Source: Chitinophagaceae bacterium (lineage in GTDB: Bacteria > Bacteroidota > Bacteroidia > Chitinophagales > Chitinophagaceae). From it: a DNA stretch of 64,000 nt. A program made the translations under genes and the position numbers. The stretch lies in the NCBI GenBank assembly GCA_947457465.1, contig CANGWB010000001.1, forward strand, positions 186,001-250,000, read 5' to 3'. Shown one piece after another: positions 1 to 64,000 of the stretch (positions within the stretch are counted from its first letter, which is position 1; every line of letters starts with the position of its first letter). The notes beneath the pieces are model-generated. The model made no database searches. It was given only the letters and a program-made list of their open reading frames with translations, and was not told the DNA's origin.

Positions 1-3000
1 AAGATGGTCAACTGTGATTTTTGAATGCCCTGCGTCTCGATGGAACCGAGGATCTGATTTCGATAATCATTTCGATAAGCATCGTAAATGGAACGCTGTT
101 CTTCTTCCATCTCACAATAGAGGATCATCTCCTGTTTTTCCGGAAGATCTTTAGCGACTTGCTCTTTCGTGCGACGAAGAATGAACGGATACAACAGCTT
201 GCGTAAGTGTTCTTTTCTGTCGACCTCTCCTAATTTATCGATCGGGATGGCAAATTCCTGTTTGAAGAACTCCATCGTGCCCAACATACCCGGATTCAAA
301 AACTGCATCTGGGCATAGATATCGAAAGTATTGTTCTGCAAGGGGGTTCCGCTCATGCAGAGACGATGTTTGGCCTGCAGGAGTCCGGCCGCTCTTGTTA
401 CTTTACTGGCCGGATTCTTGATGGCTTGAGACTCATCCAGCAGTACATAATCCAACTGTAGCGCACTCAAAAGCTTGATGTCACTTCGCAATGTTCCATA
501 GGTGGTGATGGTCACTTCCGGTTCAGCCAATGCCTCCGCCGTGCGGATGCGGTTGGCACCATGATGTATACGATACGTCAGCGCCGGTGTGAACTTACGG
601 ATCTCGTTTTCCCAGTTATAGATCAACGTCGTGGGACAAACCACCAAGGCTTTCAGCTTTCCTTCGTGCCGACGAAAATGTTCCAGCATCGATAACGCCT
701 GTACCGTCTTTCCCAATCCCATATCATCCGCCAGGATACCCCCCCAGCCCACATCCTTCAAATAGTTCAGCCACTGAAATCCCGAAACCTGATAGGGACG
801 CAAAATCGGCATCAATGTTTCAGAGGGCTCGACTGACGCGATCTGATGTTGCTCTCGAATGCGTTCATATTTTTCCTCCAACTCGATCTCCTGCTGCGAA
901 TCATCCCGCTGCGCATACAACTCATCCAACACCGTCATGTGATATTTCGACAAACGCAGCTGATCGTTCTTTCCTTCTCCCACACGGAATAACAAGGCAT
1001 ATTTTTTCAACCACTCTTCCGGTAAGATTCCAAGCGTGCCGTCATCCAATTGTACAAAAGATTGGTTGTTCGCGAGTGCTCGCTTCACCTCGGCAACCGT
1101 CACCCGCTGATCGCCATACAAAATATCTACTTTGGCATCGAACCAGTCGGTGTGACTACTAATGAAGACTCTTGTCTGTGGCTTGGCCGTATTGAAACGA
1201 AAACTTCGAAGCGATTCAAATCCGTATACCGGTGTTTTCAACTCCTTCATCGCATCGACGAATAAGAAAAACCAGTTGTTCTTCAGGATCTCGGTTCCTT
1301 TGAGGGCTAGTGTTTGTGTCGAATCCTCGTACACAAATCCCGAATGTAGCGCCCTCATCCGATCTATGAAAATTTCTTCTTTATCCCGACGACGCTGGAT
1401 CACCAATACTTTTTCACCCTGCGGTACGATCAATTCATCTCGGTCATTCGGCGTAACCTCATACCCCAAATAAGAAAAGCGTGGTTGAAAAATGAGGTGA
1501 TCGTTACGCTCCGCCAGATATAAACTCAACACCGGTGATTCATCCTTCACCGCCTGCATGATCCCCTTATCGAATTGGATCGCATATTGACGAGCCAGTG
1601 GAACCAACTCATTCTTTAAATAATCCGGCCAGGCGGAAACAGTCACCGTTTGTTTCCCATTCGACCGAAACCGCTCCACCATCCGGATCCGATCCTTATC
1701 GGGCCAAAGCCAGGCCTGATGATTATATACAAAAAACAAGGGGGTGTCATACTCTTGCTCACTGATCGACAATTCGGTTGCACCTGCTTTCATGCGGGCC
1801 GATACCTGATACTGACCATTCTTCTTGACCGAGAGCAACAACTGAGCAGACTGTGTTTCCAATTGCAATGGCTGCAAATGAGCAGTCGTGAATGATTTAC
1901 CCGGGGGCAAACAATACGCCCAACCCGCATCCAACTCAGAGAATAGTTTTTTCAGCTTCGGCAACAGATACTCCGTGATCAGATCCCGGGTGTCCTCCGG
2001 TAAATCTTCATCTTCCTGCTGCACAATATTTTCCCAGATCCCGGAAAAAGGTGAATTGCGACTGACGTACTTATTGATCTCGGCGGCTTGCATTTTACGC
2101 AGCAGACCGATAAGCTCCTGATCACGCTCTGAGATATCAACCCCCGAAACATGTCGGGTGATGTCTAATTTTTCTACTTTACCGGCAAATCCATCACTCG
2201 AATCATTGGGCTCACCCAATACAACCTCAACAGTAAAATAGGGATAGGTCTTTTTATTAAATGCGAATACCACACCGATGCGACGAGCGTGAAGCAATGC
2301 AGGCTTACTGGTTTCTGCTTCGATCACCGGGGAAGGCATCATCGGTTTAGGCTGCAGTACACTCGTTCGCGGAACCGCTGCCACCGGGGCCACTCGCTTG
2401 ATCGAAGGATCCAATACCCGAAGGAATGGCTTGCCCTCTTTGTAGGTGAATTCAAACTTGTCCGTGAGGTCATCTTTCAATGAATAGCCATAAGCCTCCA
2501 GGAGTTTGTTTTTCTCCTTATCCCAATTACGAATACTATCGAAATAATTAGCACCATGCGTGTGTAGCAATTGCAGGAATACGATCACTTTCGGGAGACA
2601 TAATGCATGCTTCTCATCCACGTAATCACAGCTGGTATCAAAATAACGCTCCTCATTCTTACGGATCATGACGAGATAAGACTGCCCATCGATCGCCACA
2701 CGGGCCTTGATCGTTTCATTTTCCGCAAATTCGATCTGCGCTTTCTGTGTACGGAGAAAATTCTCTGCCGCAGAGAAAACTTCCTGTCCGCACAGCATCC
2801 GCAAAGTCTTCAGTTCGATCTGCTTCATCTTGGCCACCGTATGTCGCTGGTCGAATGAAGCATGCCCCGTGCGCAGTTGACCTCGGTCGAGCAACTCTTG
2901 CAGTTGCAACAACGCCGCTACCTCGTGTCGGCATATGTCTCCGATGTTATAGGGACAGGTACAGCGAAGGGAAGTGGTGGAGGGATCTTTGAACTGCTGA

Positions 3001-3221
3001 ATGTGGACCTTATACGACGTAGCGTAATTGTCATCCTTGACTCGAAAAACGGCCGTACCGAATAGATCATCATAATCGGCTAGTTCAGCATACCCGATGG
3101 CATGGATCTTTTTACCCCGACGAATGGTTTCATCAGTACCTAATGTATAGATGGGTTTGAGGAGGTGGGGTAAAGCCAAGGGGTGAAACGATTTGTCGTC
3201 ACCCCGATTCAAAAAGGGCAA
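1..3221 (-). CDS. SWIM zinc-finger SNF2-family helicase (3' end outside window)
   Basis: ATP-dependent DNA translocase of the SNF2 family with an N-terminal SWIM zinc finger; it probably acts on protein-DNA complexes in the cytoplasm. The reading frame stays open on the minus strand from about 3221 to the left edge (over 1070 codons). Visible landmarks fall in one frame: a SWIM motif CxC...CxH at residues 87-99 (2925-2963), the Walker A sequence DDMGLGKT near residue 835, motif II DESQ at residue 929 and SGTP (motif III) near residue 955. The helicase C-terminal domain lies mostly beyond the window. An in-frame TGA sits just upstream and no ATG precedes the SWIM motif, so translation must start at TTG 3221 or TTG 3212. 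A perfect -7 element ends 4 nt before TTG 3221. Family call is firm; the exact start is not. Confidence 0.88.
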   Translation of the reverse strand, partial: MPFLNRGDDKSFHPLALPHLLKPIYTLGTDETIRRGKKIHAIGYAELADYDDLFGTAVFRVKDDNYATSYKVHIQQFKDPSTTSLRCTCPYNIGDICRHEVAALLQLQELLDRGQLRTGHASFDQRHTVAKMKQIELKTLRMLCGQEVFSAAENFLRTQKAQIEFAENETIKARVAIDGQSYLVMIRKNEERYFDTSCDYVDEKHALCLPKVIVFLQLLHTHGANYFDSIRNWDKEKNKLLEAYGYSLKDDLTDKFEFTYKEGKPFLRVLDPSIKRVAPVAAVPRTSVLQPKPMMPSPVIEAETSKPALLHARRIGVVFAFNKKTYPYFTVEVVLGEPNDSSDGFAGKVEKLDITRHVSGVDISERDQELIGLLRKMQAAEINKYVSRNSPFSGIWENIVQQEDEDLPEDTRDLITEYLLPKLKKLFSELDAGWAYCLPPGKSFTTAHLQPLQLETQSAQLLLSVKKNGQYQVSARMKAGATELSISEQEYDTPLFFVYNHQAWLWPDKDRIRMVERFRSNGKQTVTVSAWPDYLKNELVPLARQYAIQFDKGIMQAVKDESPVLSLYLAERNDHLIFQPRFSYLGYEVTPNDRDELIVPQGEKVLVIQRRRDKEEIFIDRMRALHSGFVYEDSTQTLALKGTEILKNNWFFLFVDAMKELKTPVYGFESLRSFRFNTAKPQTRVFISSHTDWFDAKVDILYGDQRVTVAEVKRALANNQSFVQLDDGTLGILPEEWLKKYALLFRVGEGKNDQLRLSKYHMTVLDELYAQRDDSQQEIELEEKYERIREQHQIASVEPSETLMPILRPYQVSGFQWLNYLKDVGWGGILADDMGLGKTVQALSMLEHFRRHEGKLKALVVCPTTLIYNWENEIRKFTPALTYRIHHGANRIRTAEALAEPEVTITTYGTLRSDIKLLSALQLDYVLLDESQAIKNPASKVTRAAGLLQAKHRLCMSGTPLQNNTFDIYAQMQFLNPGMLGTMEFFKQEFAIPIDKLGEVDRKEHLRKLLYPFILRRTKEQVAKDLPEKQEMILYCEMEEEQRSIYDAYRNDYRNQILGSIETQGIQKSQLTI

Positions 3222-3225
3222 CCGA

Positions 3226-3233
3226 CAAAGGTA
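3226..3233 (-). promoter_or_regulatory. Bacteroidota -7 element before the SNF2 helicase
   Basis: Reads TACCTTTG on the minus strand, a full match to TAnnTTTG. No clear -33 TTTG is present at 19-21 bp. It ends 4 nt before the TTG at 3221 and 13 nt before the TTG at 3212, so the transcript would be leaderless or nearly so. Confidence 0.45.
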
Positions 3234-3283
3234 TGCGAAAGATTGTCAGATTACGAAGGAAGTTGGCAATAAGTTATGTACAA

Positions 3284-4012
3284 TTACTTCGCGACCAACT
3301 TTCCATCCCGATATACCGACAATACGGGCGCCGTATCAATGGTCAGACAGAACTCAATGTCCTTGATCAGCCCGAATCGATTCACCAACCGATGATAATG
3401 CGTCAACTGCGGAGCAAATCCGATCAGATCAGCTTTCTGCTGTCGGTACATATCAACCGCCATGCGAGATGAATCACAATGGATCGTGAAATGGTCCCCG
3501 ATCCGATCGATGACCGCACCGGCAAACATGGTATCCTCCAGGTTAAAACGATCCTTCCAGCCCGCACAACCCAGGATAACCGATTTCCCGGAATCCAATA
3601 AAAACTGGCAGACCTTGGAAAGATTCGGGAAAGAACCGCTGATGATCGTATCAGCATTCCGATCCAGCGCCATCTGCAACAATCGGGTACCATTGGTAGT
3701 GGTGAGTACCAATATGCGATTCCCAATGAAGTCGCGAGAGTACTCAAGCGGTGAATTGCCATGCTGCAGCCCCTCTGCGATCATACCATCCCGCTCACCG
3801 GCAGCAATGCCATCGATACTCTTCGCGATCTCGATCGCCTTGGGCACAGAATCAACCGGAATCACCGAACGAGCGCCATTATGAAGGGCAGAGGCGATCG
3901 TAGAGGTCGCCCGAAATACATCGATGATCACCACCACGCTGTTGGCTAAATCATATAAATGCAATAGCGCAGGGGATAAACAGGTATGTAGGGAGGGTTT
4001 TGACTGACTCAT
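3284..4012 (-). CDS. comB: 2-phosphosulfolactate phosphatase (ComB family)
   Basis: Member of the ComB family, which hydrolyses 2-phosphosulfolactate to sulfolactate; in methanogens this is a step of coenzyme M synthesis, and in bacteria it is linked to sulfolactate formation. Family signatures are visible: VVIIDVFRATSTIASAL near the N-terminus, TTTNGT in the middle, and CAGWKDRFNLED, the conserved acidic/cysteine segment. Length (about 242 residues) is normal. The start at 4012 is preferred over ATG 4033 because it forms an ATGA overlap with the stop of the upstream SRPBCC gene and lets the protein begin MSQSKPS as relatives do. Probably co-transcribed with the SRPBCC gene and gcvT. No other sulfolactate or coenzyme M gene is nearby, so the in vivo substrate is uncertain. 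Confidence 0.85.
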   Translation of the reverse strand: MSQSKPSLHTCLSPALLHLYDLANSVVVIIDVFRATSTIASALHNGARSVIPVDSVPKAIEIAKSIDGIAAGERDGMIAEGLQHGNSPLEYSRDFIGNRILVLTTTNGTRLLQMALDRNADTIISGSFPNLSKVCQFLLDSGKSVILGCAGWKDRFNLEDTMFAGAVIDRIGDHFTIHCDSSRMAVDMYRQQKADLIGFAPQLTHYHRLVNRFGLIKDIEFCLTIDTAPVLSVYRDGKLVAK

Positions 4013-4485
4013 TTCATTAAATAGGTTTTCCATCGGCCACCTTCTGCGGCTTTCCGAATGGCATCAATATGCATATTCAACAAACGCTCGAGATAGCTGC
4101 CAAGAAATAAACGATCGGCGATCTGCCCCAGCCTGCCCTGCTTCCACTCGTAATGCACCAGATCGATCAGAATTGTTCCATTTTCGCAAGGTTTCACATA
4201 TCGTTCTTGACGAAAGGATAGAAATGGCCCCATTGCCTGCTCCAAGATCAATCGATCGGACGGTATCATTTCAACCACTCGTAAGCGCAACAGTCGATCC
4301 CGAAAAAAATGACGGGCCCGCCAGGTGATCGTTTCTCCCGCATTCAATAAACCAAACCGGGTTCCGGCAACGGCTTCCTGATGATAGTCGGACAGTGCAT
4401 CCCGCTGTAAGCCTACATGACGGGTCAGGTCGAAAACAACCTCAGCCGACTGCTGTATGAACGTAGTGAAATGAAGGGTTTGCAT
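4009..4485 (-). CDS. SRPBCC (START-like) family protein
   Basis: A 158-residue soluble protein of the SRPBCC/START superfamily, a hydrophobic-cavity fold used to bind lipids or other small ligands. Support comes from the N-terminal LHFTTFIQQSAEVVFDLTRHV strand-helix start, the central ITWRARHF segment and the C-terminal amphipathic helix LERLLNMHIDAIRKAAEG that closes the cavity in this fold. Its stop overlaps the ComB start (ATGA), and it lies 34 bp after gcvT, so the three probably form one transcript. No catalytic motif is visible and the ligand is unknown. Confidence 0.75.
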   Translation of the reverse strand: MQTLHFTTFIQQSAEVVFDLTRHVGLQRDALSDYHQEAVAGTRFGLLNAGETITWRARHFFRDRLLRLRVVEMIPSDRLILEQAMGPFLSFRQERYVKPCENGTILIDLVHYEWKQGRLGQIADRLFLGSYLERLLNMHIDAIRKAAEGGRWKTYLMK

Positions 4486-4519
4486 GCTTCAACAAATGTA
4501 AGAAACCGAAGCACCGGTT

Positions 4520-5614
4520 TTACTGAAATGGGATCTTTGCTACACGCGCCTGTAATTGTTTGTCCCGAACCTGGATCAACAAAGGCGTATCAATTGATGC
4601 AAATTCCGATTTCACATATCCCATCCCAATGGCCTTACCCAAGGAAGGCGATTGTGTACCGGAGGTGACATGTCCGATCGGATGACCATTTACATCACAG
4701 ATCACGTAGCCGTTACGGGGAATGCCCTTATCGATCATTTCGATGCCAACCAGCTTCCGCGCCACGCCCCGCTGCTTCTGCGACTCCAGAAAATCATGCG
4801 CCATGAACGCCTCCTTATTCAATTTCGTGATCCAACCCAATCCCGCTTCCAGCGGTGAGGTGGTATCATCGATATCGTTTCCGTACAAACAGAATCCCAT
4901 CTCCATACGAAGGGTATCACGGGCACCCAAACCGATGGGTTTGAGTCCAAGCGGACCACCCACTTCAAAAATCGCATTCCAGATCTTGTCAGCTGCACCC
5001 TCCTGATCATCAAAATAGATCTCCACCCCGCCCGCTCCGGTATAACCGGTAGCACTGATCAATACATTATCAACCCCGGCAAAACGTCCCTTCACAAAGG
5101 TGTAATACTTCAGGTTGAGGATATCCATTTCCGTGAGTGACTGTAAAATCTTGGTGGCATTCGGTCCCTGTATCGCTAACAAACCGGTCTTGTCCGATAT
5201 GTTGTGCATCTCCACCTTATCCCGGTTGTGCGACTGTATCCAATTCCAGTCCTTTTCAATATTAGAGGCATTCACCACCAACATGTACACGCTGTTCTCT
5301 TCAATACAATACACCAACAGATCGTCCACGATGCCACCCATATCATTGGGCAAGCAGCTGTACTGCGCCATTCCTTTTTTCAGCTTGGAGGCATCGTTGC
5401 TGGTCACAAATTGGATCAGATCCAGAGCCTTAGGGCCTTTCAGAATGAATTCGCCCATGTGACTCACATCGAATACACCGGCATTGCGACGAACTGCCTG
5501 GTGCTCATCGTTGATGCCCGTATAGGAAATAGGCATATTGTAACCGGCAAAAGGCGCCATCTTGGCGCCCAATGCGATGTGCTTGTCGGTAAAGGGAGTA
5601 TTCTTGATGCTCAT
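4520..5614 (-). CDS. gcvT: Glycine cleavage system aminomethyltransferase (T-protein)
   Basis: T-protein of the cytoplasmic glycine cleavage complex; it transfers the aminomethyl group from lipoyl-H-protein to tetrahydrofolate, releasing ammonia. The 364-residue length is typical. Visible motifs are the N-terminal [10 protein letters not shown] and FDVSHMGEF segments, [13 protein letters not shown] in the folate-binding half, [20 protein letters not shown], and the C-terminal barrel with [19 protein letters not shown]. The start ([12 protein letters not shown]) agrees with homologues. A perfect -7 element lies 18 nt upstream. The P- and H-protein genes are not in the window, as is common in Bacteroidota where gcvT is separate. 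Confidence 0.96.
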
Positions 5615-5632
5615 ATGGCTTTTGTTGACCGC

Positions 5633-5640
5633 AAAGGTAA
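5633..5640 (-). promoter_or_regulatory. Bacteroidota -7 element before gcvT
   Basis: TACCTTTG on the minus strand, 18 nt upstream of the gcvT ATG and inside the 42-bp gap after the PspC gene. It separates gcvT transcription from the padR operon. No good -33 partner is visible. Confidence 0.5.
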
Positions 5641-5656
5641 CGGAAAGCCAACTTGA

Positions 5657-7471
5657 CTAAAGCACCCGATTGCCTGGAGATAAAGACAAATCGCCATCTG
5701 ACTCCATGGTGTAAAGTGAATCGGGTTGAAATGCCCAGGATTTATTCTTCAATGCGGCATCAGTAAACCGAACGGATTTCCCCGCGGGCACCTGTAGCCA
5801 CAACTCTACGTGCTGACCTCTGTACTTCTCCTCCCTGCCTACAACAATACCGGGTGCTACCTCCAACAAGCTGTCTTTAAAAGAAACCGGATAGTCAAAT
5901 TTATCCAACCGCATTTTCGACAGCTGCGGGTTTCGACCCCAGGCAAACTTCATCACTCGTACATGAAATAGCGTATCGGGACTTTTCTCAACCTTGATTT
6001 GCACGGCTGGAATCTTAAACGTATCACGCGTGATATCAAATCCCTGTGGATCACCATTGATCCACTGCCAAGTGCCCGTGTATTCGAACGGAGGAGCAGA
6101 CTGATCGATGGTCAGTGTGTTCATACTGCTGCTCGAAACAGTTACATCACTGACGTTTGTGGCTTTATGTTCAAAATCCCGTATCACACTGATGCCTGTC
6201 CAAAATAGTGCGATCCAACCTAAGGTCCACAGAATACCAAAACTCCATCTCAGCACCGGACTCTTCCCACGTACACGAAAAAGACGTCGGATCAGCCAAA
6301 TGAACAGAAACAATACAGGAACAATGAAAAATAAAAAGACCGTTATCCAGAATCCCCACTGCTGCATCTTACTGGTCCAGAAAAACTCTTGGGCCGGCAA
6401 GGTTACAAACCCGGCAAATAAGATCGCTGCACCTGAGACCAATAAGGCAAACGCGACGGTTCCAAGAAAAAGATAGATGAAGAATCGAATGACAGAACCG
6501 ATGCCATGCAATACACTCCGACCGGTTGACCGCACCTCAGAAAATCCTTTGCTACGCTCGGAAAACTTTTCAGAAAGCTGCTGAGCCGTCTGCTCCACTT
6601 CGCTTCCCCAATTCGTTATTTTTCCTTCCAATCGATCAAAGCCCTCTTTTACATTTTGCTTGATCCGATTCAGATCCACTTTCTCCCCGCGCATCTCCAT
6701 TTTCTGATAGGTAGTCGATGCTTCAGGCAAGATGATCCACAGTATGATATAGGCCAAAACAAACGTGCCCGTCAAGCTGCCGAATCCGATGCTCACAAAA
6801 ATGGAGTCATCGAAAATGTCCAACAAGCTCAGGATCATATTGACAAGAATCGGAGCGGCGAATATCAACCGCAAGTTGCGTACCGGTACGTGGAAATAGG
6901 CAGCCAATCCGCTAGCTACACCACCTAGCATGCGATCATCGGGATTGCGATACAACCGACGAGCGGACTGACCGCGCAGGGATTGCTTGGGCAATAAAAT
7001 CCACAACGCGATATAGATCAGAAAACCGGTACCGAACCCGCCGAATGTAATGATGGCAAACAACAACCGGACAATGGTCGGATCGATTCCGAAATACGAA
7101 GCGATCCCGCTACAAACACCACCTAGTATCTTGTCATCCGTATCACGATACAAGCGCTTCTGTTGAGAAGTAGCTTGTGTATAGCCCGCGGATTCATTCG
7201 AATCCGTCACTTCCGAAAAATCTTCGGGACGGCCGATCGAGACGATCACTTCTTCCAACTCGGTCTCCGTGATCGCATCCAGTCCGCGTTGCAATTTCTC
7301 TTGCAACAACTCTGAGATACGTCCTTCGATGTCGTTCAGGATCTCCTCTTTGCTTTCTTCCGAAGCAAAATGCTGACGCAGCTGTTGGATATACTGTTGC
7401 AATTTTTCATAGGCCGGTTCCTCGATGGAAATAGCGCGACCGCTGAGATTGATCTGAATGATCTTCTTCAT
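5657..7471 (-). CDS. PspC-domain membrane stress protein with tandem PspC domains
   Basis: A 604-residue inner-membrane protein. An N-terminal cytosolic helical region (about 1-95, EEILNDIEGRISELLQEKL) is followed by two PspC domains: residues 108-165 (LYRDTDDKILGGVCSGIASYF) and 170-250 (LYRNPDDRMLGGVASGLAAYF), each with a membrane hairpin. A helical linker, two or more further membrane segments (about 330-440) and a beta-rich C-terminal region complete it. PspC proteins sense envelope stress and, in proteobacteria, recruit PspA; no pspA is present here. It is the last gene of a padR-hypothetical-pspC operon (gap 21 bp), so it is presumably under PadR control. The stressor is unknown. Confidence 0.85.
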   Translation of the reverse strand: MKKIIQINLSGRAISIEEPAYEKLQQYIQQLRQHFASEESKEEILNDIEGRISELLQEKLQRGLDAITETELEEVIVSIGRPEDFSEVTDSNESAGYTQATSQQKRLYRDTDDKILGGVCSGIASYFGIDPTIVRLLFAIITFGGFGTGFLIYIALWILLPKQSLRGQSARRLYRNPDDRMLGGVASGLAAYFHVPVRNLRLIFAAPILVNMILSLLDIFDDSIFVSIGFGSLTGTFVLAYIILWIILPEASTTYQKMEMRGEKVDLNRIKQNVKEGFDRLEGKITNWGSEVEQTAQQLSEKFSERSKGFSEVRSTGRSVLHGIGSVIRFFIYLFLGTVAFALLVSGAAILFAGFVTLPAQEFFWTSKMQQWGFWITVFLFFIVPVLFLFIWLIRRLFRVRGKSPVLRWSFGILWTLGWIALFWTGISVIRDFEHKATNVSDVTVSSSSMNTLTIDQSAPPFEYTGTWQWINGDPQGFDITRDTFKIPAVQIKVEKSPDTLFHVRVMKFAWGRNPQLSKMRLDKFDYPVSFKDSLLEVAPGIVVGREEKYRGQHVELWLQVPAGKSVRFTDAALKNKSWAFQPDSLYTMESDGDLSLSPGNRVL

Positions 7472-7492
7472 AAAACTTGATTTCGAATCTGA

Positions 7493-8011
7493 TTAATTGA
7501 TCTGAAGGGAAGCAAGGAATTGATCCCGTAATTGTACATCGGCTTTTCCATTACGATCCGTATGTCCGTATTGAATCATGTAGGTGCCTACGATCAACAT
7601 GCGAAGTGTGAGAAGATTGACCCCACCTTCTTTAGCAGGTCTTTCGATATGCATCTGCATCACCTTCGAGCCCTTGTAGTCGATCATCTCGTCTTTGATG
7701 AGCTTGGCGTCAGATCCCAATTGCGCAATAAGTCCATCCCGACTCTGATCCCAAAAGGCCTGCTCCGCCTGCATGGCGATCGCGGTGGTTTCATCAAGTC
7801 CCATCGTACTCAGGTCGATCGAGATCACTTGAAAATTGGCCGAGCTGTCTGCCAAACGAAGCTGACAACGCTTAGCCGGACCTTGTTCTTCTACCTGAAC
7901 TTTTCCGGGAAATACCACGCGGATTCGATCCAACCGAAGTGTATCAGATTGTGCCAGGAGGGTGCCTGAAACCAGCATGGTAACGACAAGGAATAGAATT
8001 GACTTTTTCAT
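7493..8011 (-). CDS. Secreted hypothetical protein in the padR-pspC operon
   Basis: A 172-residue protein with a clear signal peptide (MKKSILFLVVTMLVSGTLLAQ, cleavage after ALAQ-like LLAQ), so it is periplasmic or outer-membrane associated. The mature part (DTLRLDRIRVVFPGKVQVEEQ...) resembles the small beta-rich exported proteins common in Bacteroidota, without recognisable catalytic residues. A longer reading frame back to 8131 would run over the padR gene and lacks a signal peptide, so ATG 8011 is chosen. Gaps are 25 bp after padR and 21 bp before the PspC gene, implying co-transcription and a role in the same envelope response. Confidence 0.72.
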   Translation of the reverse strand: MKKSILFLVVTMLVSGTLLAQSDTLRLDRIRVVFPGKVQVEEQGPAKRCQLRLADSSANFQVISIDLSTMGLDETTAIAMQAEQAFWDQSRDGLIAQLGSDAKLIKDEMIDYKGSKVMQMHIERPAKEGGVNLLTLRMLIVGTYMIQYGHTDRNGKADVQLRDQFLASLQIN

Positions 8012-8036
8012 GATTGATGGTTGATGATTGTATTGA

Positions 8037-8384
8037 TTAAATATGATGAGTTGATCGTTGCGGATCGGTGATCGATGCCACCGCATCCGATAATTCTTTC
8101 CATGTCCGCTCCAGTTCCGCATACGTAGCATGACCGGATTCCGTGAGCGAAAAATATTTGCGTGGGGGACCAGACGGACTCTCTACCCAGCGATAAGACA
8201 ATAAACCCGCATTCTTCAGCCGGGTCAACAAAGGATATAAGGTTCCCTCGAGTATCGGCAATCCCGTCCCCCGCAATTCCGCGATTAGGTCGCTGGGATA
8301 GGCCTCCCCCCGCCGGATCACCGCCAAAATGCAGTACTCCAAGGTGCCCTTCCGCATCTGACTCTGTGTGTTCTCAATATTCAT
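8037..8384 (-). CDS. PadR family transcriptional regulator
   Basis: A 115-residue DNA-binding repressor of the PadR family. The winged helix is plain: MRKGTLEYCILAVIRRGEAYPSDLIAEL, then the recognition part LPILEGTLYPLLTRLKNAGLL and the wing RWVESPSGPPRKYFSLT, ending with a short dimerisation helix (small, subfamily s1-type). ATG 8384 is preferred to an upstream in-frame start because it begins MNIENTQSQMRKG and follows a consensus promoter. Directly upstream is a perfect 9-bp inverted repeat overlapping its promoter, so autorepression is likely. PadR-PspC pairs are common in Bacteroidota. Confidence 0.93.
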   Translation of the reverse strand: MNIENTQSQMRKGTLEYCILAVIRRGEAYPSDLIAELRGTGLPILEGTLYPLLTRLKNAGLLSYRWVESPSGPPRKYFSLTESGHATYAELERTWKELSDAVASITDPQRSTHHI

Positions 8385-8402
8385 ACGCTTCGATTTCAGG
8401 TG

Positions 8403-8432
8403 CAAACATAGGACACTTTTAGTACTATGCAA
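8403..8432 (-). promoter_or_regulatory. Promoter of the padR-pspC operon
   Basis: On the minus strand a TTG (8432-8430) lies 19 nt before TATGTTTG (8410-8403), matching the Bacteroidota -33/-7 pattern. The predicted start is near 8397, giving a leader of about a dozen nucleotides before the padR ATG at 8384. Confidence 0.6.
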
Positions 8433-8446
8433 TACAAAGTACTAAA
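8418..8446. promoter_or_regulatory. Palindromic operator, probably bound by PadR
   Basis: Perfect inverted repeat TTTAGTACT - 11 nt - AGTACTAAA. The arm centres are 20 bp apart, suited to a dimeric winged-helix repressor on one DNA face. It overlaps the -33 element of the padR promoter and lies 77 bp from the divergent DUF3089 gene, so it could control both directions. Binding by this PadR is an inference from position. Confidence 0.6.
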
Positions 8447-8522
8447 TTTATTTTTTTGCCTGACTAAATCCGGTAGTGGGATAATGCGTTTTATGGGAAA
8501 ATAACCCGACTTTTGACCGATC

Positions 8523-9557
8523 ATGACAAAAAATACACTGTTTTTAGCCGGAATCGCCCTGATTTCAGTCATTTCTGGTTGCTCAGATAAATACCTCAAA
8601 CTCTCCAAAAAATATTCACCGGTCACCTCAGATGGTCGCCCGAACTACGCTGAATTGAGTTCTTGGGCAGCCCATCCCGCTAAATGGGACCCATCCGACA
8701 GCATTCCCAAACCCCTCCGCTCTATCAAGCCTGATCAGATGGTGGATGTATTTTATATACACCCCACCACCCACACCTCCAAAGAAACAGCCAGTCAACT
8801 CAACGGCGATCTGAACGATGCCTACCTGAATGCCAAGACTGACTACAGCGCCATGTTATATCAAGCCAGCGTATTCAATGCTTACGCCCGGGTGTATGCG
8901 CCGCGCTATCGGCAGGGACATATTCAACAATTCTATGCAACCGATACTGCCAAAGCCCGACAGGCATTCGAACTGGCGTACGCAGACATTCGCAGCGCCT
9001 TTCTATATTATTTGGAAAAAGAAAACAACAGTCGACCCATCATCATCGCCGGTCACAGCCAAGGTGCACTCATGTGCTCACTGCTACTGAAAGAATTCTT
9101 CGACGGAAAACCGCTGCAATCTAAATTGGTTGCAGCCTATGTGATTGGATGGCCCATCCGCAACGATCAGTTCACTACCATCCCGCTCTGCACCACCCCT
9201 ACGCAAACCGGATGCTTCTGTAGCTGGCGCACATTCAAAGAAGGATATGAGCCTCCATATAAGAAAAAAGAAAACGGGGTTTCGATCGGTGTCACCAACC
9301 CCATCAGCTGGACCACCGATACCACCTTCATATCCCGACAGCAGAATATAGGCAGCGTACTATATAAATACAATAAGATCTATAAGAGAACCACCGATGC
9401 CCAGATCGACGGGGGATACGTGTTCACCCAAAAACCCCGCTTCCCCTGGAGCTTCCTCTACCGCACCTCCAATTACCATGCAGGGGATATCAATCTCTAC
9501 TATATGAACGTGCGGGAGAACGTGCGCGTACGGGTGAATAGCTTTAGGAAACGATGA
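8523..9557 (+). CDS. DUF3089 alpha/beta-hydrolase-like lipoprotein
   Basis: A 344-residue exported lipoprotein: signal peptide with lipobox ending at Cys20 (VISGC). The mature protein matches DUF3089, a family with an alpha/beta hydrolase fold: VDVFYIHPTTHTS near residue 74, Ser179 in the nucleophile elbow GHSQG (177-181), and downstream AAYVIGWPI and CFCSWRTF segments typical of the family. It is likely anchored to the outer or inner membrane facing the periplasm. The substrate is unknown; lipase/esterase-like activity is an inference from the elbow. It is divergent from padR, with the palindromic operator between them, so shared control is possible. Confidence 0.86.
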   Translation: MTKNTLFLAGIALISVISGCSDKYLKLSKKYSPVTSDGRPNYAELSSWAAHPAKWDPSDSIPKPLRSIKPDQMVDVFYIHPTTHTSKETASQLNGDLNDAYLNAKTDYSAMLYQASVFNAYARVYAPRYRQGHIQQFYATDTAKARQAFELAYADIRSAFLYYLEKENNSRPIIIAGHSQGALMCSLLLKEFFDGKPLQSKLVAAYVIGWPIRNDQFTTIPLCTTPTQTGCFCSWRTFKEGYEPPYKKKENGVSIGVTNPISWTTDTTFISRQQNIGSVLYKYNKIYKRTTDAQIDGGYVFTQKPRFPWSFLYRTSNYHAGDINLYYMNVRENVRVRVNSFRKR

Positions 9558-9562
9558 GGTGA

Positions 9563-9730
9563 TTAGGCCCAGAACAAATAATAAAATAATGCAGTACAAA
9601 AAAGTATAAAGAATATCCAAATCAAGGTCGAACAACCGGCACTGAGCGTGTCCATAGTATTGTCGCCCTTTTTACGAGTGAAGAGGCCAACAATAAGTCC
9701 AAGGACTAATAACCCAATCAGAAACTCCAT
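9563..9730 (-). CDS. Small two-helix membrane protein (55 aa)
   Basis: A short minus-strand frame from ATG 9730 to TAA 9563. It encodes MEFLIGLLVLGLIVGLFTRKKG, then a polar turn, then STLIWIFFILFCTALFYYLFWA: two strongly hydrophobic helices separated by a basic/polar linker, with coding-like composition. It is tail-to-tail with the DUF3089 gene (6 bp). I do not recognise a family. The two clean transmembrane segments and positive loop make a real small membrane protein plausible. Confidence 0.5.
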   Translation of the reverse strand: MEFLIGLLVLGLIVGLFTRKKGDNTMDTLSAGCSTLIWIFFILFCTALFYYLFWA

Positions 9731-9853
9731 CTCAAGTGGTTTTTATATTGTTAACTCCATGACATAACAAATGTATATATAATATATTTTTATATAAAAA
9801 TATCCAAAGTCATATTTCAATATATTAATAGAATTAAGTATTTTTAAAATAAT

Positions 9854-10783
9854 ATGAAAAAGTTATTTGTACTTGTCGGACTGATTTTTGCAAATATCAA
9901 CTTGTATTCACAATCCCTAAAAACATACTCCGGCAACTACGATATTAATAGTTACGAATTCAATTTATTTAACCCTGGCTTACTGACGGGTACTGCAACC
10001 TATACTTATTATGAGGATAAGGACTACAATAGAGTAAGACAAGGAAGTTTTAAATACACCGGCACTAATAAAATGGCGAATCGCGTCCAGAGTATCACCT
10101 ATTCAGTGAATGTTATAGGGAAATACAAGGAATCTAAAAAAGACGGCTTATGGCAGGTTGATATAAAGATCGTAAGCACCAGCGGAACGCTAAGCCGTAC
10201 CTTCAAAGGAGTATACTTAAATGGTGTAGCAAATGGGAAGTGGGAAATAAACTCAAGCGTTACCAAAAATGGTAAAATGGCAACGTCTAAACAAGTATTA
10301 AATTTCGCTGAGAACGTAATTATTGGACCATTCGAATACACTGATGGGAATTATAAGATAAACGGATCTCTCAACAAAGAGGGCCATTTTAACGGAAACA
10401 CCCTGGTACTGGATAAAGATGACGAATACAGATTTGAATTCAAAAATGGATTATTGATCGACTTTGTTAGCCGACATCTTCCCTCTGGGCGAATTTATGA
10501 TCGATTTAAAGCTGAAGCCAAGAATATCGAAACCTTTGATAAACTACGCACTGAGAAAGATACAACCGTTCTTAACAATATCCCCTACACAATCGAGTAT
10601 GATCAAAATAGCGGAGCCAAGTTCTTGATTAATAGAATTCTTATATCCAAGTTCACAAAAGAATACACAAATGCAGGACTGTTCGATGCATTCCCAGGTG
10701 ATTTGTCAATTGATGCTGATAAAAAATTAAATTGGTCTGGGTTTACAATTTTAACCCTAGAAGCAACAAAGCCAAATCAATAG
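9854..10783 (+). CDS. AT-rich secreted orphan, MORN/YwqK-like
   Basis: A 309-residue protein with a signal peptide (MKKLFVLVGLIFANINLYSQ). The body has repeated short beta units of the type GxYKExKKDGLWQV, FKGVYLNGVANGKWEI and GSLNKEGHFNGNTLVL, resembling MORN or YwqK-type repeats that form an extended beta sheet. No catalytic residues are visible. The gene and the 120 bp before it are clearly richer in A+T than everything around, and the codons favour A/T endings, which suggests recent acquisition or a different expression history. It is convergent with the T9SS operon (18 bp between stops). Function unknown. Confidence 0.7.
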   Translation: MKKLFVLVGLIFANINLYSQSLKTYSGNYDINSYEFNLFNPGLLTGTATYTYYEDKDYNRVRQGSFKYTGTNKMANRVQSITYSVNVIGKYKESKKDGLWQVDIKIVSTSGTLSRTFKGVYLNGVANGKWEINSSVTKNGKMATSKQVLNFAENVIIGPFEYTDGNYKINGSLNKEGHFNGNTLVLDKDDEYRFEFKNGLLIDFVSRHLPSGRIYDRFKAEAKNIETFDKLRTEKDTTVLNNIPYTIEYDQNSGAKFLINRILISKFTKEYTNAGLFDAFPGDLSIDADKKLNWSGFTILTLEATKPNQ

Positions 10784-10801
10784 GATACAAGGAACAAGAA
10801 A

Positions 10802-11833
10802 TCACCACACATTCCTCGGACACCCATCCGGATACTTATTGCCGATCAGGAAGCCGATCAGAAACTCATGAGTCCCTTTACTGAAATTATTCAGACGTGA
10901 AGTCGTGTAGTCGTATGCATACCCCACTTGAATATTAGAAATATTCACGCCCAGCATACCGGCAAAACCATCCTGATGCCGATAACTCGCGCCCAACCAA
11001 GCCAAATCACGGAACTGTAATTTGAAATTGCCCTCCACCTGAACCGGAAGTGGCGAAACATATTTCACCATCAGGGAGGGAATCAGATTGAAATTCTCTC
11101 CGAGTAGCGCACGGAATCCGGCCGTAGCAAATAAATGCGGAACCGTCTTTCCGGTCTGCGGACGAATATATCCGTCCGAAAAGTCGATGGTTTGCGGAAC
11201 GATCTGCTGCGCCGACAAGCCCACAAAATAATCTGATGAATACAAATAGAGTCCGGCACTCATGTCCAACCGCGTCTTATTCAAAATGCCCGACGTGAAT
11301 ACCACCGGATCGACGGTCACATCCCCGAAATTCAATTTGGCTGCATCCAATCCGATCCGATTGATGCCCACACCCAATCCCGCCGCCAGTGTAGTGTTGG
11401 TGTTCAGCGGCAAATGATACGCATAGGTTGCTTGTGCAGAGAGGGTGCTAAGCGGACCGGTAACATCCTGTACTACCTGCATGCCGATGCCATGATGCGG
11501 ATCCGGCGCTTCATACTCTTCCCAATAACTTTTCCCTCTTGGATTTTCTCCAGGCGTGGGAAAAGAGGTGGGTGATGTTTTGCTGCTTTTCTTATTCAAT
11601 GATCCGTGGATAGAAAAATAACTGGTAACCGGCGCATCCTGAATGCCCACCCACTGACGGCGATGACTGGCCTTCAGATCCACATAGCTTTCAATGCCGG
11701 TGATAGCTGGGTTGATGATATATTGATTCAGTATATACTGCGTATAATGAGGCTTTTGCTGTGCACCGGCATCGAATGCCAGTGCCAGCAATGCCGTAAT
11801 TGCGATCGACCGATATACCCGCTGCAGGATCAT
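10802..11833 (-). CDS. PorP/SprF family type IX secretion outer-membrane protein (copy 1)
   Basis: An outer-membrane beta-barrel of the PorP/SprF family, 343 residues from ATG 11833 (a GTG two codons upstream is possible). It has a signal peptide ending near AGAQ, then the hallmark QQKPHYTQYILNQYIINPAITGIESYVDLKASHRRQWVGIQDAP, seen in nearly all PorP/SprF proteins, followed by many alternating amphipathic strands. SprF-type proteins are needed for export or surface attachment of cargo with type B C-terminal domains, and are usually encoded beside that cargo, as here. It is the last gene of the five-gene operon, 20 bp after the PorE-like gene. Confidence 0.92.
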   Translation of the reverse strand: MILQRVYRSIAITALLALAFDAGAQQKPHYTQYILNQYIINPAITGIESYVDLKASHRRQWVGIQDAPVTSYFSIHGSLNKKSSKTSPTSFPTPGENPRGKSYWEEYEAPDPHHGIGMQVVQDVTGPLSTLSAQATYAYHLPLNTNTTLAAGLGVGINRIGLDAAKLNFGDVTVDPVVFTSGILNKTRLDMSAGLYLYSSDYFVGLSAQQIVPQTIDFSDGYIRPQTGKTVPHLFATAGFRALLGENFNLIPSLMVKYVSPLPVQVEGNFKLQFRDLAWLGASYRHQDGFAGMLGVNISNIQVGYAYDYTTSRLNNFSKGTHEFLIGFLIGNKYPDGCPRNVW

Positions 11834-11853
11834 TTTCACGTAATTCAGTTTAT

Positions 11854-13863
11854 TTAATTTTTCAACACCTTGAACTCCGTACGTCTGTTTTTCGCACGAC
11901 CTGCCGGATTGTCCTTGCCTTTGATCTTATTTGGCTCGAGCGGCAATGTCTCCCCATATCCCTTCGACTTCAGCTGTGCAGCATTCACACCGCGCGTGAT
12001 CAGATAATCCACCACGGATTTAGCACGACGATTTGATAAGTCAAGGTTATAGGCATCTGAACCGATATTATCCGTATGCGAACGGATCTCGATCACCGTA
12101 TTCGGATTAGCAGTCAGCAAAGAAGCCAGCGAGTCCAATACGTGGAAGGAAACAGATTGCAACGATGCCTTGTTGAAGTCATACAAGATATTCGGAATCT
12201 CAACAATCGTTCCCACCGGCGGAATCGGCGGCGGCAATTGACGGATACAGAATGCACCGGCAGCAAACTCCAACTGATCGATGTCCATCTCCTCCGGCAC
12301 CGGAATGATCGAAACCGTATCTGCATATCCGCCACGCTTCGCGATCAACTTAAGAGGACGTGGATCCTGCAACACGACCTGGTATTCTCCGGCTGCATCG
12401 GTTTGCTTTTGAGTAATGGCACTACCCGTTGCTGCATCAAGTACCTCTACTTGTACACCCGGTACAGGCCTGCGATCGGAACAAGACACCACCGTGCCCT
12501 TGATCGTACGAGCCGGTATACGACGCTGCAGGTCAAACAGCTCCAAACAACAAGCCGCATCCCGATCGGAACTCAGAATCACATCCGATAGAATATTCTT
12601 GGCTGTTCCGCGCGTATACATATAAATATCATCCTTGATCGAGTTCACCGGATAGCCAAGGTTGATCGGCTCACTCCATTTATCGACCGTACCCTTACTC
12701 TGGAAAAAATCAAATCCGCCCATGCCAACGAAACCATTGGAAGAGAAGATCAGCGATCCACTGGCTGCATGATAAAAAGGAGCCTGCTCATCATCCGCCG
12801 TATTCACCGGCGCTCCCAAGTTCTTTACCGCTCCGGGCACACCATTCTCAATAGCAGCGACCCAGATATCATATCCGCCCTTTCCACCGACACGGTTACT
12901 GGAGAAATAAAGATGTTTCCCATCGGCACTCACATGCGGCTGCTGATTGTTACTGCCCGCCGCATTGATGGATTCGCCCAATAATACCGGCTGCGTCCAC
13001 TCACCACCATCCTTCTTTGCCGTATAGATCACAGTAGCTTTTTTATCACCTTTCAAAGACCATCCCGTAAAGAACATCGTCTTTCCGTCGGGCATCATGG
13101 CAACGGCCGCCTGATGCATCTCTCCAGCTTGTGGCAGATAAACGGGACGAACGATCGCCGTATCCTTATCGCGCTGATACACGGCCTGAAAAACTCGATT
13201 CACATATTGTTTGCCTTTTGCATCCGGATCGAGTGATCGCGTGGAGGTAAAGAACAACGTATTGTTATCGATCCAAACAGGCGCATAACTAGCCCCTTGC
13301 ATGTTCAGTCGATAGCGAGATTTCTTGAGGGTGTAATACTGCAGCCCTTTCTTCTTCATTTCCGATTGAACAAAAGCTAAATTTTTCACCTCCCGATGAG
13401 CACTTTTACGATAGGTGTCATCTACTTGATAATCGAATAAAAATCCCTGAAAGGCTTTAGCGGCATCCTCATACTTCCCCAACGCACGCAATTGTTGTCC
13501 GTAATAATAAGCAGCCAATGGCTGTGACTTGGATTTTGAATCGATCACCTCTTTATAAATCGGTGCTGCCTTAGAAGGATAATTGAGATGGCGATAACAC
13601 TCTGCCATCCGAAACTTCACCTCCATCGGATCGAAGGCATTCTTCGAAGTCTTACTTTTTGATTTCTGAGGCGCGTAGGGATTATACTCCTCCATCTGTT
13701 TGGCACCTGGACCAGCCAGGTACTTTTCATAATACTCCACCGCAGAGGCATAATCGCCCTTACGATAATAATCATTAGCACCGTTCAGGTAATCGACCAC
13801 GAACTGAGCAGTGGCACTGAACAGACAGGCCATCGAACCGAAAACTAGAATAATTCTTTTCAT
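11854..13863 (-). CDS. PorE-like protein: TPR, PD40 propeller, CarboxypepD_reg, OmpA
   Basis: A 669-residue periplasmic/outer-membrane protein with signal peptide (MKRIILVFGSMACLFSATAQ). Domains in order: TPR repeats (about 30-150, YRKGDYASAVEYYEKYL and KYEDAAKAFQGFL), a WD40-like PD40 beta-propeller (about 190-430, with QPHVSADGKHLYFSSNRVGGKGGYDIW), a carboxypeptidase-regulatory-like beta sandwich (about 455-530) and a C-terminal OmpA peptidoglycan-binding domain (about 560-669, IEIRSHTDNIGSDAYNLDLSNRRA). This order is that of PorE, the Porphyromonas gingivalis T9SS component that partners PorP and anchors to peptidoglycan. It is flanked here by two PorP/SprF genes. An operon-specific PorE paralogue is the best reading; equivalence to the core PorE is not shown. 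Confidence 0.9.
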   Translation of the reverse strand: MKRIILVFGSMACLFSATAQFVVDYLNGANDYYRKGDYASAVEYYEKYLAGPGAKQMEEYNPYAPQKSKSKTSKNAFDPMEVKFRMAECYRHLNYPSKAAPIYKEVIDSKSKSQPLAAYYYGQQLRALGKYEDAAKAFQGFLFDYQVDDTYRKSAHREVKNLAFVQSEMKKKGLQYYTLKKSRYRLNMQGASYAPVWIDNNTLFFTSTRSLDPDAKGKQYVNRVFQAVYQRDKDTAIVRPVYLPQAGEMHQAAVAMMPDGKTMFFTGWSLKGDKKATVIYTAKKDGGEWTQPVLLGESINAAGSNNQQPHVSADGKHLYFSSNRVGGKGGYDIWVAAIENGVPGAVKNLGAPVNTADDEQAPFYHAASGSLIFSSNGFVGMGGFDFFQSKGTVDKWSEPINLGYPVNSIKDDIYMYTRGTAKNILSDVILSSDRDAACCLELFDLQRRIPARTIKGTVVSCSDRRPVPGVQVEVLDAATGSAITQKQTDAAGEYQVVLQDPRPLKLIAKRGGYADTVSIIPVPEEMDIDQLEFAAGAFCIRQLPPPIPPVGTIVEIPNILYDFNKASLQSVSFHVLDSLASLLTANPNTVIEIRSHTDNIGSDAYNLDLSNRRAKSVVDYLITRGVNAAQLKSKGYGETLPLEPNKIKGKDNPAGRAKNRRTEFKVLKN

Positions 13864-13890
13864 ACGCAGTGTTTGCAGGAGAGTAATGGG

Positions 13891-14916
13891 TTAGAGTCGG
13901 GGACAAACAAATTCTACTTCAGGCGTTTTGGTAGACTTGCGGCCAATGATGGATAAAGAGATCTCAAAACTATTGGCGCCATTCACCAGCTTACCCAGAT
14001 TTGAGGTATTGATGTCATAACTAGCCCCCAGCATCATATTCCGATACGTGAAACCAAAGAAAGGTGCAAGCGCATCCTGAAAGCGATAGTTGGCACCGAT
14101 CAAGACATTTACATCCGATGTAGCCTTATACTGACCATAGGCCCCTACCATTTTCTCAGTAGCAGTTCCTTGTTTCAGATACAACAGGTTCGGTGTTACA
14201 CTGAATTGATCATTGATCGCAATACGCACCCCACCATGAAAAGTATAGCGCATCGGAAAACGTGCATCACCGGTTGCTCCGAACTTGTCATCCGGCTGCG
14301 TCAAGTGCGAAACGGAAAGGCCGCCATACACATTCGCTTTCTTGCCGGGCTTAGCATCAAAATACAATACACCCGCACCGATATCGAATGCAGATGCAGC
14401 GGTACGACTCAACACTTCATTTGAAGGATTTCCAGGATTGTATCCGAATACCGGATTCCACTGCGAACCGAAGGTCATCTTACTCTGATCGAAGCGACGC
14501 TGTATCATACCCGCTTGCAATCCGAATGTCAAACGTTTGGTAAGTCCCGGACCGAATTTCACTCCGGTATAAGAAACACTTCCGTAGGCGGTCGTATATC
14601 CATATCCGCCATCACCCGCTGTTTGCTTCAGGATACTGGCACCCACATTGATGTTTTTGCCGGTTACAAATTCACCGGTAGCGCCAAAAGTGGTGAACGG
14701 TGTAGTAATCGATCCCCATTGCGTGCGATAAACACCAGAGGCACGGTACTCTCCGTCAAATACACCCGTCAGTGCCGGATTCAACCAGGACGGATAAACA
14801 TAATACTGAGAGAAATGCGGATCAACCTGTGCCATCGTTGATCCGGCCACAAATAGAGCCAGTAAGGGCAACAGTTTGCGTGGAGTTCGAATGCTCATCG
14901 GGAAAGTTTTGGTCAT
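13891..14916 (-). CDS. PorP/SprF family type IX secretion outer-membrane protein (copy 2)
   Basis: A 341-residue outer-membrane beta-barrel with signal peptide (LLALFVAGSTMAQ) and the family start VDPHFSQYYVYPSWLNPALTGVFDGEYRASGVYRTQWGS. Strand-rich body with FRFQDALAPFFGFTYRNMMLGASYD-type hairpins. It is only distantly similar to the copy at 10802-11833, so the two are old paralogues and not a fresh duplication. It sits 19 bp after the PKD cargo gene and 27 bp before the PorE-like gene. By the SprB/SprF precedent it likely helps secrete or display one of the two upstream type B cargo proteins. Confidence 0.92.
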   Translation of the reverse strand: MTKTFPMSIRTPRKLLPLLALFVAGSTMAQVDPHFSQYYVYPSWLNPALTGVFDGEYRASGVYRTQWGSITTPFTTFGATGEFVTGKNINVGASILKQTAGDGGYGYTTAYGSVSYTGVKFGPGLTKRLTFGLQAGMIQRRFDQSKMTFGSQWNPVFGYNPGNPSNEVLSRTAASAFDIGAGVLYFDAKPGKKANVYGGLSVSHLTQPDDKFGATGDARFPMRYTFHGGVRIAINDQFSVTPNLLYLKQGTATEKMVGAYGQYKATSDVNVLIGANYRFQDALAPFFGFTYRNMMLGASYDINTSNLGKLVNGANSFEISLSIIGRKSTKTPEVEFVCPRL

Positions 14917-14935
14917 ATAAAAAATTGATCGTCGC

Positions 14936-17900
14936 TTATCGGAGAATGGTCACCGATCCGCTAAGGGGTTTGAAGCCATTTTTAAGTTGAACAATGTAAT
15001 AATATGTGCCCACCGGAAGCGCTTGCCCATTGCGGGCGCCATTCCAAGGGGTATTGTATCCGATCGAATAAAAAACGGATTGTCCATACCGGTTGAATAC
15101 CTCCACAGTAGAGCCTGGATAATCAGCCAGATTCGGGATGTTCCAAAGATCATGGATACCATCTCCATTTGGTGAAAACACATTGGGCACCGTTACCAGC
15201 TTCAGGATCTTCACCGTCATCTGATCAGTAGCCCGACATCCAAAATCACCGATAGCTGTTAACGTATACGTTTGATCCTGCACCGCTGTAAGCACCGGAT
15301 TCAATACAGTAGGATCGCTCAACCCAACGGGCGGGCTCCATTGGAATAAGAGCGTGGGTGAATTCGCTGTGGCACGTAAGGTCAATTGTGTGCCTTGTTG
15401 TACCACATAGTTGATGCCTGCATCGATCACCGGTTGTAGATGCACGATCACCGGAACCGCGAACGGATCGGATACACAGCCGGCTGTATTGGTAACAGTC
15501 AGCGTAACATTATAATTACCGGGCAATGTATAGCGCTTGACAGGATTGGTAGCCGTAGAAGTTGTACCATCACCGAAATTCCAATTCCAGTTTTGCATGG
15601 TGCCGGTGAATGCCGAACTCTGATCGGTGAATTGATTATCGGCACCCTGACAAATCTCGGCCGGACTGACACGGAAAGAAGCCACAGGCTTTTGAACGAA
15701 GTTGTTCATCGTCTTCGTTATCGAGTGCGTACATCCCGCTGCTGAAGTCACCACCAAGGTAACAGGATAATTGCCGATAGAGGCGTATACATTCGACGGA
15801 TTCGTTTGAGTAGATGTATTTCCATCACCGAAACTCCACTGGCAACTCAGGATTCCGCCACCGGCGATTGAGCTTTGATTGGTGAAATTGGTAGCGCCAC
15901 CAGGCATACATACCGCTGTTGTCGGCAGGGCAAAATCTGCAACGGGTAATGCATTGATGGTAACCGGCCGTGTGGTAACAAGACTGATACAACCATTATT
16001 GCTGGTAGTGGTCAGTTGCACCGTGTACGATCCGGCAGGCGTGTAATTGACGTTGAAGGGGTTGCCGTTCGTATTGACAGGCGTTTGGGTATTACCCAAG
16101 TCCCAACTCCAGGTAGTGATGCTTCCCGAGGATACTGTGGCAGTTGGTGTAATGGTGATCGGCTGACCCAAGCAAACGCCACCGTTTCCGGAGAGCGTGA
16201 ATGTGGATGTTGGTCTCGGATAGACCTGTATTGTGGAAGTGATTGTAGCCACGCAACCTCCACTACTCGTATATGTATACGTGATGGTATGTATACCCGG
16301 ACCAGCAGCACCCGGATCGAATTGTCCGGCAGCGGTTGTACCCGTTCCGCTATATACTCCCGTTCCGGTAACACCATTGGTTACTGTAGCACTGGCGATA
16401 GAGAAAGCAGGAGCGTTCTCACAAACAGGACTAAGCGTTGCATAGCTCAGCGATGGTTTCACTTTGAACGTTGCCTGTATAGTGGTGTCTTTAAAACAAC
16501 CATTGGCCGTTGTCGCTTCCAGTTTGATCGAATAGGTTCCATCGCCATAATTATGAGATGGGTTTTGCAGTGTGGAGGTATTCGGATTCGATCCGCTCGC
16601 ATTCGGATCACCGAAGTTCCAAAGCCAGGTTACACCCTGTCCGTCCGGTATATTCGTAGTATTGGTGAACGTAACCAATCCACCCACAGGCAAACAACCG
16701 CCGGCAGGGATCGTGAAATTGGTACGCGGGCGTGCATGAACCAATATGGTTTGCGTTACCGAGTCCGCACAACCGGCAGCCGATGTAAATACATATTTAA
16801 TTGTATGTGTACCATATCCGGCCAAAGCAGGATTGAATTGTCCGGCTGCTGTCGTACCCGGTCCGCTGTACACTCCTGTACCTGTCACTCCATTCGTGAC
16901 GTTTGCAGAGGCGATGGAGAATGCCGGTGCGTTTTCACAAACAGCATTTAATGCAGTATAGGTGATGGCCGGTTTCAGATTAAACGTCAGCAGTTGTGTA
17001 CTGGTATCTACACATCCATTGATGGTAGTAGCCCAGAACTTGATCGTATAAGTTCCTTGTTGGTAACTATGAGAAGGGTTTTGCAGCGTGGATGTATTCG
17101 GATTGGATCCGTTCGCATTGGGGTCGCCGAAATTCCAATTGTAACCCGAGAAGGTTTGTGCATCCGGTGTAGAGGCTGTTCCGGTGAATTGAACCACTCC
17201 GGCGGGCGATAGACAGCCAGAGGCATTGTTGGTGAAGTTCACGGTCGGCTTATGGAACACCGTTACGGTGCGTGTGACAGTATCAGAAACGCAGGTTGCG
17301 CTGGATTTGGTCACGTGCTTGATCGTGTAGGTGCCCGCAGCGGGATAAGTATAGGTAACGGTAGGTCCGGTCGTGACTGTTTGTGTGACGCCATTGCCAA
17401 AATCCCAATACCAAGAATTCACCGCGATGGAGGCGCTGGAGGTATCAACAAGCGTAAAGGAAGTACCTACGCAGAGTTGGCTCGGGTTCACTCTGAATTC
17501 AGCCGGCGGCTTATCATATACGGTGATCCGCTTTAGTGTATCAGAAGCACATCCGTCGGCCGTAACAACCGACAACCGAATATCATTGATTCCCGGGGGA
17601 AGCAGGCGAACCTGGTTTTGTCCGTTTGCCGTCACACCACCGGGGAATGTCCAGTTGAACGTTTGCACATTGTATCCGTTGGGTGTCGGTGAGCTACCAG
17701 TAAAGTTTACAGCATCCAACGTACATCCCGAGTGTGTATAAGTGAAATCAGCCTTCGGCTTGGCCTTTACAATGATGGCGATCGAAAGATCGTCGCGATT
17801 GTAACAATTCTCAATGTTCGGGTTATAGGCCTTTATCGGAATATTGAAAGTATCCACGCCATTGAACACATAGGTGCCCGGCAGCTCATATTGAAAATAA

Positions 17901-19618
17901 GGAACACCGTTAACCAAAGTAGTTGCGGTAGCTACCGGATTATTCAGTATCACATCGGTATTCGGGGTGATGCTGCTGCCCAAAGCACTCAGCAGCACAT
18001 CCAGCTTAGTAGGTTGATACGCCATCAACACAGAAAGCTTGATGGGAGTACCCTGACAAGTAAAGAGGTGCACTGGCGTATTCGGATCGGGCGTGTTTTG
18101 TAATTGACTGAGCGCACTAAGATTATTCAGATACGCACCACCGTTATAAGCATAGCTCTCCGCACCACCGAGCCCGTAGGTGATAGCTGTGAACGTAGAG
18201 TCACTCGTCACAACGCACTGGGCCTGTGCTGAAGGCCATCCTTTTACCACCACCGAATAACCCGGACGGTTCGGATGGGGATATACATGATTAAACGTGG
18301 AAGAACCATCGATGCGAAGCGATGAAACACCATTGGTCGGTATGATGATGGTGACATAATTCACAACGATAGACTGTCGGTTATTTCGATAAAATCCGAT
18401 CCGCTTGATCGACTGTTCCAGCGGACTCAAATACACCATTTCGGGATCACCCTGACTGCCCGGGTTACAAGTTGCCGATCCGGACATAAACTGCGCCACT
18501 GCAATGGGTTTATCAGCCTCGATGACATCAGCCGTATTACTGGTGAACTGATAAATGCCATTCACGGCACCGGTGAGTGTTACGCCGTTTCGTTTCACCA
18601 CGGTACCAGCCTCTTTCACAGCAACCTTATATACGGAGATCATGAAGACAGAAGCATTGATCGCCGTGACAGAATTTGCCGTAGAGAATGGAGCGGTAAG
18701 GTATAGCTTACCCCAAGTTTGAGTTGGAAAGCATTGCTGCATGTCGTTGTCGCGACCCGAGCCGGTTCCGCAAGCGAGTTCCCCTCGGGTGCGGCTGCTT
18801 CCGGAGAATACAGCGATCGGGTAGCAATCACCCGATGCATTGGCCACCGATTTGATCCTGGATCCGGTGAGCTGTGGTCCGTTTCCGTCAGCATCAGATG
18901 GAGCAACGAACTGATAGATCTCGCCTTTATTCAAGTTTACATAAAACGGAACGCCGGCGGGTTTACCCGTGAGGGTGGTGACAGCAGGAATAACCTCAAT
19001 TCGTGTATTGTCTTCCTTAGCAATCGTGTAACACCAGGAATAACCCGGTCCGCCTGCATTGACCTGATAGCTGTTGATCGAAGTATAGGCATATCCCCAA
19101 GATTCGATCGGCAACAACATTGTTGCCCCGGAGGAGACGCTTCCGAAAATATGGGCGTAGGCAACAATCGGCACATCACTGATAATGTGAACAGATCGAT
19201 TGAACGTATTCTCGGAACCCAATCCACCGAAGCTTACCGGTAGGTCGAACAAGCGACAATCCAATCCGGTTACGCTCGCACCATAGTTATTAGTGGGCGT
19301 GTTCACTCCTTTGGGTAATAGCCGTGAAGCCAATACTGTTCCGGCAGGCACTACATATACCGAATCCCAGATCAGTGTTCTTCCTTTAACGATGACGCGC
19401 ACATTGGCAGTTTGTTCTGCGCTGAAGTACAATACCATGTCCTGCGCGTTGCTTTGCCCTGGCTCCATGAACTGATGGTGCCCATAGCCCACCCGGAATT
19501 CTTTCCCTCTGTTGGAAAGAACTGCCGTTTGGGCAAAGAGCGAACCGTTGGCGGTCAGCAGCAAGCCAACCGCCAGCAGGAATCTCCCCGCTCGGTACCA
19601 ATTCGAAAGTCTCATCAT
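14936..19618 (-). CDS. Giant PKD-repeat surface protein with T9SS type B sorting domain
   Basis: A 1,560-residue secreted protein. Signal peptide (LLAVGLLLTANGSLFAQ), then an about 470-residue N-terminal block (GKEFRVGYGHH...MVLYFSAEQTANVRV...PIVAYAHIFG) that resembles the IgGFc-binding N-terminal domain, then a string of PKD/Ig-like beta sandwiches with at least seven PKD signatures (for example WYWDFGNG, WNFGDPNA, WSFGDGNTS, WNWNFGDGTTS). It ends in a gliding-motility-associated (CHU_C) domain, VPNVFSPNGDGIHDLWNI...GTYYYIVQLKNG, the type B signal of type IX secretion. Likely displayed on or released from the surface as an adhesin. A recent 515-bp tandem duplication lies inside. It is 10 bp downstream of the larger cargo gene; ATG 19615 is an alternative start. 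Confidence 0.93.
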   Translation of the reverse strand: MMRLSNWYRAGRFLLAVGLLLTANGSLFAQTAVLSNRGKEFRVGYGHHQFMEPGQSNAQDMVLYFSAEQTANVRVIVKGRTLIWDSVYVVPAGTVLASRLLPKGVNTPTNNYGASVTGLDCRLFDLPVSFGGLGSENTFNRSVHIISDVPIVAYAHIFGSVSSGATMLLPIESWGYAYTSINSYQVNAGGPGYSWCYTIAKEDNTRIEVIPAVTTLTGKPAGVPFYVNLNKGEIYQFVAPSDADGNGPQLTGSRIKSVANASGDCYPIAVFSGSSRTRGELACGTGSGRDNDMQQCFPTQTWGKLYLTAPFSTANSVTAINASVFMISVYKVAVKEAGTVVKRNGVTLTGAVNGIYQFTSNTADVIEADKPIAVAQFMSGSATCNPGSQGDPEMVYLSPLEQSIKRIGFYRNNRQSIVVNYVTIIIPTNGVSSLRIDGSSTFNHVYPHPNRPGYSVVVKGWPSAQAQCVVTSDSTFTAITYGLGGAESYAYNGGAYLNNLSALSQLQNTPDPNTPVHLFTCQGTPIKLSVLMAYQPTKLDVLLSALGSSITPNTDVILNNPVATATTLVNGVPYFQYELPGTYVFNGVDTFNIPIKAYNPNIENCYNRDDLSIAIIVKAKPKADFTYTHSGCTLDAVNFTGSSPTPNGYNVQTFNWTFPGGVTANGQNQVRLLPPGINDIRLSVVTADGCASDTLKRITVYDKPPAEFRVNPSQLCVGTSFTLVDTSSASIAVNSWYWDFGNGVTQTVTTGPTVTYTYPAAGTYTIKHVTKSSATCVSDTVTRTVTVFHKPTVNFTNNASGCLSPAGVVQFTGTASTPDAQTFSGYNWNFGDPNANGSNPNTSTLQNPSHSYQQGTYTIKFWATTINGCVDTSTQLLTFNLKPAITYTALNAVCENAPAFSIASANVTNGVTGTGVYSGPGTTAAGQFNPALAGYGTHTIKYVFTSAAGCADSVTQTILVHARPRTNFTIPAGGCLPVGGLVTFTNTTNIPDGQGVTWLWNFGDPNASGSNPNTSTLQNPSHNYGDGTYSIKLEATTANGCFKDTTIQATFKVKPSLSYATLSPVCENAPAFSIASATVTNGVTGTGVYSGTGTTAAGQFDPGAAGPGIHTITYTYTSSGGCVATITSTIQVYPRPTSTFTLSGNGGVCLGQPITITPTATVSSGSITTWSWDLGNTQTPVNTNGNPFNVNYTPAGSYTVQLTTTSNNGCISLVTTRPVTINALPVADFALPTTAVCMPGGATNFTNQSSIAGGGILSCQWSFGDGNTSTQTNPSNVYASIGNYPVTLVVTSAAGCTHSITKTMNNFVQKPVASFRVSPAEICQGADNQFTDQSSAFTGTMQNWNWNFGDGTTSTATNPVKRYTLPGNYNVTLTVTNTAGCVSDPFAVPVIVHLQPVIDAGINYVVQQGTQLTLRATANSPTLLFQWSPPVGLSDPTVLNPVLTAVQDQTYTLTAIGDFGCRATDQMTVKILKLVTVPNVFSPNGDGIHDLWNIPNLADYPGSTVEVFNRYGQSVFYSIGYNTPWNGARNGQALPVGTYYYIVQLKNGFKPLSGSVTILR
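16220..17250 (-). repeat. About 515-bp tandem direct repeat inside the PKD protein gene
   Basis: Two adjacent copies with a period of about 515 bp. The same text, with scattered changes, recurs at 16415 and 16930 (CENAPAFSIAS segment) and at 16560-16620 and 17075-17135 (NWNFGDPN.GSNPNTSTLQNPSH segment). Each unit is one PKD domain plus one Ig-like domain. Confidence 0.85.
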
Positions 19619-19628
19619 ATTTACTTCA

Positions 19629-22600
19629 TCATCTCACCAGGTTCACGGAGCCTTTGCGTTGAACGCGTTCTCCGGTACGAAGCAAGATGTCACATACATA
19701 GATATAAACACCGGATGGCTGTGGTTGCCCTTTGTGGCTACCATCCCAAGCCAGTGCCTGGTTAGTTGATTCAAATATTCGCTCGCCCCACTGGTTGTAC
19801 ACAGAGAAACGCATACTGCGGATCACATTGCTGTATACCTGTAACACGTCGTTCAATCCGTCATTGTTCGGCGTGAAGCTGTTGGGGATATAGATCTGTT
19901 CGGTCACGGTCTGCCCAGTCACTGGACCCGATACTGCCGGAATACATCCTCCATTGGCGCGAACACGCAACGTAACAGATGTGCCCAATGGCAGACCCGT
20001 AATGGTATGAGTCAATCCAAGTGTTCCGGAAGAAGGCGTGATCCAGGTAGCACCATTATCGATGGATACTTGATAAGAAGCTGCACCCGCAACGGCGTTC
20101 CAGCGCCATACAATGATGCTGGTGCCTACTGAATCCACGACAGCAATTGGGGCCACCAGATTCGGAAGAATATTTGCATAGGCTCGATCTCGGGTACTGC
20201 TCGGACAACCATTGATCACCGCTTCGGCCCAGACAGATGTGAGTGCCGTTACATTGTTCAACACAAACGTAGTACCCGTACCAAGAAGCGTTCCGCCCGT
20301 AGCAGCATTATACCAGTTATATACACCGCCGGCAACCGGATTCTGAATAGTAAAGGTTGCATTGGCTCCGATACATACATATACGGTATCCTGCGTGATG
20401 GCAACCGTCGGCCGCGGATTGATCGTGACCGGCTTGGTCGTGTCACCGATACAACCGTCAGCCGCTACTGCACGCAAACGAACGTTATAAGTGCCCGGCG
20501 TTGCAAACGTGTATTGCGGGTTCTGCAAGATAGAGGTGCCGTTCGTTGGCGGATCGTTGAAATTCCAGCTCCATGAGTTGACCGCTACGTTGTTACTGGG
20601 GACAGACGTACCGTTAAACTGAAGCGGTGTACCCAAACATCCGTTTCCACTGACGGTAAAGTTCGTGAGCGGTGCCGCGATCACATTGATGTTCAGATTC
20701 ACTTCCACTGAACCATCACATCCCTCCAAACTCGGATCGTATACTTTGATGGGAATTGAATAGGTACCGGTCTGTGTAAACGTATACTGTTGTGGCAAGG
20801 TGTAGATATAGAATTTACGTCCGTTCACCACCACCGAATCGATCGGCACCGGATTGTTCTGCGTCACATTCGCATTGGGCGTCAGTGCTGAAATACCACT
20901 GAGCTGCCATTCGAGTTTTGTCGGACGAAGCGATATCTGCATTGTGATACGGAACGGAGTTCCCTTACACGTATATGAACTAGCCGCACCGGTATTGAAT
21001 ACGTTGTTGAACGTCGGCAACGCACTCAAATTCTTGACCAATGTTCCCGCATTATAACCATAGCTCTCCACTGATCCCAATCCGTAGGTGATCGCATTGA
21101 ATGCACTATCGCACTGAATGATGTGCTGGGCCGCTGCACCACCCAGATTGTGTCGCACACAACTATAGCCTGGCAAGGCCGGATGTGCAAATACATCGGT
21201 GAATGTGTTGATGCCATCAATAGTGAGGGAGCTAAGTCCGGCAGTCGGCAACACTACATTGATATAATTATTGTTGATCGAGAACTGATTGGTCGAGTAA
21301 AATACCGCGCGCTTGATACCCTGCTCAATCGGACTGATATACATCACCTCAGGGTCGCCGTTACCAGTTGGACCAGCCAAACCCGGACACTCATTGGCGC
21401 TGGTAGAGATCATGTACTGCGCTACCATCACAGGTTTATCAGATTCGATATAGCTGGCCGTACTCGGACCCGTACCGGTTGTGATACCGAACTCATAATA
21501 ATTACCGGGCACCACCAAGGTAGCCGGATTAAGTATCACTCCATTACGACGTACTACCGTGGTCGGGTCTTTCACCATCACACGCCATCTGTTCGAATTG
21601 TACTGTGTATTGGATGCTGAATTCGCCGTACCGAATGTCAGATACTTGGTTCCCCAGGCCTGATTCGGAAATACTTGTTGAATGAAGTTGTCTCCGTTCG
21701 AGAAATAACAGATCGCTGTACGGCTGCTGCCCGAGAATACACCGATCGGGAAACATTTGCCGCTGGCATTGGGAATAGATTTCACGCGGCTACCCGACAT
21801 ATCCGTTCCGGCAGATCCGCTGACAGTACCCATGACCTGATATACTTGTCCACGGTTCAGATATACCTGGAACGGAACACCAGCCGGACGACCACCTTTC
21901 GTAGCTACTGCTGGCGTGATCTCTACCAGCGTACTATCTCTGTCCGCAACCACCGTAAACCATGAATAACTGTTATTACTATAGTACTGACTGGAGTTTA
22001 GTGTAGTGTACTCATATCCCCATGCACCAGTAGGCAGCAACAATCCGGCACCGGACGTAGATCCATCCAGAATGTGCGCATACGCAACAATGGGTTTATC
22101 ACTTTCAATGCTGATGCCTCGATTAAACAAGCCTTCATCAGTAAGACGTGCATCAACCAATCCGTTCTCCGGCATGAGGTCGCTCACCCGAACGGTATTC
22201 GCCGGGATCGCATAGTTACGGATCCAGTTAGTGCCATTGACTCTTACCGTCACATTCGCCGAATCCTCCGCACTCAAATACAGTACCATTGACTGTGAAT
22301 TCGAGAAGTCAAAACTGTAGTGATGTCCATAACCAACCCAGAAACGACGACCACGGTTCGAAGTGTCGAGCGTATTAGAAGGCGGTGCGGCAGGTGGCGG
22401 AGCCTGACCGTCGGTCATACCGGTGAATCTTCCGAGGAAGCTGAGGTTCGGTTCGGTGATCACATTCATCAGATCATCTACGGCACTGTTTGAAGATACA
22501 AACCAAGTGCCGGCCGGAACGGTACGTCCCATTTTCACCGTGTTCTCTCTTGGAATATTACGCATCCAAGGATCGATATAATACTGACGGTTGGTAAATC

Positions 22601-25600
22601 CGGTCGGTGTACTTCCGGAGATCGATACATCTGTATAATAATACATGGACGCCTGACCCGCTGCCAGTCCGGGAGGAATGACACCGGAGTAACGACGTAT
22701 ATCTACAGTAGAAGGAACCGTAGCACCCCAAGTGATCTTCTGTACGGTATCGGTACCGAACATATAATATTGCGTGATGCCCGGTGCAGGCGCGGCCGGT
22801 GTAGCAGGCAGTACCGGTGGTGTTACCGTCGGCAAGAATTCATAAGCACCGAGGTCAGGTACACCGGCAGTCAATGTAGTCGGACGCGCGGCGCCATTGA
22901 TGTCAACGTTATTATCAATTAGCTGTTCTCCACGACCGTGCATGGCCCACACATCAGGATTCGTCGGATCAGGCTGCAATTCATCTCCTGCTGCAAAAGC
23001 GGGCGTGTAGGAAATGGAATTGAAATCCCAGTTCTGTGCATTGCGCCAATCTTGCAGGGTTGCATATCCGGTTGTTCCGAAATTGACCAAGGTGGTACCA
23101 TTTGTTTTGAACATATTATAATCCGAATAGATAGCGGATACATTCACATAGTAAGCTGCGCGACCTGCTCCGGAGTTATAGAAAATGTTATTACGGATAT
23201 CAGATACGCCGGCAGTGGTGGTGCTGTGACTGAAATATGCCGCCACATTGGTTGTACCGGTGCCGGTTCCACTGGATACAACGGTATTATTATAATACTT
23301 CACACCGCCATTTCCACCAGTTCCGTAAAGTCCGTACAAAGTAGCACCCGTAGATCCAACGTTGATCACGTTGTTGCGGGTAAAATTACCTTGCATGGTT
23401 GTCAAATAGATGCCATATACAGCAGCCGTCTGTGTACTTTTCAAGATCACCTTATTGTTAGAAACACTACCGGTGTTTTGAACGGCTCCACATCCGGTTC
23501 CATAAATGCCATATGATGTTTGAGTGGTAGTGCCACCGATCACCTTGTTACCATTGACCTGGTAGGCAGAATCCAAGTTATTTGCATATACCCCGTATCC
23601 GATCGCCGAGCGGGTATCGAGTAACGCAACCTCATTTTTGCTGACAGACGTGAAGTTGCTGTTGCCTACATACACCCCGTTGTTATTGAAGCCGGAAACG
23701 AAATTGCTATCGATGTTATTATTCGATGTAACCAGGGTAGCAGAAGTACCGGTGTAATAAATACCCTGCGTACCACCGATCACGGTGTTTCCTTTGATCG
23801 TGTTGTTAGTACCCACCAGGCTTCCGAAAACACCGGCAACCGTGGTACCGGTTCCGGTTCCCACTGGTGCAATAACCCGACAATTCAATAAACTGTCAAA
23901 AGAGGCAATGCCGGCAAATTCAACCGCACGCCCGTTGGTTGCGTTGGTAGCTGTGATGGTGATGCCGCGGAAAGTGATGTACTGTGCACTGTCAAGTTCA
24001 AGTGTATAATTGCTTGTAGCCAGCGTAGCATCAAATGTGAGATTCACGGATGTGGCATTCCCATTGGCACTTTGGAAGGTAACCCGACTAGTTGGCGATG
24101 CACCCGTAATGCGACGAATACGAACTTGCTCAGTATACGTACCGGGGGCAACATTGAACGTAACCGCACCACCGATACCACAATCCATCACCGCAACAGC
24201 TTCCACAAAGGAGTTGAAGTTCACGCCGGTTGGATAGTTAGTCGGTTGAGTATTGTTGATCGTATACACGCCCGGAGGGAATGGCGGGTTCATAGTCACC
24301 TGTACGGGTGTCGACGTGGCCGACTGTCCGCTACAAGTCATCACACACTGATACCAGAAGCTACCGCTGGCAAGGATCGTTGTGTCGGCGAACAGACGAG
24401 TTCCACCGAGGTTGGTCCACGGACCGGTTGCAGAGTTTCCAACCTGCCATTGGAAAGTCTGACCCGCACCGGCAGAGTTACCACTCAGATCCAACAGGAT
24501 CGGAGTACCGATACACATACCCACATTCGGTGTGGCCGTAGCAGCACCACTGGCCGGTGGTGCAATACAGTTGGGAACAGTGAACTCCCAAGCTCCGATA
24601 TCGGGCGTGGTGGCACTACGAGGAGCATTCATGATATCCGATGTGATGCCCACGGGTGCAGCCTTATTATCAAGTGTAACACTACGAGGTTTAAAGTCGC
24701 CGGTTGCCGCGTTTGTATAGAATGGGTTGATGGTGACAGAATTCGCATCCTGTGTGGTGGCCGCCTGCCAAGCAGCCAATGTGGTACGATTGGTGCCATC
24801 AAAGCCGACATGAGATTGGGGAGCTGTCAGATAGAAATTGTTGTTATTGGAAGTGTAGGTGGTCGTAGCCGTTGCGAAGTACAGACCAACTTTGGTTCCT
24901 TGTCCGCCACGAGCGATGGAGATCAAGTTATTCTTGAAGTCAAGTCCGGCAGCAGCTGTGATCTGATAGAATGCATAGGCGAGGCTAGTTGTGGAGGCCG
25001 CTGCATCATCAAAACTGATAGTATTGTGATAACACCATACATTATCAGAGCTGCTGTTATACACGCCATAGAGGGCACCAGCAGAACGAATATCGTAGAT
25101 GGCGTTGTTGCTGATCACATTCTCCAAGCCACTAAGCGCATCGGCACCCGTTAAATAAATACCATAGAAGGCCGACGTGCTACCCGGATCCCCACCGAAT
25201 GGATTGAAGATCCGGTTCTTATTGATGCTGACTTTCGTATTCAGGCCGGTCATATAACAACCATAGAATGTGGTTGGCGTGGCGCGGTTAGGTCGCGTAA
25301 TCCGGTTGGATTCGATCAGCGTATTGAAATTACCCAAGTGGTATGTACCATATAGATAGAAGTCGCGGATCGTATTATCGATGATCTTGTTATTGCCTAC
25401 CGCATTGGTAGTACTACCCACCAGGGTGATACCATAGTATCCGCCGATGATCGTATTCTTCTCAATGATGTTTCCATCACTTTCGTTCAGGCCGGAAGTA
25501 GTAGGTGTATCACCCGCACTGTTCACGATGCCTGCGAAGTTAGTCGACGTAGAAGTTGTATTCAGCGTGATTGTACATTTCCGGATCACATTGGAATCGG

Positions 25601-28600
25601 CACCATTGGTAAGATGGAATCCATATCCGAAATCAGTAGCCGTACTTCCCTGCGGCACCACATTCAAACTGTCGAAGATGAAATAATCCGTTCCGCTCAA
25701 TTTAAATACAGCACGCTGAGCCGTATTGGTAGAAAGGAAGGTGATGGTTTCACCGTTACCATTGAATGTAACGGTATTCACCGCCGATGTACCCTGTACA
25801 AAGGTCATGTTCACCTGTTCATTATACGGACCAGAACCAGCGACCACATTGAATACAATGGGACCTGCGATACCACAACGCAAGGCTGCATAAGCCGCAT
25901 TGAAACTGTTGTAGTTAGTACCCGCAGTTGGCTGATTTCGATTGATGGTGTAGGTGCCAGCAGGGAACAACGCATTCACCAATACCTGTACCGGTGTAGA
26001 GAAGGTTGTGTTTCCGGAACAAGTAACCGCACAGCGATAGTACAAGGTGATAGTCGGATTCAGGTTGTAATTCGGATTGTTCTGTGAGGTACCGATGTTA
26101 GTCCATGGACCCGCAAGACTGGTCGCCGATTGCCACTGATAGGTCTGCCCAGTACCGAATGAGTTATTGATCAATCCGAGTGAAACCGGTTCGTTGGGAC
26201 AGATCGGGGCGGAAACAGTCGACGTTGCATCGCCAGCTGTCGGTGGTGTTGCACAAGCCGGTACCGTAAACTCCCAGGCACCGATATCGGGTGTAGTAGC
26301 ACTGCGCGGAGCACCCAAGATATCGGATGTAACACCCACAGGCGTTCCTAGATCATTCAGTGTGGGAGCCGTAGGCCGCAAGTTGCCGATAGCAAAATTG
26401 AGATAAGATGGATCGATGATTACAGAGTTCGCATCTTGTGTAGATGCCGCTTGCCAGTTAGCCAAGGTGGCCTGATTGGCTGTACCCCACACGCCATAAT
26501 TCGCAGAGGCAGAAGGGGTGAAATAAATATTATTGTTATTGGAAGCGATGACGCTGGCCGTGGATGCCGCATGTATACCGGCACGCACAGTCGCTCCACC
26601 GCGATTCAACGAGATCAAGTTGTTCTTGAATTCAATACCTGCTGCTACGGTTGTCTGATAAAAGCCGCGGGTCAGCTCAGTAGCTACGGCTGTACTGGCT
26701 GCATCATCAAAAGAGATGGTATTGTGGTAGTAGAAAATATTATCTGAGCTCAAGTTGTAAATACCATAGAGCGATCCATTGCTCTTGATGTCGTAGATTA
26801 CGTTGTTGGTGACCCGGTTTTCCAGACCGGCCAAGGCATCCACTCCGGTAGTATAGATGCCATATGCGTCATTGGTAGTGGTAGTTGCCCCATCGAATAG
26901 GCTGTGGATGTAATTTGCGTTGATACGAGCATTGGTGCTGAGTCCGGTGAAATAAATACCATAGATAGCAGTAGCACTGTTGGCACGGGTCGGGCGAGTG
27001 ATATCATTCGACTCGATCAGCGAATTGAAAGTTCCATTCATCAAGAACCCATACAAATAGAACTCTTGTATTTTATTTCGGATGAATCGGTTGTTCTGAT
27101 TGGCCAAGGTGCTGCTGCCCACATTGGTGACGGAATAATATCCGCCGATGATTGTATTGTCGCTAAATGTGTTTCCGTCACAATTAGCACTACCGGTTGC
27201 ACTGGCAGAAGTTGCACTGGAGCTGATCACCACAGGGGTGAAGTTCGTGCTGGTCGAAACAGCATTGGCTTCGATGGTACACTTGCGGAATGTGTTGGAG
27301 TCGGCATCATTGATCAGTTGTACGGTAAATCCAAACTCCGTGGCGGTTGCTCCGGTAGCGGTAATCTGTAAACTATCGAACACAAAATGATCGGCACCGT
27401 TCAGTTTGATGACAGCCCGCTCGTTGGTATTGGTAGAGAGGAAGCGGAGTTGTCGTCCGTTTCCGTTGAAGGTGATCTTGTTGGTGACGGATGCACCGAA
27501 TACGGGTGTGATGATCAGTTGTTCGGTGTAGGGGCCGGAAGCAGCATCTACATTAAAAGTAACCGGACCGTTGATACCGCACTTGATATAATTATAAGCA
27601 TCATTGAAACTGGCAAAGTTGATGCCTCCTGTAGGAAGGGCGCTGTTGATCGTGAAGGTGCCGGAAACAAGTCCGGGTGTAGTGACGAGGATGGACGTGC
27701 TGTTCGACGACTGGCTGCTGTTCGTACAAGAAACCACACAACGATAGTAGGTAGTCACTACCTGTGTTCCACTATAGAAGGAGGTGGTGGCGCCGGCGAT
27801 ATTAGTCCAGTTGGTGTTATCAGGAGAAGATTGCCATTGATACGTGATGCCGGAAGCAATGGTTTGCCCGCTCAGGGTAAGACTGATGGTTTGTCCGGCA
27901 CAGGCAAAAATAGGGTTGGCCGCTGCCGTACCGCCGGTAGGCGCACCCGCACAAGCAGTTGCGGGCGTCCAGACAAAAGTGATGTTTGGACGACTTGTCT
28001 GTAACCCTGAGTTAGTGGTGGTGGTTGAACCGCAGAGATTATCCAGGTCGTCGGCACGGTAATTATGGGAGCCGTTGAAAGACAATCCGGTAGTCCAGGG
28101 AACAACGGGATTTTCAGTAAAGAGGGTTCCCGCCGCGGTGTTTGCATCTCCATTACAAACCTCAACGAGAATGTTGTCGGTTCCGTTCCAGTTGAACGCA
28201 GAAGGGAGCGTGAATGTATTCACACCCTGAACCGGTTGATAGTTGGTTGCCACTGTTGCAACGGTTGGACCAGAGAATGCATCCCAAGTAGCAGTAGCCA
28301 ATGAAGTGGAGGTCGTATGTCCGATACGGATCTGATAGGCTTCGATCACACCGGCTGTGCCAACCGATACCACATTGTATTTGATGGCTGTAATCAGACC
28401 GGGTCCCATCCCAGCTGCCGTTAACTCAGACGCGCGGTAGAGATACTGCATGCGAGAGCCTTCATAAAAATCCTGCAACGGACATGGGTAGGTGGTAGTT
28501 CCATTCCCTACCGTGCCGGTACCAATATTAATGTCCACTTGAGCCAACGATTGCTTCGGAATACAGAATGAAACGATCAAGGCAAACAAACTGATGACAA

Positions 28601-28619
28601 ACGGGAAAAACCTTCTCAT
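19629..28619 (-). CDS. Giant beta-helix / IgGFc-like / PKD surface protein, T9SS type B cargo
   Basis: About 2,996 residues from ATG 28619, which gives a good signal peptide (MRRFFPFVISLFALIVSF...SLAQ). The in-frame ATG 28664 would add a non-signal extension and is not preferred. Order: an N-terminal beta-sandwich of about 210 residues; three modules of an Ig-like domain (TYQWQSS...YYRCVVSC) plus a right-handed parallel beta-helix rich in SNNVIYDI and YHNTISF coils, each ending D(I/L)GA(W/Y)EF; an IgGFc-binding-like block (RGRRFWVGYGHHYSFD to about ITYGLGSVESYGYN); a PKD domain; an Ig/FN3-like segment; and a C-terminal CHU_C domain (IYIPNSFTPNNDGLNDVL). First gene of the 18-kb operon. Probably a surface adhesin or glycan-binding fibre. 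No catalytic site is recognised in the beta-helices. Confidence 0.92.
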   Translation of the reverse strand: MRRFFPFVISLFALIVSFCIPKQSLAQVDINIGTGTVGNGTTTYPCPLQDFYEGSRMQYLYRASELTAAGMGPGLITAIKYNVVSVGTAGVIEAYQIRIGHTTSTSLATATWDAFSGPTVATVATNYQPVQGVNTFTLPSAFNWNGTDNILVEVCNGDANTAAGTLFTENPVVPWTTGLSFNGSHNYRADDLDNLCGSTTTTNSGLQTSRPNITFVWTPATACAGAPTGGTAAANPIFACAGQTISLTLSGQTIASGITYQWQSSPDNTNWTNIAGATTSFYSGTQVVTTYYRCVVSCTNSSQSSNSTSILVTTPGLVSGTFTINSALPTGGINFASFNDAYNYIKCGINGPVTFNVDAASGPYTEQLIITPVFGASVTNKITFNGNGRQLRFLSTNTNERAVIKLNGADHFVFDSLQITATGATATEFGFTVQLINDADSNTFRKCTIEANAVSTSTNFTPVVISSSATSASATGSANCDGNTFSDNTIIGGYYSVTNVGSSTLANQNNRFIRNKIQEFYLYGFLMNGTFNSLIESNDITRPTRANSATAIYGIYFTGLSTNARINANYIHSLFDGATTTTNDAYGIYTTGVDALAGLENRVTNNVIYDIKSNGSLYGIYNLSSDNIFYYHNTISFDDAASTAVATELTRGFYQTTVAAGIEFKNNLISLNRGGATVRAGIHAASTASVIASNNNNIYFTPSASANYGVWGTANQATLANWQAASTQDANSVIIDPSYLNFAIGNLRPTAPTLNDLGTPVGVTSDILGAPRSATTPDIGAWEFTVPACATPPTAGDATSTVSAPICPNEPVSLGLINNSFGTGQTYQWQSATSLAGPWTNIGTSQNNPNYNLNPTITLYYRCAVTCSGNTTFSTPVQVLVNALFPAGTYTINRNQPTAGTNYNSFNAAYAALRCGIAGPIVFNVVAGSGPYNEQVNMTFVQGTSAVNTVTFNGNGETITFLSTNTAQRAVFKLSGTDYFIFDSLNVVPQGSTATDFGYGFHLTNGADSNVIRKCTITLNTTSTSTNFAGIVNSAGDTPTTSGLNESDGNIIEKNTIIGGYYGITLVGSTTNAVGNNKIIDNTIRDFYLYGTYHLGNFNTLIESNRITRPNRATPTTFYGCYMTGLNTKVSINKNRIFNPFGGDPGSTSAFYGIYLTGADALSGLENVISNNAIYDIRSAGALYGVYNSSSDNVWCYHNTISFDDAAASTTSLAYAFYQITAAAGLDFKNNLISIARGGQGTKVGLYFATATTTYTSNNNNFYLTAPQSHVGFDGTNRTTLAAWQAATTQDANSVTINPFYTNAATGDFKPRSVTLDNKAAPVGITSDIMNAPRSATTPDIGAWEFTVPNCIAPPASGAATATPNVGMCIGTPILLDLSGNSAGAGQTFQWQVGNSATGPWTNLGGTRLFADTTILASGSFWYQCVMTCSGQSATSTPVQVTMNPPFPPGVYTINNTQPTNYPTGVNFNSFVEAVAVMDCGIGGAVTFNVAPGTYTEQVRIRRITGASPTSRVTFQSANGNATSVNLTFDATLATSNYTLELDSAQYITFRGITITATNATNGRAVEFAGIASFDSLLNCRVIAPVGTGTGTTVAGVFGSLVGTNNTIKGNTVIGGTQGIYYTGTSATLVTSNNNIDSNFVSGFNNNGVYVGNSNFTSVSKNEVALLDTRSAIGYGVYANNLDSAYQVNGNKVIGGTTTQTSYGIYGTGCGAVQNTGSVSNNKVILKSTQTAAVYGIYLTTMQGNFTRNNVINVGSTGATLYGLYGTGGNGGVKYYNNTVVSSGTGTGTTNVAAYFSHSTTTAGVSDIRNNIFYNSGAGRAAYYVNVSAIYSDYNMFKTNGTTLVNFGTTGYATLQDWRNAQNWDFNSISYTPAFAAGDELQPDPTNPDVWAMHGRGEQLIDNNVDINGAARPTTLTAGVPDLGAYEFLPTVTPPVLPATPAAPAPGITQYYMFGTDTVQKITWGATVPSTVDIRRYSGVIPPGLAAGQASMYYYTDVSISGSTPTGFTNRQYYIDPWMRNIPRENTVKMGRTVPAGTWFVSSNSAVDDLMNVITEPNLSFLGRFTGMTDGQAPPPAAPPSNTLDTSNRGRRFWVGYGHHYSFDFSNSQSMVLYLSAEDSANVTVRVNGTNWIRNYAIPANTVRVSDLMPENGLVDARLTDEGLFNRGISIESDKPIVAYAHILDGSTSGAGLLLPTGAWGYEYTTLNSSQYYSNNSYSWFTVVADRDSTLVEITPAVATKGGRPAGVPFQVYLNRGQVYQVMGTVSGSAGTDMSGSRVKSIPNASGKCFPIGVFSGSSRTAICYFSNGDNFIQQVFPNQAWGTKYLTFGTANSASNTQYNSNRWRVMVKDPTTVVRRNGVILNPATLVVPGNYYEFGITTGTGPSTASYIESDKPVMVAQYMISTSANECPGLAGPTGNGDPEVMYISPIEQGIKRAVFYSTNQFSINNNYINVVLPTAGLSSLTIDGINTFTDVFAHPALPGYSCVRHNLGGAAAQHIIQCDSAFNAITYGLGSVESYGYNAGTLVKNLSALPTFNNVFNTGAASSYTCKGTPFRITMQISLRPTKLEWQLSGISALTPNANVTQNNPVPIDSVVVNGRKFYIYTLPQQYTFTQTGTYSIPIKVYDPSLEGCDGSVEVNLNINVIAAPLTNFTVSGNGCLGTPLQFNGTSVPSNNVAVNSWSWNFNDPPTNGTSILQNPQYTFATPGTYNVRLRAVAADGCIGDTTKPVTINPRPTVAITQDTVYVCIGANATFTIQNPVAGGVYNWYNAATGGTLLGTGTTFVLNNVTALTSVWAEAVINGCPSSTRDRAYANILPNLVAPIAVVDSVGTSIIVWRWNAVAGAASYQVSIDNGATWITPSSGTLGLTHTITGLPLGTSVTLRVRANGGCIPAVSGPVTGQTVTEQIYIPNSFTPNNDGLNDVLQVYSNVIRSMRFSVYNQWGERIFESTNQALAWDGSHKGQPQPSGVYIYVCDILLRTGERVQRKGSVNLVR
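22857..27972 (-). repeat. Three tandem Ig plus beta-helix modules (about 1.7 kb each)
   Basis: Modules end at the DIGAWEF motif. The motif DNA recurs at about 26286 and 24600, a spacing of 1,686 bp (562 codons), and again in diverged form near 22856. Units 1 (26287-27972) and 2 (24601-26286) are close relatives; unit 3 (22857-24600) is older or faster evolving. Confidence 0.8.
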
Positions 28620-28990
28620 AAAATCAATTTTGATTGGACGATAGAAGTAGTCTATAGATCGCATGCAAACATGAAATGATCATGCTGAAGAACGAAGGGA
28701 GTTTTGGTTTTATAAAGCAGTAGTCTCGCCCCTTTGCGGAACTGCATTCAAATAAAAGTCATGGAAAACGGGTCCGGAAGACTTCCCTCGAAACAGCCAA
28801 AAGGGGCACGATTACCTAAGTGTTAAATATAATTTATTTTCAGGCAGTTTTGAATCAAAATTCAAGCCCCTATTGTACTACAAATTCTACAAGGCCTCCA
28901 CCAAAGAGTATTCACTGAGATTGGGACTCACTATTGGATATTAATCATTGACTACGTACACATTAGTAACAATGTTCTGTTGTTTTATTG
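28620..28990. other. Intergenic region upstream of the giant-protein operon
   Basis: 371 bp between the phosphoribosyltransferase gene and the giant-protein gene. I find no complete TAnnTTTG on the minus strand; the nearest is CATGTTTG at 28671-28664 (one mismatch), about 45 nt before the ATG. No hairpin with a T-run, no RNA gene and no convincing small coding frame is visible. The leader and promoter of the 18-kb operon must lie here, but I cannot place them. Confidence 0.4.
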
Positions 28991-29620
28991 TTAACATTCG
29001 TTAGCATAAATCGCGCCTTGAACCTCCCGATCGCTGACAGAAGGGAAGAACTGATAAAATCTGCCGACCCCGATGAAAGGTTCCGGCTGATGCAGGCAAA
29101 TGAAACGATCAACCAAGGGCACTATTTGAGCGGCCGCCTCTCGGGAGGAGACCGGTACGGCCACCCAAATCGCCTGGGGGCTATTGGACCGTACTATATT
29201 TATCGCATGAAGTAGGGTTCGACCGGTGGCAATACCATCATCTACTAGTAATACGACCTTGCCGCTCAGTTGGGGGAAGGGTCGATCATTGCGGTAGATC
29301 CTGTTGCGTTCACGCAGCAGCTGTCGTGCTTGTTGGATTTGATGATCAAGCTCTTCTTTAGATATTAATTGTATTTCATCTATCCAGGAGTCCTCCAAGC
29401 CGACCGCTCCGATGGCATACTCCGGATTATTGGGCGTGGTCAACTTTTTTATTAGTAACACATCCATCGGGGCATGGAGTGCAACCGCGATCTGTGATGC
29501 GATAGGCACCCCTCCCCGAGGTATCCCTAAAACGACCAGCTTATCAGGATCAACTAAAGGAATTTTGGGGATCAATTGCGCGGCAGCATCTGCCCGATCT
29601 TTGAAGAGTATTTGCTCCAT
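28991..29620 (-). CDS. Phosphoribosyltransferase family protein
   Basis: A 209-residue type I PRTase-fold protein. The PRPP-binding loop VVLLVDDGIATGRTLLHAI (about 122-140) and the upstream VVLGIPRGGVPIASQIA (PPi loop) are intact. The order and length match the predicted phosphoribosyltransferases (Rv0571c/DUF-like group, often adjacent to hydrolases) and not a named purine or pyrimidine salvage enzyme, since no base-specificity hood is recognisable. Cytoplasmic. It stands alone, 108 bp after tcdA on the same strand. The substrate cannot be given from sequence. Confidence 0.82.
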   Translation of the reverse strand: MEQILFKDRADAAAQLIPKIPLVDPDKLVVLGIPRGGVPIASQIAVALHAPMDVLLIKKLTTPNNPEYAIGAVGLEDSWIDEIQLISKEELDHQIQQARQLLRERNRIYRNDRPFPQLSGKVVLLVDDGIATGRTLLHAINIVRSNSPQAIWVAVPVSSREAAAQIVPLVDRFICLHQPEPFIGVGRFYQFFPSVSDREVQGAIYANEC

Positions 29621-29677
29621 GAGCCCGAAATTGGAAACACGGAGGAATTGATCGGCTGAGCAAAATCAGAGAACACT

Positions 29678-29745
29678 CAACTTCTCATCCCCTTAACTTC
29701 TCACCTTTCATCCTTCACCCTTCATCTTTCATCCCTCAGCCTTCA
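29678..29745. repeat. Pyrimidine-rich low-complexity intergenic repeat
   Basis: A run of imperfect 7-9 nt units of the type CTTCTCAtc, CTTCACC and CTTTCATCC between the PRTase and tcdA genes, ending inside the tcdA 3' end. Similar CTAAACTTC/CTTCTCAAC strings occur at 40902-40933, 55514-55544 and, as the complement, 38823-38853. Confidence 0.5.
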
Positions 29746-30460
29746 AGTCGCGTATCGCGACGGAGGCACATACAGCCCCGAATACAGCCGGCAAGTAGGA
29801 GATGGTTCCGTAGGCGGACTTTTTAAAGTTTGTTCCGTCCGTCAGCATTAAGCTCTCTTTGATCGGTTCTTCCGGGGAGAAAACCACTTTGAGTCCGCGT
29901 CGAATACCGAATCGTTTTTTCAATTGCTTCCGGATCTGCTGGGCGAAAGGGCAATTAAATGTTTCTGCAATATCGACCACCTGCAAACGAGTCGGATCGA
30001 GTTTCGCGCCAGCGCCCATACTGCTAACCAGGGGGATCTTTCGCTCGAGGGCCGTCTTAATGAAGGTGATCTTGGGTGTAATGCTATCGATCGCATCAAT
30101 GAGATAAGAGGGCGTTTCAGCAATGGAATCAAGCACTTGTTCGGGACGTATAAAAGAACTGATCACATGCAATTCCAATTCAGGATTGATGGCGCGCAGC
30201 CGCTCGGCCATAATGGATGCTTTGGACTCACCGTGGTTGGTGGCCAATGCCGGAAGCTGTCGATTTCTATTGGTGGGATCTACCACATCACCGTCGATGA
30301 TAGTCATTTTTCCAACACCGGCGCGGGCCACAAACTCAGCGGCATAGGACCCCACCCCACCCAAACCGACCACACATACATGTGATGATGCAAGTCGCTT
30401 TAATGCAGTTTCCCCAATGAGAAGTTGCGTACGAGAGAGCCAGGATAGGTCGGTGGTCAT
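29729..30460 (-). CDS. tcdA: tRNA threonylcarbamoyladenosine dehydratase
   Basis: TcdA (CsdL/YgdL), an E1-like enzyme that uses ATP to cyclise t6A37 of ANN-decoding tRNAs to ct6A. The 243-residue length is typical. Visible are the start LSRTQLLIGETALKRL, the nucleotide-binding glycine loop VCVVGLGGVGSYAAEFVARAG (about 28-48), the IIDGDVVDPTNRNRQ motif and the ATP-contacting DAIDSITPKITFI segment; relatives share the C-terminal FSPEEP...GTISYLPAVFG. Cytoplasmic housekeeping role. The stop region lies in a pyrimidine-rich low-complexity tract, so the last residues are less conserved. Confidence 0.95.
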   Translation of the reverse strand: MTTDLSWLSRTQLLIGETALKRLASSHVCVVGLGGVGSYAAEFVARAGVGKMTIIDGDVVDPTNRNRQLPALATNHGESKASIMAERLRAINPELELHVISSFIRPEQVLDSIAETPSYLIDAIDSITPKITFIKTALERKIPLVSSMGAGAKLDPTRLQVVDIAETFNCPFAQQIRKQLKKRFGIRRGLKVVFSPEEPIKESLMLTDGTNFKKSAYGTISYLPAVFGAVCASVAIRDLKAEG

Positions 30461-30592
30461 GGTGAACGATTGGAGTGCAAAACAACAAAATCCTTCCCGT
30501 TCACAAGGGAAATCGGTCCGAATGAGGATAATTTCCCTCGGAGAAAAAATTTGTTCTCTCTTGGAAGGGAATGGATTTACTCTATATTTGTT

Positions 30593-30600
30593 ATCGGTTT
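30593..30600 (+). promoter_or_regulatory. Bacteroidota -7 element before the SWIB protein gene
   Basis: TATATTTG, a full TAnnTTTG match, 37 nt upstream of the ATG. No TTTG at the usual -33 distance is visible. Confidence 0.5.
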
Positions 30601-30637
30601 GTAACCCAAACCCATTTAAATTCTAAAACCTTTAACC

Positions 30638-31048
30638 ATGGCAACCAAAAAGAAAGCCGCCAAGAAAGCAGCAAAGAAGCCTGCTAAGAAAGTGGCTAAG
30701 AAACCCGCTAAAAAAGTAGCGAAGAAAGCAGCAAAGAAGCCTGCTAAGAAAGTGGCTAAGAAAGCCGTAAAAAAAGTAGCTAAGAAGAAGTCAGCTCGTA
30801 AACCATCTGCTGCCTTCATGAAGCCCCTGACACCTAGCGCCAACCTGGCTGCTGTAGTCGGAAGCAAGGCTATGCCCCGCACCGAAGTGGTGAAGAAGAT
30901 CTGGGGTTACATCAAAACGAACAAGCTGCAGGACAAAACCAACAAGCGCATGATCAACGCAGATGCGAAGCTCAAAGCCGTATTCGGTGGTAAGAGCCAA
31001 GTATCCATGTTCGACATGGCGAAGCATTTGGCTAAGAACCTGAGCTAA
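30638..31048 (+). CDS. SWIB/MDM2-domain protein with histone-H1-like Lys/Ala tail
   Basis: A 136-residue basic protein. Residues 1-55 are an almost pure Lys/Ala/Pro/Val repeat (AKKPAKKVAKK units), like the C-terminal tail of histone H1 and bacterial AlgP/Hc1-type proteins. Residues 60-136 form a SWIB domain (FMKPLTPSANLAAVVG...KIWGYIKTNKLQ...NADAKLKAVFGGKSQVSMFDMAKHL). SWIB domains are typical of eukaryotic chromatin remodellers and also occur in chlamydiae and Bacteroidota. Likely a nucleoid-associated DNA-binding protein. The repeat contains a 60-bp direct duplication, so copy number may vary between strains. A strong terminator follows. Confidence 0.92.
   Translation: MATKKKAAKKAAKKPAKKVAKKPAKKVAKKAAKKPAKKVAKKAVKKVAKKKSARKPSAAFMKPLTPSANLAAVVGSKAMPRTEVVKKIWGYIKTNKLQDKTNKRMINADAKLKAVFGGKSQVSMFDMAKHLAKNLS
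30661..30780 (+). repeat. 60-bp tandem repeat encoding the Lys/Ala tail
   Basis: Two consecutive 60-bp units, 30661-30720 and 30721-30780, nearly identical for the first 43 bp; each encodes 20 residues of the basic tail. Confidence 0.9.
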
Positions 31049-31071
31049 GCAACGCTTTGCTTAACTGAATG

Positions 31072-31095
31072 AAGGCACCCTCGGGTGCCTTTTTT
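31072..31095 (+). terminator. Rho-independent terminator after the SWIB gene
   Basis: Stem AAGGCACC/GGTGCCTT with loop CTCG followed by a T-run. A smaller hairpin (TAAGCAA/TTGCTTA, 31046-31063) overlaps the stop codon just before it. The T-run abuts the stop of the opposing gene. Confidence 0.9.
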
Positions 31096-31460
31096 CATGC
31101 CATTTCGGCTGCGTACATAGGTTGTACGGAACGGATCGTCCATTGAAACGACTCTAAAGAAACGGGTGTGAGTAAACAACTCCTTACGCGTGTACCGCGA
31201 TAACGGCGACATTCATTTGAATTCTTCGCCAATAAAATGACAGATACGCCATCCGGTATCAGATTCAATGCCGCTGGGGAAGGAATGAGGCTGGCGTCGA
31301 GATAGAGGACATCAAAATGGACAGCCTCCGAAAGAGTCTTTGTCCACGTTTCGGCCATCTGAATACCCGAAATGTCGGGATGATTGTCGGCAAAGGAGCG
31401 GAGTGTTAACTCGGTCTCTGCGTCGTTGGTACAAATCAGTACATGTATAGTAGGGTGCAT
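31095..31460 (-). CDS. Degenerate receiver-like protein downstream of a NarL regulator
   Basis: A 121-residue protein, 9 bp after the response regulator gene and in the same operon. The pattern IHVLICTNDAETEL, then FDVLYLDASLIP, SVILLAK and LLTPVSLESFQ follows the beta1, beta3 (Asp of LYLDAS), beta4 and beta5 order of a receiver domain. However the acidic pair of beta1 is reduced to ND and the usual Lys of beta5 is missing, so phosphotransfer may be lost. It has no output domain. It may tune the adjacent kinase-regulator pair as a pseudo-receiver. The fold assignment is by pattern only. Confidence 0.6.
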   Translation of the reverse strand: MHPTIHVLICTNDAETELTLRSFADNHPDISGIQMAETWTKTLSEAVHFDVLYLDASLIPSPAALNLIPDGVSVILLAKNSNECRRYRGTRVRSCLLTPVSLESFQWTIRSVQPMYAAEMA

Positions 31461-31469
31461 GGAGCAAAC

Positions 31470-32114
31470 CTACAGGTCCGGAAAACGCTCATTTATGAGT
31501 TTAATCAGTGAAAGAGAGTTTTTCAGTTGGAGTTTTTTGAGAATTTTAGCCCTATGCGTATCCACCGTTCGAGGTGAGAGGAATAATTTTTCCGCGATCT
31601 CCTCGGTTGTACATCCCTCCTTCAGCAATTTAATGATATCGATCTCCCTGTCGGTAAGTGAATTGAGTCGGGCCGACTCATCATCTTCCATCAGAATATT
31701 TTGCGTGATCCGATTTTTGATCTCCGCACAGATATAGGTTTTACCCTCCATCACTTCATTGATCGCCTTATACATTTCATCCTTAGTAGAATTCTTGGTG
31801 ACGTAGCCCATTGCCCCATTAGAGATTATGCGCTTGGCGAAAGAGGGTTGATTGTGCATGGAAACCCCGATGGTGCGGGAGTTGGGTGATTTCTCCCGGA
31901 TCATCTTGACCGCATCCAACCCCGATATCGGCAAAATATTGATATCCAATATGACGATCTGAGGTTGCAGATCTGCCACCTCATCGAGTAGGGTTTGTGT
32001 ATTGTCATATACCTTAATCACCTGATAGGCCGGATCGAGGTTGATGAGGGTGGCCCAGGTTTCAGCAATGAGTACGTGATCATCAGCGATAACGATCTTG
32101 ATCTTGGTTGACAT
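31470..32114 (-). CDS. NarL/FixJ-type response regulator
   Basis: A 214-residue two-component response regulator. The receiver domain occupies about 4-120, with acidic pocket ADDH (10-13), phosphoacceptor Asp57 (VILDINIL), a Ser in VSMHNQ and Lys in GYVTKNST. A LuxR-type HTH follows (about 148-205: LTDREIDIIKLLKEGCTTEEIAEKLFLSPRTVDTHRAKI). It lies 2 bp downstream of a HisKA_3 kinase gene, so the two are almost certainly a cognate pair controlling transcription. The targets are unknown. Confidence 0.95.
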   Translation of the reverse strand: MSTKIKIVIADDHVLIAETWATLINLDPAYQVIKVYDNTQTLLDEVADLQPQIVILDINILPISGLDAVKMIREKSPNSRTIGVSMHNQPSFAKRIISNGAMGYVTKNSTKDEMYKAINEVMEGKTYICAEIKNRITQNILMEDDESARLNSLTDREIDIIKLLKEGCTTEEIAEKLFLSPRTVDTHRAKILKKLQLKNSLSLIKLINERFPDL

Positions 32115-32116
32115 AA

Positions 32117-34843
32117 TTATTCACTTGGCAATTGTATAAATGTTTTTGTTCCTTTCCCCGGAGCAGATCTGATCTCAATCAGTCCTTTATAGAATCCGAT
32201 ACGGGATCGCATACTGTCCAAGCCCACTCCCTTCTGGATCTTGGTAATATCGAAACCTTTTCCATCATCGACATAATCCATATGCAGATCGGTACCCTTG
32301 AAATACAGGTGTATCGAAATCGTATCTGCATCCGCGTACTTGAATGTGTTATTGAGCAACTCTTGCAATACTCGGAATATCACGATCTTCTTATCCAATG
32401 TAATGCGCGCATCCTCCGCTTGTGGATATACCTTTAGTTTGAATACGGGTTTGGTGAGGATGCCATAACTATCCACAAGCTCTACCACAGAATCGCGTAA
32501 TCCCAAGTCACGGATGGCGGGTGGCGCCAACGTACGAGACAGCGTACGTACCTGCTCCAAGGTTTGTTTTACGGTCTTTTCTAGCTGCGCAATATCAACC
32601 GGATCATATACAGCCTTCGACTTGATCATGTTCAGGAACAGAGACATGTAGGCAAGCATTTGTCCTACCCCGTCATGCAGATCTCTTCCTATTTGAGAGC
32701 GTTGGTCTTCTTCTGCTTGAAGCTTGGCTTCCAAAATATATTTTTCCTGATTGATACGCTCCTCCAGCAACTGCTGTTCCATCGAACGGATACGGGTAAC
32801 ATCCCAGTGAATGCCTACCGAACCCCGCACCTTTCCATTCACATCAAATACGGGCGCACCGCTGATCACCAGTCTCGCTATTTCTCCGGATTTACGAGTC
32901 ATATTTAACTCATAAATCGACTCCTTGCCTTTTTTTCGACCCCGTTCCTGTTCGGACAATATCTTCTTATCCTCCTCGCTATTTATAAATAAACGTGAAG
33001 CCACCTGTCCCTTCATTTCGGATATCGTATATCCGGTAATGCGCTCCATCGCGTTGTTAGCATAAATTATTTGCTCTTCCTGATCCACTTCCAGTACACC
33101 CAGATCCATATTCTCAAACAGCGTCCGATATTTCTCTTCGCTGGACTCGAGTGCCTGATGGGCCATTTTTTGCTCGTGCACGTCACGGATATGAAACAGC
33201 AGGTTTTGATTTTTATCCGTAGGGGAGTCAATGGTTCGTACCGCCGTATCCACCCAAAGCAACCCTTTATCCTTCTTGACTAATCTGAATGTGAATGTTT
33301 TGATGCCGGTACCCTGCAATTCTTTTTTGGCAAACCGAGGTTTTAGCATTTTCCAACACTCCTCGCAATACAGCTCGTACAAGCTCGTACCCTTGATTTC
33401 CTCCGGCGTATATCCAAGTAATCGACTCACACCAGGCGAGATATAAGAGATCTTTCCCTTCCAATCCGTGATCACGGTAACATCACTGGAATTTTGGGCG
33501 ATCAATTCAAACTGCTGCTTATCCGCCTCGAGCTCTTTTTGATATTGATACTCTTTGGTGAGGTCGAAATAGGCTCCGATATATCCTACGAATTGCCCGC
33601 TTTCCAGAAATCGAGGGACGGCAATCTCATGGATATAGTGATATTCTCCATCCTGTCCTTTGATGCTGAATACACCATCGATGGGCTCCCGACGTTTGAC
33701 CTTCTGCCCCCATTCCTCAATAGCGAGTTTTCGGTAATCGGGATGGACCAATGGAACAAAATCCTCCTGTCCTTTCATATCCTCTAAGGCAAAGCCGAAG
33801 AATTCTTTTGTCTTATCATTTGAATAGGTGACCAAGTCGTTTTGATCAGACACCCAAACCATCACCGGTAATGAATCCGTAACACGCTTGAATCGCTTCT
33901 CACTTTCCAGAATATACTCTCTGTAAAACTCTGCGCCACTGACATCCGTAATGCGCCCCGTTAACACCTCATCATTCAAAAACGGATCGAATTTTTTCTT
34001 CACCTCCTCCTCTAACCAAAGCTGTTTGTGTGTTACGGCATTCTCGATCTGATACTTAAAAGTGGCCTGTCCACTAAAGTCTAACTGACGCATGGCCTCC
34101 TGATACGCGTCTAAAGAGGCCGGCAGAATACTTTTTTGTCGCTCTTGTAATGGCTGAGACGTTTTAGTCGGATTGAAACCAAAGAACAATGGCCAGCGGG
34201 AAGTAAAAAAGCTTTTCTCCGGATGATTTTTATAAATGATATAATAGACCGCATCTGTAGACTCCAAAAAATTATTGAGCCGATAGAAATTATCGTATGC
34301 CCTTTCCTGTAAATGCTTTTGATCGGTCACATCCAAGCAATACAGGTTGATGTCATCATCTAGTAACTTCTTGTAAGTGATTGAAAATATCCTCCCCTCG
34401 GACTTGACTTCCATATTTCCGGCCGCAGTTTTGAGCAGGGTGGGAAAGGCTTCCAGAAAATCGGCGATCAGATAGGCCTTGCTTTGATATTCGACCACCC
34501 GCATGGAGAGCGACGGTGGATTTTGATAAACGATGTGACCATTGGTATTGATCCGAAAAACCGGATTCGGATTTTCTAATGGAAAATCGGCCAGCATATC
34601 CTTCTCTTTGGTGCGCAGTGCAACCTGACGTTCCAAATCCTGGTTCAGCTGTAAAAGACGCTGATTGGCATATGCATAGTCTTCCTGTGAAGCAGCGATC
34701 GACTGCTCCATGATCATTTTCTCGCGATCAAACTCATAAAAGTTCCGGCTGATCTCTTCGCATAGATCTGTCATCCCCTCCGGCCAAGAGCGGCCTTCCT
34801 GTTGCCATTTTTCCAACAAGCGCTTTAAGCGGGGATGTTGCAT
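32117..34843 (-). CDS. Cytosolic multi-PAS sensor histidine kinase (NarX/DesK class)
   Basis: A 908-residue kinase without transmembrane segments. After an N-terminal coiled coil (about 40-85) come five PAS-like domains (beginning near 85, 185, 305, 440 and 570; for example NSSDVTVITDWKGKISYISPGVSRLLGY and GVLEVDQEEQIIYANNAMERITGY). A HisKA_3 dimerisation domain follows with the phospho-His in RSQIGRDLHDGVGQML (about residue 705), then an HATPase domain with ELLNNTFKYA, DDGKGFD and GVGLDSMRSRIGF. It senses an intracellular cue, possibly redox or a small ligand; no haem or flavin motif is obvious. First gene of a kinase-regulator-pseudoreceiver operon. Confidence 0.93.
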   Translation of the reverse strand: MQHPRLKRLLEKWQQEGRSWPEGMTDLCEEISRNFYEFDREKMIMEQSIAASQEDYAYANQRLLQLNQDLERQVALRTKEKDMLADFPLENPNPVFRINTNGHIVYQNPPSLSMRVVEYQSKAYLIADFLEAFPTLLKTAAGNMEVKSEGRIFSITYKKLLDDDINLYCLDVTDQKHLQERAYDNFYRLNNFLESTDAVYYIIYKNHPEKSFFTSRWPLFFGFNPTKTSQPLQERQKSILPASLDAYQEAMRQLDFSGQATFKYQIENAVTHKQLWLEEEVKKKFDPFLNDEVLTGRITDVSGAEFYREYILESEKRFKRVTDSLPVMVWVSDQNDLVTYSNDKTKEFFGFALEDMKGQEDFVPLVHPDYRKLAIEEWGQKVKRREPIDGVFSIKGQDGEYHYIHEIAVPRFLESGQFVGYIGAYFDLTKEYQYQKELEADKQQFELIAQNSSDVTVITDWKGKISYISPGVSRLLGYTPEEIKGTSLYELYCEECWKMLKPRFAKKELQGTGIKTFTFRLVKKDKGLLWVDTAVRTIDSPTDKNQNLLFHIRDVHEQKMAHQALESSEEKYRTLFENMDLGVLEVDQEEQIIYANNAMERITGYTISEMKGQVASRLFINSEEDKKILSEQERGRKKGKESIYELNMTRKSGEIARLVISGAPVFDVNGKVRGSVGIHWDVTRIRSMEQQLLEERINQEKYILEAKLQAEEDQRSQIGRDLHDGVGQMLAYMSLFLNMIKSKAVYDPVDIAQLEKTVKQTLEQVRTLSRTLAPPAIRDLGLRDSVVELVDSYGILTKPVFKLKVYPQAEDARITLDKKIVIFRVLQELLNNTFKYADADTISIHLYFKGTDLHMDYVDDGKGFDITKIQKGVGLDSMRSRIGFYKGLIEIRSAPGKGTKTFIQLPSE

Positions 34844-34901
34844 GATTAAATCTCCTCGAAAATAGTCAAGTCCAATTACGTGAATTTAATAAGTGAACTA
34901 C

Positions 34902-34913
34902 CCTATTTAGGGC
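34902..34913. promoter_or_regulatory. 12-bp palindrome upstream of the kinase operon
   Basis: CCCTATTTAGGG (arms CCCTA/TAGGG), about 60 bp before the kinase ATG and between it and the strong terminator of the next operon. A regulator site is possible; no direct evidence. Confidence 0.25.
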
Positions 34914-34934
34914 TGATTTGTAATATGCCCTTAC

Positions 34935-34968
34935 AAAAGAAACCCCGACGATCGTCGGGGTTTCTTTT
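34935..34968. terminator. Bidirectional terminator with perfect 17-bp arms
   Basis: Perfect inverted repeat AAAAGAAACCCCGACGA / TCGTCGGGGTTTCTTTT with A- and T-runs on both flanks. It lies 5 bp after the YtxH operon stop codon and insulates it from the kinase operon. A loop forms by fraying of the central base pairs. Confidence 0.9.
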
Positions 34969-34973
34969 TACCA

Positions 34974-35225
34974 TTACTTTTTTGATCGGAACAATTTATC
35001 CCTGACCAGATCGATCACGAAACGCCCAACCGGACCCCAGATCAGATTCTCTGCCTTCGCGCCCGACAATAGATCAGCTTGCTTCCGGATCCATTCGCCA
35101 TTTTCCTTCCAAGAGCGACCAAGCGAATCCCAATCCTCCCGCAAACGCTTCTCTTGCTCCAAACGACGCAACTTCAAGTGAAGCTTGTACGTTTCAAAAT
35201 CCTCCCAAGGTTTTGGACTACTCAT
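34974..35225 (-). CDS. Small basic hypothetical protein of the YtxH/holin operon
   Basis: An 83-residue protein starting MSSPKPWEDFETYKLHLKLRRLEQEKRL. It is mostly helical and charged (KRLREDWDSLGRSWKENGEWIRKQ), with a hydrophobic C-terminal helix (LIWGPVGRFVIDLVRDKLFRSKK) that may touch the membrane. ATG 35225 overlaps the end of the holin-like gene by 8 bp; an upstream start at 35264 would overlap far more and adds a Cys-rich non-homologous segment. It is the third gene of the operon and ends at a strong terminator. No function is known; the context suggests an envelope-associated role with YtxH and the holin-like protein. Confidence 0.68.
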   Translation of the reverse strand: MSSPKPWEDFETYKLHLKLRRLEQEKRLREDWDSLGRSWKENGEWIRKQADLLSGAKAENLIWGPVGRFVIDLVRDKLFRSKK

Positions 35226-35577
35226 GCTTATTTTCTTCTTCGAACAGCACACGAAGCAAGGCATTGCGAATGGGCCGACGGATCCAACGTTCCCGCTTGA
35301 TCCAGATCCAGAAGGCAGCCAACAGCGATATGACCGCCACGATCAAAAATCCAAGTCCACGACTACCCAGCCAATCGCCCACAAACAGAGCCAATGCCAC
35401 GGCGATCAGTACAAAAAACAGAAAGAAAACCGCTGCGGTCAGAAATACAGAAACGGTCAATGATAGGATGCGGGCAGACTTATCCGCTGCCGACAATTTC
35501 ATTTCATCGATGCGGGTCTGCACGTAGCGCTTACCCTCATCGATCAACGACTCGATTTTTCTTATTTCATCCAGCAT
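35218..35577 (-). CDS. Phage holin family-like membrane protein
   Basis: A 119-residue membrane protein. The N-terminal amphipathic helix (MLDEIRKIESLIDEGKRYVQTRIDEMKL) is followed by two transmembrane helices (about 40-68, and about 73-92 LGFLIVAVISLLAAFWIWI) and a basic C-terminus. This matches the Phage_holin_3_6 family, widespread chromosomal proteins and not real phage lysis genes. It lies between ytxH-like and a small hypothetical gene in a three-gene operon. Likely an envelope-stress or membrane-shaping protein. No phage genes are near. Confidence 0.8.
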   Translation of the reverse strand: MLDEIRKIESLIDEGKRYVQTRIDEMKLSAADKSARILSLTVSVFLTAAVFFLFFVLIAVALALFVGDWLGSRGLGFLIVAVISLLAAFWIWIKRERWIRRPIRNALLRVLFEEENKHE

Positions 35578-35595
35578 GTATGAAAGGTACGATTT

Positions 35596-35811
35596 TTAAT
35601 CCCCGGTCTCGTCCATGCGCTCCGCCACTTTTGCGAGCAAGTCCTGCCCGGTACGCACCCCTCGATCGAATTGCGCTCGCCATTTTTTACGCTGCCGTTG
35701 AAACTTCTCCCGTGTTTCTGTTCCCTTGGCCGGTGCATATAAAACACCGAGCAAACCACCTACTGCCAATCCGACCCCAAGGGCCACTGCTACTTTTGAT
35801 GATGTTTTCAT
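35596..35811 (-). CDS. YtxH domain-containing protein
   Basis: A 71-residue protein with one N-terminal transmembrane/glycine-rich helix (VALGVGLAVGGLLGVLYAPAKGTETREKF), the YtxH signature, followed by a charged helix. YtxH proteins are general-stress or envelope proteins of unknown biochemistry. First gene of the YtxH/holin-like/hypothetical operon (18-bp gap, then overlap), a common trio in Bacteroidota. Confidence 0.88.
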   Translation of the reverse strand: MKTSSKVAVALGVGLAVGGLLGVLYAPAKGTETREKFQRQRKKWRAQFDRGVRTGQDLLAKVAERMDETGD

Positions 35812-35942
35812 GTTTTTGAATTATATGGCAATATCTCACCCGGAACGTAATGATAGGCTGAGTACCGTCTGCCATCATCCTGCTGTTGGTCAGCCTGCCA
35901 AGAATGAATCGAATTCACTAATTTGAAACGGAATTCTCACCT

Positions 35943-36968
35943 ATGCACAACACGATCGACCAAAACCGACTCCGACAGATCGTATTTCTGTTACTAATAA
36001 CCGGACTGGGCATTCTGCTTTTCATCGAACTCTACACCTTCCTGCCCGCCGCCCTGGGTGCTGCCACCCTTTATATCCTGCTTCGCAAGAGTATGTTTTT
36101 CCTGAGCGAAAAGAGAAAATGGAGACCCGGTGCCGCCGCGCTGCTCCTGATGTTCGTATCTCTGATCCTGATCCTGCTGCCAATCTGGATGCTGGTAGAT
36201 ATGTTGTATGATAAAGTAACCTATGCCGTCTCTCATGCCAGTGAATGGATCGTTGCCATAAAAGAAACCATCGCTGATTTTGAATTGCGCTATAAGGTGG
36301 AGTTACTGAGTGATGAGAACATCGCTCGTATCGGAAACACCATCAGCACCTTCATGCCACAGATACTGGGGGCCACCTTCAACGGACTCACTGCAATCTT
36401 CTTCATGTATTTCATCCTCTACTTCATGTTTGTGAGCGGCCGTGAAATGGAAAAAGTGTTGTATGACTACATCCCCCTACAAGACCGAAACGTAGAGCGA
36501 CTGGAAAAAGAGATACATACCATGGTCGTATCGAATGCCATCGGCATCCCAGTCGTGGCTGTGGCACAAGGAGTAGTCGGACTCTTCGGCTATTGGTTGA
36601 TCGGCGTGGATGAGCCCTTGTTCTGGTTCGGTGTGACCTGCATCGCGGGCATGATCCCCGTGATCGGAGCCGCACTTGCCTATATTCCACTCACTGTTAT
36701 GTTTCTAGCAGACGGTGCCATCGGACAAGGGATCGCCATGGCGATATATGGATTTGGTATTATCGGAACAGTCGATAATGTTCTACGTTTTTCCCTCTTG
36801 AGAAAAATAGGAGATGTGCATCCGCTCACAACTGTATTCGGTGTGATCATTGGTTTGAATCTGTTCGGATTCATCGGACTGATCTTTGGTCCACTTCTTA
36901 TATCCCTCTTCAATTTGTTGCTTCGTATCTACTCAAGCGAGTTCCTGTCTCGTCAACGTGGGGCCTGA
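35943..36968 (+). CDS. AI-2E family transporter
   Basis: A 341-residue inner-membrane protein of the AI-2E (PerM/TqsA/YdiK) family. About eight transmembrane helices: a pair at the N-terminus, a large loop (YDKVTYAVSHASEWIVAIKETIADFELRY), and the conserved C-terminal half with IPVVAVAQGVVGLFGYWLIGVDEPLFWFG, FGVIIGLNLFGFIGLIFGPLLISL. Members export small molecules or ions; the autoinducer-2 name comes from TqsA and should not be taken as the substrate here. It is transcribed alone. Confidence 0.93.
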   Translation: MHNTIDQNRLRQIVFLLLITGLGILLFIELYTFLPAALGAATLYILLRKSMFFLSEKRKWRPGAAALLLMFVSLILILLPIWMLVDMLYDKVTYAVSHASEWIVAIKETIADFELRYKVELLSDENIARIGNTISTFMPQILGATFNGLTAIFFMYFILYFMFVSGREMEKVLYDYIPLQDRNVERLEKEIHTMVVSNAIGIPVVAVAQGVVGLFGYWLIGVDEPLFWFGVTCIAGMIPVIGAALAYIPLTVMFLADGAIGQGIAMAIYGFGIIGTVDNVLRFSLLRKIGDVHPLTTVFGVIIGLNLFGFIGLIFGPLLISLFNLLLRIYSSEFLSRQRGA

Positions 36969-37113
36969 GTTCATACAATCATTCAGCTCCGGCAGCCTTA
37001 ACATCGAAATTTCGCTCGTATTTCTACGCATCGATGGAAATATCGATATAGGAAATACCCCTGATTTAGCAAGAAACTGATATTCAATTCAGGTGTGCAC
37101 CGAAAGGTTGGGA
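36969..37113. other. Intergenic spacer after the AI-2E gene
   Basis: About 145 bp without a coding frame. A weak stem (ATCGAT...ATCGAT around 37030-37052) is the only structure seen; no T-run follows it. Confidence 0.3.
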
Positions 37114-37346
37114 TATGTTTGTGTTGTCAAGCGATTGACATCCTATCAAAAACCAACCAACCAATATCCTTCAAGAAACCGATCCAATATCCAAACTGAA
37201 TTACCCCTATGAGCGTCTAATCCAAAAGATTCCATACTAGATCCCGGCACGGATTGATAGTAGACAAAAGACCAAACGTCTGATTGGACACATCAAGGAT
37301 GGATGAAACAAAAAGTCCGATATTTCTATATCGGGCTTTTGATTTT
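37114..37346 (+). ncRNA. Candidate small RNA or attenuated leader
   Basis: A full -7 element TATGTTTG lies at 37114-37121 and an intrinsic terminator at 37311-37346, with no credible coding frame between. A transcript of about 215 nt would start near 37127. It contains a CCAACCAACCAA run and short complementary segments (TCCAAT with ATTGGA, AATCC with GGATT). The terminator ends 35 nt before the radical SAM gene, so this could be an independent RNA or a premature-termination leader of that gene. I cannot assign an Rfam family. Confidence 0.35.
37311..37346 (+). terminator. Intrinsic terminator before the radical SAM gene
   Basis: Stem of 12 bp with one G-T wobble (AAAAGTCCGATA pairing with TATCGGGCTTTT) closed by a six-base loop, followed by GATTTTA. 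It lies 340 bp after the AI-2E stop, too far to be its natural terminator. Confidence 0.75.
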
Positions 37347-37381
37347 ATGTAGAATCAGTATCCCTGCTTTATTTTTAATGC

Positions 37382-38407
37382 ATGAGCCGATTGAACCGAA
37401 GGGATGCCCTGAATTTTCTGTCCAAATTGACGCTTCGCCGCATCGGCAATTTTCTTCTTCTCTGGACCAGTTACCAGCTCAGCAAAGGCCTCGGCCGACC
37501 CATTCATTGGGGAAATCCATTCTCTCTTTCCATCGAACCCACCACGTCCTGCAACCTGCGATGCCCGGAATGTCCAAGCGGACTACGTGCCTTCACTCGC
37601 CCCACCGGCATGCTCAAAACCGATTTCTTTCGAAACACCATCGACCAACTGCAGCGCGATCTTACCTACCTGGTCTTCTATTTCCAAGGTGAACCCTATC
37701 TCAATCCGGATTTCTTAGAGATGGTGAAATATGCGGCCGATAAAAAAATCTATACCGCCACCTCAACGAATGCTCACTACCTGAACGATGAAAATGCAAA
37801 ACGAACAGTACAAAGCGGACTGGATCGACTGATCATTTCCATCGATGGAACCACACAGGATGTTTACCAACAATACCGAGTCGGTGGCAAATTGGAAAAA
37901 GTCCTCGAAGGAGCACAAAACATCGTTCGCTGGAAAAAAGAACTGAAAAGCACAACCCCCTTTATCATCTTTCAATTCCTCGTTGTTAAACCCAACGAAC
38001 ATCAGATCGATGAAGTGCAAAAACTGGGCAAAGAGATCGGGGTCGATGCCGTTTGGCTGAAAACCGCTCAAGTCTACGACTACGAAAACGATCCGAACCA
38101 GCTGATCCCTACTATTGATAAATACAGCCGCTACAAAACGACAACAACCGGTACCCGATTCAAAGGTCGAATGGCCAACCACTGCTGGCGACTCTGGCAA
38201 GACCCCGTGATCACCTGGGACGGACTCGTAGCCCCCTGCTGCTTCGATAAAGACGCCACGCACCGACTGGGCGACCTAAAAGCAACCTCCTTCAAAGAGA
38301 TCTGGCGTTCCCCGGCATATCAATCTTTCCGGCAAAAACTCTGGAAAGGCCGCAAAAACATCGACATCTGCGCCAACTGCTCCGAAGGCACTAAAGTCTG
38401 GGGTTAA
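37382..38407 (+). CDS. Radical SAM/SPASM domain protein
   Basis: A 341-residue cytoplasmic radical SAM enzyme. The cluster-binding CxxxCxxC is CNLRCPECPSG (about residues 58-67). TIM-barrel features follow (YFQGEPYLNPDFLEM, LIISIDGTTQDVYQQYRVGG). A C-terminal SPASM-type region has CCFD near residue 288 and CANC near 333 for an auxiliary Fe-S cluster. SPASM enzymes mature peptides or proteins or act on sugars, but no precursor peptide or partner maturase is visible. The start is followed by a basic helix (LNRRDALNFLSKLTLRRIGNFLLLW) seen in relatives. Possibly controlled by the terminator just upstream. The substrate is unknown. Confidence 0.9.
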   Translation: MSRLNRRDALNFLSKLTLRRIGNFLLLWTSYQLSKGLGRPIHWGNPFSLSIEPTTSCNLRCPECPSGLRAFTRPTGMLKTDFFRNTIDQLQRDLTYLVFYFQGEPYLNPDFLEMVKYAADKKIYTATSTNAHYLNDENAKRTVQSGLDRLIISIDGTTQDVYQQYRVGGKLEKVLEGAQNIVRWKKELKSTTPFIIFQFLVVKPNEHQIDEVQKLGKEIGVDAVWLKTAQVYDYENDPNQLIPTIDKYSRYKTTTTGTRFKGRMANHCWRLWQDPVITWDGLVAPCCFDKDATHRLGDLKATSFKEIWRSPAYQSFRQKLWKGRKNIDICANCSEGTKVWG

Positions 38408-38414
38408 ATAAAGA

Positions 38415-38447
38415 TTTGGCTTTTTCAATGTTGCAACATTAATTTTG
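38415..38447 (+). promoter_or_regulatory. Consensus Bacteroidota promoter of the NTF2-like gene
   Basis: TTTG at 38415-38418, a 21-nt spacer, then TAATTTTG at 38440-38447: a full -33/-7 match. Predicted start near 38453, about 19 nt before the ATG. Confidence 0.65.
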
Positions 38448-38471
38448 TACTTAAATCAAATCTTTATTTCT

Positions 38472-38825
38472 ATGGCAGACCTTAAATCCCTGGTCAATGA
38501 ATTGAACCAGATGATCCTCGAGGGAAAAATCCTGGAGGCATTCGACAAATTCTATGATGAAAACGTAGTGATGCAGGACAACGATTACCCCGCCCGCGTC
38601 GGAAAGGCTGAAAACCGGAAGTTCGAAGAGCTTTTCGTTACCGGCCTGACTGAATTCCGAGGCGCCAAGCTCCTAAACACCATCGTAAGCGAGGGCCTAT
38701 CCGTATCCGAGTGGTTCTTCGATTATACCCACAAGGACTTTGGATCCCGTACGTACACCCAACTGGCGGTACAGCGTTGGAAAGACGGTAAGATCGTAGA
38801 AGAAAAATTCTACTACAATAGCTAG
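38472..38825 (+). CDS. SnoaL-like / NTF2-fold protein
   Basis: A 117-residue cytoplasmic protein of the NTF2/SnoaL superfamily. The N-terminal helices MADLKSLVNELNQMILEGKILEAFDKFYDENVVMQDNDYPARVGKAENRKFEELF are the classic start of the cone-shaped fold, followed by beta strands ending WKDGKIVEEKFYYNS. ATG 38472 is chosen because an upstream start (38445) would lie inside the -7 element and add a non-homologous segment. It has its own consensus promoter and is monocistronic. Members are enzymes or ligand binders; the activity is not deducible here. Confidence 0.85.
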   Translation: MADLKSLVNELNQMILEGKILEAFDKFYDENVVMQDNDYPARVGKAENRKFEELFVTGLTEFRGAKLLNTIVSEGLSVSEWFFDYTHKDFGSRTYTQLAVQRWKDGKIVEEKFYYNS

Positions 38826-38912
38826 TTTAGTGTTTAGAGAGTAGGGTTTAGAAGCATCTGGGCCCTATTCCTTAAACCCACTTTAGGCTTTCATCGCTGA
38901 ACCCAAACGCAC

Positions 38913-39371
38913 GTGTCGCTCGAGCAAGACATACAACAATCCAAATTTCGAAATGAACACCAAAAGGCGGTGGTGAATCTGCTGTTCACCGTCAGCTGGC
39001 TGAAAGAACAGACACGAGCGATATTCGACCCGGAAGAAATCACGCCGCAACAATTCAACATCCTGCGCATCCTGAGAGGAAGTCACCCCAAACCCCTCTC
39101 CACGCAAGCCATACGCGATCGTATGCTTGAAAAAATGAGCGATACCAGTCGCATTGTCGACCGATTGATCGTTAAGGGTCTGGTAAAAAAAGTAACCTGC
39201 GAATCCGATCGTCGCCTCGTTGATGTTCAGATCACCGACAAAGGCCGAAAACTATTGGAACGGATCGATCTCAAAGAAAATGAAATGGATGAGATTGTTA
39301 AAGGTCTGAACGAAGCAGAAGCTAAAGAGCTGAATCAACTGCTCGATAAGATCCGCCAAGGAAGAGAATAA
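38913..39371 (+). CDS. MarR family transcriptional regulator
   Basis: A 152-residue winged-helix regulator with a GTG start (an earlier ATG in frame is absent). Helix-rich N-terminal dimerisation region (NEHQKAVVNLLFTVSWLKEQTRAIF), the recognition region ITPQQFNILRILRG...STQAIRDRMLEKMSDTSRIVDRLIVKGLV, and wing ESDRRLVDVQITDKGRKLL. MarR proteins usually repress and respond to small aromatic or oxidative signals. The stop codon runs into a -7 element for the downstream hydrolase gene, so the two genes are tightly packed. Target genes unknown. Confidence 0.93.
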   Translation: MSLEQDIQQSKFRNEHQKAVVNLLFTVSWLKEQTRAIFDPEEITPQQFNILRILRGSHPKPLSTQAIRDRMLEKMSDTSRIVDRLIVKGLVKKVTCESDRRLVDVQITDKGRKLLERIDLKENEMDEIVKGLNEAEAKELNQLLDKIRQGRE

Positions 39372-39373
39372 CG

Positions 39374-39381
39374 TAATTTTG
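39374..39381 (+). promoter_or_regulatory. -7 element immediately before the GH10-like gene
   Basis: TAATTTTG, full match to TAnnTTTG, ending 4 nt before the first ATG (39386) of an ATGATG start. The transcript would be leaderless or start at the second ATG. Confidence 0.4.
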
Positions 39382-39385
39382 GGTC

Positions 39386-40903
39386 ATGATGAAACGACTC
39401 AACCTTCTCGCTGTTTTTCTGCTGACCACCACCCTCGTCCAAGCACAACCCAAATCTGAATTTCGCGGGGTCTGGATCGCCACCGTCAGCAACATCGATT
39501 GGCCCCAAACGCGGACCAACAACCCCGAAAAACAAAAAGCAGATTTCATTCGACTGGCCGATCTGCATAAACGCAACGGGATGAACGTACTCGTTGTACA
39601 AATCCGTCCCGCAGCAGATGCTTTCTATCCCTCTTCACTCGAACCCTGGAGTGAATTCCTCACCGGCAAACAAGGAGAGGCCCCCAACCCTTACTACGAT
39701 CCGCTTCAGTTCATGATCGATGAAACACATAAGCGCGGCATGGAATTCCACGCCTGGCTCAATCCCTATCGTGCCGTATTCAATATCAATGGCTCTTCCA
39801 TCGCGCCGGATCACATTACGCGTAAACATCCGGAATGGTTTCTGACCTATGGTGATAAAAAATATTTCGATCCCGGAAACAAACAAGCACAAGCCTTCGT
39901 CACCGACGTGGTGCGCGACATTGTAAAAAGATATCCGGTAGATGCGATACACATGGACGACTATTTCTATCCCTATCGCATCGCCGGAAAAGAATTTCCG
40001 GACGAAACAAGTTATAAAAATTCAGGTTCAACGTTAGCGAAGGATGACTGGCGTCGAAGCAACTGTGATTCAATCATTACCGCTATCCACCGCGTACTAC
40101 GAAGCGAAAGACCGGAATGTCGTTTTGGTATATCGCCTTTCAGTGTTTGGCGCAACCGGTCACAGCATCCGGATGGAAGCGACAGCAAGGCCGGTGTCAC
40201 CAATTACGACGATCTCTATGCCGATATTCTACTCTGGTTGAAAAAAGGTTGGATCGATTACGTAACACCTCAACTTTACCTCGAGATCGGACACGATAAG
40301 ATCGCCTACGAAAAACTTCTCGACTGGTGGGGCAAGCACAGCTACGGAAAACATGTCTACATCGGACACGGCATCTACCGAGCCGGAGAGAACAATTCGA
40401 TCAAATGGAAAAACCCGAATGAACTGCCGAACCAGATAAAACTTTTGCGCGAAAACCCGAACGTACAAGGAAGCATCTACTTCAGCAGCAAATCATTTGA
40501 GAAAAACTACAATGGATGGAACGATAGTCTCCAAAACAATTATTACAAAGAGCCGGCACTGATCCCCGCTACTCCTTGGCTAAGCAAAGGCAAACCCGCT
40601 TCCCCACAAGCAGGCATCGCCTCGGCCGACAGTAAACAAGCTACTCTTGAGATCAATCACGATGCAAAAAAGAATGCCAACATAAAATACTACGTCGTGT
40701 ATAAACAGGGGGATGTAAATAAATCGAAAACCATCGCGGCCATATTGCCGGCTCAGACAAATCTTCGGTGGACTGACACACTCGATGAAAAAGACCGTAC
40801 TGTCCATTACTGGATCACTGCCGTCAATCAAACCAACGAAGAAAGTGCTGCCAGAGAAAGAAAAATCACGCGCTCACTCGGCCAAACCTGGTCCATTCAA
40901 TAA
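39386..40903 (+). CDS. Family 10-like glycosyl hydrolase (GHL10/DUF187), secreted
   Basis: A 505-residue exported protein: signal peptide MKRLNLLAVFLLTTTLVQAQ, then the GHL10 domain (EFRGVWIATVSNIDWP, MNVLVVQIRPAADAFYPSSLEPWSEFLTG, FHAWLNPYRA, VDAIHMDDYFYPY, GVTNYDDLYADILLWLKKGWIDYVTPQLY), and a C-terminal FN3-like beta sandwich (about 410-505). The motif set matches the YngK-type enzymes thought to act on peptidoglycan- or exopolysaccharide-derived glycans; Asp and Glu residues in HMDDYFYP and PQLYLEIG are plausible catalytic residues. Periplasmic or surface localised. Followed at 35 bp by a DegT aminotransferase and then rpoN. Confidence 0.92.
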   Translation: MMKRLNLLAVFLLTTTLVQAQPKSEFRGVWIATVSNIDWPQTRTNNPEKQKADFIRLADLHKRNGMNVLVVQIRPAADAFYPSSLEPWSEFLTGKQGEAPNPYYDPLQFMIDETHKRGMEFHAWLNPYRAVFNINGSSIAPDHITRKHPEWFLTYGDKKYFDPGNKQAQAFVTDVVRDIVKRYPVDAIHMDDYFYPYRIAGKEFPDETSYKNSGSTLAKDDWRRSNCDSIITAIHRVLRSERPECRFGISPFSVWRNRSQHPDGSDSKAGVTNYDDLYADILLWLKKGWIDYVTPQLYLEIGHDKIAYEKLLDWWGKHSYGKHVYIGHGIYRAGENNSIKWKNPNELPNQIKLLRENPNVQGSIYFSSKSFEKNYNGWNDSLQNNYYKEPALIPATPWLSKGKPASPQAGIASADSKQATLEINHDAKKNANIKYYVVYKQGDVNKSKTIAAILPAQTNLRWTDTLDEKDRTVHYWITAVNQTNEESAARERKITRSLGQTWSIQ

Positions 40904-40938
40904 CTCTCAACTTTTCTAAACTTCCTAAACTATCATAC

Positions 40939-42135
40939 ATGCCCGGATACGAAAAATGGAGCGACCTGGAACGTAAAGAATTAATGGATGTGATCGATAG
41001 CGGTATCCTGATGCGCTATGGTTTCGATGGTGCGCGAAAAGGCCACTGGAAATCCAAAGAGCTGGAAGCAGCCGTCTGTGAAACCTTCGGTTGCCACTAC
41101 GCACAACTCACCTCCAGTGGTACAGCCGCCCTTACCACCGCCCTCAGTGCATTGGGTGTCGGCTACGGCGATGAAGTGATCATGCCCAGTTTCACTTTTG
41201 TTGCCTCCTTCGAAGCGGTGATCAGCGTTGGAGCCATCCCTGTACTCGCCGAGATCGATGATACACTCACACTCGATCCCGCCTCCGTACGCAAGAATAT
41301 CACCTCCCGTACCCGCGCCATCATGCCGGTTCATATGTGTGGCAGCATGGCCGACTTGGATGCACTTAAAGAAATCTGTCGCGAACACAACCTCTGGCTA
41401 CTCGAAGATGCCTGTCAAAGTATAGGCGGTACCTACAAAGGCAAAAAACTCGGTACCATTGGTGATGCGGGTACCTTCTCATTCGACTTCGTCAAAACCA
41501 TGACCTGCGGAGAAGGCGGTGTGGTAATGACCAACAACCAGGAAGTCTACGTAAAAAGCGATGGGTACACCGATCACGGACACGATCACTTGGGTGTTGA
41601 TCGCGGAGCCGATCTGCATCCCTTCATCGGATATAATTTCCGGATCTCTGAATTACACTCAGCGGTCGGACTGGCACAGATCCGTCGCCTGCCCGAATTC
41701 CTTGAAACACAGAAAAAAAATCACACCCTGCTGAAGTCCCTACTCTCCGAGATCCCGGGAATCAGTTTCCGCCGCGTACCTGATCCAGCCGGTGATAGTT
41801 GCAGCTTCATCAGTTGGTTCCTCCCTACTGCCGAACAAACACAACGCGCGGTAGACGCCCTTCGGGAGGCAGGAATTCTAGCAGGCAATTTCTACTGGTA
41901 CAACAACAACTGGCACTACATCCGCAAGTGGGATCATCTTAAAAACGCGTTGACCCTGAACAGCCTCTCACCCGAACTGCGCACACGGATAGAAGCCGAA
42001 GCGAATAAAGACTTCCCCATCAGCGATGCCATCATGAGTCGATGTGTTTCGACCTCGATCAGTTTACTATGGACAGAAGAACAGATCCGCGAAAAAGGTG
42101 CCCGCATGCGTGAGGTGATCGAAAAAGCCATCTGA
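40939..42135 (+). CDS. DegT/DnrJ/EryC1/StrS family aminotransferase
   Basis: A 398-residue PLP-dependent aminotransferase of the sugar aminotransferase family (fold type I). Visible: the N-terminal ALTTALSALGVGYGDEVIMPSFTFVASFEAV, AIMPVHMCGSMADLDAL, LLEDACQSIGGTYKGKKLG with the PLP-contacting Asp, and the Schiff-base Lys in FSFDFVKTMTCGEGGVVMT. Substrates in this family are mostly nucleotide-linked keto-sugars for O-antigen, glycan or antibiotic sugars. No other sugar-nucleotide genes are beside it, so the pathway is open. The C-terminal part (NFYWYNNNWHYIRKWDHLK) is unlike the typical WecE end. Confidence 0.92.
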   Translation: MPGYEKWSDLERKELMDVIDSGILMRYGFDGARKGHWKSKELEAAVCETFGCHYAQLTSSGTAALTTALSALGVGYGDEVIMPSFTFVASFEAVISVGAIPVLAEIDDTLTLDPASVRKNITSRTRAIMPVHMCGSMADLDALKEICREHNLWLLEDACQSIGGTYKGKKLGTIGDAGTFSFDFVKTMTCGEGGVVMTNNQEVYVKSDGYTDHGHDHLGVDRGADLHPFIGYNFRISELHSAVGLAQIRRLPEFLETQKKNHTLLKSLLSEIPGISFRRVPDPAGDSCSFISWFLPTAEQTQRAVDALREAGILAGNFYWYNNNWHYIRKWDHLKNALTLNSLSPELRTRIEAEANKDFPISDAIMSRCVSTSISLLWTEEQIREKGARMREVIEKAI

Positions 42136-42150
42136 GCAAAAAGCTTGACG

Positions 42151-42158
42151 TAATTTTG
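42151..42158 (+). promoter_or_regulatory. -7 element before rpoN
   Basis: TAATTTTG, ending 7 nt before the rpoN ATG. The flanking text (GACGTAATTTTG) closely resembles that before the GH10-like gene (AACGTAATTTTG). Confidence 0.4.
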
Positions 42159-42165
42159 TCCGCAC

Positions 42166-43644
42166 ATGGGCATCGGACAACGACTGCAACTCAAACTGCA
42201 GCAAAAACTTTCCCCTCAGCAGATTCAACTGATGAAACTGCTGCAGATCCCTACTGCCACCCTCGAAACCCGTATCAAGGAGGAGCTGGAAGAAAACCCC
42301 GCACTTGAGTGGGAGCTGTCGACCCCGGAAGAAACAACCTCCACGACAGATGAATACGATGCTTCGCCCGATGAATCCGTAGAAGATCCTGTCACCGATA
42401 TCTACAACGATATCGATGTAAGCGATTATCTGCAAGATGGGGAAGATGAAATTCCTGAATACAAATTGCAAGTAGCAAATGGTTCATCGGACATTGAAGA
42501 CAGAACTTTTCAAGATGCCTCCCCTGTCAGTTTCTATGAATTGATGCTCGACCAAATGCACTGGCTCGAGCTGAACGAAACCGAACAACAGGTAGCCGAA
42601 CAAATCATCGGCAGCCTAGATGAAGACGGATACCTTCGCCGCGACCTTCAAGCCATCGTAGATGATCTGGCTTTCCGACAAAACCTATACGTAGATGAAA
42701 AACTCGTGGGGGCCGTATTGAAACGCGTGCAAGAACTCGATCCGCCCGGCATCGCCGCCCGCGATCTACAAGAATGTTTATTGATACAACTCCGACGCTT
42801 GGAAGCGGAAGGGAAGGAAGTAAAAAAAGCGAAACAACTCATCGAGCAGTATTTCGAAGAATTCACCCGCAAGAATTTCGATAAGCTGCAACGTGATCTT
42901 GGAATGAGCGATGAAGAGCTTCGATCCGTGTTACAACAGATCACCAAATTGAATCCCAAACCAGGCGGACGAAGTGAAGGGACCGAACAACAACAGTATG
43001 TGATTCCGGACTTTTTCGTGATCAATAACCAGGGCCGACTGGAGCTGACCCTCAACAGCCGAAATGCACCTGAACTTCGAGTCAGCCCCGAATACAAAGA
43101 AATGCTTAAGCATTACGATGCGAGCAGTAAAAAAAATCGATCGGAGAAAGAAGCCGTTCTATTCATCAAACAAAAGATAGACTCCGCTAAGTGGTTCATC
43201 GATGCGATTCAGCAGCGTCAACAGACATTGACCTTGGTGATGGATCAGATCCTTGAATATCAACAACAATTTTTTCTGACGGGTGACGAAACAGCCCTTC
43301 GTCCCATGATCCTGAAAGACATCGCCGCCCGCACCGGACTCGATATCTCTACTATCAGCCGAGTGGCTAACAGCAAATTTGTACAAACTGAATTCGGTAC
43401 ATACCGACTCAAATTCTTTTTCAGCGAGGCCGTACAAACTCAAAGCGGTGAGGAAGCTTCCACCCGGGAAGTGAAGAAGATCGTATCGGAGCTGATCGAA
43501 ACAGAAGATAAAAAAAATCCGCTCAGTGATGATCATTTGACAGAATTACTAGTCCAACGCGGCTATACCGTTGCTAGAAGAACTGTAGCCAAATACCGTG
43601 AACAATTGAACCTTCCCGTTGCCCGATTACGAAAGGAGCTGTAG
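42166..43644 (+). CDS. rpoN: RNA polymerase sigma-54 factor
   Basis: Sigma-54 of RNA polymerase, 492 residues. Region I is rich in Gln/Leu (LQLKLQQKLSPQQIQLMKLLQIPTATLETRIKEELEENP) and binds activators and core; the acidic region II follows (residues 45-110); the core-binding and central region spans about 120-330; the HTH and the RpoN box lie at the C-terminus (TVARRTVAKYREQLNLPVARLRKEL, with the diagnostic ARRTVAKYRE at about 472-481). It directs transcription from -24/-12 promoters with AAA+ activators; no such promoter or activator is evident in this window. Convergent with the MBOAT gene (22 bp). Confidence 0.97.
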   Translation: MGIGQRLQLKLQQKLSPQQIQLMKLLQIPTATLETRIKEELEENPALEWELSTPEETTSTTDEYDASPDESVEDPVTDIYNDIDVSDYLQDGEDEIPEYKLQVANGSSDIEDRTFQDASPVSFYELMLDQMHWLELNETEQQVAEQIIGSLDEDGYLRRDLQAIVDDLAFRQNLYVDEKLVGAVLKRVQELDPPGIAARDLQECLLIQLRRLEAEGKEVKKAKQLIEQYFEEFTRKNFDKLQRDLGMSDEELRSVLQQITKLNPKPGGRSEGTEQQQYVIPDFFVINNQGRLELTLNSRNAPELRVSPEYKEMLKHYDASSKKNRSEKEAVLFIKQKIDSAKWFIDAIQQRQQTLTLVMDQILEYQQQFFLTGDETALRPMILKDIAARTGLDISTISRVANSKFVQTEFGTYRLKFFFSEAVQTQSGEEASTREVKKIVSELIETEDKKNPLSDDHLTELLVQRGYTVARRTVAKYREQLNLPVARLRKEL

Positions 43645-43666
43645 GGCACTATCATTTAAAAGAAAA

Positions 43667-45154
43667 TTAAAATTCGATATAAATGAATGAGATCGCTTCG
43701 GTTTGGACAAGCTGATATAAAACCCAAACTAGAAAGGCAAAGCCAAGCCCCAGTAACCACATACTTAATCGAGTAATCTGCTTAGACAGTAGGGTATAGA
43801 AGCGAACGGGGAGATACTGAGAAAATACAGCTATGATCAACACCATAGCTGGCCACTGGTAGATCGAAAACCAATCCGAAAACAGGGTAAAATCAATACC
43901 TGATAATATTTTTGCCCAATACCCGAAAGCAGAATTAATATCTGAACTATTGATGAGCACAGATGTGAGGGCAAGGAAAAGAAGCGTGGCAACCACGCTA
44001 AATACTTTGTACGATTTACCACCGATTGCAGCAATTTTCTTTCGCATGCCCGCCGTTGCAATCTCAAAACAAATGGCAATTCCATGTAATACACCCCACA
44101 AGATAAATGTAAGGTTCGCTCCGTGCCAAATTCCAGAAATGAGAAATGTTGCAAATACAGCCAGAATGACTCCTTTTAGCTTTAAGTGACGAAGGTGAAA
44201 CGCAATTGGTTGATACACGTATTCATTCAACCAATCATATAGTGTAATGTGCCAACGCTTCCAAAATCCAGTTATATTTTCCGCTTTAAAAGGTTGATTA
44301 AAATTGCCCTTTATTGGATAACCCATCATAAGTGATAGTCCAACCACGAGATCCGTATAGCCCGCAAAGTCAAAATACAAGCGAAACAAACCGGCAAAAG
44401 CACCGATAAATAATTCAAATGATGAGAAGAATTGTGGGCTTTCAAAAAGACGATCCGTCAGATTTGCAGCCAGATAATCCGCCACTGCAATCTTCTTTAT
44501 AAGACCAATGGAAATAATAAATACAGACTGAGAAATTATATCTCTTGTAATGCTGACAGTACTATTGAATGAAGGCAACAGATCACGAGCCTTTGTGATC
44601 GGACCAGCTAGAATATTTGGGAAATAGGAAACGTACAAGAGATATCGGAAATAATTCCGCTCGGGCTCTTCAATCACTTCCCGATGTATATCGATTGAAT
44701 ATGTCAGCGACTTAAATACAAAATAACTGATCCCGATAGGTTGGAGAATGGCAAGAGGTTCTACCGGATTCGTGGAAGCGAACACATTATAAAGGCCAAT
44801 GAAAAAATTAGTGTATTTGAAATAAAAAAGCAGTCCGATATTTAAAGAAACAGACAGTAGCAATAATAGATTCTTATCGCGGGACCTAGACGCTCTAGCG
44901 CTGGTGATGGCCATGTAGTAATCACAAAAAGCCAACCCACATAGAACCAATACAAACCAGCCACTTAATTTATAATAGAAAAAAAGTCCGAAAAATAAAA
45001 GAAGGCCATTACGTGTACGGATCTTTTCACTATTCAGTGAAGAATAAATCGCATAAAAGAAAGAAAAGACGATGAAAAAACCAGTAGTCTGTAAAAGCAT
45101 CGGTCTTTCCGGATCATAGGCAAGAAAAGATCGAAGCGAGTCCCAGATATCCAT
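43667..45154 (-). CDS. MBOAT family O-acyltransferase (DltB/AlgI-like)
   Basis: A 495-residue polytopic membrane enzyme of the MBOAT family. The signature IGISYFVFKSLTYSIDIHRE (about 140-158), YFPNILAGPITKARDLLP, FDFAGYTDLVVGLSLMMGYPI, and FWKRWHITLYDWL (His302) are all present, with the catalytic His344 in GIWHGANLTFILWGVLHG. Such proteins move acyl groups from a cytosolic donor across the membrane to an extracytoplasmic glycan (DltB, AlgI, PatA). Here the donor is plausibly the carrier protein encoded three genes upstream. Last gene of the operon (29 bp after the SGNH gene). Confidence 0.93.
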   Translation of the reverse strand: MDIWDSLRSFLAYDPERPMLLQTTGFFIVFSFFYAIYSSLNSEKIRTRNGLLLFFGLFFYYKLSGWFVLVLCGLAFCDYYMAITSARASRSRDKNLLLLLSVSLNIGLLFYFKYTNFFIGLYNVFASTNPVEPLAILQPIGISYFVFKSLTYSIDIHREVIEEPERNYFRYLLYVSYFPNILAGPITKARDLLPSFNSTVSITRDIISQSVFIISIGLIKKIAVADYLAANLTDRLFESPQFFSSFELFIGAFAGLFRLYFDFAGYTDLVVGLSLMMGYPIKGNFNQPFKAENITGFWKRWHITLYDWLNEYVYQPIAFHLRHLKLKGVILAVFATFLISGIWHGANLTFILWGVLHGIAICFEIATAGMRKKIAAIGGKSYKVFSVVATLLFLALTSVLINSSDINSAFGYWAKILSGIDFTLFSDWFSIYQWPAMVLIIAVFSQYLPVRFYTLLSKQITRLSMWLLGLGFAFLVWVLYQLVQTEAISFIYIEF

Positions 45155-45183
45155 GCCGGTTGATTTTTAGTTTGATCGGTGGT

Positions 45184-46635
45184 TTACGGAAATAAGATCG
45201 GGGCATCGATCTGCTTTCGTTTCAGAAACTGTCGGTATTCATACATCAGTGATAGAAAAATGGCCCGCGCTAAAAGGGCGCGTCCTCTGTTTGAGAAGTG
45301 GCCATCACGGCTCGAGAGCTTACGATCATACCACACCTGTATGGCGTTTTCACCTCCCATCCATTGCAAGAGATCAAAAAATGCCATCCCTTGTTCAACG
45401 GCATGTTGCCGTTGTGCGTATCGCAAAGCCCCGATGTTAGGATAAGATTTATAGCCCCCACCTGTTGACCTTGACACATCATTAACGCCAATCACCAATA
45501 AAGAAATACTATCTGTTGCGCGCTGAACATATCCATATGTTTTTTTGTAAAGATTGCCGTATAAGGCGATCGCTTTTTCATTTCGAAGGCCCGGTACCAC
45601 ATTTCCTCCAAATTCCAGAATCGTCAATCGATTATTGAGGATCGCATTCATTTTCCGAAAATGCTCTTCTTGGATCAGTTGTAGACCATCACCGGCCTGA
45701 CCACGTAAACCATAGTTATCAAACTGAATACCATAAACCGGATCGAAATAGAACCCATAGATCACTGGGGGCGGACCGGTAAAACGAAAGTTCAAACGAG
45801 CTTCTCCGGATCGAACAGAAAGAGTCAAGAGATTGAAGTCGGATTCCTGATCAAGTGTGTGGGTCGCCAGTTTTTGTTGACTCGTACCGGAATAAACTTC
45901 CAGCAAACTTTGAGCAGAACCCTTACCGTAAGCAAGCTTGATCACCTGATATTGACGCATCAATTGTAGGCCAATGGTACCAGTCTGTGAGGAATCGTAT
46001 AAAAAACATGTTCCTCCGATACCATAAGGATATTTCTTGGTTTTATTATTAAAGATTGAATAGCGTGTCCATGATTTTCCTGTTTGACGTACATACGATA
46101 CGGGTGCGGTGATGTCAACAAGAGGAACAAAACCCACTCCGTTACCGACAAAAGCATCTTGAAACAAAATCCGCAATTGATCGGTCAATCGATCTCCCTC
46201 AATCTGTGAATCACCATAATGTGCCACTCGAATCAAGTCGCTAGAGTCAACAGATAACGTATGAAGCGACTGAAAAAAATTATCCAGGGGGAACGTTCCG
46301 TCAGGGCGCTGGCAATTGACTAAAAAAGGCGACTCGACCAACACGCTGTCGGAAAGGGGCCGCGAAAGGAACTTTTCTAAACTATCTACATAACGGTCGA
46401 TCTCTTCACGCGTTTTCTCCGGAAACAGTTCTATTTTTTTGCAAACAACTGAATCAGGTTTTTCTGCTTTTATGGCTTTGGGGGCATCCGTCGTATCAAC
46501 AGATTTATCGCGCCAACTCCAACCCCGAAGTGTATATCCATTCCATTCTATGGGCCACTGCCGAACAGAAAAGTGCAGCGCAGAACTGAATAATAGTAAT
46601 GACAGTAAAAAAATTAAGCCGGGACGACTATTCAT
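45184..46635 (-). CDS. SGNH hydrolase-type esterase/acyltransferase, exported
   Basis: A 483-residue protein with one N-terminal transmembrane segment or uncleaved signal (GLIFLLSLLLFSSALHF). The SGNH catalytic blocks are visible: nucleophile Ser143 in HYGDSQIEGDR, the Gly/Asn blocks LEFGGNV and LVIGVNDVS, and the C-terminal Asp-x-His in SRDGHFSNRGRALLARAIF. It sits between the acyl carrier and the MBOAT gene (4 and 29 bp), the place taken by DltD or AlgX/AlgJ in other envelope acylation systems. A carbohydrate O-acyltransferase or esterase in the periplasm is the best inference. The region before the first block is helical and unlike DltD. Confidence 0.88.
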   Translation of the reverse strand: MNSRPGLIFLLSLLLFSSALHFSVRQWPIEWNGYTLRGWSWRDKSVDTTDAPKAIKAEKPDSVVCKKIELFPEKTREEIDRYVDSLEKFLSRPLSDSVLVESPFLVNCQRPDGTFPLDNFFQSLHTLSVDSSDLIRVAHYGDSQIEGDRLTDQLRILFQDAFVGNGVGFVPLVDITAPVSYVRQTGKSWTRYSIFNNKTKKYPYGIGGTCFLYDSSQTGTIGLQLMRQYQVIKLAYGKGSAQSLLEVYSGTSQQKLATHTLDQESDFNLLTLSVRSGEARLNFRFTGPPPVIYGFYFDPVYGIQFDNYGLRGQAGDGLQLIQEEHFRKMNAILNNRLTILEFGGNVVPGLRNEKAIALYGNLYKKTYGYVQRATDSISLLVIGVNDVSRSTGGGYKSYPNIGALRYAQRQHAVEQGMAFFDLLQWMGGENAIQVWYDRKLSSRDGHFSNRGRALLARAIFLSLMYEYRQFLKRKQIDAPILFP

Positions 46636-46639
46636 ACCT

Positions 46640-46873
46640 TCAGGTAATTTTTTCTTGGATCAATTGCATTAAGTCGCCTACATTTTTTAGCTTAATCAGT
46701 TCTTTCAGCTTGAATTTTATTTGAAACTCTACCTCTACCCGCTCGATCATCAGTAGGTGCGTCAGGCTATCCCACTTCTCAACATCTCCGGCAGTCATAT
46801 CCGGACGAATCTCCAAGTTCGGCGCATCAAAAACAACGCGAAACAAATCCTGTAATCTAGTTTGTATATCCAT
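46640..46873 (-). CDS. Acyl carrier protein of the envelope-modification operon
   Basis: A 77-residue acyl/peptidyl carrier protein. Four-helix pattern with phosphopantetheine attachment Ser36 in EKWDSLTHLLMIERVEVEFQ, and acidic helix II. The first helix (MDIQTRLQDLFRVVF) matches the DltC-like and D-alanyl carrier group better than the fatty-acid ACP (which would read DSLD). It lies 2 bp from the GNAT gene and 4 bp from the SGNH gene, so it is the obvious partner of the adenylating ligase encoded upstream. A 4'-phosphopantetheinyl transferase is not in this window. Confidence 0.92.
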   Translation of the reverse strand: MDIQTRLQDLFRVVFDAPNLEIRPDMTAGDVEKWDSLTHLLMIERVEVEFQIKFKLKELIKLKNVGDLMQLIQEKIT

Positions 46874-46875
46874 GT

Positions 46876-47550
46876 TTATACCTTTTTTTCCATTAAAACC
46901 ATTTCTGAAAAGGGAAGTTGATCGACTAGTTCAGGCGCTGAGATACTAGTCTTAGACCACGATACAAAACCCAGTTTTTGGTATGAGTGGATGGCGCGGT
47001 CGTTATTAGCATAGGTGATGACTTGAAAGGCTTGAACATCGGGATGACTTGTCTGGATATCAGCAACCTGTCTTGACCACATACCAGACAATATCCCCAT
47101 TCCCCTGCATTTTTCAACAACATATACCGACTCGAGTTGAGCCGCGCGTGGCGATCGGGGTGGTAATAATCCGCCTCCTTTTTCGATCAGTTGCCGAAAA
47201 TGGTCATAATTATTAGCAGGCAGAAGCTCCCGGAAACAGAGTATTCTTTTATTCCAAGAAGGCACACCGTCGGCAGATTCTACCCACGTTGCACATGCCC
47301 CAACCGGCTCGCCATCTTTTTCAGCCACGATAAATGAATTCTCATCAAACTCAAACCCTGCTATTTCCAAGTCGAATATTTGTATAAATAAACTTGTCAG
47401 CTCATACCGATTTAGATTCAACAACACCCCATATGCACTTCTTTCTGTACCGCTTTGGTCAGCCTCAATGATGGTTTGAGCCAAGAATGCTCTATCGGCA
47501 GGCTGCGCCCGTCGGTATACAATATTACTATTGTGGGCTGTTCGACTCAT
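46876..47550 (-). CDS. GNAT family N-acetyltransferase
   Basis: A 224-residue GNAT-fold acyltransferase from ATG 47550 (an ATG at 47586 is possible, but it would overlap the upstream gene by 59 bp). The start IVYRRAQPADRAFLAQTI is the beta1-alpha1 signature, and the pyrophosphate-binding motif A is LESVYVVEKCRGMGILSGMW (RGMGI). The late helix-strand AFQVITYANNDRAIHSYQKLGFVSW is a classic motif B ending. It overlaps the end of the adenylating ligase by 23 bp and is 2 bp from the carrier protein gene, so translational coupling with both is likely. It may N-acylate the amino acid on the carrier, an inference from order alone. Confidence 0.88.
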   Translation of the reverse strand: MSRTAHNSNIVYRRAQPADRAFLAQTIIEADQSGTERSAYGVLLNLNRYELTSLFIQIFDLEIAGFEFDENSFIVAEKDGEPVGACATWVESADGVPSWNKRILCFRELLPANNYDHFRQLIEKGGGLLPPRSPRAAQLESVYVVEKCRGMGILSGMWSRQVADIQTSHPDVQAFQVITYANNDRAIHSYQKLGFVSWSKTSISAPELVDQLPFSEMVLMEKKV

Positions 47551-49015
47551 ATAAACTGCGCAGTTGGTTTCGATCCAGCTTTCCATTTTGGTTCAATGGA
47601 AATGTTTGCATCAATAAGATGGTCTCGGGAAGCATATATTTTGGAAGCGCCTTCTGCAATTGAGCACGTATGGTTTCACTATCGATTTCCGTTCCCTCAA
47701 CATAAAGTATCAAATGGTGAATCCCCTTCTGATCGGTCGACACAATGGCAGCAGTCTTGAGTTTCAGATGCTGCTCTGCCTGATACTCAACCTCACTCAA
47801 CTCGACCCGATAGCCGTTTAGTTTTATTTGATGATCTTTTCTTCCCAGATAGAAAAGGTCCCCGTCATCGTCTTGAATGACAATGTCGCCGGTATTGTAG
47901 TAACGAATGCCTTCGAATTCAAGAAAAAGACGCGCATTCAATTCCTCAATATGAATATATCCGGGAGAGGTTTGCGCACCCCCGATCCAAAGATCTCCTT
48001 TTAGATTGGAGGAGGTAAGAATGCCTGACTCATCCCGTAATTGAGCCTTTGAATCAATCGTAGGAGAACCGATACACACAATACCATTATGACTCTTGAT
48101 CTCCGAGCGAGGAATTTTGTAAACAGTACAAAAAATTGTACACTCGGTGGGCCCATAGAAATTATAAAACTGAGCATTGGGGCAACAGACTTGCCACGCC
48201 TGTGTGAGTCCAAGTGGAACCGCCTCTCCACTAAGCGCCATCACGCGAAGGTTCGGAAGCAAAATGCTGTCGAAATAGGGCCGCAGCATCGCCAACACGG
48301 ATGGAACGATGATGGCGAAGTGAATTTCGTACTCCTCTAACAAACGATATATCTCTAGGTATTTAACGCGGGTAGAAGAAACGTGGTAGATCGTTCCACC
48401 ATGAATGAGTGGAAGTAAAATGGATACGACTGAAAGATCGAAGGTGAACTCGAACATCTGCAAATAACGAGCCTGTTCGGGCAGCCCCAGATGCATCGAA
48501 TCTACGTGACGAAGGAAGGATTGTAAATTGCCCCAATTGATCCGTACTCCTTTGGGGACCCCGGTACTACCGGAGGTAAACAGTATGTACGCAAGGTCAT
48601 TTTGCGAACGCTCGATCAATGGGTAAGTAGGAGGCAAGCCCTCTATAGACAAACGAGTTGTATTCGTAGTAACCGGTTTGTCGGAGATGCCGGGAACGTC
48701 CTCTATTGTAGATAAAACAAGTTTAAGGTCGGCCATTTCCCGAATGGACTCTATCCTGCCTGATGGATAACTTGGGTGTAGGGGTACATAAGCATTTCCG
48801 GTGATCCAAACAGCCAATATTGAAGCATATGTGTCGATATGATCGGACACATAAATGCCAATCATGGAATTACGAAGCTGGTGTGCGTCGATGTGTCTTG
48901 CGATCAAAAAAACACGTTCCCGAAGCTGACTATATGAAAAATAAGTATCATCCAGACAAAGGGCAGATGACTCAGATAAAGAGGGATTGTAGAGGAAAGA
49001 AAGTATTTCTCTCAC
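47528..49015 (-). CDS. Amino-acid adenylating ligase, DltA-like
   Basis: A 495-residue stand-alone adenylation domain (ANL superfamily) with a GTG start. Core motifs: TSGSTGVPKG (147-156), the A4 segment FTFDLSV with Asp193 which would bind an alpha-amino group, YGPTE (287-291), TGD (375-377), the GRKDHQIKLNGYRVEL hinge (391-406) and catalytic Lys479 in NQNGKLDR. It would activate an amino acid and load the adjacent carrier protein. The layout resembles DltA, but the position of the DltA FCGE cysteine, implicated in D-alanine recognition, reads LSGE here, so D-alanine cannot be assumed. No condensation or thioesterase domain is present, against a peptide-synthetase role. Confidence 0.9.
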   Translation of the reverse strand: MREILSFLYNPSLSESSALCLDDTYFSYSQLRERVFLIARHIDAHQLRNSMIGIYVSDHIDTYASILAVWITGNAYVPLHPSYPSGRIESIREMADLKLVLSTIEDVPGISDKPVTTNTTRLSIEGLPPTYPLIERSQNDLAYILFTSGSTGVPKGVRINWGNLQSFLRHVDSMHLGLPEQARYLQMFEFTFDLSVVSILLPLIHGGTIYHVSSTRVKYLEIYRLLEEYEIHFAIIVPSVLAMLRPYFDSILLPNLRVMALSGEAVPLGLTQAWQVCCPNAQFYNFYGPTECTIFCTVYKIPRSEIKSHNGIVCIGSPTIDSKAQLRDESGILTSSNLKGDLWIGGAQTSPGYIHIEELNARLFLEFEGIRYYNTGDIVIQDDDGDLFYLGRKDHQIKLNGYRVELSEVEYQAEQHLKLKTAAIVSTDQKGIHHLILYVEGTEIDSETIRAQLQKALPKYMLPETILLMQTFPLNQNGKLDRNQLRSLYESNSPQ

Positions 49016-49039
49016 GTGTGGGTATTGTTGAAGGTTGAA

Positions 49040-49525
49040 TTATTTCATCAAACCCGATTTTCGAATGGCGTTCATGATGGTTTTCCGCCAAGCTGCCGGT
49101 TGGGTAGAATAGCCATAATTGCTGATGGAAGTAACCCAAGCCTCGCAAGAAGGATTCCCTTTCAACTTGGCGTAATAGGGTTTTGAAGCGACCAATTTGG
49201 CAAAAGCGACATACGAGTCTTCGATAGTTGGAAATTGACGATACATCGTCTTGATTCCATGCGTTTTGAGCACGTTATTTTTCCCTACAATACCGAAATG
49301 ATTGTTCAGCAGGCGCGCATTTCGGGACGTGCCAGAACCCGACTCAATGATGGCAACTCCAAGAATTACACCTGTGGGAATTCCGTATTGTCTGGAAAGT
49401 GAATCCGCAACCGGCTGATATTTTTTGACATAGGGGGATTGCGAAAAAGAAGAAGCAATCGAACAAATGCTCAATAAGAACAACAGCAAAATACGATTGA
49501 GATCGGCTTTACTGACAATTTTCAT
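49040..49525 (-). CDS. Glucosaminidase/FlgJ-like peptidoglycan hydrolase
   Basis: A 161-residue exported hydrolase from ATG 49525 (an upstream ATG at 49567 lacks signal features). Signal peptide ILLLFLLSICSIASSFS, then a glucosaminidase domain (GH73): YQPVADSLSRQYGIPTGVILGVAIIESGSGTSRNARLLNNHFGIVGKNN, where Glu of AIIESGSG is the catalytic acid, and the SYVAFAKLVASKPYYAKLKG and ISNYGYSTQPAAW end motifs. It cleaves the GlcNAc-MurNAc backbone of peptidoglycan. It lies 24 bp before the adenylating ligase gene, and a consensus -7 element precedes it, so it appears to be the first gene of the acyl-modification operon. Confidence 0.9.
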   Translation of the reverse strand: MKIVSKADLNRILLLFLLSICSIASSFSQSPYVKKYQPVADSLSRQYGIPTGVILGVAIIESGSGTSRNARLLNNHFGIVGKNNVLKTHGIKTMYRQFPTIEDSYVAFAKLVASKPYYAKLKGNPSCEAWVTSISNYGYSTQPAAWRKTIMNAIRKSGLMK

Positions 49526-49555
49526 AATATGATGCTTTATCTTTCGAATACTCAA

Positions 49556-49563
49556 CAAAAATA
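49556..49563 (-). promoter_or_regulatory. -7 element of the glucosaminidase-acyl-modification operon
   Basis: TATTTTTG on the minus strand, full TAnnTTTG match, 30 nt upstream of the glucosaminidase ATG at 49525. No -33 TTTG is obvious at the right distance. Confidence 0.5.
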
Positions 49564-49620
49564 GCAATTAATTTATACTCGGCTGTGTAAGGTTGGCACC
49601 CGACTGATGAAATGAATCAA

Positions 49621-49628
49621 TACTTTTG
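49621..49628 (+). promoter_or_regulatory. -7 element of the PAP2-like membrane gene
   Basis: TACTTTTG, full TAnnTTTG match, 20 nt upstream of the ATG at 49649; divergent from the glucosaminidase promoter 57 bp away. Confidence 0.5.
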
Positions 49629-49648
49629 AGAGAATAGAATGTAATCAC

Positions 49649-50290
49649 ATGGAGCGATTCTCGACAAGCATAATAAAACACCCCGTTTCAACAATCACCT
49701 CATGGATCTTCCATCCGGTATTCCAGCCGGTTATCCTGGTTGCCTTTCTTCTTTTCAGTGACACGTCCACCTTGTTTTTAGGATTCCGACCCGCACAACG
49801 CTGGATGATTCTCGGACAAGCATTTACCTTATATACTTTTTTTCCGCTGGTGACAGTTGGGCTCTTGAAAGCCTTGGGATTCCTGGAATCTGTTCAACTG
49901 AAAACACAACGGGAACGTGTGATCCCGTTGATAGCCATCGGTATTTGGTACTTCTGGATCTGGTACGTATGGAAAAACCTACCAGACCATCCGATCGAGT
50001 TGGTTCGATTCGCACTGGCCACATGGACAACCTCCTGGATCGCCCTGATGATAAACGTACGCATGAAGATCAGTTTGCATACGATCGGAGCCGGGCTAAT
50101 TGTCACCTTTCTTTTTCTCTGGGCACAGCAGCATTCGTATGGAGCAGGCATCTATTTACCTGTTGCCTGTATTTGGGCAGGATCCGTCGGTGTTGCTCGT
50201 TTACAGGTGTCAGATCACAGCCAGATGGAGGTAGTTGCAGGATACCTGTTAGGTGCAGCAACCATGTTGGCCATACAAGTGATTTACTAA
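49649..50290 (+). CDS. PAP2-like integral membrane protein
   Basis: A 213-residue protein with six or so hydrophobic helices. The tract KTQRERVIPL, the ISLHTIGAGLIV segment and SDHSQMEVVAGYLLGAATM near the C-terminus resemble the C-terminal part of phosphatidic-acid phosphatase (PAP2) proteins common in Bacteroidota, where an SxxH and an HxxxE-like motif remain. Strict PAP2 active-site spacing is not met, so catalysis is doubtful. It is divergently transcribed from the envelope acylation operon, and its stop is 3 bp from the opposing histidine kinase stop. Possible envelope lipid role. Confidence 0.7.
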   Translation: MERFSTSIIKHPVSTITSWIFHPVFQPVILVAFLLFSDTSTLFLGFRPAQRWMILGQAFTLYTFFPLVTVGLLKALGFLESVQLKTQRERVIPLIAIGIWYFWIWYVWKNLPDHPIELVRFALATWTTSWIALMINVRMKISLHTIGAGLIVTFLFLWAQQHSYGAGIYLPVACIWAGSVGVARLQVSDHSQMEVVAGYLLGAATMLAIQVIY

Positions 50291-50293
50291 AAA

Positions 50294-53275
50294 TCATGCA
50301 TCAGCCGAAGGGAACGTGATCGTGAATACAGTTCGGCGATTCGCAGACTGAACCGATACGGTTGCCCCATGCTCATCGGCAACATTTTTAACGATGCTGA
50401 GCCCAAGTCCCGTACCGCTTTTATGATGTTTGGTGGTAAAAAACTTCCGAAAGATCTGGCTGATTATTGATGCCGGAATCTCAGGTCCTGTATTCTCAAC
50501 AGAGACAGAAACCCCTGCAGCTGTTTTCTCAGACCGTATGACAAGTTGCTTATCCGTTTCCTCATCCATGGCATCAAGAGCGTTCTTGATCAGATTCGAC
50601 CAAAGCTGAAACAATTTCACTTCGTACCCCATGACAATGTGATCCGGATCCACGCTGAAATCAAGTGTCACATCTCTTCTCAGTTCGTATTGGAAAATAT
50701 TGAGTACGACAGAAATATTGTCGCGCAAATGAATGAGTTGCTGAGAAGACTGAACATCCTTTTTGATGAAGGATCGCACAACACGGATCACCTTACTGGC
50801 ACGATCGACGGATATACGAATGCTGTCGAGTAACGTTCGAATGGTTTGTATCTGCTGTATAAGATTCAGTACAGCGATGGGGTCGCGGGAGGTAAGAATA
50901 CGGCGTAGCGAATCCGAATCTTCTTCAGCGATTCTACAACGCACCAGTTTATCGGCCATCTGCGAACGCAATTCATCCGACAATCCGCTGGCCTCCTGCA
51001 AAGAGCGTAGATACGATTCCATTCGCTGAGATTCCCCACGAAGCTGCAATCCGCCCAAATAGATATCCTTCACAATGGGCTTAGCGAGGGATAACGCCTC
51101 TGAGAGCAATTCGGGATCAGCCTGCGATACCTGCTGTCCGATCAGGGTTTCCAACGAATACGAAACACTTTCTGCACCGGCCTTTATGGAACTGAGCGGC
51201 GTATTCAGATCATGCGCAATACCGGCAGATATCTCTCCGACCGTTGCGAGTTTTTCCTGATCCACGATCATGCGGGACAAGTCAAGATTCTTCTTCGTAT
51301 TCTCGAGTACCTTTTGCTCCAGTGTTTCATTCATTTTGCGAAGCTCTTCTTCGTTGCGAAGTAGGGCCTGCTGTGCCTCCTCACGGATCTGTTCTTGCTG
51401 CTTCCTAACGGTAATATCTCGAATGAAGGCACAGAAAAGACGAATACCATCCTGGTCGATGGGTACGATAGAAATATCGATCGGAAACTCAATGTCGCCC
51501 TTCCGAAGTCCGGTAATTTCAATGGTCTTGTTGAGTACCGGTCCTTCTCCGGTATTTCGGTAATGTGCCATACCGCGCTCGTGAGCCTGTTTATATTGAT
51601 CAGGTATGATCAACTCCGATAAGCGTACGCCGATAGCCTCCTCTTTGGTAAACCCGAAGATATTAGTAGCAGGTTGGTTCCAGAAGCGAATGACCCCCTC
51701 CAGATCCATGATGATGATGGCATCGAGCGCCGCATCCATGGTCTGTCGCATACGAAGTTCGCTGTCACGCAAGGCGATATCGACCATTTTCCGTTCAGAA
51801 ATATCAGACTCCACGGCAATGTACCCTCTCAAAATTCCACTCTCGTCACGCATGGGCACGATGTTCAGACTCAGCCAATATTCATTGCCGTACTTACCCC
51901 GGTTAAGAATTTCAACGTTCTTGATCGGTAATTCTTGTTCGAGACATTCGCGGATGTATTTTCTGGTTTCCGGGTCTGTTTTTTCAAATTGAAATATTGC
52001 CGGCGTCATACCGATGACCTCTTCTCTTGAGAAGCCCGTAAGTTTTTCAAAACTATCATTGACCCAGATGATCTTTCTGTGTGGGTCGGTGATGACTACT
52101 AGATTGGATGTGTATTTTGCAACAAGTGACAGGCGGCTTATCTCCTCTTCGATCAATTTTCGATCGGTGATATCCTGAATGATTCCTGAAAAGCTAACAA
52201 CTTTGCCATGTGCATCCAATACAAAATCCGTTGTGGCCGTTACCCACCGTCGCTGTCCATCGATCGGCCGTATGATCTGCCAGTCTCTTAGAACCGGATT
52301 TCGCTCTTGTGTTTCAATCAGATTTTTAAAATAGGCAGCCATCACCTCTTGATCTTCTGGAACAATCAATTCTACCCAACCGGCAAATGTTCGGGGATAG
52401 GACGGGGTAAACCCCATGATGTCGTTGATCGAATCGGAGTGTGTCCAGTTGTCTTCCGCTACATAATATGTATAGTACCCAAACTTTGAAATTTTGTTCA
52501 GTTTTTCCAATCGCGTCAAGGCGTCATTCAGATCTTTCGTACGTAGTTGTACTTCTGATTCAAGCCCCGTTGTGAGTTGTTGATTTTTTTGACGCAGTTC
52601 GATCAGTCCTTTTCGCAGCGAATCAAAAGCATAACTCAGCTCGCCGATTTCATCTTGTTTGGTTAGGCCCGGTATAGAGATGTCATATTTCCCTTTTTCC
52701 AGTTTGTGCGCAGATTCAGTTAGGGCAAAAATGGGTCGTGTGATCTGACGGGCTATGAAAAAGAACACGATAAGTCCGACGACAAATACAAGAGGCAGAA
52801 TGACATAAACGGGACGATTGAGCTCCCAAACCAACGCATCGATCTTCTCCCGAGAGGCAGCGATCAGGATGCAACCTGTAAATTCAGATGTAGTGAAATC
52901 GAATTTCTGATAAACATATTTATTCTCATCACGAACTAGCACCTGTGATTCAGGCAGTTTCGGGAAGGTGGCAAATACGGTTTCTTTTTTCGTAATCGTA
53001 TCTTCTTCTAAAATGGATACGAATTCAAAGTCATTGGATGCGGAAACAAAATCAACCGTCCGCTTCAATCCTTCAAAATCATTGGCACTCAGGGAAAGCT
53101 CAACACCCAACGCAACGGTTTTGGCAAGTTCCCTCAATTCGCGCTCTTTATTTTCCCTGAATAGTCTGGCCTGCCGGTTGGGATAATTGACCGTTACAAA
53201 TCCGATCAAGATCAGGAGCACCAAGGCATAAGGAAACCAGATTCGGAATGAGATCTGTTGATAAAAACGGCGCAT
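50294..53275 (-). CDS. Membrane HAMP/PAS sensor histidine kinase
   Basis: A 993-residue sensor kinase. Transmembrane helix (about 12-27), periplasmic loop of about 120 residues, second transmembrane helix (about 151-173) and HAMP (about 174-226, RQITRPIFALTESAHKLEKGKYD). A coiled coil and three PAS/PAC domains follow (near 255-380, 385-510 and 510-630), then a HisKA domain with the phospho-His in GEISAGIAHDLNTPLSSIKAGAES and an HATPase domain (ENTGPEIPA, HKSGTGLGLSIVKNVADEHG). A helical insertion separates the His and ATPase parts. It ends the operon of receiver, beta-barrel and PstS-like protein, and probably reads a signal through the periplasmic binding protein. Partner regulator: the receiver at 54794. 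Confidence 0.93.
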   Translation of the reverse strand: MRRFYQQISFRIWFPYALVLLILIGFVTVNYPNRQARLFRENKERELRELAKTVALGVELSLSANDFEGLKRTVDFVSASNDFEFVSILEEDTITKKETVFATFPKLPESQVLVRDENKYVYQKFDFTTSEFTGCILIAASREKIDALVWELNRPVYVILPLVFVVGLIVFFFIARQITRPIFALTESAHKLEKGKYDISIPGLTKQDEIGELSYAFDSLRKGLIELRQKNQQLTTGLESEVQLRTKDLNDALTRLEKLNKISKFGYYTYYVAEDNWTHSDSINDIMGFTPSYPRTFAGWVELIVPEDQEVMAAYFKNLIETQERNPVLRDWQIIRPIDGQRRWVTATTDFVLDAHGKVVSFSGIIQDITDRKLIEEEISRLSLVAKYTSNLVVITDPHRKIIWVNDSFEKLTGFSREEVIGMTPAIFQFEKTDPETRKYIRECLEQELPIKNVEILNRGKYGNEYWLSLNIVPMRDESGILRGYIAVESDISERKMVDIALRDSELRMRQTMDAALDAIIIMDLEGVIRFWNQPATNIFGFTKEEAIGVRLSELIIPDQYKQAHERGMAHYRNTGEGPVLNKTIEITGLRKGDIEFPIDISIVPIDQDGIRLFCAFIRDITVRKQQEQIREEAQQALLRNEEELRKMNETLEQKVLENTKKNLDLSRMIVDQEKLATVGEISAGIAHDLNTPLSSIKAGAESVSYSLETLIGQQVSQADPELLSEALSLAKPIVKDIYLGGLQLRGESQRMESYLRSLQEASGLSDELRSQMADKLVRCRIAEEDSDSLRRILTSRDPIAVLNLIQQIQTIRTLLDSIRISVDRASKVIRVVRSFIKKDVQSSQQLIHLRDNISVVLNIFQYELRRDVTLDFSVDPDHIVMGYEVKLFQLWSNLIKNALDAMDEETDKQLVIRSEKTAAGVSVSVENTGPEIPASIISQIFRKFFTTKHHKSGTGLGLSIVKNVADEHGATVSVQSANRRTVFTITFPSADA

Positions 53276-53278
53276 GCG

Positions 53279-53731
53279 TCAGTTCTGAATAGAAATGATG
53301 GTGAGGGTGGGGGGCACCGGTGTACTGCTGGCTATGACGCCGATTGCACCAGGTGTTTTTTGAACGAACTGGATCAAATCCTGATCGGTATCAAAAAAGC
53401 TGGGCGGAGTGGATCGACCTTGAAACACCTGCAATAACCAGAATTTCTGAACAGAAGCCGGATTGGTTCCGTAGATCAATCTGGCAACCGGTTCAGCAGT
53501 ATGGGCTTGGGGTGAGGGAAGCGCAATCGTAACAGAAATTTTATTAGGCCAGGTCGTGGTTTTAGCTCGAAAAATATTTCGCGCCTCCGATGTTTTTAGT
53601 TGCGTTTGTCCGGTTTTATTTCCAATGACAGTCAATTCACCCCATGCTTGTTGAGCAGATAGGTCAGCATTAAACAACATTCCTGCCAGTAGCAAGAATC
53701 CTATTGTTATATGGTGATGTAGTTTACTCAT
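53279..53731 (-). CDS. Short PstS-like periplasmic binding protein
   Basis: A 150-residue exported protein (signal peptide ITIGFLLLAGMLFNADLSAQ) with a type II periplasmic-binding half: GELTVIGNKTG, ARNIFRAKTTTWPN, YGTNPASVQKFWLLQVFQGRS and FVQKTPGAIGVI, which match the end of the PstS/PBP-like domain. It is about half the length of a full phosphate-binding protein. No phosphate-binding loop or permease is present. Its ATG overlaps the stop of the barrel gene by one base (TGATG), and it lies 3 bp before the kinase gene. It likely acts as the ligand-binding or sensing subunit of the kinase. Confidence 0.8.
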   Translation of the reverse strand: MSKLHHHITIGFLLLAGMLFNADLSAQQAWGELTVIGNKTGQTQLKTSEARNIFRAKTTTWPNKISVTIALPSPQAHTAEPVARLIYGTNPASVQKFWLLQVFQGRSTPPSFFDTDQDLIQFVQKTPGAIGVIASSTPVPPTLTIISIQN

Positions 53732-54789
53732 CAAAAGCCATAGGCAAATTGAACACGTAATGAGGTTCGATCGCGGTGTGCCTGCGTGGTCGGGTGGTTT
53801 CCGTCCGTAAACCGTTCGATCTGGGCCTTTATGTTTATGAACGGACTGAATTCATATTTGTAACCGATCGCAAACTTATTTGTCTGTAACTCGTATGTGT
53901 GCAGATCATTATGGGCAATGTGCATGAAATCCCAAAGTACATAGGGCACATGTTTTTCTTTCACCCGCTTACCGATGTACAGGAAGTTGGCGAAATTACT
54001 GGCGAGCCCCAGCGAATCTGTATGCGTGGCGTTATAAGTGAATTCATTCAGTGTTTCCCAGCTCTCATTAAAATTAGCGTAGGAGGCACTGATCAAATGG
54101 TAATTCAGTCGGCCTTTGTACAGCGGACCGGAATAGTGTGAACGAGGGGAGGAGTGGCCGCTGTGTACCCCTGAAATATTTTGCTCAAGCAGGTCATAAT
54201 AGTAAGAGGCCCCGATGCGCATACCCTCCTTGGGCTTGAAATGAAAAGCCGCCGTCAGAGACATATCGACATTATCGTTGAAAGCATCACTGGACGAAAT
54301 ACCGTTTCCGATCACGATATCATAGCCGAAATTGGACTTGCCAAGATTTTGTCCCTGTAACTGTACCCCCAACGTATGAAGAGGTACCAGGTAAGAGAAA
54401 GAATTTGGACGATCGATCACAGGAAAGAACAATCGGCCATGGTGGTATACATCATTCCAGTAGTTGACCGGCGAGTGGATTTTTCCAACGATCAGATTGC
54501 GATTGTTCTTATAATTGAATTTCAGAAATCCGCGTTCGATACTCGGAAGAAAGGTTGTTCCGGATGAACCATTATAACGAACGACGAATTCGCCCAGAAA
54601 AGAGATCTTGTTATTCAATTTTGAGGAAACAAAAAAATCATGCTCCCCGATGGAAAAATAGGAATCAGCATGATCGCTATAGTCCATGGAATATTCCAGA
54701 TGACCAAATCCATTGAACTGCGTGGTTGGTTTTTGTGCCCACATCAAAAAAGGCAACAACAGGTAAAACAATATGGCAAGCTTGCGCAT
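53731..54789 (-). CDS. Outer-membrane beta-barrel (porin-like) of a signalling operon
   Basis: A 352-residue protein from ATG 54789, which follows the receiver stop by 4 bp and has a signal peptide (MRKLAILFYLLLPFLMWAQ); a longer frame to 54933 would overlap the receiver gene. The mature part alternates hydrophobic and polar residues in strands (FNGFGHLEYSMDYSD, ISFLGEFVVRYNG, RGFLKFNYKNNRNLIVGKIHSPVNYWND) and ends in Phe, as beta-barrels do (RTSLRVQFAYGF). It may admit or bind the ligand sensed by the PstS-like protein and kinase. No family name is certain beyond porin-like. Confidence 0.75.
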   Translation of the reverse strand: MRKLAILFYLLLPFLMWAQKPTTQFNGFGHLEYSMDYSDHADSYFSIGEHDFFVSSKLNNKISFLGEFVVRYNGSSGTTFLPSIERGFLKFNYKNNRNLIVGKIHSPVNYWNDVYHHGRLFFPVIDRPNSFSYLVPLHTLGVQLQGQNLGKSNFGYDIVIGNGISSSDAFNDNVDMSLTAAFHFKPKEGMRIGASYYYDLLEQNISGVHSGHSSPRSHYSGPLYKGRLNYHLISASYANFNESWETLNEFTYNATHTDSLGLASNFANFLYIGKRVKEKHVPYVLWDFMHIAHNDLHTYELQTNKFAIGYKYEFSPFINIKAQIERFTDGNHPTTQAHRDRTSLRVQFAYGF

Positions 54790-54793
54790 ACGA

Positions 54794-55237
54794 TCAGGCG
54801 TTTGGGGAATTGGGAAGCAGAAAATTCCGCTCGTATTTAAGAGAAAGCACCGGCTCCAGTAATTGGAACAGATCTCCCTCTTCCCAAGGTTTAGGCAAAA
54901 AAGATTCCAGATAGTTCTCATCGGCCAGGGCATCTACATGAATGGCGTTTGCCTGTCCAGACAACATGAGGCACTTGATCTGCGGATATTTGGTCTTTAC
55001 CAAACGGATCAGATCCGCACCTGACATCTTGGGCATTTGATAGTCAACGATCAGAAATAGCGTTTCAATCCCCTGCTCTTTCAACTGATCGATCCCGGGC
55101 AACACGTCCTCCGGAGCGGTGAAAAACTCACAAATAGTAACCTTCGGATCGATTATTTTCTCCAATTGAAAGCCAAGCATCTGCAGCACGATCGGATCGT
55201 CATCTGCACAAACCAAGGCATACTTGATGATTGACAT
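54794..55237 (-). CDS. Response regulator receiver protein (CheY-like) with C-terminal tail
   Basis: A 147-residue stand-alone receiver. It has an acidic pocket ADDDP (11-15), the phosphoacceptor Asp in FLIVDYQMPKMSG (about 64), a Ser in CLMLSGQA and a Lys in FLPKPWEEGDL. The C-terminal extension (LEPVLSLKYERNFLLPNSPNA) has no DNA-binding domain. First gene of the four-gene operon. It may be the phospho-partner of the HAMP/PAS kinase at 50294, passing a signal by protein-protein contact. Two inverted repeats lie upstream. Confidence 0.9.
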   Translation of the reverse strand: MSIIKYALVCADDDPIVLQMLGFQLEKIIDPKVTICEFFTAPEDVLPGIDQLKEQGIETLFLIVDYQMPKMSGADLIRLVKTKYPQIKCLMLSGQANAIHVDALADENYLESFLPKPWEEGDLFQLLEPVLSLKYERNFLLPNSPNA

Positions 55238-55618
55238 GTTTCAGATTTACTAGGGAGTACCTTACGAAGATGCTGATAATTCTCAGCATATATAATACAG
55301 ATATGTATTGTAGGCATTTACCCTTACTTAAAAAGAGTGTTTTTTGGTGTGCCTCGAAAGCGGTAGCTGCATACTTGTTGTAAGCCCATCATCTCCTAAG
55401 TATCACTGCTCCCCACCCCCTTAACACAAAGCGCATATAAAACTACAGACTCCTTATTCTTTTATTTATGTTCAGCTCACTCTATAGTTGTAAATCCACC
55501 CAACTGGGCCTGGCTAAACCTTCTCAACCCCCTAAACGTTCTTAGTGCGTCCGTGTTTTTCCCCGTCTTTTCGGGAAAATAAATCCAAAAATATTAGTTT
55601 TTTATTTGCTAAATACAT
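55238..55618. promoter_or_regulatory. Intergenic region with two inverted repeats before the receiver gene
   Basis: 381 bp between the receiver gene and the recA promoter. Perfect inverted repeats are ATGCTGA-6 nt-TCAGCAT at 55270-55289 and AATACA-GATA-TGTATT at 55294-55309, both 30-75 bp before the receiver gene. A GGGAAAA hairpin lies near 55554-55580 and a CTAAACC/CTTCTCAAC-type low-complexity run at 55514-55544. I see no coding frame or RNA gene here. Confidence 0.45.
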
Positions 55619-55626
55619 TAGTTTTG
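55619..55626 (+). promoter_or_regulatory. -7 element of recA
   Basis: TAGTTTTG, full TAnnTTTG match, 48 nt before the recA ATG. A TTTG lies upstream but with a 10-nt spacer, too short for a -33. I see no LexA-type box. Confidence 0.5.
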
Positions 55627-55674
55627 GCTTGTCAAACATTCAGCCAACAGGCTACGACCTTTTAAAAACCACTT

Positions 55675-56706
55675 ATGGCAAAGACAGAAAAAGCTCCCGA
55701 AACCTCCCCACAGGCGGAGAAGTTCAAGGCCCTGAAACTCACGATGGATAAGATCGAAAAAGACTACGGTAAGGGTAGTGTGATGATGATGAATGAGCGG
55801 GCCGAAATGCAACAAGAAGTTATCTCCACCGGATCGATCGGATTAGATGCCGCTTTGGGAATCGGTGGTCTTCCCCGTGGACGGGTAGTCGAGATCTATG
55901 GACCAGAATCATCCGGAAAAACCACCATCGCTACACATGTTATAGCAGAAGCCCAGAAAAAAGGCGGCATGTGTGCCATCATCGATGCCGAGCACGCGTT
56001 TGACAGCAACTATGCAAAAAAACTGGGTGTGGATGTCGATAATCTTCTGATCTCCCAACCCGACTATGGCGAACAGGCACTGGAGATCGCCGACCGCCTG
56101 ATCCTTTCAGGAGCGTTGGATGTATTGGTAATCGATTCTGTAGCCGCTCTGGTTCCCAAAAGCGAACTCGAGGGTGAAATGGGAGACAGCAAGATGGGCT
56201 TACATGCCCGCCTGATGAGTCAGGCCCTTAGAAAACTGACAGCTACCATTGCAAAGACCAATACCATTTGCATTTTCATCAACCAGCTGCGCGAGAAGAT
56301 CGGCGTCATGTTCGGTAATCCTGAAACCACCACCGGCGGTAATGCTCTCAAGTTCTATGCCTCCGTACGCCTCGATATCCGTCGCACCCAACAGGTAAAG
56401 GATGGTGACGAAGCGATCGGTAACCACGTAAAAGTGAAAGTGGTAAAGAATAAAGTCGCCCCTCCTTTCCGGGCCGCTGAATTCGACATCATTTTCGGAG
56501 AAGGAATCTCCAAAACAGGGGAGATCGTGGACCTGGGAACTGAACTGGAGATCATTCAGAAAAGCGGCAGCTGGTATAGTTACAACAGCGACAAACTGGG
56601 TCAGGGTCGTGATTCTGTCAAACAACTTATGCACGACAATCCTGAACTCGCCAATGAGATCGAAACCAAGATCCGCGAGAAGATCAAGGAAATGCAGAAC
56701 AGCTGA
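55675..56706 (+). CDS. recA: Recombinase RecA
   Basis: DNA strand-exchange recombinase, 343 residues, the usual length. Walker [10 protein letters not shown] near residue 77, the Walker [60 protein letters not shown] (signature, loop 2 and the ATP-sensing segment) are intact. The N-terminus carries an extension ([20 protein letters not shown]) before the usual start of the polymerisation helix. It governs recombination repair and SOS induction. No lexA or recX is adjacent. A strong terminator follows. Confidence 0.98.
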
Positions 56707-56739
56707 TAGAGCTTCTTCGTTGTATATAGATGGGTTAAC

Positions 56740-56772
56740 AACCCCGGTCAATCGTGGCCGGGGTTATTTTTT
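56740..56772 (+). terminator. Rho-independent terminator after recA
   Basis: Stem AACCCCGG/CCGGGGTT with a 10-nt loop, followed by ATTTTTT, 34 bp after the recA stop. Confidence 0.92.
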
Positions 56773-56804
56773 GAGTATAACGCATATTCAATGTTTGAAC
56801 ATCG

Positions 56805-56812
56805 TATATTTG
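56805..56812 (+). promoter_or_regulatory. -7 element before the OB-fold gene
   Basis: TATATTTG, full TAnnTTTG match, 37 nt before the ATG. Confidence 0.5.
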
Positions 56813-56849
56813 CAAAACAACCTTTTGGGCCCCAAAACGTTAAACAAAC

Positions 56850-57317
56850 ATGAAGCTTCCGTTCACTAAAAAAATCCGGGTCAGGATATTCATTTCGTTG
56901 CTTGTCCTAGGCCTGGGCATTGGAGGAGGCATCGCTTACTACCTGATCACGGAAAAATTCGAGGACACGAAACAAGTCAAAGCAGATTATTCCCTTTCCG
57001 CACTCAACATGCTGCAGGCCTTTCGGGAAAATGACTCACTGGCCAATACAACTTACCGCGACCGCATCATCGAACTCAAAGGCCGCATCAGCTCGATCGA
57101 ATGGGCCGATACCAGTGCCAATATTAAGATCCAGGCACCCGACTCGGGCGATTATCTCATCTTCGATTTTCAGGCCGGTGATGCAAACAACACCCGCAGC
57201 TTGAAAGCAGGAGATAGTGTATCCATCCGAGCTTCCTGCAGCGGCAGCATATTTAGCCGGATACTGAACAGCCGTTCTGTTCAATTCAAACGAGCCACCC
57301 TTATTCAACAATTTTAA
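56850..57317 (+). CDS. Membrane-anchored tRNA_anti-like OB-fold protein
   Basis: A 155-residue protein with an N-terminal transmembrane helix (VRIFISLLVLGLGIGGGIAYYL) and an exported OB-fold domain of the tRNA_anti-like family: VKADYSLSALNMLQAFRENDSLANTTYRDRIIELKGRISSIEW then IKIQAPDSGDYLIFDFQAG and LKAGDSVSIRASCSG. The family is common in Bacteroidota; despite the name, an extracytoplasmic location makes nucleic-acid binding unlikely. Immediately followed (10 bp) by the yceI gene, so the two form an operon with one promoter and one terminator. Confidence 0.8.
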   Translation: MKLPFTKKIRVRIFISLLVLGLGIGGGIAYYLITEKFEDTKQVKADYSLSALNMLQAFRENDSLANTTYRDRIIELKGRISSIEWADTSANIKIQAPDSGDYLIFDFQAGDANNTRSLKAGDSVSIRASCSGSIFSRILNSRSVQFKRATLIQQF

Positions 57318-57327
57318 ATCCCATACA

Positions 57328-57867
57328 ATGAAACAAATCTTCTTCGCTGCAGCATTCGTTTTTGCAGCCCTTACCGCAACCGCTCAATCCAAAACAACCA
57401 CATCTGCCATCGTATCCTTCGATGCAACGACTCCTTTAGATGCACTTCCTAAAGCAGAAAACAAAACAGTTGTGGGCATGATGGATACAAAGACTGGTCA
57501 GGTCGGATTCGAAGCCGCCGTAAACAACTTTGCCTTCACCAACCCCACCATCCAGCAACACTTCAATGAAGAGCGCTGGCTGAACTCCGCTAAATTCCCC
57601 CTATTCACCTTCCAGGGAAAGATCACCGATCTAAGCAAAGTAAATTTCAAGAAAGATGGTTCCTACACCGTACCGGTAGAGGGCACCATGACCATCAAAG
57701 ACAAAACCAACCCACTGAGCACTACCGCCACCATCGTGGTGAGCAAAGGTTCCATCAGCAGCAGCTCCAGCTTCACGATCAAATTGTCTGACTACGGTAT
57801 CGATGTAGGCACAAAAGGAAAAATCGCTAACGAAACAAAAATCACCGTAAGCAGCGACTTTAAGTAA
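57328..57867 (+). CDS. YceI family periplasmic protein
   Basis: A 179-residue exported protein (signal MKQIFFAAAFVFAALTATAQ) of the YceI family, a lipocalin-like barrel that binds isoprenoid or fatty-acyl lipids. Visible: SAIVSFDATTPLDALPKAENKTVVGMMDTKTGQVGFEAAVNNFAFTNPTIQQHFNEERWLNSAKFP, the family start with HFN.ERWL, and the beta repeats SFTIKLSDYGIDV. Second gene of a two-gene operon with the OB-fold protein. Terminator follows 20 bp after the stop. Confidence 0.94.
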   Translation: MKQIFFAAAFVFAALTATAQSKTTTSAIVSFDATTPLDALPKAENKTVVGMMDTKTGQVGFEAAVNNFAFTNPTIQQHFNEERWLNSAKFPLFTFQGKITDLSKVNFKKDGSYTVPVEGTMTIKDKTNPLSTTATIVVSKGSISSSSSFTIKLSDYGIDVGTKGKIANETKITVSSDFK

Positions 57868-57887
57868 TTATAACCGACTCTACTTCA

Positions 57888-57910
57888 AAACCGGCTTTGG
57901 CCGGTTTTTT
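57888..57910 (+). terminator. Rho-independent terminator after yceI
   Basis: Stem AAACCGGC/GCCGGTTT with loop TTTG, extended by a T-run. Confidence 0.92.
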
Positions 57911-57948
57911 TATTCCCCTGCCTCAACCACCATTGAGTAAATTGCATC

Positions 57949-59997
57949 GTGCCTTTTCAATTACATAGTCCGTTCGAACCAGCCGGAGATCAACCCTCGG
58001 CGATTCAACAGCTGACAGAAGGCATAGAGAACGGAGAGAAATACCAAACCCTGCTCGGTGTTACCGGAAGCGGAAAAACATTCACGATCGCCAATGTTAT
58101 TCAAAATATTCAGCGACCTACACTGGTACTGACTCACAACAAGACATTGGTGGCCCAACTCTATGGCGAGTTCAAACAGTTCTTTCCCGACAATGCGGTA
58201 GAATACTTTGTTTCTTATTACGATTACTACCAGCCTGAAGCCTATCTACCGGTCAGTAACATATACATAGAAAAAGACCTCAGCATAAATGAGGAGCTCG
58301 ATAAACTTCGGTTACGGGCAACCACCAGCCTGCTTAGCGGACGAAGAGACATTCTCGTCGTTGCCTCCGTCAGTTGCATTTATGGAATGGGTAACCCCAC
58401 CGAATACGAGAACGGCATCATCCGTATCCAAAAAGGACAAACGATCTCCCGTCAATCGTTTCTGCATGCATTGGTCAATTCATTGTATCAGCGCACCACC
58501 ATCGATTTTAACCGAGGTCAATTCCGAGTAAAAGGAGATACGGTAGATATCAATCTGCCTTATGTCGACTACGGCTATCGAGTTACCTTCTTCGGAGATG
58601 AGATCGAAAGCATCGAAACACTTGAGCTCTCGAGCGGAAAGCGCATCGGAGAAATGGATAGTGCCGCCATCTTTCCGGCCAACCTGTACGTCGCACCCAA
58701 AGACATCATGCAACAAGTCATCTACGAAATACAAGATGAACTGGCTGCACAAGTCGATTACTTCAAACGCTCGAATAAAGTCATGGAGGCACAGCGACTG
58801 AGCGAACGGGTGAACTATGATCTGGAAATGATCCGGGAACTTGGCTACTGCGGGGGCATTGAGAACTACTCCCGCTTTTTCGATAGACGCCGGCCCGGCA
58901 CACGCCCATTCTGCTTACTCGATTACTTTCCGAAAGATTTTCTGCTGGTCATAGATGAAAGCCATCAAACTATTCCACAGGTAAGTGGTATGTACGGTGG
59001 CGACCGCAGCAGAAAACTAAATCTGGTGGATTTTGGGTTCAGACTTCCCTCGGCGCTTGACAACAGACCCCTGAACTTCTCCGAATTTGAGTCACTTACC
59101 AAGCAGGTCGTATTCGTATCCGCCACCCCAGGCCACTATGAATTGGACAAATGCGAAGGAGTGGTCGTAGAGCAGGTGGTTCGTCCGACCGGACTACTCG
59201 ATCCGCCCATTGAAGTCCGACCCACAAAAAACCAGATCGATGACCTACTCGATGAGATCGACCGACGCGTAAAAGATGGCGATCGCGTACTCATCACCAC
59301 ACTCACCAAACGCATGGCTGAGGAAATGGACAAATACCTCAAACGAATCGAGGTTCGATCTAAATACATTCACAGTGATGTTGACACCCTGGAGCGCGTT
59401 GAGATCCTACGCGACCTTCGTTTGGGAAAAATAGATGTGCTGGTCGGTGTGAATCTGCTGCGCGAGGGACTTGACTTACCGGAAGTATCACTGGTCGCGA
59501 TACTCGACGCCGATAAAGAGGGATTTCTGCGAAATGAAAAATCATTGACACAAACCGCTGGTCGCGCAGCAAGAAATGTAAAAGGATTGGTGATCTTCTA
59601 TGCAGACAAAGTCACAGAAAGCATGAGGCGAACCATGGAAGAAACCAGTCGCCGTCGAACCAAGCAGATGGAATACAACGAAAAGCACGGCATCATACCT
59701 ACCACCGTTGTTAAGTCGACCCTGGATGTGCTCGCACAAACATCGGTCCTGGAGATCAAGACGTACGACCCCGCTCATCCGTATGTACAACCCGAAACTA
59801 AGAGCTTGGCTGCAGAAGATTCTATACTTTACGAGGGGTCGGTTGAAGAAATGTCGGTCGCTGAATTAGAAAAACAGGCCAGGGCATTGAAAAAGCGCAT
59901 GGAGAAAGCCGCAAAAGATATGGACTTCATGGAGGCGGCAAAACTTCGAGACGACCTCATCGCGCTGCAGGACCTGATCGAAAAGAAGAAAAAATAA
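57949..59997 (+). CDS. uvrB: Excinuclease ABC subunit UvrB
   Basis: Damage-verification helicase of nucleotide excision repair, 682 residues. Walker A GVTGSGKTFTIANV near residue 38, the beta-hairpin YFVSYYDYYQPEAYLP, VIDESHQTIPQ (motif II region), the VSATPGHYEL and VRPTGLLDPP motifs, the GVNLLREGLDLPEVSLVAILDADKEGFLR motif VI segment and the C-terminal UVR domain (LEKQARALKKRMEKAAKDMDFMEAAKLRDDLIAL) that binds UvrC. GTG start; homologues begin MPFQLHSPF. Cytoplasmic. Followed at 35 bp by polA, so repair genes cluster here. Confidence 0.98.
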   Translation: MPFQLHSPFEPAGDQPSAIQQLTEGIENGEKYQTLLGVTGSGKTFTIANVIQNIQRPTLVLTHNKTLVAQLYGEFKQFFPDNAVEYFVSYYDYYQPEAYLPVSNIYIEKDLSINEELDKLRLRATTSLLSGRRDILVVASVSCIYGMGNPTEYENGIIRIQKGQTISRQSFLHALVNSLYQRTTIDFNRGQFRVKGDTVDINLPYVDYGYRVTFFGDEIESIETLELSSGKRIGEMDSAAIFPANLYVAPKDIMQQVIYEIQDELAAQVDYFKRSNKVMEAQRLSERVNYDLEMIRELGYCGGIENYSRFFDRRRPGTRPFCLLDYFPKDFLLVIDESHQTIPQVSGMYGGDRSRKLNLVDFGFRLPSALDNRPLNFSEFESLTKQVVFVSATPGHYELDKCEGVVVEQVVRPTGLLDPPIEVRPTKNQIDDLLDEIDRRVKDGDRVLITTLTKRMAEEMDKYLKRIEVRSKYIHSDVDTLERVEILRDLRLGKIDVLVGVNLLREGLDLPEVSLVAILDADKEGFLRNEKSLTQTAGRAARNVKGLVIFYADKVTESMRRTMEETSRRRTKQMEYNEKHGIIPTTVVKSTLDVLAQTSVLEIKTYDPAHPYVQPETKSLAAEDSILYEGSVEEMSVAELEKQARALKKRMEKAAKDMDFMEAAKLRDDLIALQDLIEKKKK

Positions 59998-60020
59998 TCC
60001 CCTTCCGGCTCCCTCATTTG

Positions 60021-60028
60021 TACATTTG
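60021..60028 (+). promoter_or_regulatory. -7 element immediately before polA
   Basis: TACATTTG, full TAnnTTTG match, ending 4 nt before the polA ATG, as at the GH10-like and SNF2 genes. Transcription from here would be leaderless. Confidence 0.4.
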
Positions 60029-60032
60029 ATAC

Positions 60033-62861
60033 ATGGATAAACGCGTTTTTCTACTCGATGCATTCGCTCTGATCTTCCGTGCCTATTATGCACTTATCCG
60101 CAGCCCCCGCATCAGCTCCACCGGTAAAAATACCAACGCACAATTCGGATTCACCAACGCACTGGTCGAATTGATCAACAAACAAAAACCTTCACACCTA
60201 GCCGTTTGCTTCGACACCAAATCTCCCACAGAGCGACACACCGATTTTGCTGATTATAAAGCTAATCGCCAAGAAACTCCGGAAGACATCCTAGCGGCGG
60301 TTCCAGATATCAAAGCGATCATACGAGGATTCAATATTCCGATTATAGAAATGGACGGCTATGAAGCCGATGATATCATCGGCACCCTCAGCAAACAAGC
60401 AGAAGCCGCCGGATATAAAGTGATGATGGTGACACCTGATAAGGACTACGGACAACTGGTGTCTGACAAGATCAAAATATATAAACCCTCCTACCAAGGT
60501 AATGGAGTCGAGATACTCGGACCCGAAGAAGTCTGCGCCAAATGGAACATCAAAAACGTAGACCAGGTGATCGACATGCTGGGTATGATGGGTGATGCCG
60601 TTGACAACATCCCCGGCATTCCGGGTGTAGGAGAAAAAACAGCTGCCAAGCTATTGGCCGAATTTGAAACGCTTGAAAACGTACTGGCCAATGCCGATCA
60701 GATCAAAGGAGCCATGGGCGAAAAAGTCCGAAATGGAAAAGAGCTGGCCGTTCTCTCGAAAAAACTCGCCACCATCCTCACAAATGTTCCGGTAGCTTTT
60801 CATGAAGAGAACTTCCGACTGAAAGAATGGAATAAAGAAGCGCTGCGCAACGTATTCACCGATCTTGAATTCCGTACACTCGGAAAACGTTTGCTTGGAG
60901 AAGACATTCCATCAGCCGTCCCAACCGTGATCGAAAAAGAAATACCAAGAGGCGTTCAGACAGACCTCTTCGGAAACATCATTGAACCGGCTGTTACCGA
61001 AAAGGCCCCTGCAATAGAAGAGGTTCATCTTAGCGTTGACAGAAATATTAACAACACCCCACATGATTACCGGCTGGTTGACAGTGACGAAAAGATCAAC
61101 AAACTGATCGACCTGTTGAATAAACACGATGAGATCTGTTTCGATACAGAAACAACAGATGTGGATGCGAATCGAGCGGAACTGGTTGGACTCGCATTTT
61201 CTGTTCAAACAGGCGCTGGTTGGTACGTTCCTTGTCCGAATGACATCAACGCCTGCAAGGAATTGATCCACCGATTCAAACCTTTATTTGAAAATCCGGC
61301 AAAATCATGGGTGGGACAAAACATCAAATACGACCTCCTCGTATTGAAATGGATGGGCGTTGATATACGCGGACCGATCTTCGACACGATGCTGGCACAC
61401 TATGTGATCGAACCAGATGGAAAACACGGCATGGATTCGATGAGTGAAAAATACCTGGGATACGAGCCCATACACATTGAAGAACTGATCGGAAAAAAAG
61501 GTAAGAGTCAGGGTAGCATGCGTGACGTAGAGGCAGAAAAACTGAAAGAGTACGCAGGAGAAGATGCTGACATAACTCTTCAACTGAAAGAAAGGTTCCT
61601 ACCCCTGCTAAAACAAAAAGAGGTAGATAACGTATTTGAAAAAGTAGAAAATCCGCTCGTAAAGGTGCTGGCCGATATGGAATACGAAGGTATCCGGGTG
61701 GATGTTGAATTCCTCAACGAATACTCCAAAGAATTGGAGCGAGATGCCAAAGCGGCAGAGGAGCGAGTCTACAAGGAGGCGGGGGTGCGATTCAATCTGG
61801 GATCTCCCAAGCAATTAGGTGAAGTGCTGTTCGATAAACTGAAGCTGGATCCTTCTGCGAAAAAAACTAAGACCGGACAATATCAAACCGGCGAGGATGT
61901 GCTGCTAAAACTGGCTGCAAAAGGACATGATATTGTTGACTCCATTCTCACCTTTCGTGAATTAACGAAACTGAAATCAACTTATGTTGACGCCCTACCA
62001 GCCCTGATCAATCCAAAAACCGGACGTGTACATACGACGTACGGACAAGCTGTGGCGGTAACAGGTCGACTGGCCAGCAACAACCCGAACCTGCAAAATA
62101 TACCAGTGCGAACCGACAGAGGAAGAGAGATACGGAAAGCATTCATTCCTCGAAGTGAAGAATATGTGTTGGTATCGGCCGATTACTCCCAAATCGAACT
62201 GCGCATCGTAGCGGCGATCAGCGGCGACCCGAACATGTGTGCCGCCTTCCGATCCGGAACGGATATTCATACGGCCACCGCCGCAAAAGTGTATAATATC
62301 AAAGAAGAGGACGTTACCAAAGAAATGCGATACAAGGCGAAGAGTGTCAACTTCGGGATCATCTACGGACAGGGTGCGTTTGGGTTAGCGGACAATTTGG
62401 GTATCTCTCGAACAGAAGCAAAGGAGATAATCGATAATTATAAAAAACAATTCTCCGGTATTCAACAATACATGGACGATACCATCGCCTTTGCCAAACA
62501 ACACGGATATGTTCAAACATTGATGGGTAGAAAAAGATGGCTGAAGGATATCACCTCGTCGAATTTTACCGTTCGCGGATTTGCAGAGCGAAATGCCATT
62601 AACTCTCCGATTCAAGGAACAGCAGCAGACATGATCAAACTGGCCATGCAAAAATTGCATGCAGAAATGAAAAAAGCCAACATGAAAAGTAGGATGATCC
62701 TCCAAGTACACGACGAACTCGTGTTCGATGCACACCGAGAGGAGTTAGCTGAACTCAGACCATTGATCTTATCCTGCATGCAATCTGCCCTTCCATTACC
62801 GAATGAAGTGCCGGTGATCGCAGAATGCGGAGAAGGGAAAAACTGGCTGGAAGCGCATTAA
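60033..62861 (+). CDS. polA: DNA polymerase I
   Basis: Family A DNA polymerase, 942 residues. A 5'-3' exonuclease at residues 1-290 (FLLDAFALIFRAYYALIRSPR, GYEADDIIGTLSKQ, VDNIPGIPGVGEKTAAKLL). A 3'-5' proofreading domain at about 345-530 with intact acidic residues (CFDTETTDVDANRAELVGLAFS), so proofreading is likely active. The polymerase follows with DYSQIELRIVAAISGD (motif A), the O-helix MRYKAKSVNFGIIYGQGAFGL and HDELVFDAH (motif C). Functions in Okazaki fragment maturation and excision repair, consistent with its neighbour uvrB. Confidence 0.98.
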   Translation: MDKRVFLLDAFALIFRAYYALIRSPRISSTGKNTNAQFGFTNALVELINKQKPSHLAVCFDTKSPTERHTDFADYKANRQETPEDILAAVPDIKAIIRGFNIPIIEMDGYEADDIIGTLSKQAEAAGYKVMMVTPDKDYGQLVSDKIKIYKPSYQGNGVEILGPEEVCAKWNIKNVDQVIDMLGMMGDAVDNIPGIPGVGEKTAAKLLAEFETLENVLANADQIKGAMGEKVRNGKELAVLSKKLATILTNVPVAFHEENFRLKEWNKEALRNVFTDLEFRTLGKRLLGEDIPSAVPTVIEKEIPRGVQTDLFGNIIEPAVTEKAPAIEEVHLSVDRNINNTPHDYRLVDSDEKINKLIDLLNKHDEICFDTETTDVDANRAELVGLAFSVQTGAGWYVPCPNDINACKELIHRFKPLFENPAKSWVGQNIKYDLLVLKWMGVDIRGPIFDTMLAHYVIEPDGKHGMDSMSEKYLGYEPIHIEELIGKKGKSQGSMRDVEAEKLKEYAGEDADITLQLKERFLPLLKQKEVDNVFEKVENPLVKVLADMEYEGIRVDVEFLNEYSKELERDAKAAEERVYKEAGVRFNLGSPKQLGEVLFDKLKLDPSAKKTKTGQYQTGEDVLLKLAAKGHDIVDSILTFRELTKLKSTYVDALPALINPKTGRVHTTYGQAVAVTGRLASNNPNLQNIPVRTDRGREIRKAFIPRSEEYVLVSADYSQIELRIVAAISGDPNMCAAFRSGTDIHTATAAKVYNIKEEDVTKEMRYKAKSVNFGIIYGQGAFGLADNLGISRTEAKEIIDNYKKQFSGIQQYMDDTIAFAKQHGYVQTLMGRKRWLKDITSSNFTVRGFAERNAINSPIQGTAADMIKLAMQKLHAEMKKANMKSRMILQVHDELVFDAHREELAELRPLILSCMQSALPLPNEVPVIAECGEGKNWLEAH

Positions 62862-62871
62862 CCGCCAATAT

Positions 62872-63300
62872 CTATTGGTTACTACGTTCCCGGAACTGCC
62901 CACCACCACCAGGACCACCCATTCCGCGAGGACGCATAGAGGGCTGTATCTTTTCTTTCCAGATACCGAACTCCTCTTTAGAAAGCACCGATCCGATGAT
63001 CTCATCTTGCGCATCTGAGAACTTTTTCATTTCGGCCATCATCGTCTCCCGATCCGGTCGAGTGTCGCTACTCATAATCTCTTGTCTTTTTGCATCCTGT
63101 GCACGGTATAAAACCTTAAGAGCCGTATCGACCATGGAAAGTCTGGCGGCATCCAGCTTGAATGCACTGTCCAATTTCTCTGTGATTCGTTTAACACGCT
63201 CCTCAACGGTTGCGCGTTGAGCAAATCCGAAACCTTGTGCTTGGATCAAACCATGACAGGTAATGGTAAGTATGGTGATCAGGAGTAAAATCCGCTTCAT
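62872..63300 (-). CDS. Small exported Spy/CpxP-like helical protein
   Basis: A 142-residue protein with a signal peptide (LLLITILTITCHGLIQAQ) and a charged helical body (VKRITEKLDSAFKLDAARLSMVDTALKVLYRAQDAKRQEIM) ending in a Gly/Arg-rich tail (MGGPGGGGQFRERSNQ). This pattern fits Spy/CpxP-type periplasmic chaperone-like proteins and is frequent in Bacteroidota, but no conserved LTxxQ repeat is clear. Convergent with polA (10 bp between stops). Function unknown; periplasmic stress or metal sensing is a guess. Confidence 0.68.
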   Translation of the reverse strand: MKRILLLITILTITCHGLIQAQGFGFAQRATVEERVKRITEKLDSAFKLDAARLSMVDTALKVLYRAQDAKRQEIMSSDTRPDRETMMAEMKKFSDAQDEIIGSVLSKEEFGIWKEKIQPSMRPRGMGGPGGGGQFRERSNQ

Positions 63301-63409
63301 AGGGTTGTTTTTATATTAGACGAATTTCAGGATTTTTTCCATTCGGTCTCGTTAAAATTAGAGGCGCTCTCACAAATCGGGGGTATCTTGCCACGCTAAA
63401 TAACCTTAA

Positions 63410-63820
63410 ATGGAATATTATAAACTAGTGGCGGTATCCGGACTGCCCGGATTGTTTGAATTACTGACCACTAAATCTGATGGTGCCATTGTACGCGGAC
63501 TGGATGACGGACAAACCCGTTTTGCAGCAAACCGCAGTCACCAATTCTCACACCTGGAAAGCATCGAGGTGTTCACGCAAGCAGATAATGCTAACCTCAT
63601 TGAGGTGTTCAAGGCTATGAAAGAGGCGGGAACCCCCTTGCCGAATGAAAAAGACGCTAATGCTATCAAAAAGTATTTTGAAAAAGTTTATCCGGCGTTT
63701 GATTTCGATCGAGTCTATGGAAGCGACATGAAAAAGATGGTGAAATGGTTTGCGGTACTTCAGAAACACGAGGTTGAACTAAAACTCAGTGAGCCCGAAA
63801 ACACGGATACCAACGAATAA
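63410..63820 (+). CDS. DUF5606 family protein
   Basis: A 136-residue cytoplasmic protein of the DUF5606 family, found almost only in Bacteroidota. Start MEYYKLVAVSGLPGLFELLTTKSDGAIVRGLDDGQTRFAANRSHQFSHLESIEVFT, then a helical half (KKYFEKVYPAFDFDRVYGSDMKKMVKWFAVL). The fold and role are not established. It lies one base before the next gene (M3 oligopeptidase), so the two are coupled, suggesting a conserved link. Confidence 0.88.
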   Translation: MEYYKLVAVSGLPGLFELLTTKSDGAIVRGLDDGQTRFAANRSHQFSHLESIEVFTQADNANLIEVFKAMKEAGTPLPNEKDANAIKKYFEKVYPAFDFDRVYGSDMKKMVKWFAVLQKHEVELKLSEPENTDTNE

Positions 63821-63821
63821 G

Positions 63822-64000
63822 ATGTCGACTTCATTCATCAAAAAAACGCCCAGGAACTATTTACCAGAGTCCTTCACCGTTGACTCTTGGGAAACCTTGG
63901 CGCCCTATTTTGAGGAACTTGAATCCCGACCACTTTCCACAGTGCTAGAACTGGAAAAGTGGCTGAAAGATGCCAGCGAGCTGGAAGCGGTGATCAGCGA
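63822..64000 (+). CDS. M3 family oligoendopeptidase, 5' end only
   Basis: The first 59 complete codons plus two bases of a gene cut by the right window edge. It starts ATG one base after the DUF5606 stop and encodes MSTSFIKKTPRNYLPESF, then a segment WETLAPYFEELESRPLS and LEKWLKDASELEAVIS. This N-terminal pattern is that of the Bacteroidota M3 oligoendopeptidase (PepF-like) family, whose HEXXH site would lie beyond the window. Cytoplasmic zinc peptidase by family. Confidence 0.8.
   Translation, partial: MSTSFIKKTPRNYLPESFTVDSWETLAPYFEELESRPLSTVLELEKWLKDASELEAVIS

Follow-up and report, generated by a model that had tools for sequence, protein, structure and literature searches.

Acylation by MBOAT and SGNH proteins has been described to follow one of two routes, either Dlt, in which a carrier protein works together with DltX, or systems that draw on acyl-CoA and have the acyl shuttle fused, and MBOAT/SGNH pathways other than Dlt lack a carrier protein (PMC12148441). 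The acyl-shuttle motif was defined as FXYXXF in the same work. In Dlt (DltABCDX), the D-alanylation system of teichoic acids, an amino-acid ligase charges the carrier, the MBOAT has a docking segment where DltB residues 305/306 contact DltC (PMC11035591), the shuttle Tyr is carried by DltX, and an SGNH protein is present outside. In PatA/PatB/Ape1, the peptidoglycan O-acetylation system, the MBOAT contains a fused FXYXXF motif and PatA uses acetyl-CoA, while Ape1 has a CBM35 insertion (PMC9487903). The Vibrio AlmEFG system transfers glycine to LPS; a ligase and a carrier feed a Gram-negative envelope acyltransferase, and AlmG is an LPLAT-type transferase (PMC3783018). The SbzB-SbzC-SbzG and SbzL-SbzI-SbzG trios of SB-203208 biosynthesis consist of an adenylating enzyme, a GNAT and a carrier encoded together. 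The GNATs SbzC and SbzI take the acyl group from the carrier protein and give it to a small molecule, with no membrane export.

The window analyzed here is a stretch of 64,000 nucleotides from a Chitinophagaceae bacterium. At 43667-49525 it carries a minus-strand set of six compact genes, and open reading frames and Pfam matches bore out the six minus-strand genes and the gaps of -23 to 29 bp proposed from the letters alone. Counted from the MBOAT to the glucosaminidase end, the intergenic gaps are 29, 4, 2, -23, and 24 bp. The features are:

49040..49525, minus strand: glucosaminidase (PF01832, 1.6e-21) with a signal-like N-terminal segment, operon gene 1
47528..49015, minus strand: stand-alone amino-acid adenylating ligase of the DltA/NRPS A-domain type with a GTG start (Pfam AMP-binding, 3e-54)
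46876..47550, minus strand: GNAT-fold acyltransferase (Pfam GNAT, 4.5e-8), with an alternative in-frame ATG start at 47586
46640..46873, minus strand: carrier protein (Pfam PP-binding, 2.9e-4), with Ser36 of WDSL at 46766-46768
45184..46635, minus strand: SGNH protein with Ser143, Asn345, Asp444, and His446 (Pfam GDSL_2, 1.4e-3, below its cut-off)
43667..45154, minus strand: MBOAT acyltransferase (PF03062, 4.2e-29) with conserved His302 and His344
43670..43687, minus strand: FIYIEF, MBOAT residues 490-495, a match to the acyl-shuttle motif
44180..44212, minus strand: QPIAFHLRHLK, MBOAT residues 315-325, aligned in the register of the DltC-contacting DltB helix
42166..43644, plus strand: rpoN, outside the operon, the conserved left boundary of the site (Pfam and genus-mate loci)
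49649..50290, plus strand: PAP2-like gene (PF01569 below cut-off), outside the operon, the right boundary in most genus-mate loci

The genome from which the window is taken (2.06 Mb, 46 contigs) was found to contain one PF03062 match and one match to the ACPS family of phosphopantetheinyl transferases. Phage-defence models gave no match.

We propose, with a probability of about 0.5, that the operon encodes a carrier-fed MBOAT/SGNH system in which a ligase-carrier thioester is N-capped by the GNAT, exported by the MBOAT and turned by the SGNH protein into an ester, likely on peptidoglycan. The observed basis is the gene set, its conservation, the motifs, the predicted folds and the correlation between carrier genes and the docking segment; we infer the amino acid, the reaction of the GNAT, the acceptor and the transferase direction of the SGNH protein. 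The ligase would adenylate a small alpha-amino acid and load it onto the phosphopantetheine of the carrier, and the GNAT would then acylate its amino group while it is attached to the carrier, probably with acetyl-CoA as the acetyl donor, so that an N-acyl-aminoacyl thioester results. After docking of the charged carrier at its basic, DltB-like segment, the MBOAT would move the acyl group to its own Tyr492 (FxYxxF), which faces the periplasm. There the SGNH protein with its Ape1 fold would take the acyl group from Tyr492 and esterify a glycan hydroxyl, most likely of peptidoglycan, and the glucosaminidase would remodel the modified wall.

A scan anchored on the GNAT only gave 49 loci, with the GNATs forming 45 groups at 85%; near-identical loci were counted separately and some contigs stop near the genes. 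On the same strand, 41 of these loci have a ligase and 40 a carrier no more than 1.5 kb away, and 27 have an MBOAT at a distance of up to 5.5 kb. The carrier of L253, which lies inside a longer open reading frame, was missed in these counts and was found by tblastn on the same contig. Phylum-wide ligase matches were mostly located in long NRPS frames and were filtered by family rank and a more stringent E-value; a genome-contig profile search with the SGNH protein alone gave nothing. In Bacteroidota the genes for ligase, carrier, MBOAT, and SGNH are thus kept together as a unit, more than by chance, which supports this part of the sequence-only reading. The cultured environmental bacterium Arcticiflavibacter luteus (L230) also has an operon of this kind, in the MBOAT-SGNHe form. 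Locus L207, from a Chitinophagaceae MAG, contained all six genes in identical order together with a second SGNH protein carrying LysM. Its glucosaminidase is likewise operon gene 1 and is 55% identical to that of the window.

Within the genus the picture is different. The ligase cassette was present in none of 17 genus-mate loci at the rpoN site, a few of these contigs ending near the site. Lack of conservation in relatives, which had been named beforehand as an argument against the unit, was therefore seen only locally, since beyond the genus the unit is conserved. The genus mate G007 carries glucosaminidase-SGNH-MBOAT at the same site without ligase, GNAT, and carrier, and its MBOAT has a GG loop (in this comparison a carrier counted if it was on the MBOAT's strand and no more than 1.6 kb away), so that one locus in one genus appears to carry either donor version. 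Insertion of a ligase cassette into a same-genus acetylation locus, a candidate derived from G007, was not retained as the explanation. L207 shows the complete set, with its glucosaminidase, at another place as well, and loss or replacement in the genus mates is therefore as likely as cassette insertion.

The C-terminus of the MBOAT carries the fused FIYIEF, as in PatA/PatB/Ape1. The shuttle motif was strict in 34 of 40 complete MBOATs, and the Tyr was kept in the other six. Compared to the DltB equivalog TIGR04091 the MBOAT scored 160.4 bits, below the cut-off of 375. A DltX microprotein with a shuttle Tyr was not found within the operon, where no gap exceeds 29 bp and space for it is lacking. 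The QPIAFHLRHLK segment is in register with DltB 302-312, and the operon MBOAT therefore has the counterpart of the carrier-docking segment of Dlt. When positions were read in 62 MBOATs by a constant offset from FWxRWH, the register of DltB 305/306 was GG in 26 of 27 unlinked MBOATs and in 0 of 35 carrier-linked ones, while that of DltB 309 was R or K in all 35 carrier-linked MBOATs. The GG[NS] pattern was absent in 37 of 38 linked and present in 28 of 29 unlinked MBOATs (67 distinct sequences; carriers counted on both strands up to 5.5 kb away, many loci having been found through the GNAT), the exceptions being the second MBOAT of L228 and L085. The 62 MBOATs are related sequences, and on their tree, where some clade supports are low, the linked/unlinked label changed 5 times, or 6 times with the segment masked, compared to a mean of about 20 for shuffled labels.

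A largely new phylum sample was taken from 80 regions down a longer match list, with at least one genome (G051) already in the earlier set. Here GG-type was defined as [GA]G with N, S, T, R, H, A, or D as the next residue, and carriers were sought within 4.5 kb on either strand. A carrier gene was found 0-134 bp away from 6 of 9 non-GG MBOATs, in all six cases with a charging enzyme beside the carrier, and within 4.5 kb of 0 of 70 GG-type MBOATs; the carrier model is subfamily-specific, and other carriers could escape detection. Based on these comparisons, MBOATs fed by a carrier and those fed by CoA appear to be distinguishable by a basic segment versus a GG loop where DltC docks. For the window, the carrier gene in the operon and the absent GG loop argue against acetyl-CoA as the MBOAT donor.

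All 54 non-identical ligases in the set have the core Asp (GrsA 235) and Lys (GrsA 517). The pocket code of the window ligase, DLVVASFIFK, is identical in L207 and, read without DltA or AlmE sequences for comparison, suggests a small amino acid. With 283.1 bits the ligase stayed below the cut-off of the DltA equivalog TIGR01734 (559.85), and its top solved relatives were LgrA adenylation domains. LgrA of linear gramicidin has a formylating initiation module that N-formylates a carrier-bound amino acid; unlike the window operon it is one large synthetase that uses a formyl group and has no envelope role. The only solved relative of the carrier at E ≤ 0.1 was 2lml (E 4.8e-16). Ser36 in WDSL is the expected phosphopantetheine site, and the operon thereby shares with Dlt a dedicated carrier with such a Ser (PP-binding 2.9e-4).

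The GNAT model (pLDDT 92.7) was assigned the GNAT fold by structure search. Among the other family loci anchored by the ligase, 15 of 15 contained a GNAT (nine of the window type and six of a second type). Across the 49 GNAT-anchored loci, 32 had one ligase and one GNAT, 3 had two of each and 9 had no strong ligase match, while ligase:GNAT numbers differed in L234 (1:4), in two loci with 1:2 and in two with 2:1. L074 has a ligase-carrier pair without a GNAT, adjoined by a formyltransferase, and L203 has one situated between its ligase and its carrier. Since all 15 ligase-anchored loci have a GNAT, whereas Dlt has none, the group that is exported probably carries an N-cap, and extra positive charge is not a necessary result. 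We therefore find it improbable that a free amino acid is exported as in Dlt, that the wall gains positive charge and that the GNAT modifies something else. The relation of the ligase to DltA (283 bits, below the TIGR01734 cut-off) and of the MBOAT to DltB would fit such plain aminoacylation, but neither the constant GNAT nor the formyltransferases by the L074 and L203 ligases has a counterpart in Dlt.

The GNAT may also be something other than an acetylase, because SbzC and SbzI take their acyl group from a carrier. A GNAT of this kind could move the aminoacyl group to a cytoplasmic acceptor, with the MBOAT and the SGNH protein merely O-acetylating the wall from acetyl-CoA. Chemistry of this type is proven for the trios of SB-203208 biosynthesis, and the GNAT model matched SbzI-SbzG (8zt4) at rank 15 and the C-terminal domain of Ebony (6dym) with Z 13.8. 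However, these were two of many GNAT matches with similar scores, and by fold an acetylase could not be told from a transferase that depends on a carrier. This arrangement is quite unlikely given that carrier-linked MBOATs have the DltB-like docking segment, which nearly all unlinked ones lack, and that SGNH-carrier-MBOAT sets occur without an adjoining ligase. L175 has SGNH-carrier-MBOAT twice, and the close ligases of its genome are located on another contig.

In the proposed carrier-fed pathway the last step falls to the SGNH protein. Residues 5-26 form an N-terminal helix, probably a membrane anchor. The predicted model matched Ape1 4k3u with Z 34.1 over 339 residues at 2.9 A; Ape1 matches scored Z 34.1, 30.8, and 30.2, and the next fold 14.8. 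CBM35 structures matched residues 165-302, and the model thus has the Ape1-type fold with a CBM35-like insert. PatB was not among the matches listed for this model, an absence that does not exclude PatB. Searched with sequence models only, the protein gave no indication of the DltD family, as GDSL_2 was the only Pfam match and no NCBIfam match was obtained at E ≤ 0.1. The block II Gly312 is canonical and invariant in 16 aligned sequences. PatB transferases have Ser or Asn at block II, and since the Gly is kept here the SGNH protein could be an esterase.

In that case it would de-esterify, and the MBOAT would either acylate the acceptor directly or hand the acyl group to a transferase encoded elsewhere. 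The nearest folds, which are esterases, agree with this as the Gly does; on the other hand, it is the sole SGNH protein of the operon and its helix could anchor it. All six sister operons that were scanned have LysM on their second SGNH protein, and where two SGNH proteins occur the LysM protein looks like the partner with the Ape1 role. A search of the window's own genome for an LysM-type SGNH protein matched only that of the operon. Overall we regard a de-esterifying role as unlikely and retain the SGNH protein as the candidate transferase.

For the window subtype peptidoglycan is most likely the acceptor, since the predicted SGNH fold is Ape1-type, LysM is present on the second SGNH protein of sister operons and a glucosaminidase heads the operon. 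The targets named in the sequence-only reading, LPS, capsule or peptidoglycan, are thereby narrowed in favor of the last. The glucosaminidase likely belongs to the operon, but 7 of the 17 genus-mate loci (one cut by a contig end) have it at the site with neither an MBOAT nor an SGNH gene, which weakens it as proof of the target. In a midpoint-rooted glucosaminidase tree L207 was placed outside the genus copies, a placement that carries no weight here. An exported surface polysaccharide or LPS would be a somewhat unlikely acceptor given the features that favor peptidoglycan, although some sister systems with other SGNH types are located near polysaccharide-like genes, and at six ligase-carrier loci of such clusters the final gene encodes a hexapeptide transferase and not an MBOAT.

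Compared to the described systems, the Dlt analogy drawn by the sequence-only reading holds for the logic, with ligase, carrier, MBOAT, and SGNH as a unit and a docking segment. It does not extend to membership: the scores are below the Dlt cut-offs, DltX has no room, the shuttle Tyr is fused to the MBOAT, the SGNH protein resembles Ape1 in its predicted fold and gave no DltD match with sequence models, the envelope is Gram-negative, and a GNAT and a glucosaminidase are added. With PatA/PatB/Ape1 the operon shares the fused motif, the predicted Ape1-type SGNH protein and the probable peptidoglycan target, but it has a ligase and a carrier where PatA uses acetyl-CoA, and it has neither a GG loop nor a PatB-type SGNH protein. 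It differs from AlmEFG in that its membrane transferase is an MBOAT and not of the LPLAT type. With the Sbz trios it shares an adenylating enzyme, a GNAT and a carrier that are encoded together. The window operon would thus join the carrier branch of Dlt to the fused-shuttle branch of PatA, a combination that is apparently undescribed; no prior description of a carrier-fed fused-shuttle operon was found in the available portions of the open-licence PubMed Central literature.

Tentatively, and at somewhat less than even odds, we suggest a Bacteroidota-wide class of carrier-fed PatA-type MBOAT/SGNH systems with varied charging enzymes and envelope acyl groups, in which the docking segment reads out the donor and the window operon makes an O-(N-acyl-aminoacyl) ester of peptidoglycan. 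To our knowledge such an ester is known from no bacterium. The operon would predict new ester groups on Gram-negative envelopes, probably on peptidoglycan, and the docking-site feature, if true, would make the donor type predictable in uncharacterised MBOAT loci. The charging enzymes seen in this class are the amino-acid ligase together with a GNAT, a second AMP-ligase of about 570 aa, and FkbH-like proteins.

All six genes that the sequence-only reading had described as a Dlt-like operon were confirmed in their places, each on the minus strand.

43667-49525, minus strand: operon, in the order glucosaminidase, ligase, GNAT, carrier, SGNH, and MBOAT
42166-50290: rpoN to recA interval containing the operon

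The intergenic gaps from MBOAT to glucosaminidase were 29, 4, 2, -23, and 24 bp. Pfam and NCBIfam assigned the genes as MBOAT, GDSL-type SGNH (weak), PP-binding carrier, GNAT, AMP-binding ligase, and glucosaminidase. The draft genome of the host (2.06 Mb) had a single MBOAT match and a single ACPS-family match. We consider it likely (probability about 0.8) that the core of the system is carrier-fed export, through MBOAT and SGNH, of an acyl group that derives from an amino acid. In the full chain, ligase and carrier would form a thioester, GNAT would cap the carrier-bound group, the carrier would dock on the MBOAT, where the group would be moved to Tyr492, and the SGNH would place it on the wall. 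For this chain as a whole the odds are about even.

The Asp for alpha-amine binding and the core Lys were conserved in the window ligase and in all 54 ligases compared. Its pocket code, DLVVASFIFK on GrsA numbering, contains bulky residues, and these suggest that the substrate may be a small amino acid. The top solved relatives of the ligase were LgrA adenylation domains, and its best single-stretch match was 7r27, a D-alanine carrier-protein ligase. For the carrier the only solved carrier found was 2lml, a putative acyl carrier protein.

A close stand-alone ligase (E<=1e-64) was present in 16 of 394 sampled family genomes, the host included. Among the 15 other loci, five combined ligase, GNAT, carrier, and MBOAT (L193, L196, L199, L201, and L203), four had ligase-GNAT-carrier with no MBOAT in view, and in six the ligase and carrier were accompanied by a GNAT of a second type and a hexapeptide transferase. 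These six sets (L195, L197, L202, L204, L205, and L206) lie inside polysaccharide-type clusters; the charging trio is the same, but the end enzyme is cytoplasmic. L203:4449-10453 holds one run of ligase, formyltransferase, carrier, GNAT, second carrier, MBOAT, and a DUF1574-like gene.

A GNAT-alignment scan of named species genomes gave 49 loci, with 45 groups at 85% among the GNATs and eight contigs that, judging from their length and coordinates, also occurred in the other samples. Taxa included Chitinophagaceae, Marinifilum, Arcticiflavibacter luteus, Marinilabiliaceae, Lentimicrobiaceae, and Ignavibacteria. Using gene calls from locally built models, we found, in each case on the same strand, a ligase within 1.5 kb in 41 loci, a carrier within 1.5 kb in 40, both together in 37, and an MBOAT within 5.5 kb in 27. 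Where at least 5.5 kb was available downstream (n = 31), the numbers were 27 for ligase, 25 for carrier, 19 for MBOAT, and 17 for all three. L235 carried 4HBT thioesterase-like genes (2183-2623 and 7667-8107) within two tandem ligase-carrier-MBOAT-SGNH operons. A Glyoxalase_4 (VOC) protein was encoded between ligase and GNAT in L228 (6513-6920) and L245 (6575-6985). Since proteins with VOC-type folds include methylmalonyl-CoA epimerases, it might epimerise the acyl thioester.

The closest relative was L207, from a Chitinophagaceae MAG, which has the order of the window with an additional SGNH: glucosaminidase, ligase, GNAT, carrier, SGNH, second SGNH, MBOAT. Identities to the window were 55% for the glucosaminidase, 52% for the ligase, 36% for the GNAT, 61% for the carrier, 46% for the first SGNH, and 53% for the MBOAT, and the ligase pocket code was the same. 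Its flanks differ from those of the window, with an M20 peptidase upstream. The order ligase-GNAT-carrier-SGNH-SGNH-MBOAT was common to L210, L224, and the near-identical L251 and L252, and its GNAT-carrier-SGNH-SGNH-MBOAT part was found in L237, where the ligase was not called.

The only solved relatives of the window MBOAT by sequence were DltB. Its C-terminus contains FIYIEF. According to PMC12148441, the FXYXXF motif of PatA is acetylated on Tyr, the same is cited for DltX, and MBOAT/SGNH pathways apart from Dlt have no carrier protein. FxYxxF was strict in 34 of 40 complete MBOATs (some contigs counted twice) and the Tyr was kept in the remaining six. DltB contacts DltC through Met302, Val305, Ile306, Met309, Lys312, and Arg317 (PMC11035591). 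With these positions taken at a fixed distance from FWxRWH, Gly-Gly (the GG loop) occupied 305/306 in 26 of 27 MBOATs lacking a nearby carrier gene, but in none of the 35 carrier-linked ones. The linked proteins had R or K at 309 in every case and K or R at 312 in 21. They formed four pure clades and a singleton in the tree, or five and one with the segment masked, some supports being low; the linked/unlinked label changed 5 to 6 times, against a shuffled mean near 20.

MBOATs were also sampled with the family model across 198 genomes of the phylum, and the 80 regions taken from this sample contained 79 distinct MBOATs. The GG loop was found in 70, none with a carrier gene within 4.5 kb. In six of the nine others a same-strand carrier gene lay at a distance of 0-134 bp, with a charging enzyme beside it. 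This was a Pfam-confirmed AMP-binding protein of 567-586 aa in L359, L364, L356, L353, and L360, which also had a window-like SGNH, and an FkbH-like protein in L346. Read boldly, these six loci would represent a wider carrier-fed class. The exceptions were L367, where the segment is basic and two SGNHs resemble that of the window but the region taken has no carrier, and L312 and L362, with other loops. The operon resembles Dlt in working up to the membrane and PatA in working after it. By the membership tests applied it is a member of neither system, and no earlier description of this operon type was found in the open-licence literature searched.

The role of GNAT is the weakest link. Its model was confident (pLDDT 92.7) and had a GNAT fold. 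The presence of one of the two GNAT types in all 15 other family loci found via the ligase was counted in favor of N-capping of the carrier-bound amino acid. So were the formyltransferase between ligase and carrier in L203, although a GNAT is present there too, along with another carrier, and that of L074 (8170-10750), where ligase and carrier occur without GNAT and a formyltransferase (Formyl_trans_N and C) directly follows the carrier on the opposite strand. The unequal counts of ligase and GNAT in some loci weigh against capping, and plain aminoacylation is one alternative to it. Another is a GNAT of the Sbz kind, with O-acetylation being separate: in the proven trios SbzB-SbzC-SbzG and SbzL-SbzI-SbzG, GNAT removes the acyl group from the carrier (PMC6331615).

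The SGNH model (pLDDT 82) matched the peptidoglycan O-acetylesterase 4k3u (Neisseria Ape1) across 339 residues with Z 34.1. For C. jejuni Ape1 the scores were 30.8 and 30.2, and the next match was at 14.8. CBM35 structures matched its inserted region. Each of the six sister operons scanned (L207, L210, L224, L237, L251, and L252) had a second SGNH that ends in LysM, and LysM SGNHs also occurred in L227 and L367. LysM gave no match in the second SGNHs of L075, L076, and L078, three loci without a carrier gene. The window lacks a second SGNH, and a search of its genome with a LysM-type SGNH matched the operon SGNH only. The Ape1-type model, the LysM ends of sister SGNHs, and the operon glucosaminidase favor peptidoglycan as the probable acceptor; a different acceptor would be compatible with the core. 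Block II of the SGNH has the canonical Gly312, where PatB-type transferases have Ser or Asn (PMC12148441). Transferase activity is therefore not assured, and an esterase SGNH would likewise be compatible with the core.

The operon is flanked by rpoN on one side and by a PAP2-like gene on the other, upstream of recA, at a site common to the genus. Comparison of the window with 17 genus-mate loci marks the stretch from rpoN to recA as a place where acylation genes are swapped: besides the content of the window, four other kinds occur there. Eight loci had MBOAT followed by a gene of 421-434 aa (one cut by a contig end), of the DHHW family in the three scanned (L147, L148, and L158). Seven had the glucosaminidase alone (one at a contig end), L146 combined an MBOAT with a DHHW gene of 446 aa, and L077 of genome G007 had glucosaminidase-SGNH-MBOAT. 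By BLAST, ligase, GNAT, and carrier were found in none of the 17. RpoN of G007 was 80% identical to that of the window, but its SGNH was only 27% identical across 380 residues and its MBOAT, which has the GG loop, 38% in the first 306 residues and 29% across 536. Close relatives thus hold different acylation sets at one site. The G007 MBOAT (L077:3425-5068) has a core insertion of some 50 residues compared to the other 11 aligned.

Elsewhere in the window, three nearly touching minus-strand genes occupy 50294-54933: one for a PAS-rich histidine kinase, a small one whose PBP-like match is under the Pfam cut-off, and an ORF of 400 aa that Pfam does not match. The gene at 14936-19618 encodes a protein of 1560 aa that combines IgGFc_binding, PKD repeats, and a type IX secretion domain of the CHU_C kind. 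Close to it are genes for PorP/SprF (10802-11839) and for a protein with an OmpA domain (11854-13863), and a 3011 aa ORF (19629-28664) adjoins it. At 30638-31048 a SWIB domain is fused to a Lysine/alanine-rich, histone-H1-like N-terminus.
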